From the IMG/VR virus record IMGVR_UViG_3300032092_000087, positions 1 through 39,449 of that record: DNA of 39,449 nt; one strand, written 5' to 3'. Position 1 is the first letter of the stretch. Every line of letters begins with the position of its first letter. This document shows positions 1 to 39,449 of this stretch, piece after piece. Origin of the DNA: a virus. A program made the translations under genes and the position numbers. Under the pieces are notes generated by a model, which saw only the letters and a program-made list of their open reading frames with translations, ran no database searches and was not told the DNA's origin.

Positions 1-2
1 GA

Positions 3-203
3 CTTGTCGTGATTGAAATCTACTCGACCTACATGGACTACCTCGGGGACGCATTCAGTGTCTGCGGTAGCGTCAAGCAGGTAGTGGCCATGCAGCACAT
101 ACAAGATGCCGTATGGTCTCAATGCGTCCGGCACTGGGATGCGAGCGACTACCACAAGGACAGGCCGCTCGGAGTGCTTGGGAATAAGCTGAAAAAATTG
201 TGA
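3..203 (+). CDS. Partial unknown phage protein (C-terminal part)
   Basis: The frame is open to the left edge of the window, so the true start lies outside and only about 66 residues are visible. A GTG at position 9 is in frame but there is no reason to prefer it. The visible part is mixed, with several aromatic residues and a basic tail ending K-L-K-K-L. I recognise no family. It is followed by about 37 bases that hold a promoter-like site for the next gene, so it probably ends a transcription unit. It could be the end of any small early phage protein. Confidence 0.5.
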   Translation, partial: LVVIEIYSTYMDYLGDAFSVCGSVKQVVAMQHIQDAVWSQCVRHWDASDYHKDRPLGVLGNKLKKL

Positions 204-228
204 TTGTTTAATTATTGTACTATATTTG
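198..228 (+). promoter_or_regulatory. Bacteroidota-type promoter (TTG ... TATATTTG)
   Basis: TATATTTG at 221-228 matches the Bacteroidota -7 element TAnnTTTG exactly. A TTG at 198-200 lies 20 bases upstream, near the expected place for the -33 element. The next gene starts with ATG at 241, only 12 bases after the -7 element, so the transcript would have a very short leader. It is the only promoter candidate I see for the run of overlapping genes from 241 to 2743. Confidence 0.6.
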
Positions 229-240
229 TATATAAATCGT

Positions 241-606
241 ATGGAATTCAAACAGCAGATAAGGCTCAGGGTCAACGAGTTGCTCTCTGAGAAGGACAAA
301 CTCACCATTGAGTTCGACAAGGCGTTGTTCCACGATAGGGACATGGTGGTTGCGGACAAGATGCTCAACCGCATCAACATGCTGAACGAGAGCATCATCA
401 TCAACATGCGGGCCCTGATGGAGACGGACGACTCCGGCCTGCTGAAGAAGTCGACCGACAGCGAGGACTTTTTGAACTACATCATCAGCACGAAGACGAA
501 GTTCACGAAAGAGGTAACCTCGAAGTTACCTGACATTGAGTCGCGTGTTGCTACAGAGAACCTCATCATCGCCTACGACCAAATGTATTGGGAGATAAAG
601 AAATGA
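241..606 (+). CDS. Unknown helical early protein, 121 aa
   Basis: I do not recognise the family. The sequence is charged and predicted mostly helical, with no Cys-rich motif, signal peptide or membrane segment. I chose ATG 241 because the in-frame TTG at 226 lies inside the promoter -7 element. The stop overlaps the next ATG (ATGA), which indicates translational coupling. Codons 92-97 carry a copy of the dispersed 16-bp palindrome (514-529), which forces the residues V-T-S-K-L-P. It is the first gene of a small-gene operon. Function cannot be assigned. Confidence 0.75.
   Translation: MEFKQQIRLRVNELLSEKDKLTIEFDKALFHDRDMVVADKMLNRINMLNESIIINMRALMETDDSGLLKKSTDSEDFLNYIISTKTKFTKEVTSKLPDIESRVATENLIIAYDQMYWEIKK
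514..529. repeat. Dispersed palindrome copy 1, GTAACCTCGAAGTTAC
   Basis: Copy inside the 121-aa gene. Symmetry extends to a 20-mer (AGGTAAC...GTTACCT) with one mismatched pair. It is translated as V-T-S-K-L. Confidence 0.85.
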
Positions 607-1061
607 AACAGCAATACGACATCGCCCGCCTGCACAAGGACTGCTTGGCGTGGTGCGAGAATCCATCATTCCATCCATGGATGGCGAACGCAGAGGTTGT
701 ACGGTTAAAAAGGCACTACCATGAGGTAGTTATTAATGGCAGCATTGTTGCCGCATTGGACGCTATTAATCGGCTTAACCCATATTTGATTATGGCCTTC
801 GCCCAGTTTATCGGTCTTGACGTTGAAAGCTACCGAATCAAGCAGATGACCCGCGATGAAGCTGTGCGGGACTACCTTGACAGCATCCCCGAAGGCGGTG
901 AGTTGGTCGATGGGTGGGTGAAATATACGGTCAATGAGATTGTTTACGCAATAACCAACAGTGAAATGCACTGGCTTGTTCGTGTAGGCGAGTGTACATT
1001 CAGCTTCGCCTACACCTTCCTTCGTCTCGACCTTCACGACAAATACATGGACGCGGTATGA
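603..1061 (+). CDS. Unknown early protein, 152 aa
   Basis: Start ATG 603 overlaps the stop of the previous gene (ATGA), with a purine-rich GGGAG upstream. The stop overlaps the next ATG in the same way. There are no recognisable domains. The protein has many aromatic residues and a segment A-F-A-Q-F-I-G-L-x(4)-Y near residue 63. A similar A-F-A-S-F-I-G-x(5)-Y occurs near the end of the following protein, so the two may be distantly related, although this rests on one short motif. The position suggests an accessory early function such as host modulation, which is inference only. Confidence 0.75.
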   Translation: MKQQYDIARLHKDCLAWCENPSFHPWMANAEVVRLKRHYHEVVINGSIVAALDAINRLNPYLIMAFAQFIGLDVESYRIKQMTRDEAVRDYLDSIPEGGELVDGWVKYTVNEIVYAITNSEMHWLVRVGECTFSFAYTFLRLDLHDKYMDAV

Positions 1062-1546
1062 GCAACGAACGCAAACCGCTCCTTACGGAGGAGCAGATTC
1101 AGGAGATGTTGGAATATGCACGAAAAAGGGGCAATTCAAAATGGTGGTACTTTTTCCAATGGGGAATTGAGATTGAATTCCCAAGCCAATGGGGAGAACT
1201 AAATCGCTTTTATCGTAAGTTGAACGGAATATCCATCATGGATTTATATGAATCGGACATGCCGATTGTCCTCGCCTTCCTGCGCGGAAAAACCAAGCGC
1301 GTCCTGAACCTCGACCGCCTACGTGCGGATGTAAAGGCGTGGGTGGATGACTCTGAGAGGAAGTATCCTGAGTGGATGCAAGCCAAGTTCGACAAGATGC
1401 ACATCCAAGGAAATTACTTTGTATTTGAGAAAGAACAGCTTCGCGTGTTCGCATTTGGATTGGATTCAGATTATACAGAAGCGTTTGCTTCGTTCATCGG
1501 CATCAACCCCGATGACTACTTCGAGGAAGTGGAGGTGACGGGATGA
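1058..1546 (+). CDS. Unknown early protein, 162 aa
   Basis: ATG 1058 overlaps the previous stop by four bases, and its own stop overlaps the next start. The N-terminal third is rich in Trp, Phe and Arg; the C-terminus is acidic. The segment A-F-A-S-F-I-G-I-x(4)-Y near residue 147 resembles one in the preceding gene. I see no catalytic motif, signal or membrane segment. A start at 992 is open in frame, but it would lie deep in the previous gene and has no ribosome site. Function unknown. Confidence 0.75.
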   Translation: MSNERKPLLTEEQIQEMLEYARKRGNSKWWYFFQWGIEIEFPSQWGELNRFYRKLNGISIMDLYESDMPIVLAFLRGKTKRVLNLDRLRADVKAWVDDSERKYPEWMQAKFDKMHIQGNYFVFEKEQLRVFAFGLDSDYTEAFASFIGINPDDYFEEVEVTG

Positions 1547-1782
1547 CTGAGGACAAGATTGACACTATAGGCTTCTGGACAACACTTGCATTGATGCTTA
1601 TTGTTGTTGTGCTGATAATCGTGGCACTGACCATGAGAAATACAAAGACATCGAACGAGCTCACGCTCACCCGGGACTCTCTCACCGAGTGCCGGTCAAG
1701 TCTTTGCGAGAAGCAAGACTCAGGGATGGTGATTTTCGTCGTCCCTTGTTCAAGAAAATGTAAAGAAGGAGGATTCAAATGA
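1543..1782 (+). CDS. Small single-pass membrane protein, 79 aa
   Basis: There is one strong membrane segment at about residues 12-31 (a run of W, L, I, V and A), preceded by a short acidic N-terminus and followed by a polar region with four Cys. The layout is N-terminal anchor plus a short soluble tail. Small phage proteins of this shape include inner-membrane spanins, but no paired lipoprotein gene or endolysin is visible here, so this is only a shape match. Start and stop both overlap neighbouring genes by four bases. The 3' end carries the GGAGG ribosome site of the next gene. Confidence 0.7.
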   Translation: MTEDKIDTIGFWTTLALMLIVVVLIIVALTMRNTKTSNELTLTRDSLTECRSSLCEKQDSGMVIFVVPCSRKCKEGGFK

Positions 1783-2276
1783 GCGAGAAATACACACCTG
1801 AGCCGTGGAATGGCAACACGCATCAAGGACTTGGTGCAAAGGGGAAAATTTTGCCAAAAGCCGATTACCACCGTGCGACAGATTGCGTGAACGCCTGTGC
1901 AGGACAGAGGATTGACCTTGTTGAACTTGCGACAGCACACTATGATTCGTGCGTGTTGTGGGAAACAGAGATGATGAAAGCCATCGGTGAAGATGGTGTA
2001 GGCCCTGTATCTGAGGCCATTGCAAAACTGAAGGCACAGCGAGACGAGGCGGTGAAGGCGTTGGAATCCGCGCCCGTGTACCACTACCTGCCCGAAGTGC
2101 CGAAGGATGGGGAGTGGGTTATTGGGTATTTCGATTACATGAATCAAGGTATAGCATATCTACACAGTGGGGATAGCTTTTGGAACAGGGTAGGTTATTC
2201 GCCTTACCCCTACGCGTGGACGCGCATCCCACCGAAGCCGCCTGTGAAGAAAGGAGGAAGTGATGGAAACTCTTGA
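1779..2276 (+). CDS. Phage protein with 'VNACAG'-type N-terminal region, 165 aa
   Basis: Start ATG 1779 has a strong ribosome site (GGAGG at 1770-1774). The N-terminus begins M-S-E-K-Y-T-P-E-P-W and contains A-T-D-C-V-N-A-C-A-G, a motif I associate with a widespread but uncharacterised phage family. A central helical stretch (about residues 75-95) is followed by an aromatic-rich C-terminal half of the kind seen in DUF551-like phage proteins. The last residues, P-K-P-P-V-K-K-G-G, recur in modified form at the ends of the next genes. Function unknown. Confidence 0.75.
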   Translation: MSEKYTPEPWNGNTHQGLGAKGKILPKADYHRATDCVNACAGQRIDLVELATAHYDSCVLWETEMMKAIGEDGVGPVSEAIAKLKAQRDEAVKALESAPVYHYLPEVPKDGEWVIGYFDYMNQGIAYLHSGDSFWNRVGYSPYPYAWTRIPPKPPVKKGGSDGNS

Positions 2277-2538
2277 AGGATTAAATGTCGTGTTTCACGT
2301 CCAAACCAATGCCGAAATGTTCGGTATCAGCAAAAAACTTGCGGAAAGACAAGATTTAGCGGAAGAATACGCTATTGTCGCAGACGGAAATTCATTTGGC
2401 GGAATCATTGTTTACGCCAAATACCACGGGAAGTGGTCGCCTAATCCGTGGTCATCAAGATGGTTGATTCGTGTATTGCTAATGACCATTGGGGTCTATT
2501 TGCCGCATGTGAAACCAACGGAGGATTCAAATGAGTAA
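2263..2538 (+). CDS. Unknown small early protein, 91 aa
   Basis: ATG 2263 is chosen over the in-frame GTG 2260 because AGGAGG (2253-2258) lies upstream within the end of the preceding gene. No family is recognised. The protein has a hydrophobic stretch near residues 69-82 that could be a membrane segment but is short and flanked by Arg. It ends P-H-V-K-P-T-E-D, resembling the P-K-P-P-V-K-P-T-E end of the following gene. The final codons also supply the GGAGG ribosome site of that gene. Confidence 0.65.
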   Translation: METLEGLNVVFHVQTNAEMFGISKKLAERQDLAEEYAIVADGNSFGGIIVYAKYHGKWSPNPWSSRWLIRVLLMTIGVYLPHVKPTEDSNE

Positions 2539-2743
2539 TAGCACAATGAGACGGGTTTTCAATCATGGTGACATCGTGAAGTTGGATGATGCGTATTTAA
2601 ATTCTCTAGAAGTCATGGTTTTGAGCCAAACAACAGGCCGTCTTTTTACTACGGTCTGCGAGCCAAATGATACTGCAAACTATTGGGAAGTGATGACAAA
2701 CAGGTTATCACCGAAGCCGCCTGTAAAACCAACGGAGGGCTGA
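2531..2743 (+). CDS. Unknown small early protein, 70 aa
   Basis: ATG 2531 follows GGAGGATTCAA (2520-2530), nearly the same leader as the gene at 1779. The N-terminal half has an H-G-D-I-V-K-L segment that would suit a small beta-barrel, but that is too little to name a fold. The C-terminus ends P-K-P-P-V-K-P-T-E-G, close to the ends of two upstream proteins. It is the last gene of the first tight operon, and an 80-base intergenic region follows. Confidence 0.65.
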   Translation: MSNSTMRRVFNHGDIVKLDDAYLNSLEVMVLSQTTGRLFTTVCEPNDTANYWEVMTNRLSPKPPVKPTEG

Positions 2744-2767
2744 ACAGCAGCATCGAACAGGTACTTT

Positions 2768-2783
2768 CTCAGTATGTACTGAG
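2768..2783. promoter_or_regulatory. Perfect inverted repeat CTCAGTA-TG-TACTGAG (possible operator)
   Basis: Two 7-bp arms with a 2-base centre lie in the gap between the genes ending at 2743 and starting at 2826. It stands 18 bases before a copy of the dispersed palindrome. I saw no second copy of this particular repeat. It could be an operator, or an RNA hairpin in the leader. Confidence 0.45.
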
Positions 2784-2801
2784 ATTTTGGAATCAATAAA
2801 A

Positions 2802-2817
2802 GTAACCTCAAAGTTAC
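2802..2817. repeat. Dispersed palindrome copy 2, GTAACCTCAAAGTTAC
   Basis: This copy ends 8 bases before the preferred ATG (2826) of the first DnaA-domain-like gene. If the TTG at 2787 were the start it would be coding and read V-T-S-K-L-P, as in copy 1. Confidence 0.85.
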
Positions 2818-2825
2818 CACACAAC

Positions 2826-3125
2826 ATGTATAATGAAGTTTGCAACAAGGTGGCAGAGCAAGTAATCTCCATCTGGGAAATGTCAGAAGAAGAGCTGTTC
2901 TCGATGGACAGGTCGCACCGATTCTCAAGCGCACGCCACATGATGTGGCAGAAGCTCAACGAACTCGGGATGCCGGTAAACGAAATCACGGACTGGACAT
3001 CGTTCAAGGCCCGGAAGAAATTGAACCACGGGGTCATCAGCCTCGGCATCTCAGCCGGAAAAGAAAAGTTGAAAACAAACCCACTCTACCGGCAAGCCTA
3101 CAAATCAATCAACGTAAAACCTTGA
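2826..3125 (+). CDS. DnaA domain IV-like DNA-binding protein (diverged), 99 aa
   Basis: About residues 8-75 follow the order of DnaA domain IV: an N-terminal helix (K-V-A-E-Q-V), a short strand-like link ending S-M-D-R-S, the A-R-H-M-M helix, then G-M-P-V-N-E-I as the first helix-turn-helix helix, and K-L-N-H-G-V-I-S-L where DnaA has the R-D-H-T-T-V recognition helix. The central DHTT signature is not kept, so sequence recognition may differ or be lost. There is no AAA+ domain. It resembles the protein at 9477-9860, which has M-D-K-S-R-K-R and A-R at matching places. The start could instead be TTG 2787 (112 aa). A role as replication or transcription regulator is inferred. Confidence 0.55.
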   Translation: MYNEVCNKVAEQVISIWEMSEEELFSMDRSHRFSSARHMMWQKLNELGMPVNEITDWTSFKARKKLNHGVISLGISAGKEKLKTNPLYRQAYKSINVKP

Positions 3126-3138
3126 TACTCAACAAGTT

Positions 3139-3756
3139 ATGTCAGAACAGAAATCAGTATTCAAGACCCTGAGCGAAGTACCTATCAAGGATAAGGTCGA
3201 AAGCAAGGGCAAAATCGACTACCTCTCATGGGCGTATGCATGGAGCTTCCTCAAGCAGAACTACCCGACAGCGCAGCGCATCGTGTACGAGGACCCCGCT
3301 ACCGGATGGAACTACTTCACGGACGGGCGCACCGCTTGGGTCAAGGTGGGCGTGGAGGTCGACGGCCTTCAGCACATCGACTACCTCCCAATCATGGACA
3401 ACCGCAACAGCGCAATCCCGATTGAGAAGGTCAACCAATTCGATGTGAACAAAGCAATCCAAAGAAGCACCGCCAAGGCAATCGCCATGCACGGCCTCGG
3501 GTTGCAGTTATGGACGGGCGAAGACATCCCTTCAGCGGACGGGGAGCCGAAGCCTCAGGCAAAGGCCGAGGAAAAGCCTGCTGAAAAGGTCAAGCTCGAG
3601 AAGGGCGACGAGAACTGGGAGAAGGTCGTCAGGTATGTCGAGGCCAACAAGACGCTGTCCACTCCGGCAATCGTGGCGCAGCTAGAGCGCAAGTACGAGC
3701 TCAGCAAGATTGTCATCAAGGAAATCTCACAACTCGTGGCAGGGGGCGGCAAATGA
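3139..3756 (+). CDS. DUF1071 / Sak3-type single-strand annealing protein
   Basis: This is a recombinase-like protein that should bind and anneal single-stranded DNA. Residues about 24-130 match the DUF1071 (Sak3, Rad52-like) family: K-I-D-Y-L-S-W-A-Y-A-W near residue 24, then an aromatic N-Y-F-T-D-G-R-T-A-W-V-K region and A-I-Q-R-S-T-A-K-A-I-A-M-H-G-L-G near residue 110. Residues 130-155 are a Lys/Glu/Pro/Ala linker, and the rest is a helical C-terminal domain. The next gene, a RecE/RecB-like nuclease, overlaps its stop by four bases. This is the usual exonuclease plus annealase pair for phage double-strand-break recombination. No Shine-Dalgarno site is evident at ATG 3139. Confidence 0.82.
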   Translation: MSEQKSVFKTLSEVPIKDKVESKGKIDYLSWAYAWSFLKQNYPTAQRIVYEDPATGWNYFTDGRTAWVKVGVEVDGLQHIDYLPIMDNRNSAIPIEKVNQFDVNKAIQRSTAKAIAMHGLGLQLWTGEDIPSADGEPKPQAKAEEKPAEKVKLEKGDENWEKVVRYVEANKTLSTPAIVAQLERKYELSKIVIKEISQLVAGGGK

Positions 3757-4490
3757 GCGAGAAGGTAATCGAGATGCTGAAGGACGACGCGAACTACTAC
3801 GGGGAGTTCGGTCGTTCCTTCCTGAGCAACTCCGACATCGGGACGCTGCTCAACAACCCGGCTGACTTCGGCATCAAGCGTGAGGACGACAAGGCCTTGG
3901 CTCAGGGCAGGCTGTTCCATCAGCTGCTGCTCGAGCCGGAGAAGGCCGAGGGCGTGATTCACGTCGACGTTTCGACCCGCACGACAAAAGCCTACAAAGA
4001 AGCCCTAGAATCGCACGGAGTGTCTTTCCTGCTGCTTACCTCGGAAGTAGAGGAGATAATGGCTCTAGCGGCTCGTATGGTGGCAAATATCGCATTCTAC
4101 GATGCAATCTATGACAGCGGGAACGCATACGAGGTTCCGGCCATCGGGGAAATCCAAGGACAGATGTTCAAGGGCAAGTCCGACATCGTGGGAACGGAGT
4201 TCCTCATCGACCTCAAGACCACGTCCGATATCATGTCGTTCAAGTACAGCGCGAAGAAGTACAACTACGACTCGCAGGCGTACATCTACGGACAGCTGTT
4301 CGGCAAGCCGCTCGTGTTCTACGTCATCGACAAGGCCACCATGCAGCTCGGGATATTCACGCCTACAGACGAGTTCATCGCTGGCGGCAAGGAGAAGGTC
4401 AGGCGTGCAATCGAGGTGTACCGGAACTACTTTGCCGAAGGGCATCCCGGTCGCATCGAAGACCACTGCATCATCGAGACGCTTTGGTGA
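3753..4490 (+). CDS. PD-(D/E)XK exonuclease, RecE/RecB-like (partner of annealing protein)
   Basis: This is predicted to resect DNA ends and hand single strands to the upstream annealing protein. The core is visible: G-K-S-D-I-V with D144, then L-I-D-L-K-T with D153 and K155, and Q-A-Y-I-Y (Q175-Y179), the QxxxY motif typical of the RecB/YqaJ/RecE nuclease branch. E127 or E133 is the likely preceding acidic residue. Length (245 aa) suits DUF3799-type phage nucleases. ATG 3753 overlaps the upstream stop and has a G-rich leader. It is followed by a 49-base gap holding a degenerate palindrome copy. Confidence 0.85.
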   Translation: MSEKVIEMLKDDANYYGEFGRSFLSNSDIGTLLNNPADFGIKREDDKALAQGRLFHQLLLEPEKAEGVIHVDVSTRTTKAYKEALESHGVSFLLLTSEVEEIMALAARMVANIAFYDAIYDSGNAYEVPAIGEIQGQMFKGKSDIVGTEFLIDLKTTSDIMSFKYSAKKYNYDSQAYIYGQLFGKPLVFYVIDKATMQLGIFTPTDEFIAGGKEKVRRAIEVYRNYFAEGHPGRIEDHCIIETLW

Positions 4491-4492
4491 GC

Positions 4493-4508
4493 GTCACTTC
4501 AAGGTTAC
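4493..4508. repeat. Dispersed palindrome copy 3 (degenerate), GTCACTTCAAGGTTAC
   Basis: Intergenic, 31 bases before the next ATG (4540). One arm differs (GTCAC instead of GTAAC), and the centre TTCAAG is also asymmetric. Confidence 0.6.
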
Positions 4509-4539
4509 CAAAAGAATTATCACTGTTAATTTTTGTTTT

Positions 4540-4791
4540 ATGAGCACAGACAAAGAGAAAGTCTTCGCGGAAGGTTTCAGCTTCAAGCGCAACGAGAAAG
4601 CCCCCGACTTCGTGGTGGGCAGGCTTAACGTGAAGGTGGAGGACGCGGTCGCGTTCCTGAAGGCCAGCGAGAAGAACGGGTGGGTGTCCATCGACATCAA
4701 GCAGGCACGCAGCGGGAACTACTACTGCGAGCTCGACACCTACGAGCCGAAGGGCGGAGCCGCAAAGAAGACGGATGACTTCGACTTCTGA
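4540..4791 (+). CDS. Small conserved-looking replication-block protein, 83 aa
   Basis: The true reading starts at ATG 4540 after a TTAATTTTTG stretch (4525-4534) that may be a near-consensus -7 element (three, not two, bases between TA and TTTG). A long in-frame upstream extension overlaps the nuclease gene in another frame and is not coding. The protein has F-A-E-G-F-S-F-K-R near residue 9, a central W-V-S-I-D-I-K-Q-A segment, and an acidic end D-D-F-D-F. Acidic Phe-containing tails occur on phage single-strand-binding proteins, and the place between recombination and primase genes would suit one, but no OB-fold signature is visible. Treat as unknown. Confidence 0.65.
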   Translation: MSTDKEKVFAEGFSFKRNEKAPDFVVGRLNVKVEDAVAFLKASEKNGWVSIDIKQARSGNYYCELDTYEPKGGAAKKTDDFDF

Positions 4792-4806
4792 GGCCACAAT
4801 GCACAA

Positions 4807-4827
4807 GGGGGAGCAACACGCTCCCCC
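4807..4827 (+). terminator. Strong hairpin after the 83-aa gene (terminator-like, no adjacent T-run)
   Basis: Eight perfect G/C-rich pairs (GGGGGAGC / GCTCCCCC) enclose the loop AACAC, 15 bases after the stop at 4791. The first T-run (TTTTTT) begins about 19 bases later, too far for a classical intrinsic terminator. It could protect the 3' end of the upstream message. Confidence 0.5.
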
Positions 4828-4997
4828 GGACTGCATGCCGCAAATGTTTTTTCATTCCCCCTATTCTCTCTATATAATTATTCTCTATTCTTCTATTATT
4901 TTTAATTTAGAATTCAAGATAAAAATCAACATAATTAACATATCTTTACTCTAGGGCTCTCTAGGGCCCTTTTTTCGTCACTCAAATCGGTATAATT
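4828..4997. other. AT-rich intergenic region before the primase-helicase
   Basis: This is a 170-base gap dominated by A and T from 4841 to 4950, in contrast to the roughly balanced surroundings. It contains TATCTTTA (4941-4948), near the TAnnTTTG promoter element, and then a small hairpin with a T-run. No perfect DnaA box is seen. Its place just before the replicative primase-helicase suits a promoter region or an origin that melts easily. This is inferred from composition and location only. Confidence 0.45.
4953..4975 (+). terminator. Short hairpin plus T-run (terminator or attenuator)
   Basis: Arms AGGGC / GCCCT enclose an 8-base loop and run into six T. It overlaps a direct repeat CTAGGGC(T/C)CT. 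The T-run ends 22 bases before ATG 4998. If transcription starts at the AT-rich block just upstream, this hairpin would lie in the leader of the primase gene and act as an attenuator. Confidence 0.45.
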
Positions 4998-7409
4998 ATG
5001 ACAAGAACGGTCACAATATTCAAGGACATCAAGGATACGGACACTCCGTTCCATCGCGATGTGATGCTTGTGCTTGGTCGAATCAAGGACGGGGCATCAA
5101 AGGACATCGTGAAAAAGATTCGGGCAAGCAAGTCGAAGACCGAAAAGAACGAGGTCAAGAAGCTGCTTCCGGCCATCTGTTTCAGCGGGACTTTCACAAA
5201 GCGGAACGACCTGTCGATAGTCGAGCACAGCGGCCTCATCTGCCTTGACTTCGACGGGTACGAGAACACGAAGGACTTGCTGTCCGACAAGGAGCAGATG
5301 AGCAAGAGCAAGTACGTCTTCAGCGTGTTCGTATCGCCATCCGGCAACGGGCTCAAGGTGATAGTAAAGATTCCGGCTGACATGGACGGGCATCAGAACT
5401 ATTTCAACTCGCTCGAGAAGCACTTCAACAGCAGGTATTTCGACAAGACGAGCAAGAACCTGAGCCGCGTCTGCTACGAGTCCTACGACCCGCTCATCTA
5501 CGTCAACGAGAACAGCAGCGTGTGGGACAAGATTGAGGAGCCAGAGTACACCGAGGTCACGCGGCACAGGGATGCACCGACCATTCCAATCACGGACGAG
5601 AACAAGATTGTCGACATCCTCGTCAAGTGGTGGAGGAAGAAATACCCAATGGCCGAGGGTCAGCGCAATCAGAACGTGTACATCTTGGCCGCAGCCATGA
5701 ACGACTTCGGGGTCAACAGGTCCCTGTCGGCATACGTCCTGAAGCAATACGCTTCCGACGACTTCCCCGTGTCTGAAATCGAGCGCACAATCGACAGCGC
5801 ATACGCCAAGACGCAGAACTTCGGGACAAAGTACTACGAGGACGACGACCGGATAAACTCCATCAGGGAGAAACTCAGGAGGGGCGTACCAAAAAACGAA
5901 ATCAGGGGCCAGCTGACCACCGCACAGCTTGACCCCGTGATTGTCGACTCCATCTTGGACAAGTTGGAGACCGAGCAGGCGAGGCAGCAGTTCTGGGTGA
6001 AGACGGACAAGGGTGGCGTGAGAATCGTCCACATCCTGTTCAAGCAGTTCCTCGAGGACAACGGGTTCTTCAAGTACTGCCCGGAGGGCGGAAAGAACTA
6101 CGTCTTCGTGAGGGTCACGAACAACCTCATCGACCACACGAGCGAGAAGGAAATCAAGGACTTCGTCCTGAACTACCTCATCGACATCGAGGACATGACC
6201 GTCTACAACTACTTCGCGGACCAGACGAGGTTCTTCAAGGAGGAGTTCCTGAGCATGCTCAACACCATCGATGTGTACTTCATCGAGGACAGCAAGACAG
6301 CGGCCTACCTGTACTACAAGAACTGCGCGGTAAGGATAACCGGAGACGATGTCGAGACCATCGACTACCTCGACCTTGGCGGGTATGTATGGAAAGACCA
6401 CGTCATCGACCGGAATTTCGTCAAGTGCGGAATAACACCAACTTGTTATTTCAAGCGTTTCATCTCGAACATTTGCGGCAGTGATGATAGCCGCGTGGCA
6501 AGCATGGAGTCAACGATAGGATTCATGCTGCATCAGCATAAGAACCTGAGCTATTGTCCGGCTGTAATCCTGAACGACGAGGTCATCTCGGACAACCCTG
6601 AGGGAGGAACCGGGAAAGGCCTCGTGATGAACGCACTGAGCAAGATGAAGAAGGTGGTCACAATCGATGGCAAGTCATTCACGTTCGAGCGGTCGTTCGC
6701 GTACCAACTCGTGTCTGCCGACACGCAGATTCTCGTGTTCGATGACGTGAAGAAGCACTTCGAGTTCGAGCGTTTGTTCTCGGTCGTTACCGAGGGGCTC
6801 ACGCTCGAGAAGAAGAACAAGGATGCCATCAAGATTCCGTTCACCAAGTCACCGAAGATTGCCATCACGACCAACTACGCCATCAAGGGCGCGGGGAATT
6901 CGTTCGCAAGGAGGAAATGGGAGCTCGAGCTGCATCAGTACTACAGCAAGGAGTTCACCCCGTTCGACGAGTTCGGGAAGATGATGTTCGGTGACTGGGA
7001 CGACGACGAATGGTGCGAGTTCGACAACTACATGCTCGGATGCCTTCAGGGCTACCTGAACACCGGGCTCGTCAAGAGCAAGTTCGTCAACCTGAAAATC
7101 AGGCAGCTGTCTGCCGAGACGTGCCACGACTTCATCGAATGGTGCGGGCTCATCGATGGTCAGGAGGTGAACAAGTCGCTCGAGTACGGGACGCGAATCT
7201 ACAAGCACGACCTGTACAACGAGTTCGTCAACGAGTATCCGGACTACGGGCCAAAGTCAAAGCTCACAATCAGCAGGACAAGGTTCTACAAGTGGCTGGT
7301 CGCATACTGCCTGTTCAAGGAGGGCGTTCAGCCCGAGGAGGGCCGCGACATGATGGGCCGGTGGATTAGAATCCGCCGCAAGGGAGAGCTCGACTACGAG
7401 GACATGTGA
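4998..7409 (+). CDS. Primase-helicase: BT4734/VirE-like primase plus SF3-type helicase
   Basis: This is a two-part replication enzyme of 803 aa. The N-terminal region (about 50-190) resembles the BT4734/VirE N-terminal domain: L-I-C-L-D-F-D-G-Y near residue 75 and S-P-S-G-N-G-L-K-V near 113, the archaeo-eukaryotic primase style acidic pair and S-x-S-G-x-G motif. A linker helical domain with Q-R-N-Q-N-V-Y-I-L-A-A-A (about 220) resembles primase C-terminal domains. The helicase core has Walker A G-G-T-G-K-G-L (about 535), Walker B I-L-V-F-D-D (about 578), sensor I-A-I-T-T-N (about 620) and F-A-R-R-K-W. It should unwind and prime phage DNA. It overlaps the GTG-ATG region of the next gene. No DNA polymerase is in the window. 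Confidence 0.88.
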   Translation: MTRTVTIFKDIKDTDTPFHRDVMLVLGRIKDGASKDIVKKIRASKSKTEKNEVKKLLPAICFSGTFTKRNDLSIVEHSGLICLDFDGYENTKDLLSDKEQMSKSKYVFSVFVSPSGNGLKVIVKIPADMDGHQNYFNSLEKHFNSRYFDKTSKNLSRVCYESYDPLIYVNENSSVWDKIEEPEYTEVTRHRDAPTIPITDENKIVDILVKWWRKKYPMAEGQRNQNVYILAAAMNDFGVNRSLSAYVLKQYASDDFPVSEIERTIDSAYAKTQNFGTKYYEDDDRINSIREKLRRGVPKNEIRGQLTTAQLDPVIVDSILDKLETEQARQQFWVKTDKGGVRIVHILFKQFLEDNGFFKYCPEGGKNYVFVRVTNNLIDHTSEKEIKDFVLNYLIDIEDMTVYNYFADQTRFFKEEFLSMLNTIDVYFIEDSKTAAYLYYKNCAVRITGDDVETIDYLDLGGYVWKDHVIDRNFVKCGITPTCYFKRFISNICGSDDSRVASMESTIGFMLHQHKNLSYCPAVILNDEVISDNPEGGTGKGLVMNALSKMKKVVTIDGKSFTFERSFAYQLVSADTQILVFDDVKKHFEFERLFSVVTEGLTLEKKNKDAIKIPFTKSPKIAITTNYAIKGAGNSFARRKWELELHQYYSKEFTPFDEFGKMMFGDWDDDEWCEFDNYMLGCLQGYLNTGLVKSKFVNLKIRQLSAETCHDFIEWCGLIDGQEVNKSLEYGTRIYKHDLYNEFVNEYPDYGPKSKLTISRTRFYKWLVAYCLFKEGVQPEEGRDMMGRWIRIRRKGELDYEDM

Positions 7410-7411
7410 CC

Positions 7412-8869
7412 ATGGATTACTCAGGGGTCATAGGCCGTGTCGATGGATATTCAGATGTCGACATGCTAGAGTATTGCCAGCGTCTCGGAAGGGTAACCTC
7501 GAAGTTACTCTCCGAGACCAAGGGCAAGAAGGTCATCACAAGGCCTAAGTACAGGATGCCTGACGGGTATCACGAGTACATCGAAAGGTCTGTAAATCAC
7601 TACAAATCACTAATCGCTCACAGGATGGAGAACAAGATTCAGCTCCGGGATTATCAGGAGGAGATAGCAAGGAAATCGGTTGACCTAATCGGCAAGCATG
7701 GTTTCGTGTACCTTGCCATGGAGGTAAGGACGGGCAAGACGCTCACGAGCATGTCGATATGCGACCGGCTTGAAGGCGTGGAGAACGTCCTGTTCCTGAC
7801 AAAGAAGAAGGCCATTAAGTCAATCAGCGACGACCTGAAGCTGCTGTGCCCGTCGTATATCATGTGGGTAATCAACTATGAGTCAGCCCACAAGCTGCCC
7901 AATGTCAAGTGGGACGTGATAATCTGCGACGAGGCTCACTCGCTCGGGGCATTCCCAAAGCCGAGCCAGCGTGCTGTCATGGTTAAGAAACTGGTCGAGG
8001 CCCACAAGAGCAAGGTCATCCTGCTGTCAGGGACACCGACTCCGGAGTCTTACTCTCAGATGTACCACCAGACCTACGGAATCCCGGGAAGCCCGTTCAG
8101 GGCATACAAGAACTTCTACAGGTGGGCCGACGACTATGTCAAGGTGACCTCGAAGCTCATCAATGGCGTGACCATGAAGGACTACTCGGCTGCATCCGGC
8201 AGGGTTCTGGATGACATGGCCAAGTACACGCTCAGTTTCTCTCAGGTGGAGGCAGGCTTTGTTGTCAAGACCACCGAGGAGGTCATGTATGTCGACTTGG
8301 AGCCTAAGACGATGGCCCTCATCGAGAAGCTCCGGAAGACTCTTGTCGTGGAAGGGAAGAACGAGACAATCCTAGCCGACACCAGCGTGAAGCTGATGAC
8401 GAAGCTGCATCAGATGTACAGCGGTACGGTCAAGTTCGAGAGTGGAAACTCAATGGTGCTCGACCTGTCGAAGGCCCGGTTCATCAAGGAGAAGTTCGCA
8501 GGAAGGAAAATCGGAATCTTCTACAAGTTCACGGAAGAGCTTAACGCCCTGAAGGAGGTCTTCGGGGACGAGCTCACGACCGACTTGAGTACCTTCGAAG
8601 TTACCGGGCAAAGCATCGCCCTTCAGATTCAGGCCGGGCGCGAAGGGCTGTCGCTCAAGCAGGCCGAGTGCCTCGTCTACTACAACATCGACTTCAGCGC
8701 GACGAGCTACTGGCAGTCGAGGGACCGGATGACGACAAGGGACAGGACTGAAAACCACATCTACTGGATTTTCGCAAATGGCGGAATCGAGGACAAGATT
8801 TACAAGGCTGTTTCGAAAAAAAAGGACTACACAATTTCGCATTTTAAGCGGGATTTATTAACATTGTGA
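7412..8869 (+). CDS. SF2 DNA helicase/translocase (DEAH box)
   Basis: This is an ATP-driven helicase of 485 aa. Motif I is V-R-T-G-K-T-L (about 106), motif II D-E-A-H (about 173), motif III S-G-T-P-T-P (about 206), motif V A-G-R-E-G-L-S-L (about 411) and motif VI Q-S-R-D-R-M (about 434). This is the short Snf2-like phage form without long insertions. It probably remodels forks or recombination intermediates together with the upstream primase-helicase. ATG 7412 is preferred; GTG 7406 overlaps the previous stop. It carries palindrome copies 4 and 5 and one decayed copy near 8144, reading V-T-S-K-L, F-E-V-T and V-T-S-K-L. The next gene starts 14 bases after its stop. Confidence 0.88.
   Translation: MDYSGVIGRVDGYSDVDMLEYCQRLGRVTSKLLSETKGKKVITRPKYRMPDGYHEYIERSVNHYKSLIAHRMENKIQLRDYQEEIARKSVDLIGKHGFVYLAMEVRTGKTLTSMSICDRLEGVENVLFLTKKKAIKSISDDLKLLCPSYIMWVINYESAHKLPNVKWDVIICDEAHSLGAFPKPSQRAVMVKKLVEAHKSKVILLSGTPTPESYSQMYHQTYGIPGSPFRAYKNFYRWADDYVKVTSKLINGVTMKDYSAASGRVLDDMAKYTLSFSQVEAGFVVKTTEEVMYVDLEPKTMALIEKLRKTLVVEGKNETILADTSVKLMTKLHQMYSGTVKFESGNSMVLDLSKARFIKEKFAGRKIGIFYKFTEELNALKEVFGDELTTDLSTFEVTGQSIALQIQAGREGLSLKQAECLVYYNIDFSATSYWQSRDRMTTRDRTENHIYWIFANGGIEDKIYKAVSKKKDYTISHFKRDLLTL
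7493..7508. repeat. Dispersed palindrome copy 4, GTAACCTCGAAGTTAC
   Basis: Identical to copies 1 and 9. It lies in the SF2 helicase gene near its 5' end and is translated V-T-S-K-L. Confidence 0.85.
8589..8604. repeat. Dispersed palindrome copy 5, GTACCTTCGAAGTTAC
   Basis: One base differs from the perfect palindrome (GTACC for GTAAC); the TTCGAA centre is intact. It lies in the SF2 helicase gene in the other permitted frame, read F-E-V-T. Confidence 0.75.
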
Positions 8870-8883
8870 CTAATTCAGTCACA

Positions 8884-9123
8884 ATGAGCGAGTCAAAGAT
8901 TCAGTCGAAGTTAATCAAGGAGCTTGAGGCGCATGGATACTACGTCATCAAGCTGATGAAGACCAACAAAAACGGGATACCTGACCTGATTGCCATACCA
9001 AAAGACAGCGACGTGCTGTTCGTCGAGGTAAAGACGGAGAATGGCCGGGTATCTCCACTTCAAGAGTACAGGATTAAAGAACTCAAAAATCATGGCATAT
9101 CAGTTAGCATTCATAGAGGGTGA
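8884..9123 (+). CDS. VRR-NUC domain nuclease, 79 aa
   Basis: A minimal PD-(D/E)XK nuclease of the VRR-NUC family, which acts on branched DNA or junctions. The pattern is clear: N-G-I-P-D with D34, L-F-V-E-V-K with E48 and K50, then G-R-V-S-P-L-Q with Q60. The whole protein is just the domain, the usual size for phage VRR-NUC proteins. ATG 8884 is preferred to GTG 8866, which touches the upstream stop. It follows the SF2 helicase, and the two may process the same recombination or replication structures. The next gene overlaps it by 32 bases in another frame. Confidence 0.88.
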   Translation: MSESKIQSKLIKELEAHGYYVIKLMKTNKNGIPDLIAIPKDSDVLFVEVKTENGRVSPLQEYRIKELKNHGISVSIHRG

Positions 9124-9475
9124 CTTCGTCGACCCTGATGGTGTCAGGTGGCACGACGTTGAGGTTTCATTGATGGCCGAAAAGGCTGCTCTGAGAGAGC
9201 TCAAGAAGATGAGCGATGCAGGGTGGATGGCTCATGTGATGATGCTTGACGCAAGCATGGACGGCATCCTTAACAGGCTCCTGTTCAAGGTTGGAACGAC
9301 AGAGAAGTTCGTCGGCAAGATGAGCTACGGGTTCTGTTCGTTTGAAATAAAGTGCACAGGAAAGAGAGAGGTCACCATCATGTCCTTCGACAAGGAGGCC
9401 ACATCCGACGAATATCTCGATGCAATCAATGAAAAACTCAATCTCGTCAAGTATGAAGACTTCATCAAAGCATAA
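9092..9475 (+). CDS. Unknown early protein, 127 aa
   Basis: The start is taken at ATG 9092, which gives a 32-base overlap with the nuclease; the in-frame GTG at 9041 lies even deeper in that gene. The protein begins M-A-Y-Q-L-A-F-I-E-G-D-F-V-D-P-D-G, has a Met-rich middle and a charged C-terminus. I see no motif, signal or membrane segment. The stop is followed one base later by the next ATG, so the two genes are probably translated together. The location among replication genes is the only hint to its job. Confidence 0.7.
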   Translation: MAYQLAFIEGDFVDPDGVRWHDVEVSLMAEKAALRELKKMSDAGWMAHVMMLDASMDGILNRLLFKVGTTEKFVGKMSYGFCSFEIKCTGKREVTIMSFDKEATSDEYLDAINEKLNLVKYEDFIKA

Positions 9476-9476
9476 G

Positions 9477-9860
9477 ATGCTTAGGGAAATCGTGAATGAG
9501 GTCTTTGGAGTGGACATCATGGATAAGAGCCGGAAGCGCAACATTGTCGATGCAAGGATGGTGTACGCAAAGATTCTCCGGGATGCAGGGTATTCCCTGA
9601 CAGACATCGGGGGGTCCATCGGGAAACATCACACCACGATTATATCTTACCTGAGCGAGGGTGAGTACATGATTCCGAACATCAGGCAGCTCCACTCGAA
9701 TTACCACCTGTGCAAGGACATCTTTGACGGGAAGACCGCAGGATTTGATGTCTCGATGCCGTACTCTGTCCTCGTCGACAAGATAGCCTTGGCTGAGAAA
9801 AACCTGAGCGAGCTGAAGGAATACAAGCGTTGGTACGAGGAGAAGTATGGAAAGCAATGA
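9477..9860 (+). CDS. DnaA domain IV-like DNA-binding protein without AAA+ domain, 127 aa
   Basis: Residues about 1-62 closely follow DnaA domain IV: I-V-N-E-V-F, D-K-S-R-K-R, A-R-M-V-Y, then G-Y-S-L-T-D-I-G as the first helix of the helix-turn-helix and G-K-H-H-T-T-I-I (HHTT at 51-54) where DnaA has R-D-H-T-T-V. It therefore probably binds DNA sequence-specifically, perhaps DnaA-box-like sites. Residues 63-127 are a helical, charged extension that is not DnaA. With no ATPase domain it cannot be an initiator alone. It could regulate transcription or act on host origins. ATG 9477 follows the previous stop by one base. It is a paralogue-like partner of the 2826 gene. Confidence 0.78.
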   Translation: MLREIVNEVFGVDIMDKSRKRNIVDARMVYAKILRDAGYSLTDIGGSIGKHHTTIISYLSEGEYMIPNIRQLHSNYHLCKDIFDGKTAGFDVSMPYSVLVDKIALAEKNLSELKEYKRWYEEKYGKQ

Positions 9861-10227
9861 CGTTTCAGAGCTCCGGATGTCGCAGGCTGTCACGCGGTTT
9901 GCATTGGTTTCCAATGTAACTGCAACGAGGGTCTACGGCTCGAATTGCCACAAGCTCATGGATTCGGATGGGAAGCTGCATGGGTACGCCTTGGTGGTGG
10001 ACCACAAGCGCAGGGTTGCAAATGCGTTCCCTTTGCCGGTAACGTGCAAGGAACTTGTGAACCTGTTCGAAAAAAGATTCAACCCGATTGTGATTTGGTC
10101 GTGTGATGATGGAATCGTTTACGCAAACCTTTCGGATATTCGCGGAGAGATTCTCTCAGGGAAACATCATCAGGAGCTCATTGCGGTCTACGACAAAAGC
10201 AAGAGCTTCAAGTATGTAAGATTTTAG
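9847..10227 (+). CDS. Unknown early protein, 126 aa
   Basis: ATG 9847 overlaps the previous gene by 14 bases. The protein has several aromatic and basic stretches, for example Y-A-L-V-V-D-H-K-R-R, and no motif I can name. It closes the replication block, and the following 190 bases are non-coding and strongly structured. Confidence 0.7.
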   Translation: MESNDVSELRMSQAVTRFALVSNVTATRVYGSNCHKLMDSDGKLHGYALVVDHKRRVANAFPLPVTCKELVNLFEKRFNPIVIWSCDDGIVYANLSDIRGEILSGKHHQELIAVYDKSKSFKYVRF

Positions 10228-10248
10228 GTCTCGTTCTTTTTTTTTGTC

Positions 10249-10311
10249 GGCCCGTGGTCGCATTACACGGGCCACCTTGGCCGGGGCAGGGTTCGACTCC
10301 CTCCCCGGTCA
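10249..10311 (+). ncRNA. Tandem hairpins, the second like a tRNA acceptor/T-arm minihelix
   Basis: The first hairpin (10249-10273) has 8 perfect pairs, GGCCCGTG / CACGGGCC, around a 9-base loop. The second (10278-10311) has nine pairs (one G-U) plus an inner 4-bp stem and the loop TTCGACT, exactly the T-loop pattern TTCRANY. Together it looks like the acceptor and T-arm half of a tRNA. There is no D-arm or proper anticodon arm, and no encoded CCA. GGTCACAA (10307-10314) could alternatively pair with TTGTGACC (10337-10344). It is a tRNA remnant or an unknown structured RNA. Confidence 0.45.
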
Positions 10312-10357
10312 CAACATAACCGTTCTTTTCTGGATTTTGTGACCCAACTTTTTTCAT

Positions 10358-10397
10358 CCGGCACGTTCACCGCCTATGTGGCGTGCCGGTATTTTTC
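10358..10397 (+). terminator. Intrinsic terminator before the 109-aa gene
   Basis: Arms CCGGCACG / CGTGCCGG (8 perfect pairs) with a 16-base loop, followed by TATTTTTC. It would end transcription that has passed the structured RNA element, so the next gene at 10418 needs its own start or read-through. Confidence 0.7.
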
Positions 10398-10417
10398 TAA
10401 CACTCAACATCAATCAA

Positions 10418-10747
10418 ATGGAATTCAAGATTATGCCTTTCAAAGTAAACGTGGACATCACACCGGACGAAATCAACAAGTCATTCCTTGTCAGCGACGA
10501 GAGAATGGAATTTCTTATCAAGAAAATGAATGAGGTTGTTGATTCTCATCACGAGGAAGTTAAAAACGGAGCAAATTTGACTCTCGTTTGTATCTCATCA
10601 GTTTCAGAATTTGTTGAAAACGTGAACGAGCTTGCTTACATTACGTTCAAGATGACATCAGCAATCCTGAAATCTGAATATGAGTCAGAAATGAGGATGC
10701 TGAAGGCACTTGTTAAACTTCAACAAACACTTGTAGATGCAAAATAG
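10418..10747 (+). CDS. Unknown helical protein, 109 aa
   Basis: The start is ATG 10418, preceded by an A-rich stretch with no Shine-Dalgarno site, a common Bacteroidota pattern; an ATG at 10433 is an alternative. The upstream part of the open frame covers the terminator and is not coding. The protein is predicted mostly alpha-helical, with repeated acidic and Met/Lys residues, no Cys-rich motif and no membrane segment. It overlaps the next gene by 11 bases. No function can be given. Confidence 0.65.
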   Translation: MEFKIMPFKVNVDITPDEINKSFLVSDERMEFLIKKMNEVVDSHHEEVKNGANLTLVCISSVSEFVENVNELAYITFKMTSAILKSEYESEMRMLKALVKLQQTLVDAK

Positions 10748-11033
10748 TAAACGAAACTCCCTCGCTGGCAAGAGCACCGGAAAGTCTGAGTCGGCCAAGT
10801 ATTTCGCCTCCAATCCGGAGGCCCGGAAGAAGAAGAACGAGTACAACAAAGAGTACCATTCGACAGATGCCCGGAAGAAGTACAGGGCTGAGCTGAACAA
10901 GCACAACCGGGAGACCGGTGGATATGGCGATGGGCTCGATGCCTCCCATACATCGTCCGGGAAAATAGTGAAGGAGTCTCGCTCTTCCAACCGGGCCCGT
11001 AACGGCAAGGGTGGTAAATCTACGAAGAAGTAA
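10737..11033 (+). CDS. Small very basic conserved phage protein, 98 aa
   Basis: The protein is rich in Lys, Arg, Asn and Ser and carries P-E-A-R-K-K-K-N-E-Y, R-A-E-L-N-K-H-N-R-E-T-G and G-D-G-L-D-A-S-H-T-S-S-G-K-I-V. I recognise this as a family common in environmental phages (basic N-terminus, then the 'G..D.SH...G..V' segment and an N-R-A-R-N-G-x-G-G-K-S end), with no known function. It could bind nucleic acid or be packaged. The start ATG 10737 is inside the end of the previous gene. A non-coding tRNA-like region follows immediately. Confidence 0.75.
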   Translation: MQNSKRNSLAGKSTGKSESAKYFASNPEARKKKNEYNKEYHSTDARKKYRAELNKHNRETGGYGDGLDASHTSSGKIVKESRSSNRARNGKGGKSTKK

Positions 11034-11038
11034 TTGGC

Positions 11039-11122
11039 TTGCGGGTTGGCGTAACCGGGAATGAATACCGGCTTGGGCAGCGTTCCTTACAGGAGATTGG
11101 GGTTCGAATCCCTGACCCGCAA
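11039..11122 (+). ncRNA. tRNA-like element with acceptor stem, T-arm and a TAC anticodon-like loop
   Basis: TTGCGGGT (11039-11046) pairs with ACCCGCAA (11115-11122) as an 8-bp acceptor-like stem. The T-arm has the loop TTCGAAT with five pairs (two of them wobble). The loop CTTACAG (11086-11092) looks like a tRNA-Val(TAC) anticodon loop, but its stem has only three weak pairs. A normal D-arm is replaced by a hairpin CCGG-9-CCGG. CCA is not encoded. Either a degenerate tRNA-Val or another tRNA-like RNA; I would not call it functional from sequence alone. Confidence 0.4.
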
Positions 11123-11125
11123 CGA

Positions 11126-11216
11126 GAGTGGTGCATGGTGCTGAACATGGTGCGCTGTGTTCGTTGGTTCGAGTCCAACTTGGTGTAAATGCGGGGTTCG
11201 ATTCCCCGCCCACTCA
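11126..11216 (+). ncRNA. Second tRNA-like element with two T-arm-like hairpins
   Basis: GAGTGG (11126-11131) pairs with CCACTC (11210-11215). The 3' part has a perfect 6-bp GCGGGG / CCCCGC stem with loop TTCGATT, a standard T-arm. A second hairpin, GTTGG-TTCGAGT-CCAAC (11163-11179), has either a T-loop or, read as an anticodon loop, CGA (Ser). The D-arm region is too long (about 30 bases) and does not fold canonically. It ends three bases before the next ATG. Probably a tRNA relic or a new structured RNA. Confidence 0.4.
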
Positions 11217-11218
11217 CA

Positions 11219-11542
11219 ATGAAATCAGAAATATGCTACCCCGGTGAAGAGGCCAAGTGCTGGGTGTGTGGCATGGAAGAATGTAAATGGCCGGGAAATG
11301 ATTCAACTCAAATCAGTATGTCACAATTCAAATTAAAGGACGTTGACCACAAACGTGGAAACCTTCAAAGCGCACTCGGTGTCTCGATTGAAAGAGTGGA
11401 GGTGTTCGCAGAAAGACTCACTAAAATCATCAAAAGCGGAGAGACATCAGTCTCTAGGACGCTTGAGAAGATGTCAGAGATTGCCGAGGACCAGAACGAG
11501 CTTACACTCATCGTGTTCACCGTTGCAAAGATGCTGTCGTGA
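11219..11542 (+). CDS. Small protein with N-terminal Cys cluster, 107 aa
   Basis: ATG 11219 directly follows the tRNA-like element; earlier in-frame sequence is that element and is not coding. The N-terminus has four Cys in C-x(7)-C-x(2)-C-x(4)-C spacing (about residues 6-22), which could bind one zinc ion. The rest is predicted helical (about 40-107). Its stop overlaps a GTG that starts a tiny membrane peptide. I do not recognise the family. Confidence 0.65.
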   Translation: MKSEICYPGEEAKCWVCGMEECKWPGNDSTQISMSQFKLKDVDHKRGNLQSALGVSIERVEVFAERLTKIIKSGETSVSRTLEKMSEIAEDQNELTLIVFTVAKMLS

Positions 11543-11655
11543 GAGACCCGATTAAGGCAGTGGTCGCCGTGATTGCCATAGTGGTGACACTGGGCGCGGT
11601 CATCGGGGTCTTGTCCGGAGTCTTTGCCGGAATAATCCTGAGTCTTGCTCGATGA
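11539..11655 (+). CDS. Tiny membrane peptide, 38 aa
   Basis: The start is a GTG whose last bases overlap the stop of the previous gene (GTGA), a typical coupled arrangement. The 38 residues have a short charged N-terminus (R-D-P-I-K) and then an almost unbroken run of V, A, I, L and G to near the end, long enough for one membrane span, closing with L-A-R. It sits five bases before the convergent terminator. Small phage membrane peptides can be holins or inhibitors of host membrane proteins. No lysis gene is nearby, so the role is open. Confidence 0.55.
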   Translation: MRDPIKAVVAVIAIVVTLGAVIGVLSGVFAGIILSLAR

Positions 11656-11659
11656 TTAA

Positions 11660-11695
11660 GGGAGGTAACCTCGAGGTTACCTCCCTTTTTTTTTT
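11660..11695 (+). terminator. Strong terminator of the rightward arm, built on the dispersed palindrome
   Basis: A perfect 26-base palindrome (arms GGGAGGTAACCTC / GAGGTTACCTCCC) is followed by ten T. It terminates rightward transcription 5 bases after the last early gene and 5 bases before the end of the giant leftward gene. For leftward transcription the hairpin is followed only by TTAAT, so termination in that direction should be weaker. The core 11665-11680 is copy 6 of the dispersed palindrome. Confidence 0.9.
11665..11680. repeat. Dispersed palindrome copy 6, GTAACCTCGAGGTTAC
   Basis: Perfectly symmetric copy with centre CTCGAG, forming the core of the terminator at the junction of the two transcription arms. 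Confidence 0.85.
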
Positions 11696-11700
11696 GCCCG

Positions 11701-14700
11701 TTACTTATCCTTTTCGTATCCGAAGGCGTTGTCCATCTCCTCCTGTATCAGCTCCTCTTGCTCCTTGAGGATTGCATCGATTTCTGATTGGCCATCGTAT
11801 TGCTCATCTTTTTTCCCGTACTGCTCCTCGTAAACCTCTGGGTAGTACCTTTCCAGCTTCTCCTTGCTCATCTGCTTCGGTGGCTTGTACGGCTCAGGTT
11901 CGCTTGGCCTGTAGGACTTGGATACCCCGATGATGTCGTACAGGTTATCTTCGTTGAAGCCCTCGTTGAAGCCTTTGTAGATTCCAATCGCAGGGTCAAT
12001 CGATGTGCCGAGAAGGAATTCAAATATTGGTTTTGCAGCCAATGTCATGTCTTCGTCCTTTGCCCCCTTCTCAACCCTTTGGGCAATACTCAGAAGCGGG
12101 TCGAGTGCATCGCTGGATGTCCTGAACAGCTTCTTCTTTGCAGCGGCCTTCTCTTCTGGTGTGCCTGCATTCCAAAGCTCGTAGATGTTCATGCTCTTCT
12201 CAACGGCAGCACCAAATCCCGGCATCTGCTTCAGGAGCTCTATTCCCATGAGAGCTTCTTTCATCTTGTCAAGAACCTCCTCCTCGTCTTCCTTGGTTCC
12301 GCTCATCAGCTTGACGATGTTTGCAGCAGCGATGAACAGGGCGTTTGATAAGCCGAAGTTAATAACAAATGCTCTCATGTCTTTGGCGCGAGGCGGCTTG
12401 CCACTGCCCAAAACACTCTTCTCCATGTTGTTCCATGCCATGTAGCACTTGTTTATCTGCAGGAACGCTGTGCTAGAGAACATCGTGAAGAACTGGGTGA
12501 GCTCGTTGTTCGACATTTGAAGAGAGTTCTTCTCCGTCTCTCGCTTGCTCTGCGCAGTTGCGTTGTAGTCGTTGAACTTCTCAAGGGCATCCTCTTTCTT
12601 CATGCCATTCATAATGTCCCTCCTGTAGTTCACGAGATATGCCGCGATACCACCGAAGTCACCAATCATGGTCGGCATGCCGCTCGCCCTTCTGACTCCT
12701 CTCCTAAGGTATCCCTTCCAGTTCATGGCCTTGTCAATCGGGACGTAGACCCTGTTGCCGCCTGTGATTCCGTAGATGTCACCATCCACTCCGTCGTCCC
12801 ATCTCTTCCTGAACGTGGCCGACTCCTTGTATGCCATCTTCATCCACTTTGGCAGCGTGGCCAATACGACAGCTGTGTCCAGCGTGAACATCAGCATGTC
12901 GACAGGAGTTTTGATTACCCCCGGGACCTTAGAGTCTTTGCCGAAGTAGCTGTAGTCCTCGAATGCGTTCGGGAAGGACGAAATCATCTGCTTCGGGATT
13001 TGCATCAGCTTGAATGCAAGAGCAACTCCGGTGTACTTGATTGCTATTTTGGATAAGAAGGTACTGGTCCTCTTCGCCCCGGCATTCGGGTTCACGGCAT
13101 AGTTGACCAGTTTCTTCATCACAGGCTTGATGCCAAGCTGCGTGATGTAGTTGTCGACGCTTCCGTTTTTGAAAATAGCATTCAGGTTCTTCACCGTCGT
13201 GGCGAAAGCCTTGTACCTCTCCATGGACTTGAAGTACTCTTCGAGGACCTCCGTGAAGTCGAAGTTGATGTCGACCTCACCTGTAGTGTCAACACGCTCT
13301 TTCAGGGATGGTGATGTCTCGGCATTGAATATCCCGTTGAAGTCACCATCCTCAATCATGCTCTTGTCTACCGACACAGGCTTTGTGATTGTCGGGAAGT
13401 AGTTCGATTGGTGTCCCAAGTTGACGTTGTTCACGAACTTGTAGATGTCGTTCACGGAGTTGAAGTAGTCATCGCTGAGGTACTCTACAATCAGGTCTGC
13501 AAACGCCACAGGCTCAGAACCAAGCTCGCCTTTGATGAACTCGATGACATTGTCGTTGAAGCCCATGTTCGCAAGTTTGGCACGCTGGGTGCTGTTGAGC
13601 GACAGCGCATAAACCCTGAGCATCATGTTCTTGGTCATGTTGAGGGATTCACCCTCGGAGAAGAATTGCTCGATTATTTTCCCGCCTTTTTCCACTTTCC
13701 TGACACCAGCACCCATCACGACCTTAATCACCTTTCCATCGGAAACCATCCGCTTGATTTGGGTGTATCCGTTCCTGACCCCCGGGATTGTATTAGCCAT
13801 GGAGTCAAGCGTGCTCATCTGCTTGTAGTATCCGGCCTGAGCCTTCTCTATCGCCCGGTTGAGCGGCCTGTACACGTTGTCCGTGAAGAATGTCATCCCG
13901 CGGGAATGGTCGTCAATGTCGTTGCAGAACGAGTGAAGGTGCAGCAACTGCGCCCTCAGGTATTGCTTGATGCCCATCCCCGGCATGTACTTCCAACGCT
14001 CCTTGAGCTTCTTCAGCGACTTGAACACCCGGCCCTTTAGGAGCAGGCTCTTGATTTGAGATTGCTCCTGCACCGCGTCACGTCTGCTTCCGTCCGGCCT
14101 GTAAAGCTCCGGAGCCATGGCCATGACCTGACGCTCGGCAGCGTCTGCGAGGTTCTTGTATCCCTCTGACCTAACCGCCCGTGCGACCTTGAGACGCTTG
14201 ATGGATTCTCCGCGCATGGTCTCGAGCACCTCGATGATGTCGTTGACTTGCTCGACATCCATGGAATTAAAATCCTCGAACATGTCAAGCGCAACAGCTG
14301 CATCAGCGAGCTCAGACTCCGCGAGCGTCAATGGCTCCCCGGCTTGCTGCTTGATGAAGATATCACCAAGGTCACCTGAGATTGTTGCGGCCTCAACATC
14401 CTTGGCATACTTGTCATACAGGGCCCTGTCGCCTTTCATCGAGTTGTAGATTTTCTTAGCCACCTCGAAGAACGACTGTCCAATCTCGTCAAGGCCACCG
14501 CTGCGTACCTTGCCGCTGGAGGTCATGGCTTTCTTGGCCTTCTTGCTGAGCAACTCTTGCATCTTCCTGACAGATTCTGCTCGCATCTTTTCGCGCTGCT
14601 TATCGATGAGCGTGGCGATTTTCTCCAAGTCTACCAAGAGCGAGTCTTGTGTCGCGTTTGCGATGATGCCCATGATTTGCTCGGCAGACTTTGCGGACAG

Positions 14701-17700
14701 CACATCCACCCCCGGCAACATCTGGCTGACGATGTTCTTGAGCCTTACCTTGGCCGCGGTGAGCTCTTTCTCTGCGATTACCCTTTGCTTGCTCTTCAGG
14801 TCGGCTACAAGCCGGTCCATGGCTCGTTGGATTCTGACCCCAACCGGGTTGCTCACACTGCTGTCGAATGCAGCGATGAGCTTCATCTGCGTGGTCTTGT
14901 TCTGGGCAATGAAAATCGGGTCTGCCTTGAGCATCTCGATTGCCATGGCCCGTGTCTGGATTGGGGTCGGCTTTCTCTTGCTGCTTTTCGCCCATTGGGC
15001 AAGTTTGTGCCTTGTCCTGCTGAACAGCTTGCGGCCTTCCCTGACACCACCCTCGACATCTGCAAATTCAGCCGGGAGAATAGTAAGCGGGTCGACGTTT
15101 ACTATCATCTCCGCGTTGATGTCAGCGACCTTGTAACCCTTGTTTCTGAGCACTTGCTTGATGGCTGCGTCCGAATACCCGTTCGCACGACCGGTCTTGA
15201 TGATGCTCCGCATCGTGTTGACCCCGAACGGCTGCTGGGAGAACGATACCACCTGTTCATCGGTCGTCATTTCCTGCTGAATTGTCGACTTCTGAGACTT
15301 TGAGATGATTTCCTCGAGCTTAGAATTGTATTCCTCCTCGGTCTGTGTCATGGCAAGATACAGGCCTTCATGGGTCGTGCGCTCGTTCGCCACAGCATCC
15401 CACACCATGTGGTGGCCGATGTACCCTGCAAGCTCCTTTGGGACTCCAAACGCATTGCCTACCATCTCCATCCTTTTCAGGATTTCAGTCTGAAGGTCGT
15501 TCAGTTTTTTTGAAGACTTCCCAAGGGTCTTCGTTATCTCGAGCTCCGTTGTGGATATTTCTCCTTTAAATATCGCTCCCCTTAGCCATCCCTTGATTTC
15601 TCTGGTGTCGATTACGCCTCTGGTTCCTATCCCCAAGAAGTTTGATACAAAACCAACCTTGCCTTGAGATATACCCTTGAGTTTGCTGATTGAATCAAAC
15701 AGCTTTTGCTCGTCAATAATACCGCCTTTTAAAAGCGAGTTGAACTCGTTGATGTTGGTAATGTTTATTTGACCTGAGCTTGGAGCTCCGAATACGCTTT
15801 TGTATTTTGATTCACCCTTGCCCCAAAAGCCAAAAGGCTTCATCGCTGATGAAAAGAAGTTCACATCGGCATCAGAAACCTTTCCGCGCTCAATATTTTC
15901 AAGGAACATCTTACCCTCTTTGGTTGTTAGCAAGAAAGCCATTGCACCTTCAGGGCGAATCCTTCCATCTGATTCTATAAACAATCCCGGTATGTCTTTT
16001 CCGGAGCTATTGATGAATCTTTTGGCAGATATAGGGCCTGTCTGTATTGACGAGATGGACATCAGGTATGACTTTGCAACATCCTTGGAATCAACAAGAC
16101 CATTCCTTAGTTTTTCGCCCATGGTCTGGATGTGCTTCATCACGCCACCGAGGTAGTTCGGGTTGTTGTTTGCGACGATTTGAATCATCGACTCCGGAGT
16201 GATGAACCCTGTCTCGTCATGCACGACCTGCGCCTTGGAGACTACAGCGTCAGGCACAGAGATTTCATGTATTTTCCCCTGTTCTGCTGCTACAATCTTT
16301 GTTATTACAGGTTGGCTTTTCTCCTCTTTACCAATAAGGTTTTGGTATTTAGACTTGATTTCATTTGGCATCAGACTCCATGCGTTCACTCTAATATCAG
16401 GGACACCTACAACTTCGCCTATCAGCTCGTTAAGGTATGTTGAGTGCTTTGCTTTTTTGCCTACGCCCATTGGCTTTCCTACAAGCATGATGTCATTCTG
16501 ACTGAATCCATTCTCCCTGTAAAATGAATCCCTAAGCTCATTTAGGTCCACAAATATGTCGAATCCGTTCAGCAGCTCTTTGAGTGAGCCTTTTGGCATT
16601 GTCTTCAGCTTTTTGATTGCTTCGACAGCGACCATGAATTCTTTCCTTTTTGTTGATTCCCTGAATTCTTCAAATGATTTCAATGGCTCTAGGATTGCTC
16701 TCATAGCCTTAAGCTCATTTGTTTCTTTTCCAGAGAATCCCAATATGGCATTCTTGAACGTCTCAAAGTCTGCGTTCTTCTCGATTCTCTTTATGAACAA
16801 ATCAATAACGCTCTTATTGAATAGTTTAGACGCTTCAGGGGAACCGCTTATGAAGAAGATATAGTCTGCCTTCTCAGACATGCTATTCAGTGACTTGGAT
16901 TGCACTCCGCTCGCCCACAGAACCCCTTCCTTTATATTGTCAGGGTCTAATGCAAAACTTGGTCCTGCATCCAAATAGTGATTGTCACCAATCTTTTCAT
17001 CAAAGTAGTAACCTCTTCCTAGCTGGTCTGCCATCCAAAACCATACCTTTTTCTTCTCCCTTGCGATTTCTTCAACAAGAGAAGCAAAGTCAATTTTGAA
17101 TTTGTCTGTAACGAATGAAAGTTCTCCTGCTTTTTCGCTGAAATTTAGCTTAGGTCCTGAGATAGAGCTCCTACTTATTTCTACAGGCCCTCCAATAGAA
17201 ACTGAAAGACCCTGCTCTACTGCCTGCTGCTCCTCGACCACCTCTTCGTTCATCGTAGTGGTGAACGTGTTCAGGAACTCGACGATGTCGGCCTTGGTGG
17301 TTGCTCCCTTGAACGGGACCCATCCGCCTGTCAGCCTGTTCACCACCTTGTTGATGAGCATTGCCAGCTTGTTAATCAGCGATGGTGTCAGCAGCTCCTG
17401 CCTGTTCGATAGCATGGCAGCAAGCTCCACGATGAACTCTTCGTGGCTCTCGGACTCCCCATACAATTCAGCGAACTGACTGAGCTCAAAGTCTTCCTGA
17501 GCCGAGAGCATCTTCGACACCTTGTCCCGGAACTCCTTGAACAAGGCCTGATTGTCCCCGAATGCCTTGAACAGCATCGCGTGCGCCAGCTCGTGGGGGA
17601 CAGTCCGCTCGTTTGCAATCCCCAAGTTGATGTCAATCCTGAACTTTCCGCCAGCCCTTCTGGAGATGTTTCCGGCAGAATCCGCCCGGCCCTTCTCCGT

Positions 17701-20700
17701 TTTCATCGCTTCATTGTACGAGGTAGAATCCTCATGGATGAAAATCTGGGCCTGAGGGAACACCTTGCTCATTATTTGCATGGCCCTTGCAGCCTGCTGC
17801 ACAATCCTCTGTTGACGGCCCGGGCTCACACGCCCCGCCAATGCCTCCATTGCGGCCCTCTCAGACACGTTCACTGGGGCTCCGGTGTCTTGTGTCGATT
17901 GAGTCTTTGGCTTAACCTTGGGCTTCTTTGGGGTCATTATGACCCTGTCGCCGCCGAGCTCCTTGTGTACCTTGTATCCACGCTTGGTAAGCATCCTGCG
18001 CATTGCAGGATTCACCACGTCGACCATGATTTTCGACTTCGGGTTCTGCCTGACATTGTCCGGCATCTGCCTGACTGCATCCAGAAGTCTCGAGCCGACA
18101 CCCTTCTTCTCAGACCTCTCGTCAACAACCACATCGAAGCTGTACTCGCCTGTCTGCTTGTTGAACGAGCGGAAGGCTCCTCCAATGACGTTACCTTCAG
18201 TATCCCGGGCAACGAATGCGACTTCGCGGCTGCCATCAACATCAAGCCCGCGTCTTTTTGCAAGCTCGCGAACCTGAGTATCCTCGCCCGCGGAGACCTC
18301 GCCAACATTGAAGTCAGCGTCTATGTCAGTATCGACCGGGCCGGTTTCAGTGCTCGTGCTGTTGACGGCCTCGGTTAGGCTCTCGACCTCAATGTTCAGG
18401 TCGTTCCTCTCGGAAATCATCTTGCTCAGCTCGTCAACACGGGCCTTGTTGGCATCGTAAACCTTCTGCTGGTTCGGTGACATCTTCCCACCGGACGCAA
18501 CCTTCTCGGCCAAGAACGACATGACCGACCCGGCCTCCTCTTCGGTGAGCGTGTCGGACATCATCTTGCTCGTCCAACGCTTCGCCGGCTGCGGGATAGA
18601 CTCGTTCAGCTCGTCAAGGCGTAACTTCGAAGTTACCAGTTCCTGCTCGGTTGTCTCCGCTGTCAGCCCTTCTTCTTGGACTTCTTCTCCGGCAACCTCT
18701 TCAAGTCCTGCTTCGGATACTCCTTCCTCCACCGCTTCGCCAAGTCCGGCTTGTTCGCGTACAGATACTTGACCTGTTTTTTGCTTGAAAATGGCATCGT
18801 ATTTCTGTTTTGTTGCTTCGTCGTTGAATATCTGGACCCGGGCGCGGCGAAGTTGTCTCGCGCTCATGCTCTCAGCCTTTTTCTCGAACTGGGACCGGGT
18901 CATCACCTCTCCGTTGATTGAGTATTTGGTCACCGGTTTCTTGGCGAACTCCTCAATCTGTGCACGCTCCTCGACCGGGACCATCTGCCCGGTTTGCGCA
19001 AGCCTCGAAATCTCGTTCTTCACATCGGAAATCTTGTCGCTGAAAGCCGACTTCATCTCCTCCGTCACGGACATCTGCTCCTTTGCGGACATCAGCTCCA
19101 TCATCCGGGCCTCGACCTCCACGTTGCCAAGCACTCCTGTCTTTGGCTTCAGGATGGTCTTGACTTCCCGGCGCAGGCCGACGTTCTTCAGGATTTGCTG
19201 CTGAACCTCTTCATCGATTTTCCCGAGCTGCCTCAGGTTGTTCGCCCACTCAGTGATTCGCTTGTCTGACGACCGCTCTCTGGCCATGGCGTTCACATCG
19301 GATGCCAACGTGTATGCATGGGATTGGACAGTGTTGTTTTTTGCCTCCCTATACATAGACATGGCCATCGCCGACGTGTTGTTACCAAGTCCGCCAAGGG
19401 ACTCCAGACCGATTTCCGTCCAGTCTATGTCTTGCCCTGCCATTGCCTGTGCGGCAAATTCTCCGACACCCTCCATCACGGGGTCAAAAACAACACGCTC
19501 TGCAGCCTGAACACCGATTCTTGCCGGTAGTGACGCTGTCTTTGCCACGTTGAACACGCGGCCTGCGACACCTTTCGCCAAGAGGTCAACAAGGGCAATC
19601 GGGACACCACGCTTGAATCCACGCTCTCCGCCCTCAGCCCATACCTCGTCATCCAAAAGGGCCGCCTCGACTTGCTTTGGGTCCATGATGTCATACCCTT
19701 TCTCGCGCATGACATCGAAGATGGAATTCGTGTATTCCATCGCAAGGCTTGTAGCGGCCATACCAGTGGTCAGACCATACCCAGCACCGGGGATAGCACC
19801 AACACCAGCACCCGCTACTGCTCCTGCGCCAGCACCGATTGCAGTTGTCGCCGGGACTATCTTGACCCCGTATGGCAGCATCTGTCCGATGCTTGTCGCA
19901 ACCAGCGTGGCCGTGTATTCAAGCGGGTCTGCAAAGAATGCCTTCCATCCTGAGCCGCCACGGGCTTGTCGGAACCTTGTCTCGGCAAGTGAGGTTTCCC
20001 CGGATTGCAACGCATTGTATTTTACAATGGCCTCCGTCAGGGCCTTCCTGTCTGTCGGGTCCTCAACATCGTAAATACCCATTGACGCATACAAGAGCTC
20101 CTCAGCGGCCTGCCCCCTGTACCATGAGTCCACAAAGGCGGTCCCAAACCCTTCGAGATTCTCTATGTATTCCTTTTCGGCCTTCTTGTTCCACTTCGCG
20201 TCAAGATATGTCTTCGACTCCTCGAACTTTGCTGCCGCATTCTGCTTGGCGAACGTGATGTTCTCAAGGGACCTGCGGGCAACGTCAAGCGTCTCAGCCT
20301 CCTCCGGTGTTTTTGGGACCACCTTTGAGATTTCTGTGATTGGCACATTGAACGCAGCCTCAAAGTTGGTATTTAGCTCCTGCAGCTTCGCCTTGCTCTC
20401 GGCGTTTATCTTGACAGCCTCCTTGATGGTCTCCTGACGCTTTTTCTCGAGCTCCAAGTCGAATCCTTCCCGGGCAAGCGTGACTTTCCCGTCTTGCATG
20501 AATTCGTTGTCATAGACTTGCTCAAGCAAAACATCGCGCTCTTTCGAAAGGCGCGACAAGTTGCTATTCATAAAATCAGTCGTCTTTTTCCCAGACCGAT
20601 AGTGCAAAGGTCTTCCGTCTGGCCCAAAGTACTCCGGAAACCGGGACCGCTCAGAATACGGGATGTTGTCCACCTTGCCGCCCATGATGTTCTGGATGAC

Positions 20701-22203
20701 ATCAATCTCGTCCTGAACGTCGTTGAAACGCTCGTACTTCCTGCGCTCCTCAACGTAGTCGAGGCCACGCTCGGCGTAGTACTTCTTCCCGAGGATGTAG
20801 CTCTGGTCAACGTCCTTCCACTCCCCTGCGGCAAACCTGTTCGCGTCGTCAGGCGTGCGAAGCGTGAGCACCTCTCCACGTTTACGGGCCTCTGCAAGCG
20901 CACCTTCAATGTCGTCCCCAAAGTCAATCCAGTCCTTTGGATTCGTGCTTGGCTTGTCGCCCCTTGGGAACAGGGTCGGGATAACCATGTTGTCGACCGA
21001 AGCGAACTTCACGGTCGACATGGTCCCGTCCGGATTCCTCATGGCTGTCGGCCTCATTTTCTTAGCCTTGATGGCGTTCGAAATGAAGTCGTCATCCATC
21101 TGTTCTGACGGCAAAGCGTTGGCGTAGATGAATTCCGAGACCTGTTTCAGCGTTTCTGCAGGATTGACCTTTGCAGCGTCACCGACAGGGATTTCAACCG
21201 CGTTCTTCCCGTCGCGGGTGCTGACCATGATGTTGTCGGTCCCCCATCCGGACTCCTCGAAGTACATCCCGTACTTACGGAACATGTCGTTGAGCTTTGG
21301 CACGAGCTCCTCTTCGCTCTTGCTTAGCATGTCCGCGGTGAGGCCACCGAGGGCAGCAGCAAACTCAGGGTCCTGTGCAGCAATCTGATTGGCAAGCCTG
21401 CGTGCATCCTCTTCAGCCTTTAGTTTCTTGTCAATCTGCTCCTGTTTCGCGGGGAGCATGGCCTCAGTCTCCTGCCTATATTCTACTGCTTTCTTGGCTC
21501 TTGCGGCTCTCTCCTGCTTGATGTAATCCGGGACATACTTGTCCGCTGGGATACCTCTCTGAATTGCGCGAGGGTCTTCATTACGCAGTTGAGCCTCAGC
21601 CTGAGCGTATGCTTGAGCAATCTCCTCGTCGGTCATTTCGCTGACGAGCTGCTCCTGCTGCTTGAAGTGCCTGTCTACCCGCTGCTCAGGAGTGCTCGGC
21701 TTGACCGGGCCCTGACCTTGGAGCTGCTCCGGCTGAAGCTGTCCGAGAACCGGAGCAACCTGTTCCATCGTCTGCTGGGTGGAGGCTTGGTACTCCTCCT
21801 CCATCGCCTGCTCAGCGGCCAGCTGCTTCTGGCCATAAGAGCCCGGCTCCATACCGATTTGGTACGGAGACTGGGGCTTGGGCTGAGGCTTCAGGTACTC
21901 GGGAAGTATCCCATTAGAGGCGGTAAAGCCCGAAGAACCATCTCCCGAAGACGATTCCATACCTGTGAGGCCAGCCTTTTTTTTTTCAGGCTCGTTCACG
22001 GGTGGGGCGGTCGCCTTCGTCTTCTGAGCGAATTCTTCCGGAGACATGAATGATGGGTCCTTAGACAAAATCCATTTGTACATGTCTTCTCTGTACACGT
22101 CGTTTGACCTCATCTTTTCTTTGAATGAGTCTGGCGTGTGGGCATCACTAAACGTATTGTCTTGGGTAAGGAGCCAAGAGTAAAGTCGGTCTAAGTATTC
22201 CAT
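11701..22203 (-). CDS. Giant polyvalent virion protein, 3500 aa (GNAT and zincin domains)
   Basis: Probably packaged in the particle and ejected with the DNA. Residues 1-65 hold two copies of a roughly 30-residue repeat of the form Y-x-W-(L/I)-L-x-x-D-x-x-F ... F. Residues 120-700 are Gln/Glu/Lys-rich and coiled. A Gly/Ala-rich hydrophobic stretch near 775-830 could insert in membranes. A GNAT acetyltransferase domain lies at about 1310-1420 (K-G-V-G-S-R-L-L near 1370), and a zinc metallopeptidase-like motif H-E-L-A-H at 1537-1541 with acidic residues downstream. An AT-rich segment (about 1665-2240) follows, then a long helical C-terminal region with hydrophobic segments near 3070, 3115 and 3290. 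I see no D-x-D-G-D RNA polymerase motif. It is last in the leftward operon, after two internal virion proteins, where T7 has gp16. Enzyme roles are inferred. Confidence 0.85.
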   Translation of the reverse strand: MEYLDRLYSWLLTQDNTFSDAHTPDSFKEKMRSNDVYREDMYKWILSKDPSFMSPEEFAQKTKATAPPVNEPEKKKAGLTGMESSSGDGSSGFTASNGILPEYLKPQPKPQSPYQIGMEPGSYGQKQLAAEQAMEEEYQASTQQTMEQVAPVLGQLQPEQLQGQGPVKPSTPEQRVDRHFKQQEQLVSEMTDEEIAQAYAQAEAQLRNEDPRAIQRGIPADKYVPDYIKQERAARAKKAVEYRQETEAMLPAKQEQIDKKLKAEEDARRLANQIAAQDPEFAAALGGLTADMLSKSEEELVPKLNDMFRKYGMYFEESGWGTDNIMVSTRDGKNAVEIPVGDAAKVNPAETLKQVSEFIYANALPSEQMDDDFISNAIKAKKMRPTAMRNPDGTMSTVKFASVDNMVIPTLFPRGDKPSTNPKDWIDFGDDIEGALAEARKRGEVLTLRTPDDANRFAAGEWKDVDQSYILGKKYYAERGLDYVEERRKYERFNDVQDEIDVIQNIMGGKVDNIPYSERSRFPEYFGPDGRPLHYRSGKKTTDFMNSNLSRLSKERDVLLEQVYDNEFMQDGKVTLAREGFDLELEKKRQETIKEAVKINAESKAKLQELNTNFEAAFNVPITEISKVVPKTPEEAETLDVARRSLENITFAKQNAAAKFEESKTYLDAKWNKKAEKEYIENLEGFGTAFVDSWYRGQAAEELLYASMGIYDVEDPTDRKALTEAIVKYNALQSGETSLAETRFRQARGGSGWKAFFADPLEYTATLVATSIGQMLPYGVKIVPATTAIGAGAGAVAGAGVGAIPGAGYGLTTGMAATSLAMEYTNSIFDVMREKGYDIMDPKQVEAALLDDEVWAEGGERGFKRGVPIALVDLLAKGVAGRVFNVAKTASLPARIGVQAAERVVFDPVMEGVGEFAAQAMAGQDIDWTEIGLESLGGLGNNTSAMAMSMYREAKNNTVQSHAYTLASDVNAMARERSSDKRITEWANNLRQLGKIDEEVQQQILKNVGLRREVKTILKPKTGVLGNVEVEARMMELMSAKEQMSVTEEMKSAFSDKISDVKNEISRLAQTGQMVPVEERAQIEEFAKKPVTKYSINGEVMTRSQFEKKAESMSARQLRRARVQIFNDEATKQKYDAIFKQKTGQVSVREQAGLGEAVEEGVSEAGLEEVAGEEVQEEGLTAETTEQELVTSKLRLDELNESIPQPAKRWTSKMMSDTLTEEEAGSVMSFLAEKVASGGKMSPNQQKVYDANKARVDELSKMISERNDLNIEVESLTEAVNSTSTETGPVDTDIDADFNVGEVSAGEDTQVRELAKRRGLDVDGSREVAFVARDTEGNVIGGAFRSFNKQTGEYSFDVVVDERSEKKGVGSRLLDAVRQMPDNVRQNPKSKIMVDVVNPAMRRMLTKRGYKVHKELGGDRVIMTPKKPKVKPKTQSTQDTGAPVNVSERAAMEALAGRVSPGRQQRIVQQAARAMQIMSKVFPQAQIFIHEDSTSYNEAMKTEKGRADSAGNISRRAGGKFRIDINLGIANERTVPHELAHAMLFKAFGDNQALFKEFRDKVSKMLSAQEDFELSQFAELYGESESHEEFIVELAAMLSNRQELLTPSLINKLAMLINKVVNRLTGGWVPFKGATTKADIVEFLNTFTTTMNEEVVEEQQAVEQGLSVSIGGPVEISRSSISGPKLNFSEKAGELSFVTDKFKIDFASLVEEIAREKKKVWFWMADQLGRGYYFDEKIGDNHYLDAGPSFALDPDNIKEGVLWASGVQSKSLNSMSEKADYIFFISGSPEASKLFNKSVIDLFIKRIEKNADFETFKNAILGFSGKETNELKAMRAILEPLKSFEEFRESTKRKEFMVAVEAIKKLKTMPKGSLKELLNGFDIFVDLNELRDSFYRENGFSQNDIMLVGKPMGVGKKAKHSTYLNELIGEVVGVPDIRVNAWSLMPNEIKSKYQNLIGKEEKSQPVITKIVAAEQGKIHEISVPDAVVSKAQVVHDETGFITPESMIQIVANNNPNYLGGVMKHIQTMGEKLRNGLVDSKDVAKSYLMSISSIQTGPISAKRFINSSGKDIPGLFIESDGRIRPEGAMAFLLTTKEGKMFLENIERGKVSDADVNFFSSAMKPFGFWGKGESKYKSVFGAPSSGQINITNINEFNSLLKGGIIDEQKLFDSISKLKGISQGKVGFVSNFLGIGTRGVIDTREIKGWLRGAIFKGEISTTELEITKTLGKSSKKLNDLQTEILKRMEMVGNAFGVPKELAGYIGHHMVWDAVANERTTHEGLYLAMTQTEEEYNSKLEEIISKSQKSTIQQEMTTDEQVVSFSQQPFGVNTMRSIIKTGRANGYSDAAIKQVLRNKGYKVADINAEMIVNVDPLTILPAEFADVEGGVREGRKLFSRTRHKLAQWAKSSKRKPTPIQTRAMAIEMLKADPIFIAQNKTTQMKLIAAFDSSVSNPVGVRIQRAMDRLVADLKSKQRVIAEKELTAAKVRLKNIVSQMLPGVDVLSAKSAEQIMGIIANATQDSLLVDLEKIATLIDKQREKMRAESVRKMQELLSKKAKKAMTSSGKVRSGGLDEIGQSFFEVAKKIYNSMKGDRALYDKYAKDVEAATISGDLGDIFIKQQAGEPLTLAESELADAAVALDMFEDFNSMDVEQVNDIIEVLETMRGESIKRLKVARAVRSEGYKNLADAAERQVMAMAPELYRPDGSRRDAVQEQSQIKSLLLKGRVFKSLKKLKERWKYMPGMGIKQYLRAQLLHLHSFCNDIDDHSRGMTFFTDNVYRPLNRAIEKAQAGYYKQMSTLDSMANTIPGVRNGYTQIKRMVSDGKVIKVVMGAGVRKVEKGGKIIEQFFSEGESLNMTKNMMLRVYALSLNSTQRAKLANMGFNDNVIEFIKGELGSEPVAFADLIVEYLSDDYFNSVNDIYKFVNNVNLGHQSNYFPTITKPVSVDKSMIEDGDFNGIFNAETSPSLKERVDTTGEVDINFDFTEVLEEYFKSMERYKAFATTVKNLNAIFKNGSVDNYITQLGIKPVMKKLVNYAVNPNAGAKRTSTFLSKIAIKYTGVALAFKLMQIPKQMISSFPNAFEDYSYFGKDSKVPGVIKTPVDMLMFTLDTAVVLATLPKWMKMAYKESATFRKRWDDGVDGDIYGITGGNRVYVPIDKAMNWKGYLRRGVRRASGMPTMIGDFGGIAAYLVNYRRDIMNGMKKEDALEKFNDYNATAQSKRETEKNSLQMSNNELTQFFTMFSSTAFLQINKCYMAWNNMEKSVLGSGKPPRAKDMRAFVINFGLSNALFIAAANIVKLMSGTKEDEEEVLDKMKEALMGIELLKQMPGFGAAVEKSMNIYELWNAGTPEEKAAAKKKLFRTSSDALDPLLSIAQRVEKGAKDEDMTLAAKPIFEFLLGTSIDPAIGIYKGFNEGFNEDNLYDIIGVSKSYRPSEPEPYKPPKQMSKEKLERYYPEVYEEQYGKKDEQYDGQSEIDAILKEQEELIQEEMDNAFGYEKDK
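18621..18636. repeat. Dispersed palindrome copy 7, GTAACTTCGAAGTTAC (perfect)
   Basis: The only copy that is a perfect 16-bp palindrome inside a coding region. On the minus strand it is read V-T-S-K-L in the giant protein. Confidence 0.88.
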
Positions 22204-22230
22204 CTGTATCTATTGTCTTGAGTGAGTTGC

Positions 22231-24135
22231 TTATCTAGGTGGATTATTCCCCCCGGGCTTGACGGTCAGGTTGCTGCCCTTCCTATATTCAAACGATTTC
22301 TGCCCGTACTGCTCGCCAAATTGCTTGGCTAGGTCCCCGTCGATACTACTGGCAAGCTGCTCCAATGCCTCGATTTTTTCTTCTGGTTTTCTTGTCTCGT
22401 CAAGGTTCATGGAGAAAATAACTTCCCCCTGTGCATTCAGAACGAAAACTTCCTGTACCCTTGGGTCATACGACCCAAACCCTTTTCCATTATCTGTGAC
22501 TTTGTACTGGCCCGGAATATTCATCCCTTTGATGAACGCATCTACGTTAAACACAGATGCATTTTCATTTCCATCTACAAGAATACGGGAAGCAATAGCC
22601 TCATCGCTTGATGTCCCATATTTTTTAGCCATTGCATCAAAGCCATTTCTCAATGCCGCAGCAGGAGCAGATGCAAGTTCTTCGGTGTAGACAGAGCCAG
22701 CTCCCTCGGTTTTGTTTTTGTTGCTCCATCTTGACCCTCCAGCACCCTTCTTGTACGACTCCTTGACATCAAGCCCCAATCCGGAAATCTCTTCAACGGT
22801 CTCTGACGTGAGAGCGTTTTTCACGTTACTTGATGCCCATTCTCCCTCTGACATGTCACCGAACGGCATGCCCTTTTTAGTGCCGTTACTGTAGTAGATT
22901 GTCGCCCCATTCTTATCGTAGTCAATCCTCAGGATGTTTTTGTTGCTCGACCTGATGTTGTTAGCAGCCTGTTCCTTTTGTGAATCGGTTCCTCCGTACA
23001 GCAACGCGAAGTCGCCAGCGAATGTACCGATGACTTTTTCGAGGTCCTTCTTTCTTTCGTCCTTCTCTTGAAGAGACGTTGGCCTCGCGTGCGGAAGAGG
23101 CTCGGTTGCGGTGCTGATGGTTGACTTCTTGTCGAGGCGCATCCGGATGTCGGTCTTCATGTACTCGTAAGCCTCCTTCTTCTGCTCCTCCGTGATGACC
23201 GGCTCAAACTTTCCCACGTCTACTTTTTTTAGAAGAACCTTCTTAGGGTCAGAAGCGGCCTCTTCCGGGTAAATTGTTGGAGAGTACCCATTTAGGTTTT
23301 CCGTCAGGATGCTCATCAGGTCAAACTTGTTTTCAAGTGCCGCTGTGATTGTTTTGTTCTCCCAATCCAAATATGGAGCAAGGTCACCCTTTGCAAGCGG
23401 GTCTCTGGTGGTGATATCCTCAAGCTCCGTGATGCTGTGTAATTTGTATGCACCCTTTACGCGTTCGAGATTGGAGCTGATTTCTATTCCAAGCCCGTCC
23501 ACAGACTTCGCATTTGCGGCATCAACGTCAAACCTGTTAAGCCTGATATTTGAGAAATTAGCCAAGTCCTTTACCGACAATGACTTTCCGATAACCATTT
23601 GCCCTGTTTTAGGGTCCTTTACCATTTGGGCTATCTCAAGAACTCCAGTAACAGGGTTTACCTTTGCAGATGTCCCTTGGAATTTTGCAAAATTTTCAAC
23701 TTGCTCGGTAAGATAAACCTCGGCTGTCTGATTTTCCTTGTTCTGGAGCCTTGTCATCACCTCGGAATACTTCTCCTGCAAGCCCTTTGCAGTCTCGTAC
23801 ATCAGGTTTGTGTCTCCATTCAGGTTTTGAACCATGAGAAGGTAGTCCTTCGGGTTCATTTGTCCCGACTTGAGCAGCCTCTGATTCATCAAAATGGTGT
23901 TCTGCCCTTCTGCTGAAAGGTTAAGCGTGAACGAGTTGAGGTTTTCATTGTCGCCAAGCGGGGCATTCTTCAGCGTTTCAAGCTGCTCCCTTGTGGCCTC
24001 GTCGATTGCAGCCTTTTTCTCCTCGCGAAGGTTGGCCTCCTCACGGAGCATGTCGACCACGCTCTTCCCAACCTCGCCCCAGTTAATCTGGCTTTCGACG
24101 TTGCGCTCGGCGTATTTGTAGAATGTTCCTGCCAT
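22231..24135 (-). CDS. Internal virion (ejection) protein, T7 gp15-like position, 634 aa
   Basis: A large polar protein with long helical, Glu/Lys/Gln-rich stretches (about residues 20-160) and a mixed second half containing a Gly/Ser/Asn-rich segment around 480. It has no membrane segment or signal peptide. It lies between a small Ala-rich internal protein and the giant protein, the same order as gp14-gp15-gp16 in T7-like phages and the cargo genes of crAss-like phages. The likely role is therefore a DNA-ejection or cargo component held in the capsid. This is inferred from order and style; I see no diagnostic motif. The start ATG 24135 lies three bases after the upstream stop, so translation is probably coupled. 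Confidence 0.65.
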   Translation of the reverse strand: MAGTFYKYAERNVESQINWGEVGKSVVDMLREEANLREEKKAAIDEATREQLETLKNAPLGDNENLNSFTLNLSAEGQNTILMNQRLLKSGQMNPKDYLLMVQNLNGDTNLMYETAKGLQEKYSEVMTRLQNKENQTAEVYLTEQVENFAKFQGTSAKVNPVTGVLEIAQMVKDPKTGQMVIGKSLSVKDLANFSNIRLNRFDVDAANAKSVDGLGIEISSNLERVKGAYKLHSITELEDITTRDPLAKGDLAPYLDWENKTITAALENKFDLMSILTENLNGYSPTIYPEEAASDPKKVLLKKVDVGKFEPVITEEQKKEAYEYMKTDIRMRLDKKSTISTATEPLPHARPTSLQEKDERKKDLEKVIGTFAGDFALLYGGTDSQKEQAANNIRSSNKNILRIDYDKNGATIYYSNGTKKGMPFGDMSEGEWASSNVKNALTSETVEEISGLGLDVKESYKKGAGGSRWSNKNKTEGAGSVYTEELASAPAAALRNGFDAMAKKYGTSSDEAIASRILVDGNENASVFNVDAFIKGMNIPGQYKVTDNGKGFGSYDPRVQEVFVLNAQGEVIFSMNLDETRKPEEKIEALEQLASSIDGDLAKQFGEQYGQKSFEYRKGSNLTVKPGGNNPPR

Positions 24136-24138
24136 GGC

Positions 24139-24978
24139 TTATCGGTTATATGCTGCTGCGAAAGGATTTACAAATGATTCGTACATCTTCATGTAGTCCT
24201 GATTGTACATCAATGCCGATTTCTGCTCGGGGCTTAATGCCCCCAAGAAGTTCTTGAACTCCCCACGTCCCATTTGACCGATTTTCTCGAAGTCAAGGTT
24301 TGTGAATCCGGCCCCGGCTTCTCCAAGCGTAGAGCCTTCGTAGTTCTTGACACTTCCAAACTGAGACATTTGCTCAGGTGTCATCTGGAGCTTTGATATT
24401 GCAGCCTGTTGTGCCCCCCTATCCTTCGCATACAGAGGTGCTGCAGCTGCGGCTTGTTGCCCCATGCTGACGATTCCCTCAACGCCAGCAAGCGTTGCTG
24501 CGTTTGCTGCCTCCTGAGCGTTTGCAGCCGCCATTTGGGCCCCGGCTGCTTCCTCTAAGTTGAGGTCGACATTCACGTCGCGAAGCCTCGAGTCCTCTGC
24601 TGCGGACAGCTTCTTGAGGCCAAGCATCTCCTGACCCATCGCTGAGGCAATCTCACGCTGGCCTGCGTTCTGGGCCATCTGCACCCGGCCTGCTGTCGCA
24701 GCTGCTCCGCGCTCGCTCTCGACACCGGCCTCAATGGCCTGAGCCCCGGCTGCAATCATCGCCTCGCGCTCGAGCTCGTATGGCTCCTTCTGGATTGCAA
24801 GCTGGTCGTAGAAATTCACGTCCAGCTTCTTGCGAGCATCGTCCATCATCGCCTTCGCGGCGGACTCTGCCTCGCGCTGGAGTTTCTTTTGTTTGCTGGC
24901 CTGAGCGAACGACATGCCGGTTGTTGCTGCCGTTGCTGCCAATCCCACGCCTGCTGCTATTGTTGTGAAAGCTGCCAT
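24139..24978 (-). CDS. Ala-rich internal virion protein, T7 gp14-like, 279 aa
   Basis: The N-terminus (about residues 5-27) is a hydrophobic Ala/Gly/Thr stretch that can span or insert in a membrane. It is followed by a long Ala/Gln/Glu-rich helical region (about 27-190) and a short aromatic C-terminus. This is the pattern of T7 gp14 and of similar ejection proteins in crAss-like phages, which form a pore in the outer membrane. It has tight spacing to the acetyltransferase upstream (one base between stop and start) and to the 634-aa protein downstream. The function is inferred from architecture and neighbours. Confidence 0.7.
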   Translation of the reverse strand: MAAFTTIAAGVGLAATAATTGMSFAQASKQKKLQREAESAAKAMMDDARKKLDVNFYDQLAIQKEPYELEREAMIAAGAQAIEAGVESERGAAATAGRVQMAQNAGQREIASAMGQEMLGLKKLSAAEDSRLRDVNVDLNLEEAAGAQMAAANAQEAANAATLAGVEGIVSMGQQAAAAAPLYAKDRGAQQAAISKLQMTPEQMSQFGSVKNYEGSTLGEAGAGFTNLDFEKIGQMGRGEFKNFLGALSPEQKSALMYNQDYMKMYESFVNPFAAAYNR

Positions 24979-24979
24979 A

Positions 24980-25381
24980 TCAGAGAGCCTTAATCATTTC
25001 GTTTGTGTAACTATCCCCTTTAATGTATCCGCTCGCCATGTATGCGTGCATCAAACTCTCGTGCTTGATGAGGGCGTATGCGAACTTGTATCCGGATGCC
25101 GTGGCCACAGCCGTGAGCGACGATACCAAGAGCTCAATCGCCTCTTGGCGGCTCTCTCCCCGGTAGTCCTTGTCTGAGATAATCCAGTCGACCCATGCCA
25201 CCCCGCTGTTCGTGGCGTACATGAATCCGGCGCAGACCGGTGTCTCGTCATCGAAAACAATCATGCCACCGGTTCCTTTCTCGGGCAAAAAATCCCTCGA
25301 AGGAGCCTGCCAGCCCCAATCCTTCCACCATCCGCACAGGATGTTGTCGTAGTCTTCGTGGCTGAGTATCCTGATTTGCAT
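24980..25381 (-). CDS. GNAT-family acetyltransferase-like protein, 133 aa
   Basis: The size and pattern fit a GNAT fold: an N-terminal strand-helix (R-I-L-S-H-E-D-Y), a central beta hairpin with V-C-A-G-F-M-Y-A-T-N-S-G-V-A-W-V-D-W-I-I, then D-K-D-Y-R-G-E-S-R-Q-E-A-I-E-L-L where the acetyl-CoA loop should be, and a C-terminal Y-A-L-I-K-H. The coenzyme-A loop is degenerate compared with the usual R/Q-x-x-G-x-G/A. Similar small proteins sit among tail genes of Bacteroidota podoviruses. It may modify a virion or host protein. A palindrome copy ends 8 bases upstream of its ATG. Confidence 0.72.
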   Translation of the reverse strand: MQIRILSHEDYDNILCGWWKDWGWQAPSRDFLPEKGTGGMIVFDDETPVCAGFMYATNSGVAWVDWIISDKDYRGESRQEAIELLVSSLTAVATASGYKFAYALIKHESLMHAYMASGYIKGDSYTNEMIKAL

Positions 25382-25388
25382 CTCGAAA

Positions 25389-25404
25389 GTAACTTTGAAG
25401 TTAC
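25389..25404. repeat. Dispersed palindrome copy 8, GTAACTTTGAAGTTAC
   Basis: Lies in the 39-base gap between the 269-aa tail gene and the acetyltransferase, ending 8 bases from the acetyltransferase start codon. The centre TTTGAA has one mismatched pair. Confidence 0.85.
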
Positions 25405-25420
25405 CCCAAAGATACTGCTT

Positions 25421-26230
25421 TTACGGAAAACTCTTCATCACAGAAGATTCTACAGCGAACAACTCGCTGCGGTCCGTCTCGGTGTTCGTCAGCGTGAAGA
25501 CGCACCAGTGTCCAAGCACGCCATGGGACTCGGCGACCGAGTTCTTGATGAACATGTAGTACGCATCCTGAATGCCCGGAATGCTGCCGCTCGGAACCGT
25601 TGTATCGACCACGATGTAGTTGTCTCCGCCCCGGTAGTTCACCACGACGTTCACGACCTCACCCACAAACACTGGCGTGCTGTAAGATGGCGGGAGCGTC
25701 AGGTATAGGTTGTCACCGATGCTGATTATTTTCCCGATGGCCACAAGAGGGGAAATCGAGAAGTTGATGATTACCGCAGCCGGGTTAGTCGCGTCGATTG
25801 AGACGCTCCTTCCGATTCCGTTCAGCGAGCGTAGCGGGTAGTTCTGGACCGGGTCTGCCGGGGTCGTCCCTGAATTCCTCACGAATGCGTACCAAGACTG
25901 CTCCTTCTTCTCGAACCAAGCGGCATCGATGAATCCGGTGTCTTGGATGTCGGTCACCAGCGTGGCCCCCCAAGCGTCGTCACCTTCGAGGTTCAGCGTC
26001 TTGAACAGCTTATTCTCCAGTGGCACGTCATTGAACACGCTCTGAATCTGCGAGTTATACTGCACCCCGTAGAAGTTGTTCCTCACCGGGTTTGAATTGT
26101 GCTTGTAAAGGTTACCGCCCTTGAACGTGTAGAAGAACTGGTTCATGCCCTGCATCCAGTCCGGAATGAAGGAGAAGAAGGATGTCCATCCTTCAACCCC
26201 GTCGTCGTATGTCAGTGTGTAGTCGGCCAT
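25421..26230 (-). CDS. Tail-associated structural protein, 269 aa
   Basis: Begins M-A-D-Y-T-L-T-Y-D-D-G-V and continues with S-F-I-P-D-W, N-x-F-Y-x-F-K-G-G-N-L-Y-K-H-N, and N-K-L-F-K-T-L-N-L-E-G-D-D-A-W. I recognise this pattern from a conserved tail-region protein of crAss-like and related phages with no assigned role. ATG 26230 is chosen over one at 26257 because GGAGGAG precedes it at ribosome-binding distance and it does not overlap the previous gene. The protein is beta-rich with many aromatic residues, as expected for a structural component near the muzzle or fibres. The stop lies 39 bases before the acetyltransferase. Confidence 0.7.
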   Translation of the reverse strand: MADYTLTYDDGVEGWTSFFSFIPDWMQGMNQFFYTFKGGNLYKHNSNPVRNNFYGVQYNSQIQSVFNDVPLENKLFKTLNLEGDDAWGATLVTDIQDTGFIDAAWFEKKEQSWYAFVRNSGTTPADPVQNYPLRSLNGIGRSVSIDATNPAAVIINFSISPLVAIGKIISIGDNLYLTLPPSYSTPVFVGEVVNVVVNYRGGDNYIVVDTTVPSGSIPGIQDAYYMFIKNSVAESHGVLGHWCVFTLTNTETDRSELFAVESSVMKSFP

Positions 26231-26231
26231 T

Positions 26232-27959
26232 TTATGCTCCTCCGCAATCGCATCCAATGAAGGTGACAGTGCCGGTTCCGGCTGTCACAGAAACAGTCCC
26301 CGGCCTCGCGCAGACCAGCACGGACAACCCAACTCCTACGGAGACCGTCATCGGCGTATCGTCACAGGTGGTGTACTCGACCGTGGCGGTGATGAGCCCG
26401 GTATTCTCGGCCTCGTACCTCACGCAAGTGTCTTCGCATCCGAACGCTCCTGCGTTGTTGTCGACGATGTTCGTCGTCGGAAGGTCGACCAGTTCCTCGG
26501 CCAATACCTCAAACCAGCAGTCTGCGTATGCAGGGTCGCTCACTTTCACGAGCCACCCGATGGTCATCTCCGTGTCCGAAGATGCCACAACCTCTGTCGC
26601 GGGTTCGCCACACAGGCTCAATAGGTAGTTGAACGTGTAGTCGCACGAGCAGTTTTCGAACTCAATCGTCAGGTCTGCAGGGATGATTGCATCGTATTCA
26701 CGGGCGCAAATCCTGACCACGTCCCCCGGGGTGATGAATATCCCGGACACCGCGGTCCCGTCGCATGCCGTGTAAATCATCTCGATGTCAACCAGACCTG
26801 TGTTGGTCAGTTTTAGCTGGCTGCACTGGTCCGTGCAGTCTCCAGTGGCCATTCCGAGGAACGTGGTGTCCTCAGGGTCTAGCGTCGTGGAAATTACCTC
26901 CCAAGAGCACTCTCCGTATCCAGTGGCATCAAGCAGGACGAAGTCGCCAATCGAAAGCGGCATTGCCGTCGTGATTACCCGCTGGTCTGCAGGGGATGAG
27001 TAGCAACGCTCGACGATGTACCTTGTCTCAGGTCCGCAGACACCAAAACCGATTACGACACCATTGGCATCAACCTCTACCCAGTTCCAAGACCCGCTCA
27101 TCGCTCCGGTGTTGTAGAAGCCAGCGGAAAGCGGTGTGACACCATTCTGGTCTGCAAATACCAAGTCGTACATGCCAAGGACACCAGCGGCCCCGTTGAC
27201 ATGGGCGACGTAGCTCGTCTTCGTTGCCGGTGACAAGCATGCGTCGTCACCTGTGGCCTCGACCTTGCCGCTTGCCCACGAGATGAGCGGAGCCGGGCAG
27301 TTCACGGTAACCTCGAAGTTACCCGGACTCCCGCAAACGGACGTGATGGTGTTGTGGACGATGGTATTGAAGTTGGTCGCCTTCGGTATCACCATGATGC
27401 ACTTGGTCGGAGACACAGCCGTGAGCTGCAGCTCAGGGGCCGTCACCGTCACGCTGAGGATGTTGCTTGTGGCTTGGAACGAGCCGGAGATGTACTCGTA
27501 CTCATCAAGCGAGTGCGGACTGCCCGCGACCATCCCGCAGTCCGATGCCGTCTCGCCAAGGTACGTCGGCGTGAACGGGTCCCCGGATTGCAGCCACCCG
27601 TGAAGGCTTGAGCTGAGGCCGTTGTAGGTTGTCCCGAAGAATGCCATGAATCCCATGGGCACTTGCACCGGATTGAACTCGATGATGATTGCACCAAGGG
27701 CCGAGCCTGTGTCGATGTCAAGGTCAAACACTCCGGTTCCCGGGGTGGCCAAGAACGTGATTGTTGTTCCGCTGCACTCTGTAACACACAGCGGGCACGG
27801 ATTGACAGGCTGCAGGACGCATCCAAGCAGCTCCCGGACGATTGTCCCATCGCTGTAGTATCCGTCCGGAGCGCATGTGGTCATGGCCGCATCGCTGAAC
27901 ACAGCGGTGGCATCAGCCAGTGTGGCTGCATTCAGGTAGTATGTTCCAGTGGTAGCCAT
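26232..27959 (-). CDS. Cys-rich fibre/appendage-like protein with duplicated module, 575 aa
   Basis: The N-terminus reads T-G-T-Y-Y-L-N-A-A-T-L-A-D-A-T-A-V-F-S-D-A-A, then A-P-D-G-Y-Y-S-D-G, a small repeat domain seen in Bacteroidota phage and surface proteins. The middle is beta-rich and Gly/Thr-rich. The C-terminal half is a tandem duplication: about residues 305-439 and 440-575 each consist of a beta domain followed by a Cys-rich module C-x(3)-C ... N-T-G ... Y-T-x-C-D ... C-A ... C-x-C. The same module ends the neighbouring 1576-aa protein. Probably a surface-exposed fibre or receptor-contact protein, perhaps disulfide-stabilised. The role is inferred. Confidence 0.7.
   Translation of the reverse strand: MATTGTYYLNAATLADATAVFSDAAMTTCAPDGYYSDGTIVRELLGCVLQPVNPCPLCVTECSGTTITFLATPGTGVFDLDIDTGSALGAIIIEFNPVQVPMGFMAFFGTTYNGLSSSLHGWLQSGDPFTPTYLGETASDCGMVAGSPHSLDEYEYISGSFQATSNILSVTVTAPELQLTAVSPTKCIMVIPKATNFNTIVHNTITSVCGSPGNFEVTVNCPAPLISWASGKVEATGDDACLSPATKTSYVAHVNGAAGVLGMYDLVFADQNGVTPLSAGFYNTGAMSGSWNWVEVDANGVVIGFGVCGPETRYIVERCYSSPADQRVITTAMPLSIGDFVLLDATGYGECSWEVISTTLDPEDTTFLGMATGDCTDQCSQLKLTNTGLVDIEMIYTACDGTAVSGIFITPGDVVRICAREYDAIIPADLTIEFENCSCDYTFNYLLSLCGEPATEVVASSDTEMTIGWLVKVSDPAYADCWFEVLAEELVDLPTTNIVDNNAGAFGCEDTCVRYEAENTGLITATVEYTTCDDTPMTVSVGVGLSVLVCARPGTVSVTAGTGTVTFIGCDCGGA
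26235..26642 (-). repeat. Second copy of the tandem ~135-aa unit
   Basis: Codes for about residues 440-575. It repeats the order of the first copy: C-W-F-E-V in place of C-S-W-E-V, then C-E-D-T-C ... Y-T-T-C-D ... C-A ... C-D-C at the very end. The two copies share pattern more than identity, so the duplication is old. Confidence 0.6.
26643..27047 (-). repeat. First copy of the tandem ~135-aa unit in the fibre-like protein
   Basis: Codes for about residues 305-439 of the 575-aa protein. Order of the unit: beta domain with a Cys pair and a C-S-W-E-V segment, then the Cys-rich module beginning C-T-D-Q-C. The second copy follows directly at 26235-26642. Confidence 0.6.
27307..27322. repeat. Dispersed palindrome copy 9, GTAACCTCGAAGTTAC
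   Basis: Inside the fibre-like gene; on the minus strand it is read N-F-E-V-T. With flanking bases it makes GGTAAC...GTTACC. Confidence 0.85.
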
Positions 27960-27960
27960 A

Positions 27961-30900
27961 TCAAGTCACAATATTACAACCGCAAACGGATTCTGTGATT
28001 ACCAAATCTGAATCCCTGTACGGGACCGGTATGGTCGAGGAGCAAAGCACGGTCGTCCCGAGCGGCACACCAGCGATAATGTAGGTTCCCGTGTCGCAGT
28101 CCGTGTATCCCACGTTCGCGTTTTCGTCCGCCTCGTTGTAGATTGAATAGGTCCTGCAAAGCTCTTCGCAAAGGTCGCATCCGCAGCATGCGTCGAATGC
28201 ATTTCCTTTCTCAAAGCAAAGCGTCACCTCGCGAGGAGTCCTGAAGTCCCAAATCAGGTACAGGTACTGGTCGGCCGATGCCGGCATGACAAAGTCCGCG
28301 TAGTAGGTAGGGGACGCTCCCACGTTTGGCGATGCCACCGTGGATGCTGCGAGCAGCGCGGAGATGTCCAGTGCCGTGTTCGCGTACAGCGTGTTCGACC
28401 TGAGCCACCTGAAGCCGTTCAGAGACGGGTTGAAGTCGAAGTTGTCGAAGCCAATCTTGTTCGACTGGATTCGCACGTCTGCTCCGTCAAGAGGAAAGCT
28501 GCCCGAGCCTTGGAAGCCCGCTGTCGAGACATAGCGCGATACCAGAGGCAGGCCGGGGCCCGGCTGGAACGTCACGATGTTCGATGTCGTGGGGCTCACA
28601 TACGGGCTGTCTTCCCACAGGTACTCAGCGTGGATGAAAAGGCCTACATCTATCGGGTCGGTCAGCACCACCTCAATGATAGTAAGGGGCGTTGCGACCG
28701 GGCACTGCACGTTGATTTTGATTGAGGCGGTTCCCGTCGTTGTGACCAAGATGGTCGCGGTCGTCGGAGAGACACCCGGCTTGTTGATTGTGAGCGTGCC
28801 TCCTGTGGTAACGTCGCCAGAGGTCGTGGTCACGCCATCAAACGTGACGGACACGTTGATTGTGTCGCCGGGGGTGAGGCTGACAATGGACCAGTCAACA
28901 TCGAAGTCCCCGATAAGCACGCTCAGGTCCACGCAGAACTCAAGCGGAAGCTCAGGGTCAGGGATGGTCACCGTCCTCTTGAAACCGCACTCCACGCAGT
29001 CGTCAGGAACCGGGACCGGTGTGTCGTTTGTTGACAGGACGTACTCCGTCATGTACGGGTCGTACCCTCCGACCTTCTGCGTCATCAGGGAAGCGATGAA
29101 CATGTCCCGGAACCACGGGCGCATACCCGCGTCAGAAACCACGCGCATCTGCTCGTTGTTGTACGAGTCGCCCTTGAGTTGGATTACAGCCCCGCGCTTC
29201 GCGTCCGTGAAGAACTTGTCAGAGCCCCACTTGGCGAACGACTCAGGGTTGAAACTTATTCCGAATTTCTCGATGCGAGCAATCTGAGTCCCCAGTACCT
29301 CGGGCACAGACGTGATTGCACCACCCGCAGCGGAATCAGAGAGCAGATTCTTACCAGCCAGTACATAGGAAATCTTGTCTTCTTGCAGTGTAAGGATATC
29401 GGTCTCGCGTCCGTCAATCAGCATGACCGGGCCGAACGAGTCCTCCAAGGCCTTGAAGTTGAGCAAGCCCATGTTGAATGCGTTCAGCCTGTTGACGTTG
29501 CTCTCGTCGTTGTAGACTCCGGAATACGTCAGGTCTGCGAACCGGTCGGCCTCCTTGTAGTCCTGAGCAGCTACCGATGTCACCCGGTTGCCGAGATTGA
29601 AGGTCTTGCCGACCACGGAGTCCCGGACCTTGTACGATTCGGCTCCGTTGCCAAAGGCGTAGCAGTTGAAGAACTCCGTTGACAGGATTGCCGGCTGCGC
29701 TCCTGTCTGGTCCTGCTCATCATCTTTCCCGTTGGACAAGTGGTATCCTGTGGCCGTGTCAATCGGGAACGAAACATGGTTCTCGAAAAACACGTCTGGG
29801 AGCGTGTCTGATGGCTCAGTTTCAAAAATCAAGGTGTTGTCAGCCCTGAAGACAGATATGCTCACCTTGAGGTTGGAATTGCCCGCCTTGGACACTCCGC
29901 AGGCGATTGTGCCGCTGATGTTAAGAGCAAGCAGTTCGCTGTACGGGTTACCCGGAGCGGTATTGTCTCGTACGAATTGATACTTGTTATTACAAAGGTC
30001 AGCAAGGGTAGTTGTTCCTGTTATCCCGCCGATTGCACCCGTAAAAAGTACGGGATTGTATGTGTTTCCTATTGAACATCCAGTGCCTCCTACCTCCTCA
30101 AAACCATCGTTCAGGATTTGGTCGATATTGTCCCCGTCAAACCAATCCTTAAAGTTGTTGTAGTTTGATGTCGAAACAAGTGTCTTAGTGAGCTTGTAAT
30201 ATCTTTTCTCACAGTTACCTGTTCCGCTGCTTGCTCCTCTCCTATCGAACTCGAAGTCAAAAATGATTCGGCTTCCCGCCGGGATATCGTAGTCTATCCA
30301 TTTTCCAAGTGTGCTGTCATATCTTCCAAGCGGATAGTTTACAAATGGACCCCGGTTGTTTTTCTTCGATGTCGCACTCTTTGTCCCGTAGTTGATGTAC
30401 GAGAGTTCGTCAACAATAAGAGACAGCGCATTCGGGTTCACCTTCATGTACACGCCAGACGGGACATTCACATCCACGTTGGGGTCGAGTGTGCTCGGGA
30501 TTGTAAGGAAACCCTCCTCTTTTGCTTCTTTTTCGAGAACCGTGACGTATTTGCAGTTGATGCCCGGGCCGGAGCTGTCGGCCTTCACAATAAGCCTGTC
30601 ACCAGTCTCTACCTTCCTTGCATTCTCACCCTCGAGCAAGATGTAGGCAGCGGCAGTGGCGGGGTCCAAGAAGAAGATGTTGGCGTAAATAGTCTCGTAG
30701 TTTTCCCTGTCGGCCTTGAGCACAAACTTGTACCGGGTAGCCCACTCAGGAGCAATCTGGGTGATTGGAATCGTGACCCAGATGCTGTTCTTTTGGTTGC
30801 TGTAGGAGCACGGAACGTGGACCGTGTTGTTGTTGCTCACGAGTGCCGTGGATGCCCTGTTGAACTCGTCCATGTAGACGATGCCAACCTCATACCCCCT

Positions 30901-32691
30901 GTTGCTGTGCAGGCTCTTCACGTTCGAGATGTTTACGAACGTGGCATCTGCACTCACGATATTGCAGAACTCATACACCTCGTACTGAACCGGGGTGTAT
31001 GTTGCTGGGTCCTCGACGTAGTGCATTGCCGGGATTTGAAACCCGATGACATTGCTGCCGATTGATGCAGAAATTGCGATTGGCTGTCCTCCACCCGATA
31101 TTCCGCTCCTGTATTTGAATACCGGGGGGCTTGGTGACGGGGCGGGGTTTCCTGCTTGTGCGTTTGGCATGGCGCAGTTATACACGTCCGTGAACGTGGA
31201 GCCGTCGCATGATGTTGGTCCAATAGAAGCCCACACCGGCAAGATTGTTCCAGCTGTTCCAACAGCATCGGTAAACTCGGTGCTTGTCGCCAAGTCGTAA
31301 ACGGTGGCGTAGTCTCTCGGCAAAACGAACGACCAGCTCACGTCTACATCCTGAGTCTTTGTGCTTGGGTATGGCGTGTTCCCGACGTATTTCACGTTCG
31401 AGACCGACATGTTGATGTTGATGACAGCCCCGGCAACAAGGTCGCCTGCAACCGAAGTCAAGTCAATCTCCAAGATGCTGTCAGCAATGGTCTCGATGCT
31501 TCCGAGGATGTAATTCCCGTCAATCGTTCCGTCGTAGACATCTGTGTTGTTGATGAGTTCACTTTTAAGTGAAGCGACGTAGTCGAGCCTGACATCGTTG
31601 CCGTTCTTGTCAATGATGTCGTACCCCTCGACGTAGTTCCCGTACACGAGCCTGTTGCCCATGATTGTCTGGGCCTTGGCAAACCGGGGCACGTTGTCGT
31701 ACAACCTGAGAAGCTCAGCCTCCGGGAGAACCGTGAAAATCTTTGAGTTGGTGAACGTGTAGGTCTGGTTCACGTTGTCGGCATAGCCCATCGTGGCCTT
31801 GTCCAGCTTCTCAATCACCTTGATGGTGTTGTTCCCGGCCTCCTTGAACAAGAGGTCGATACCAACCACCAGCGGCCCGCCAGTGTTGAACGTGATGATG
31901 ACAGAGTTGCTCGTGTTCACCATGCCCTCGTTCAGGAAGCTCTCGACGCTAAAACTGAATACTCCCGGGTTGAACGCAGGCTCAGAGAACTGGGACGTTG
32001 CAGAGTACTCGTTGTCTGCGTACCTGTACCTGTAGCCGAAGCAGATGAACCGCTCCTCCATGAAGTTCTCCTCGCTTCCGGTGTTCACCGGAAGAATCTC
32101 CGGAGATGTCACCGGAGGCTTCTTGATGACGAGCAGCGACTCGGCTGAGAACTGGTCAAGCAGGAACAGAGGCGTTGGATAGGTCCGTAGCACATTGATG
32201 AACCGCGGAGCGTTGTAGTCGTCGGTCCAGAACAGCATGCCCTCGCTGTTCGAATCCACCAAGTTCACCCCGGTGATGACGTACAGCGGATTGAAGTTCA
32301 GGGTCGTGTTCACGCCGCCACCATCGTCGATGCTCACGACGTGGTATGTCAGGACGTTCGTCTGCACGTTGAACGACACAATCATGTCGAGCTTCCCGGT
32401 GGCCCCAAGGGAGAAAGACGGGTCATGCACGAACCAGTAGATGGTCTCGTTCGCCCCGTCCTCGTATGACCCGATTGTCCGGGCGTTCGCGCTCAGGGCG
32501 GTCCCATCGACGTACTGGATTTGAGTGAGCTGCTCGTTGCCCTTTGAGTTCTCAAGCGCACCGATGTCGCTGCCCTCGGAAGAGCCAAGCCTGCAGTTGA
32601 GCGCATGGATATACTCACCATCTGGGATGATGCGCGTATCCAACGCCTTGTTCATCTTGCCGGCAATGAAATTCCTTGAAAGATTCGCCAT
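27961..32691 (-). CDS. Tail stabilisation / muzzle-type protein, 1576 aa
   Basis: The N-terminal signature G-K-M-N-K-A-L-D-T-R-I-I-P-D-G-E-Y followed by S-S-E-G-S-D-I-G and E-N-S-K-G-N is characteristic of the long 'stabilisation' protein of crAss-like and other Bacteroidota podoviruses, which forms the distal tail muzzle. It is mostly beta-rich. Residues about 755-900 (30000-30420) are encoded by somewhat AT-richer DNA. The last 72 residues (1505-1576) are a Cys-rich module (C-D-L-C ... Y-T-D-C-D ... L-C ... C-G-C) found twice in the next protein. It is two bases from the ring-protein gene before it and one base from the gene after it. Confidence 0.85.
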   Translation of the reverse strand: MANLSRNFIAGKMNKALDTRIIPDGEYIHALNCRLGSSEGSDIGALENSKGNEQLTQIQYVDGTALSANARTIGSYEDGANETIYWFVHDPSFSLGATGKLDMIVSFNVQTNVLTYHVVSIDDGGGVNTTLNFNPLYVITGVNLVDSNSEGMLFWTDDYNAPRFINVLRTYPTPLFLLDQFSAESLLVIKKPPVTSPEILPVNTGSEENFMEERFICFGYRYRYADNEYSATSQFSEPAFNPGVFSFSVESFLNEGMVNTSNSVIITFNTGGPLVVGIDLLFKEAGNNTIKVIEKLDKATMGYADNVNQTYTFTNSKIFTVLPEAELLRLYDNVPRFAKAQTIMGNRLVYGNYVEGYDIIDKNGNDVRLDYVASLKSELINNTDVYDGTIDGNYILGSIETIADSILEIDLTSVAGDLVAGAVININMSVSNVKYVGNTPYPSTKTQDVDVSWSFVLPRDYATVYDLATSTEFTDAVGTAGTILPVWASIGPTSCDGSTFTDVYNCAMPNAQAGNPAPSPSPPVFKYRSGISGGGQPIAISASIGSNVIGFQIPAMHYVEDPATYTPVQYEVYEFCNIVSADATFVNISNVKSLHSNRGYEVGIVYMDEFNRASTALVSNNNTVHVPCSYSNQKNSIWVTIPITQIAPEWATRYKFVLKADRENYETIYANIFFLDPATAAAYILLEGENARKVETGDRLIVKADSSGPGINCKYVTVLEKEAKEEGFLTIPSTLDPNVDVNVPSGVYMKVNPNALSLIVDELSYINYGTKSATSKKNNRGPFVNYPLGRYDSTLGKWIDYDIPAGSRIIFDFEFDRRGASSGTGNCEKRYYKLTKTLVSTSNYNNFKDWFDGDNIDQILNDGFEEVGGTGCSIGNTYNPVLFTGAIGGITGTTTLADLCNNKYQFVRDNTAPGNPYSELLALNISGTIACGVSKAGNSNLKVSISVFRADNTLIFETEPSDTLPDVFFENHVSFPIDTATGYHLSNGKDDEQDQTGAQPAILSTEFFNCYAFGNGAESYKVRDSVVGKTFNLGNRVTSVAAQDYKEADRFADLTYSGVYNDESNVNRLNAFNMGLLNFKALEDSFGPVMLIDGRETDILTLQEDKISYVLAGKNLLSDSAAGGAITSVPEVLGTQIARIEKFGISFNPESFAKWGSDKFFTDAKRGAVIQLKGDSYNNEQMRVVSDAGMRPWFRDMFIASLMTQKVGGYDPYMTEYVLSTNDTPVPVPDDCVECGFKRTVTIPDPELPLEFCVDLSVLIGDFDVDWSIVSLTPGDTINVSVTFDGVTTTSGDVTTGGTLTINKPGVSPTTATILVTTTGTASIKINVQCPVATPLTIIEVVLTDPIDVGLFIHAEYLWEDSPYVSPTTSNIVTFQPGPGLPLVSRYVSTAGFQGSGSFPLDGADVRIQSNKIGFDNFDFNPSLNGFRWLRSNTLYANTALDISALLAASTVASPNVGASPTYYADFVMPASADQYLYLIWDFRTPREVTLCFEKGNAFDACCGCDLCEELCRTYSIYNEADENANVGYTDCDTGTYIIAGVPLGTTVLCSSTIPVPYRDSDLVITESVCGCNIVT

Positions 32692-32692
32692 G

Positions 32693-33598
32693 TCACTTAA
32701 TCCATTTGTCGCGTCCCCTGAGGCTCATCAGCAACCGGCCCGGGTGAATGTTCCCAATGCGTATCTTGGCGTTCCTGAGAAGGGCTCCCTTTTCCTTGCG
32801 GGCCCGGGACACCACATACTCCTGAACACCAACCTTGTGATTGATGATTTCGTACTCGATGTATGCGTAGACGTATTTTTCGAACAACTTATTCACAGCC
32901 ACCTTTGAATCGTCTCCGCTTTCCATTCCGTCGGAAATGTATTCCAAGATACACAGCTCTCCTGACATGTCGGAGCTGAAGTTGATGACACCGGCCTTGC
33001 TGTCGATTCTGAACGTCTGGTTGCGGTTCGCAGTCTCGGTCTCGAGACCAAAACGCCTGCCGATTCCGTAGTCGAAATACCATGACCCGTCAACAAACCA
33101 CCCCCACTGCCCGTCGAACTGGTTGCCCGGATTGAGGTACTGGCTCTTCAGCGTTCCCTTGATTCGGTCGTAGTCGATTGTAGAATGCTGCGGCTGCAGG
33201 ATGTCCCCGTTCTGGTCGAACAAGATGTTGCAGTTGTTGTCCTGAAGGTATGCGTTCGAAGAGATTGCCTGAATGTTCTCCGTCATGGGCCTGAGGACCC
33301 CGTCCCTGTAGACAGAGATGCGTACCCAGTTGACGTAGTCATGGGGAAGCACAAACCGGAGCGTGTCGCACACGCTCAACTCGAGAACCTTGACCTCTTT
33401 GAATGCGTCATAGTTCAGTTCCTGAATCGCACGCTTCGCATGGAACAGGACTTTGAACCGGTCCTCGTTGTTCACGAGCGAGTGGTTGCCGGCATACATC
33501 AGCATGAAGTTGTTCACGATGTCATGCAGGCTCACAAACTGGTAGGACCCCCAGTTGCTCTGGTCATTGTAGTACTGGAACGCTGAAAGGTATGCCAT
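32693..33598 (-). CDS. Tail ring / tube-connector protein, 301 aa
   Basis: A soluble protein of mixed fold beginning M-A-Y-L-S-A-F-Q-Y-Y, with H-A-K-R-A-I-Q-E-L-N-Y-D near residue 53, then L-R-F-V-L-P-H-D-Y-V-N-W-V-R, a pattern I know from the gene just before the muzzle in crAss-like phages (ring protein, the T7 gp11-like place). The C-terminus is basic. Its ATG overlaps the stop of the preceding ring-protein gene by one base. The role as a tail ring component is inferred from family pattern and order. Confidence 0.75.
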   Translation of the reverse strand: MAYLSAFQYYNDQSNWGSYQFVSLHDIVNNFMLMYAGNHSLVNNEDRFKVLFHAKRAIQELNYDAFKEVKVLELSVCDTLRFVLPHDYVNWVRISVYRDGVLRPMTENIQAISSNAYLQDNNCNILFDQNGDILQPQHSTIDYDRIKGTLKSQYLNPGNQFDGQWGWFVDGSWYFDYGIGRRFGLETETANRNQTFRIDSKAGVINFSSDMSGELCILEYISDGMESGDDSKVAVNKLFEKYVYAYIEYEIINHKVGVQEYVVSRARKEKGALLRNAKIRIGNIHPGRLLMSLRGRDKWIK

Positions 33599-34551
33599 TA
33601 TTGCTCAGGTTGTTGTTGTTGACTGGCCTCGCGCTCTTCAATCTTCGCGTAGGTGTAAACCTCGTTCTCGCGGATGGAAATCCCTGCGTACTGGAGAATC
33701 TTCACCACAAGGGTGACCTCGTCCTCGATGGGGACCTCAAAATCCTGATAGTCCGGCTGGCTCTGGTCGAAGGACGGCTCTCCGTTGGTGAGCGTAACGT
33801 AGGTCCATTTCGGGTCTTTCGGATACCTCAGGTACTGCGCCTGCACCCGGCCATTCGACCGGATGGTGGACGGGAACACGCTCATCAAGAGCTCCTCCTG
33901 AGAGTAGGCCGGGTAGTAAGTGTTCGGCTTCGTCAGGTTCGACATGTTCAGCATCGTGATTTTGCTGTGTGACACCTTCTCGGCCTCCCTCGCATCGTCC
34001 GCGTCATAGACCGCATACCCCTCAGGGAATGCAGTGAAGATGTCGGCAGACAGCTGAATCGTCGTCTCGCTTATGACGTTGGTCACGATGGCTTCAACGT
34101 CCGTGGCCGTGTTGACCACGATATCCCCCTCGGTGACACCATTCGTGATGAACAAAGCGGTCGAGTCGAACAGAGAGTTGATGACGTTGCCTGAGCTCGT
34201 TCCGGCCTGCAACACGGTGCTGTAGCACAACACCTTGTTAATCAGGTAGTAGTCGTCATTGGTTGTGACCTGACTGGGCAGGAAGAACTTGTTCGCAGTG
34301 TCACGAAGCAGGAACTTGGTGACAGAAAAGACATCCATGGCCTCCTCAATCCCCTTCTTCTCATCGGCATATCCTGTTCCGGACCTCCGGATGTTTGCCC
34401 TGTTGATGGCCTTGTTGTAGTCGGACATCATCTCGTCAAAGACCTCAAGCTGAGCCTGCTTGGCAAACAGGTTGAAGTCTGACGGGGAGATGTACCCGTA
34501 GTTGTTCTTGTTCAGAACGGCCAGCACAGTATTACGAACTGAATTTATCAT
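33598..34551 (-). CDS. Portal-adaptor / ring protein, 317 aa
   Basis: The N-terminal helical part (I-N-S-V-R-N-T-V-L ... G-Y-I-S-P-S-D-F-N-L-F-A-K-Q-A-Q) is typical of head-tail adaptor proteins of Bacteroidota podoviruses. A beta-rich inserted part lies at about 115-185. The C-terminus is helical and ends in a Gln-rich tail. It is the first gene after a terminator and has its own promoter-like site 17 bases upstream of ATG 34551. It leads the run ring, ring, muzzle, fibre. The adaptor role is inferred. Confidence 0.72.
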   Translation of the reverse strand: MINSVRNTVLAVLNKNNYGYISPSDFNLFAKQAQLEVFDEMMSDYNKAINRANIRRSGTGYADEKKGIEEAMDVFSVTKFLLRDTANKFFLPSQVTTNDDYYLINKVLCYSTVLQAGTSSGNVINSLFDSTALFITNGVTEGDIVVNTATDVEAIVTNVISETTIQLSADIFTAFPEGYAVYDADDAREAEKVSHSKITMLNMSNLTKPNTYYPAYSQEELLMSVFPSTIRSNGRVQAQYLRYPKDPKWTYVTLTNGEPSFDQSQPDYQDFEVPIEDEVTLVVKILQYAGISIRENEVYTYAKIEEREASQQQQPEQ

Positions 34552-34567
34552 CCCGGCTCATTTTTGA

Positions 34568-34575
34568 CAAAGGTA
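34568..34575 (-). promoter_or_regulatory. Bacteroidota-type -7 element TACCTTTG for the tail operon
   Basis: On the minus strand TACCTTTG matches TAnnTTTG, 16 bases before ATG 34551. A TTG at about the right upstream distance lies in the terminator hairpin, so terminator and promoter overlap. The adjacent GGTAAC is only a half-copy of the dispersed palindrome. Confidence 0.5.
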
Positions 34576-34577
34576 AC

Positions 34578-34606
34578 AAAAAAACAGGGGTTGTCTCCAA
34601 CCCCTG
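34578..34606 (-). terminator. Leftward intrinsic terminator after the 258-aa gene
   Basis: Nine perfect pairs, CAGGGGTTG / CAACCCCTG, with a 4-base loop; on the minus strand the hairpin runs into seven T. It separates the 258-aa gene from the tail operon. Confidence 0.85.
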
Positions 34607-34646
34607 CGTTTCCAATCCAATCTATATTAAGCCTTTCGGCAACCTG

Positions 34647-35423
34647 TCACTCGGAAGCCAAATGGTGCTTCAGCATTTTCAGTGATTCGATTCCCTCGTC
34701 GGTCTTGAGGTACATCGAGATGAGCTCGTAGACATCCTCTCCGAACGGCACGGCAAGCATCTTTTTCTTGTTCGTTGGCGTGTTGTACCACACCTCCTTG
34801 CCGTTGTTCTTGTGGATGAGAAGGCCCTTGTCGAAGAAGAGACGAATCTCTGACTTCAGCTCGAGGGCCGGGTCGCTCAGCGCGGCAAGGAAGCGGTGAG
34901 GGCTGTTCTTGGCGAACACCAAGATGTCGCGTCGTAGCTCTGATGTTGTGACACGGCTTGTGTCCCGGTTGAACAGCACGCGACCGATACGCTCGACCTC
35001 GTGGAGGCTGAGCTCCTTTGCCTTGATGAGCGCATCAACTTCCCAGTTGATTTTCTCGAGCTGCGCAGCTGCGTCCTTCTCCGTGTTGACCTCTTCAAAC
35101 ACAATCCCGTTCTGGGGATGGTAGTGAAGGAAGGCCTGAAGGACTGGATTTGTTTTTGGAACGCTCAGGAAGCCGTTCTCAAAGATTACAGGCTCGAGGA
35201 TTGCGTTTCCATCCTGCTCGTCCTCGAACGGGGAACGCTGGTTGCGTGCGTAGCGAAGTGCGCGGTTGATGTTTTCCTCTTCATCGTAATACAGCAGCGG
35301 GACCCGCTTGGTGTTTCTTGATGCAAGGATGAATGAAAGAGGGACCCGGCGTGATTTCAGCTTGTAGGTCTTGGCCCCGTCTGCTTGCTTGTTTGGGCTC
35401 TTTTGAACTTTTGCGGATTTCAT
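34647..35423 (-). CDS. Conserved virion protein next to the capsid gene, 258 aa
   Basis: Basic N-terminus (about 30 residues, Lys-rich), then R-R-V-P-L-S-F-I-L-A-S-R-N-T-K-R, N-R-A-L-R-Y-A-R-N-Q-x-S-P-F-E-D-E-Q-D-G-N and F-L-H-Y-H-P. I recognise this as a conserved uncharacterised protein that follows the capsid gene in related phages. The second half is helical with a small C-terminal winged-helix-like look. It has its own terminator on each side, so it is transcribed separately or by read-through from the capsid gene. It may be a minor capsid or regulatory protein; not known. Confidence 0.68.
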   Translation of the reverse strand: MKSAKVQKSPNKQADGAKTYKLKSRRVPLSFILASRNTKRVPLLYYDEEENINRALRYARNQRSPFEDEQDGNAILEPVIFENGFLSVPKTNPVLQAFLHYHPQNGIVFEEVNTEKDAAAQLEKINWEVDALIKAKELSLHEVERIGRVLFNRDTSRVTTSELRRDILVFAKNSPHRFLAALSDPALELKSEIRLFFDKGLLIHKNNGKEVWYNTPTNKKKMLAVPFGEDVYELISMYLKTDEGIESLKMLKHHLASE

Positions 35424-35443
35424 AAAATTTGATTTTCAGGATT

Positions 35444-35476
35444 AAAAAATGGGAGGTAACCTTGAAGTTACCTCCC
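35444..35476 (-). terminator. Terminator after the major capsid gene, built on the dispersed palindrome
   Basis: Arms GGGAGGTAAC / GTTACCTCCC around a near-symmetric centre, followed on the minus strand by A and six T. Its arms are identical, over their outer 10 bases, to those of the terminator at 11660-11695. It would reduce transcription beyond the highly expressed capsid gene. Confidence 0.88.
35456..35471. repeat. Dispersed palindrome copy 10, GTAACCTTGAAGTTAC
   Basis: Core of the capsid-gene terminator. The two centre-flanking pairs differ from perfect symmetry, giving the sequence CTTGAA in the middle. Confidence 0.85.
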
Positions 35477-35500
35477 TTTGTTCACTTAATCACTCCGTCA

Positions 35501-36943
35501 TCATGCGCCGTAGCGGAAGAGGAAGAAGTTGTTCGCGCCCAAGGTGCACACGCAACGCTCGGAGAGGAAGTGGATTTCCATCGCGTCGAGGTCGCTTGTC
35601 TTTGCACCGCCAGCAGAGCCGGTAATCCACGTCTTGTAACGGCGATTTTCGGTCTCAGAAGCGCGGTAGCGGACGTGCAGGAACGGACGCTTGGCGTTCT
35701 TGCCAAGAATCTGGTCGTACACGGTGGTGGAGCCAGCCGGGACCAACAGACCAGTGATGGTGTTGGCTGTGGTGGAACCAGCACCAGCGGCAGGCATCGC
35801 GCCACGCATGGTCGGGTCGTTCAGGTACTTCCACTCAGACTTGTAGAAGTCGTAGCCACGGCGGAAACCGCTGAAGCCAAGATTCAACGCCATCTGGGTG
35901 TCGTTGTCGAACAAACCGAAGGAAGCTGCGTTTGACGCACCACCACCGGTATTGAAGCCGTTCAACTCAGCCAGCATGTCATCGATGTCGAAGGAGAAGT
36001 CGCGGTTCACGAAGATTGCGTTCTCCTCGATTGCGCCTTGGCGGTCGAGACGTGTGACGATGGTGTCGAAGTCGGCCAGCGTCGTCGGGTTACCAGCACC
36101 CCACACGTTGCCGCGGTCGTTCACCACATAGAAGACACCTTCAGTTCCCTTGTTTCCAAAAGAAGTGTTGGCGATAACACCGGAGCCGGGTTCGGCTGGA
36201 ACAGCCTCGAGCATGGCGGTTTCCAAGTAATCGTCAAAGCGGAGACGGGTCTCGTGCTCGGACTTCAAGTACCACAGGTAACCGCTTGCGCCGTTCTCGG
36301 TGGTGACTTCAATCCAGCCGATTTGGGCCATGTCGGAGCCGTTGACAGCGTACTTGTCCTTCAGGATGATTGGTGTGTTGTAAAACACCTCAGATTCAGC
36401 CTCGAGGGAGCCGGTCATTCCGCCAGTGCCTTTGAGGAATTCGGAGCCGTAAATGAACACGGACACAGTGTCTCCTTGGGCAAATGCCTGACCACCAGCT
36501 TCGTAGTATGCGACATCGAATGTACCCAATGCCGTGTCAACAGCTGTCACAAGGGCGTGGTTGCCTTCTCCTGTCGTGTTCTGGGAGATGAGGACAGTCT
36601 GGCCCGGGCGGATTGCCATGGTCGATGTCAAGCCGTTGATTGTGAAAGAAGCCGTGTCTGTTGGAGCCACGGTGTCAGCCGTCACGTCATTGTACTTGAT
36701 GTGCAGACGACCCTGCTCTGCCCAGCGAATAGCGTCAGAGACTGACGGCAATTCAGCTCCGACCATGCGGAGGAAAGACGAAACGCTGCGATTCCCGTAA
36801 CGCTCGAATTCCTTCTCATAGGTATCGGGGAGATACTTCTGGAAGAAGTCGAAGTCGTTGTTCGGGTCAAGGTAGTTCGTCGAAAGTGGAATCTGCTCAG
36901 CACTCGGCTGAAGCTGATAAGTAGGAGTTCCTAATACTGCCAT
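35501..36943 (-). CDS. Major capsid protein (HK97 fold, crAss-like type), 480 aa
   Basis: Forms the shell. Family style and place (after portal and scaffold) fit the major capsid protein of crAss-like phages: N-terminal L-S-T-N-Y-L-D-P, then Y-G-N-R-S-V-S-S-F-L-R-M-V-G-A-E-L-P-S, an inserted beta-domain at about residues 90-165 (Thr/Gly-rich), W-Y-L-K-S-E-H-E-T-R-L-R-F near 230, and a C-terminal half with G-F-R-R-G-Y-D-F-Y. A strong terminator follows. Upstream is A-rich with no Shine-Dalgarno site, the usual Bacteroidota style for a strongly translated gene. Length agrees with the family. Confidence 0.85.
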   Translation of the reverse strand: MAVLGTPTYQLQPSAEQIPLSTNYLDPNNDFDFFQKYLPDTYEKEFERYGNRSVSSFLRMVGAELPSVSDAIRWAEQGRLHIKYNDVTADTVAPTDTASFTINGLTSTMAIRPGQTVLISQNTTGEGNHALVTAVDTALGTFDVAYYEAGGQAFAQGDTVSVFIYGSEFLKGTGGMTGSLEAESEVFYNTPIILKDKYAVNGSDMAQIGWIEVTTENGASGYLWYLKSEHETRLRFDDYLETAMLEAVPAEPGSGVIANTSFGNKGTEGVFYVVNDRGNVWGAGNPTTLADFDTIVTRLDRQGAIEENAIFVNRDFSFDIDDMLAELNGFNTGGGASNAASFGLFDNDTQMALNLGFSGFRRGYDFYKSEWKYLNDPTMRGAMPAAGAGSTTANTITGLLVPAGSTTVYDQILGKNAKRPFLHVRYRASETENRRYKTWITGSAGGAKTSDLDAMEIHFLSERCVCTLGANNFFLFRYGA

Positions 36944-36964
36944 TGTAGTTGTTCTCGGTTAATG

Positions 36965-38038
36965 TCACACTTTTTTTGCGCTCCGGATTTTCAACCCTCT
37001 CCCGTGGGACGGATTGACTTCCCGGATTTGAACCCCGCCCTTGTTGATGAATTGAGGGGTCTGACGCTCAGACATGTTGATGTTCTTGATTTTTCGGTCA
37101 AGGCCATCAGCAGCATCGGCCATTCCCTGCTCATAAAAGAACTGGGCGAATTTTTCAGGGTTCATCGCAACAGATAACGCCTTGTGATATCCGGCTGCAT
37201 CCTTAATCAGTCCGCTCTCATCCAAATACTTTGAGATGAAATTGGACGGATTCGACTGAAGAGACTTCAGCTCGGATGAAGTACCGGGCGAGAACACAAT
37301 TTTCTTGTCCTTCACATTGAACTCAAAACCTTTGAATTCCTGACTGAACAACTCGTCGGTTTTCTTGGAGAACCATTGACGCTTGCGCTCTTGCTCCTCT
37401 TGGAGCGTTTTTGACTGCTGCATGTATTGCTTGTAGGACTCGTACTCCTCACGCTCAGCATCTGGAATGGAAGCCCGGCTTGACTCAAGCGGGACTTTGT
37501 ACTTTTCCTTCTGCTCAGCGAAGTAGGACTTCGCCTTGGCAATCATTTTCTTTTTGGCCAGTTTGGCCTTCTTCACGGTGGTTTCGTCGTCGAGCTCCTC
37601 GTCATACGAGTAATCGTCCATCATGGCATCGATGTCGTCGTCGTCAAGGCCTTCCTCGGTCTCCCGGAGATAGCTCTTCAACATGGCATCGGGGTCCATG
37701 GACTCATAGTCCGCCTGAAGTTTGATGAAGTCTTGAATCCCGCGTCCGGTTTCTTTCTTGAACGTCAGGAATGCAGACACATCCTCTGGAAGCGGCTCGG
37801 ATTCCTCACGCTCGCGAGAAAGCTCGTCGAACGACTTGATTTCCTTGTTGTACCTCTTGCTCAGGTATGACAAGACCTTTCCCTCGTCCAGACCATCATC
37901 AGCCGGCTCGGCGGATGCCGACTCGACCTGTGCGCCCTGAGTTGGCTCCTCTGTTGCAGCGGCAATGATTTCCGCTTCACGCTGAGGAAGGCTCTTGGTT
38001 TCGCCTACGCTAGGTATTTCTCTTACCGTAAATTCCAT
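36965..38038 (-). CDS. Capsid scaffolding protein, 357 aa
   Basis: A charged, helical protein lying between portal and capsid genes, where the scaffold is expected. Residues 30-160 are strongly acidic (D/E runs near 48 and 130-155). Residues 155-235 are a Lys/Glu/Gln coiled coil. The C-terminus is basic, ending R-G-L-K-I-R-S-A-K-K-V, and probably contacts the capsid protein during assembly. No protease motif is seen. ATG 38038 follows a 33-base A/T-rich gap with no clear promoter. Confidence 0.75.
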   Translation of the reverse strand: MEFTVREIPSVGETKSLPQREAEIIAAATEEPTQGAQVESASAEPADDGLDEGKVLSYLSKRYNKEIKSFDELSREREESEPLPEDVSAFLTFKKETGRGIQDFIKLQADYESMDPDAMLKSYLRETEEGLDDDDIDAMMDDYSYDEELDDETTVKKAKLAKKKMIAKAKSYFAEQKEKYKVPLESSRASIPDAEREEYESYKQYMQQSKTLQEEQERKRQWFSKKTDELFSQEFKGFEFNVKDKKIVFSPGTSSELKSLQSNPSNFISKYLDESGLIKDAAGYHKALSVAMNPEKFAQFFYEQGMADAADGLDRKIKNINMSERQTPQFINKGGVQIREVNPSHGRGLKIRSAKKV

Positions 38039-38071
38039 TACATTGCAATTTTAGTGAAAATTTTTCAAATG

Positions 38072-39449
38072 TCATCTTGGGTTGAATTCCTCCATGCCGA
38101 ATCCGTCCAGCGAGTCCTCGTTGGATTCGAAATTCAGGGGTGGTAAATTCAGCTTCCTCTGGTTGATAAGGTTGCTCTGTTGGGTGTTCTGCTGGCTGAT
38201 TCGCTTTGATTTCTCAATCTCACGTTCGCGCTCGCGCTTTGAAAGATTGTCATTGGTCATCGCGGAAATCTGCTGCGTGTATTTGAACTCCTCGGCCATC
38301 AACAGCTTCTTCAGGTTCGCCTCTTCCCTGAGCTTCTCGATTTCAAATGCAATCTCGGCCTGCTTTATTTGTATGGCTTTTTGAGTCTCCATCTGAATCT
38401 TCTGTAGCGAAAGCTGCGATGCCATCTCTTGGGACTTGAGCTGCTGCTGGGACACCATGGCCTGCTTTTGCATCTCCATCTTCTCCTCGCGTTCCATCTT
38501 CTTGACCCGCTTGAGCTTGAGAAGCTGATTCGCCAGCTTGATGTTCCTGAGCTCCCGGATATCGATTGCGTCCTCGAGGTTGATGTCTCCCTTCTGCAAG
38601 GCGATTGAGATGTTGTTCTCAAGTTGCTGCTTCTGCTCTTCATCCGGTGAGATTTCAATGAAGATACCAAAGTCGTAGATGTACAGGTCCTTGATTTCAT
38701 TCAGGATTCCGACGTTGTACTTCCCAATCTTGTTTGCGAAGTCGTCCTTGAAGTCAGCATACTGCAGGATATCCGCCACCCGGTAGGTCAACGCCTCCGC
38801 GATTGTCTTGAAAATGTACAGGCCGGCCTCAAGGATGTGGCGTGTGGCCGTGTTCGAGTTCAATGCAGCCAACTTCTGCACACCGACAAGGGAGTTCGGG
38901 TCCGGGTCAGAGCCGTCTCTCGCCTCATTCAGGCCGGTCACAGACCTGAGCATGTCGAGGTAGTGGTTGTAGTTGGTGATGAGCATCTGTGTCTTTGATG
39001 CCCCGCTGTTCGATGTGAGCTCCTGAATCGGGATGCGTGCGTTGTTGAATTCACCGTCCTGAGTGTACGAGCGGCCAATTACGCTACCAGTCTGGAAATA
39101 GAGCCTCAGAGCGTCCTCTGGGTTGTAAGCCTCCCCAGTGCCAAGGTCAACCTCGTTGATGCCGTCAGCGTCGATGAAAACGCCATCTGGGACCACTCTG
39201 GAAATGACTTGCTGCAGCTTCAAGTGCGTAAGCTGGATGAGGTCCGCAAATGGTATCATCCTGCGGACAAGGGACTCGATGTTCCCCTTGTACATCCTCG
39301 GGGCGCACGCCACGTAGTTCGGGATTGCATGCTGGGATGCCGACTTGGGGCGCACCATGTTCTCGGCCATCTGCCACTTGAGCAGATAGTTCGTGCCCAT
39401 GACCATCACGCCTTCATACCAGACATCGATTGTCTTCTCGATTTTGGTG
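38072..39449 (-). CDS. Portal protein (C-terminal part; runs off the right edge)
   Basis: The frame stays open to the end of the window, so about 458 C-terminal residues are seen and the true start lies outside. Diagnostic stretches are M-A-E-N-M-V-R-P-K-S-A, S-L-V-R-R-M-I-P-F-A-D-L-I-Q, V-P-D-G-V-F-I-D-A-D-G, R-L-Y-F-Q-T-G-S-V-I-G-R and G-L-N-E-A-R-D-G, a pattern I recognise from crAss-like portal proteins. The C-terminal 150 residues form a long Gln/Lys/Glu coiled coil (barrel/tail). It forms the ring through which DNA is packaged; the terminase gene is presumably to the right of the window. Confidence 0.87.
   Translation of the reverse strand, partial: TKIEKTIDVWYEGVMVMGTNYLLKWQMAENMVRPKSASQHAIPNYVACAPRMYKGNIESLVRRMIPFADLIQLTHLKLQQVISRVVPDGVFIDADGINEVDLGTGEAYNPEDALRLYFQTGSVIGRSYTQDGEFNNARIPIQELTSNSGASKTQMLITNYNHYLDMLRSVTGLNEARDGSDPDPNSLVGVQKLAALNSNTATRHILEAGLYIFKTIAEALTYRVADILQYADFKDDFANKIGKYNVGILNEIKDLYIYDFGIFIEISPDEEQKQQLENNISIALQKGDINLEDAIDIRELRNIKLANQLLKLKRVKKMEREEKMEMQKQAMVSQQQLKSQEMASQLSLQKIQMETQKAIQIKQAEIAFEIEKLREEANLKKLLMAEEFKYTQQISAMTNDNLSKREREREIEKSKRISQQNTQQSNLINQRKLNLPPLNFESNEDSLDGFGMEEFNPR

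Follow-up and report, generated by a model that had tools for sequence, protein, structure and literature searches.

The DNA analysed here, IMGVR_UViG_3300032092_000087 (39,449 nt; this whole stretch is referred to as the window), raises the question of why a cysteine-rich pattern that ends a muzzle-type tail protein returns twice in the product of the neighbouring gene. The phage is crAss-like, probably with a host in the Bacteroidota. All three genes concerned lie on the minus strand. The muzzle gene P0002 (27961..32691, 1576 aa) and P0003 (25421..26230, ATG at 26230, 269 aa) enclose the accessory gene P0001 (26232..27959, 575 aa), with a 1-nt gap on each side, and relatives of P0001 occupy the same intergenic place.

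One copy of the module closes the muzzle protein (residues 1508-1572; 27976..28170), and two are located in P0001 (residues 375-439, 26643..26837; residues 508-572, 26244..26438), at the nucleotide positions given by a module profile. Counted from its first Cys to its last, each copy is 65 residues long, with a common C-x3-C spacing, which bears out the preliminary description of a ~65-72-residue Cys pattern at the end of the 1576-aa protein and twice in the 575-aa protein. When the three copies are aligned with one copy from MW202828, six Cys and the residues N, Y and T are invariant. With E values of up to 1 allowed, the module profile, which includes the window copies, gave no match in the window beyond these three. 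The two P0001 copies sit in a duplicated unit, noted earlier as ~135 aa long. Unit 1 (residues 312-441; 26637..27026) and unit 2 (residues 444-575; 26235..26630) indeed share 38 identities among 127 aligned residues (z = 11.4, reached by 0/2000 shuffles), and the first half of the unit also repeats alone (z = 6.5, 0/2000 shuffles).

In pairwise alignment, the P0001 copies resemble each other with z = 10.4 against 2000 full shuffles and z = 6.7 when Cys are held fixed, a score reached by none of 2000 shuffles. P0001 copy 2 and the muzzle copy give z = 6.3 and, with Cys fixed, z = 3.1 (reached by 11 of 2000). Between copy 1 and the muzzle copy, z is 4.4, with the best of 2000 full shuffles (52.5) above the score of 42; this pair is weak by itself (Cys-fixed z = 1.9), because 82 of 2000 Cys-fixed shuffles reach its score. 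A profile of 59 muzzle modules matches both P0001 copies (i-E 1.8e-8 and 8.8e-10), and a profile of 32 accessory modules matches the muzzle copy (9.2e-7); window-like loci were excluded from both, and the relatives behind them came from a search whose seed profile was made of the window copies. Judged by these alignments, the three copies are one module family, whose homology is secured via the relatives. The AF2 models, compared by strand position, place the strands alike in all three copies. In the PDB, the module profile has no significant match (best E 0.27), and fold searches of the predicted models are dominated by larger beta-sandwich domains.

The muzzle itself is distributed over two genes. 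P0002 matches crAss_MUZ (PF25731) with 30.5 bits, above the Pfam gathering cut-off of 27, and phrog_14478 with E 4.6e-237. The muzzles of MW202828, phi18:3 and elemoA have no match to crAss_MUZ, a broad family, at E 0.01. The domain crAss_MUZ_C (PF25729) is found on P0003 (E 2.5e-17, 63.5 bits, cut-off 27) and not on P0002; in the Calle, elemoA and Gundel phages it lies inside a single muzzle chain. On a 1294-position profile of these unsplit muzzles, the P0002 body (approximately residues 1-1219; 29035..32691) is collinear up to position 1066, and P0003 aligns to positions 1059-1293. The break falls at nearly the same point in phi18:3 (first half to 1063, second from 1059) and in the Manatee Spring phage (1051/1059). 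By this collinearity the muzzle chain is split at one place, inside a predicted beta-propeller region. Because neither the muzzle sequence by itself nor profiles brought up a PDB match, the split was mapped on gp44 of crAss001 through the unsplit-muzzle profile, and it falls near residue 1200, behind IG2. The annotation of both phi18:3 halves (gp114 and gp115) rests on mass spectrometry of virions. The split, which places the C-terminal domain two genes on from the body, lay beyond the view of the preliminary description.

Behind the body, P0002 continues into an extension (approximately residues 1230-1500; 28192..29004), which ends with an LC...CCxC motif (residues 1491-1505; 28177..28221). 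P0001 begins with a 62-aa anchor domain (27774..27959), conserved among relatives and closing with CPLCVTEC, followed by a beta-rich middle region in the AF2 model (residues 63-310; 27030..27773). The mean pLDDT is 90.9 for muzzle residues 1200-1576 and 91.7 for P0001; the pTM values of 0.61 and 0.69 leave the domain arrangement uncertain. In VIA-align, muzzle residues 1230-1333 superimpose on SIDT1 (Z 12.5, rmsd 2.1, 99 aligned), ColH domain 3 (Z 11.3, rmsd 2.2, 96 aligned) and ColG domain 3B (Z 11.1, rmsd 2.4, 94 aligned). The model of this segment thus resembles a collagen-binding/PPC-like beta-sandwich, a likeness of fold that does not imply function. P0001 residues 58-225 reach Z 8.2 with ColG domain 3B (rmsd 2.4, 91 aligned), near the level that the tool calls 'common', and a single profile comparison of the two segments is weak (probability 43.5, E 2.4e-4).

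Among the window proteins and the relatives of P0001 and of the muzzle extension, there is no collagen-binding/PPC-like Pfam match above cut-off. P0001 has no Pfam, PHROG or NCBIfam family and no PDB match by sequence. Its 73 relatives have no Pfam family at 0.01, and two PHROGs lacking a description match 10 and 2 of them. BACON, searched with Pfam at E up to 1, matches none of P0001, P0002 and P0003. Among named phages, MW202828 alone is matched by P0001, by the anchor and by the consensus module; the P0001 repeat region gives one chance match at E 5, and the host-side form of the module, described below, gives none.

We compared the arrangement in 121 dereplicated genomes. These genomes are not independent, and the frequencies are no census because the loci were picked by similarity to the window proteins. 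In 117 of the 121, the two muzzle genes flank an anchor-bearing accessory gene, with the anchor conserved and the remainder variable; CxxC is present in 118/121 of the anchors counted. The muzzle CCxC occurs in 114/121 genomes, all with the anchor, and a motif short of one Cys in four more, again all with the anchor; both are missing in two genomes, and the frame is broken in one. The 'partial' motif patterns were defined after inspection of the tails, and the motif-anchor association leans on the two double-negative genomes. In two genomes (L018 and L042) the accessory protein is fused behind the muzzle CCxC, with no separate gene, and because of these fusions the muzzle and the accessory protein probably belong to one assembly.

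Module number among relatives, a comparison raised by the preliminary description, proves variable, from 0 to 5 per muzzle and 0 to 2 per accessory gene. Modules are absent from 78/121 muzzles and 96/121 accessory sets. Across all fetched, non-dereplicated loci (10,466 ORFs), the module-bearing ORFs comprise 77 muzzle and 47 accessory ORFs and no others. Meanwhile, in 20 hand-chosen whole records, all 37 module matches fall in ORFs of muzzle or accessory sizes.

Related modules with four Cys were found at the C-termini of apparently exported Bacteroidota proteins (L241, L242, L245 and L246). For each protein and each of three phage profiles, the score is reached by 0/1000 Cys-fixed shuffles, with a small margin for L245 under the muzzle-only profile (19.7 against 19.1 for the best shuffle). 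These host-side modules are rare (4/300 genomes of one order; 1/296 of the phylum) and occur once per protein, without the first and sixth Cys. Three of the proteins have starts that look like signal peptides by eye, and one carries its module behind DUF5977, which PMC8286594 lists among the stalk domains of fibrillar adhesins. The module is a domain family absent from the libraries searched, and it occurs both at phage tail tips and in a small number of host-side proteins.

Our favoured explanation, which we consider rather probable, is that the modules are disulfide-stabilised beta-sandwiches that decorate a crAss-like phage's split tail tip, where they probably serve host contact. The muzzle chain breaks within the predicted beta-propeller region, and its first part runs on into the extension, ending with LC...CCxC and here with one Cys module. 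The remaining muzzle, supplied by the third gene as P0003, would have to rejoin the first chain. We infer that P0001 attaches to the muzzle through its anchor, at the CCxC motif or close to it, with further beta domains and two Cys modules carried behind the anchor. Extension and accessory protein would then form a variable tail-tip surface touching the host envelope, as suggested by position, variability and the host-side homologues.

Alternatively, the modules may act as spacers or staples, making the tail tip stiffer and crosslinking it, while other fibres bind the host, which we regard as possible but clearly less likely. No positions of the module are as constant as the Cys (80, 97, 97, 94, 93 and 84 of 97 unique modules in the six columns), and little else is conserved, as a staple would suggest. 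These counts cover all modules, whereas the invariant Cys of alignment A2 arise partly by selection, because its 42 modules were hand-picked from 66 after those with more than four gaps, including four-Cys forms, had been dropped. The crAss001 report describes disulfides that stabilise tail parts, namely the barrel and hubs (PMC10172136), and that for phage Milano describes them throughout the tail (PMC10811340); the earlier remark that Cys-rich domains are unusual for phage tails was therefore overstated. PMC6949934 also assigns BACON domains a linking role in place of carbohydrate binding. The first and sixth Cys are missing together in 5/97 modules, and the fourth and sixth, with the first kept, in 3 others; these loss patterns leave the pairing unsettled. 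The complete lack of modules in so many muzzles and accessory sets, however, would be odd for a general staple. So would their divergence, the fastest among the segments compared: at a body identity of 0.60-0.65, modules keep 0.28 and 0.31 and the muzzle C-terminal gene 0.62. This may reflect relaxed constraint.

A more speculative reading, which we hold only tentatively, concerns the junction itself. The muzzle CCxC and the anchor CPxC might form a covalent or metal-held plug, on which accessory proteins, partly built from a host-shared domain, could be exchanged in evolution on the gate for DNA ejection. Surface sensing and opening of the muzzle gate in crassviruses are inferred from position in the crAss001 paper (PMC10172136). 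A split gatekeeper with a variable accessory protein would provide a natural handle for separating adsorption from ejection.

It is improbable that the accessory protein is an adaptor joining tail fibres to the muzzle, with the modules as fibre-docking domains. The window muzzle extension does resemble the podophage fibre-tail adaptor PF23148 (E 0.004, 18.1 bits), but this match is below the cut-off of 27 and occurs in 1/68 members scanned, and the crAss001 fibres are reported to dock on barrel hub proteins and not on the muzzle (PMC10172136).

The preliminary description also proposed that shared modules let the two proteins bind one common partner, for which we found no support, or spread between the two genes by recombination, varying host contact. 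One family does occur in two neighbouring genes in variable number, and its presence in the two is associated (both genes in 20 genomes, muzzle only in 23, accessory only in 5, neither in 73; odds ratio 12.7, uncorrected for kinship). Recent spread between the genes is not supported. Muzzle and accessory modules are 0.198 identical within a genome and 0.190 across genomes, a background level reached by 291/2000 permutations (20 genomes), and accessory copies 1 and 2 are nearer to the same position elsewhere (0.221 and 0.260) than to the other position (0.193; 44 pairs). Muzzle-module identity tracks muzzle-body identity (Spearman 0.58, 1035 pairs), a relation that favours mostly vertical descent. 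Of the 66 pairs whose bodies are 85% identical or more, one differs in module number and 30 in length; in the close relatives L008 and L009, a whole tail of two modules and two units is present in one and absent in the other. The modules themselves are thus not exchanged quickly, and ongoing shuttling, already disfavoured, is quite unlikely. Least credible of all is a Cys cluster holding a metal ion such as zinc, an earlier suggestion for which we found no positive evidence: the six conserved, closely spaced Cys (C-x3-C and C-x-C) and a non-significant likeness of muzzle residues 1496-1524 to the iron-sulphur protein NuoI (E 0.29; 0.054) speak for it, but the four-Cys kin in apparently exported proteins suit disulfides better, and since the absence of both outer Cys is what a removable disulfide would lead one to expect, they argue indirectly against metal.

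In the titles and abstract openings searched, we found no description of a split muzzle with an accessory gene. Relative to the host-side proteins, homology is shared at the profile level, and the phage module has six Cys where the host form has four. Phage Milano offers a precedent for abundant tail disulfides (PMC10811340), although its tail is contractile. BACON tandem repeats in crAssphage tail-associated proteins are described in PMC6949934 as beta-sandwiches shared with host proteins and proposed to aid host binding. The window modules are likewise repeated beta-sandwich candidates on tail proteins of a Bacteroidota phage and shared with hosts; in contrast, they belong to another, six-Cys family, and the proteins that carry them are a split muzzle and the product of the adjacent gene. 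Cellulophaga phi18:3 (Pachyviridae) also has a muzzle body with a C-terminal extension and a separate muzzle C-terminal gene, but its extension carries a Big_9/cadherin-like domain without CCxC, and there is no accessory gene. A further reference is gp44 of crAss001, a homologue at the tail tip that shares the conserved C-terminal domain (PF25731, PF25729). Crassvirus muzzles reportedly differ in length where the regions of the crass and IG2 domains have received insertions (PMC10172136). Whereas gp44 forms a single 1371-aa chain, the window muzzle is broken, with an extension and an extra gene inserted.

The window, an entire IMG/VR virus record of 39,449 bases, carries the structural section of a crAss-like phage genome, with minus-strand genes that match portal, virion structural and muzzle families in family profile searches. 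On this strand lie the muzzle gene P0002 (27961-32691; crAss_MUZ match above cut-off), the muzzle C-terminal gene P0003 (25421-26230; crAss_MUZ_C match) and, between them, the accessory gene P0001 (26232-27959), which has no family match in the libraries searched (Pfam, PHROG, NCBIfam). By coordinates, the intergenic gaps are 1 nt each, assuming for P0003 the ATG at 26230 as start, where an upstream TTG is also listed. After P0003 comes a 133-aa gene (24980-25381; phrog_17252); the Manatee Spring phage (MW202828) has a gene alike in size and position, annotated as N-terminal acetyltransferase complex subunit. The minus strand also encodes a 3500-aa protein (11701-22203) without PHROG match at E 0.001, and a very large gene occupies a similar place in MW202828.

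The Calle, elemoA and Gundel phages encode the muzzle as a single gene that includes crAss_MUZ_C. In the window, MW202828 and phi18:3, the muzzle chain departs from the unsplit profile after a '..GxYDxxxxEYVL' stretch, and a separate gene picks it up near 'TLTYDDGVEGWTSF'. On the 1294-position unsplit profile, chain end and resumption fall at 1066/1059 (window), 1063/1059 (phi18:3) and 1051/1059 (MW202828). Mapped on the crAss001 muzzle gp44, the split locates near residue 1200, C-terminal to IG2 (residues 318-1021, an insertion in blade 3 according to PMC10172136), and thus within the remaining propeller region; we infer the exact blade of the break, and that it occurs at a turn. For phi18:3, mass-spectrometry notes exist on both halves. 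The muzzle of Maribacter phage Panino (9995-13908) likewise comprises two ORFs with another break point (profile positions 927 and 973), which may be due to a broken frame or to another split.

The preliminary description had claimed three Cys-rich copies, and we verified a 65-residue, six-Cys module at the expected coordinates, twice in P0001 (residues 375-439 and 508-572) and once in the muzzle (residues 1508-1572). In shuffle tests, including Cys-fixed ones, similarity is strong between the P0001 copies, moderate between copy 2 and the muzzle, and weak between copy 1 and the muzzle. Homology of the muzzle and P0001 modules is settled by cross-profiles without window-like sequences. AF2 models of P0001 (mean pLDDT 91.7, pTM 0.61) and P0002 residues 1200-1576 (mean pLDDT 90.9, pTM 0.69) show five strands that the three copies share, at near-equal distances from the first Cys: +5 to +11, +17 to +22, roughly +28 to +34, roughly +38 to +43, and +55 to about +61. 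P0001 copy 2 and the muzzle copy have one more, short strand near +49 that is not listed for copy 1. The models therefore do not show the different folds that would have spoken against the preliminary description, as judged from strand positions.

Relatives were gathered from IMG/VR by similarity to the window (best 80 of 322 for P0003, of 504 for P0002 and of 447 for the P0001-family alignment), and their frequencies are not a census. The muzzle C-terminal gene lies downstream in 202 of 224 loci with full muzzle and extension (about residues 1230-1500), a set including named phages such as phi18:3. Dereplication at 97% identity of the conserved body (about residues 1-1219) left 134 loci, 121 with the downstream gene. 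Among these 121, genes with the anchor, the conserved 62-aa start domain of P0001, number one between the muzzle halves in 113, two in 4 and none in 4. Modules per muzzle are 0 (78 genomes), 1 (40), 3 (2) or 5 (1), and accessory modules 0 (96), 1 (15) or 2 (10). In other genomes, different domains occupy the module position, and no module was seen outside muzzle and accessory genes in the phage sequence searched. In five muzzle tails (L115, L123, L129, L136, L137), CCxC is followed by a brief Cys-rich segment of a different kind (YNC..G.C..P.DG.G.Y..L..C...C) and then by a different domain. At locus L145, about 4.5 kb with several additional ORFs separates the muzzle from its C-terminal gene. 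CP070801.1 ('Candidatus Aenigmatarchaeota archaeon bin1364 chromosome', 1.05 Mb) is probably a chimeric assembly, because two places encode pieces of this phage type (L167 and L240): a muzzle near 877-899 kb, and a muzzle end with accessory gene near 556 kb.

Of the 121 genomes, 114 have an extension that terminates in CCxC, and all 114 have the anchor, an association set against only two genomes, phi18:3 and L074, with neither. The anchor of the 114 is a separate gene in 109, separate and fused in 3, and only fused in 2. In four genomes the motif lacks one Cys or is out of register, with the anchor gene present. L056 has the anchor gene, and its muzzle is likely frame-broken, because the ORF is shorter than that of L057 despite identical bodies. 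In fused forms, the anchor begins a few residues past CCxC, where it may dock; such gene fusion supports assigning the accessory protein to the muzzle. Muzzle tails of L026, L033 and L049 contain internal anchor copies with LC...CCxC on either side, as if motif and anchor alternate.

The modules are the most divergent of the segments compared. At 0.60-0.65 body identity, median identities are 0.62 for the muzzle C-terminal gene, 0.58 for the anchor, 0.45 for the extension, 0.44 for the P0001 middle, 0.31 for the last accessory module and 0.28 for the muzzle module. Accessory copies correspond by position across genomes, so the duplication is old. Module identity tracks body identity, and comparison within and between genomes gave no sign of recent muzzle-accessory exchange, the spread by recombination that had been suggested. 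Sixty-six pairs are close, with bodies at least 85% identical; the length difference exceeds 40 aa in 30 of them, and the module number differs in one. In L008 and L009 (bodies 92.9% identical), the accessory proteins are closely alike as far as 'GFG-C', beyond which L009 has just two residues left and L008 another two units, the module-bearing repeats.

Related modules occur in bacterial proteins, in genome sets that overlap one another. A 42-module profile (E up to 1e-4) matched 2 of 395 genomes from the phylum of a Cytophagales MAG. A search of 300 genomes of the order of one of these two, with its carrier protein as query, gave five matches, of which two were new carriers and one (G578) was confined to the N-terminal portion of the query. 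A class-level search matched 2 of 395 genomes, and a second module profile 4 of 300 and 1 of 296. Three of four carriers are short proteins whose starts look signal-peptide-like by eye, not by tool prediction; in the fourth, a frame of 1169 aa, DUF5977 immediately precedes the module. For each carrier and all three phage profiles, 0 of 1000 Cys-fixed shuffles reached the score, by a small margin in one case. The first and sixth Cys are absent from the bacterial modules.

Our analysis demonstrates the homology of the modules, and the split, gene order, variability and fusion of the muzzle/accessory cassette. The modules are one element of this variable tail-tip cassette within the split muzzle. 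The preliminary description is right in observation and half right in mechanism. We propose that the split propeller halves would rejoin, the accessory anchor would dock, module disulfides might form, perhaps after lysis, and the tail-tip decoration could touch the host envelope, the last being the least certain step. For the distal muzzle, the crAss001 authors inferred a surface-contact role from position (PMC10172136). Judged from search listings, the literature searched holds no description of the present form, modules in a split-muzzle cassette; its general kind, a phage tail decorated with variable beta-sandwich domains, is known.
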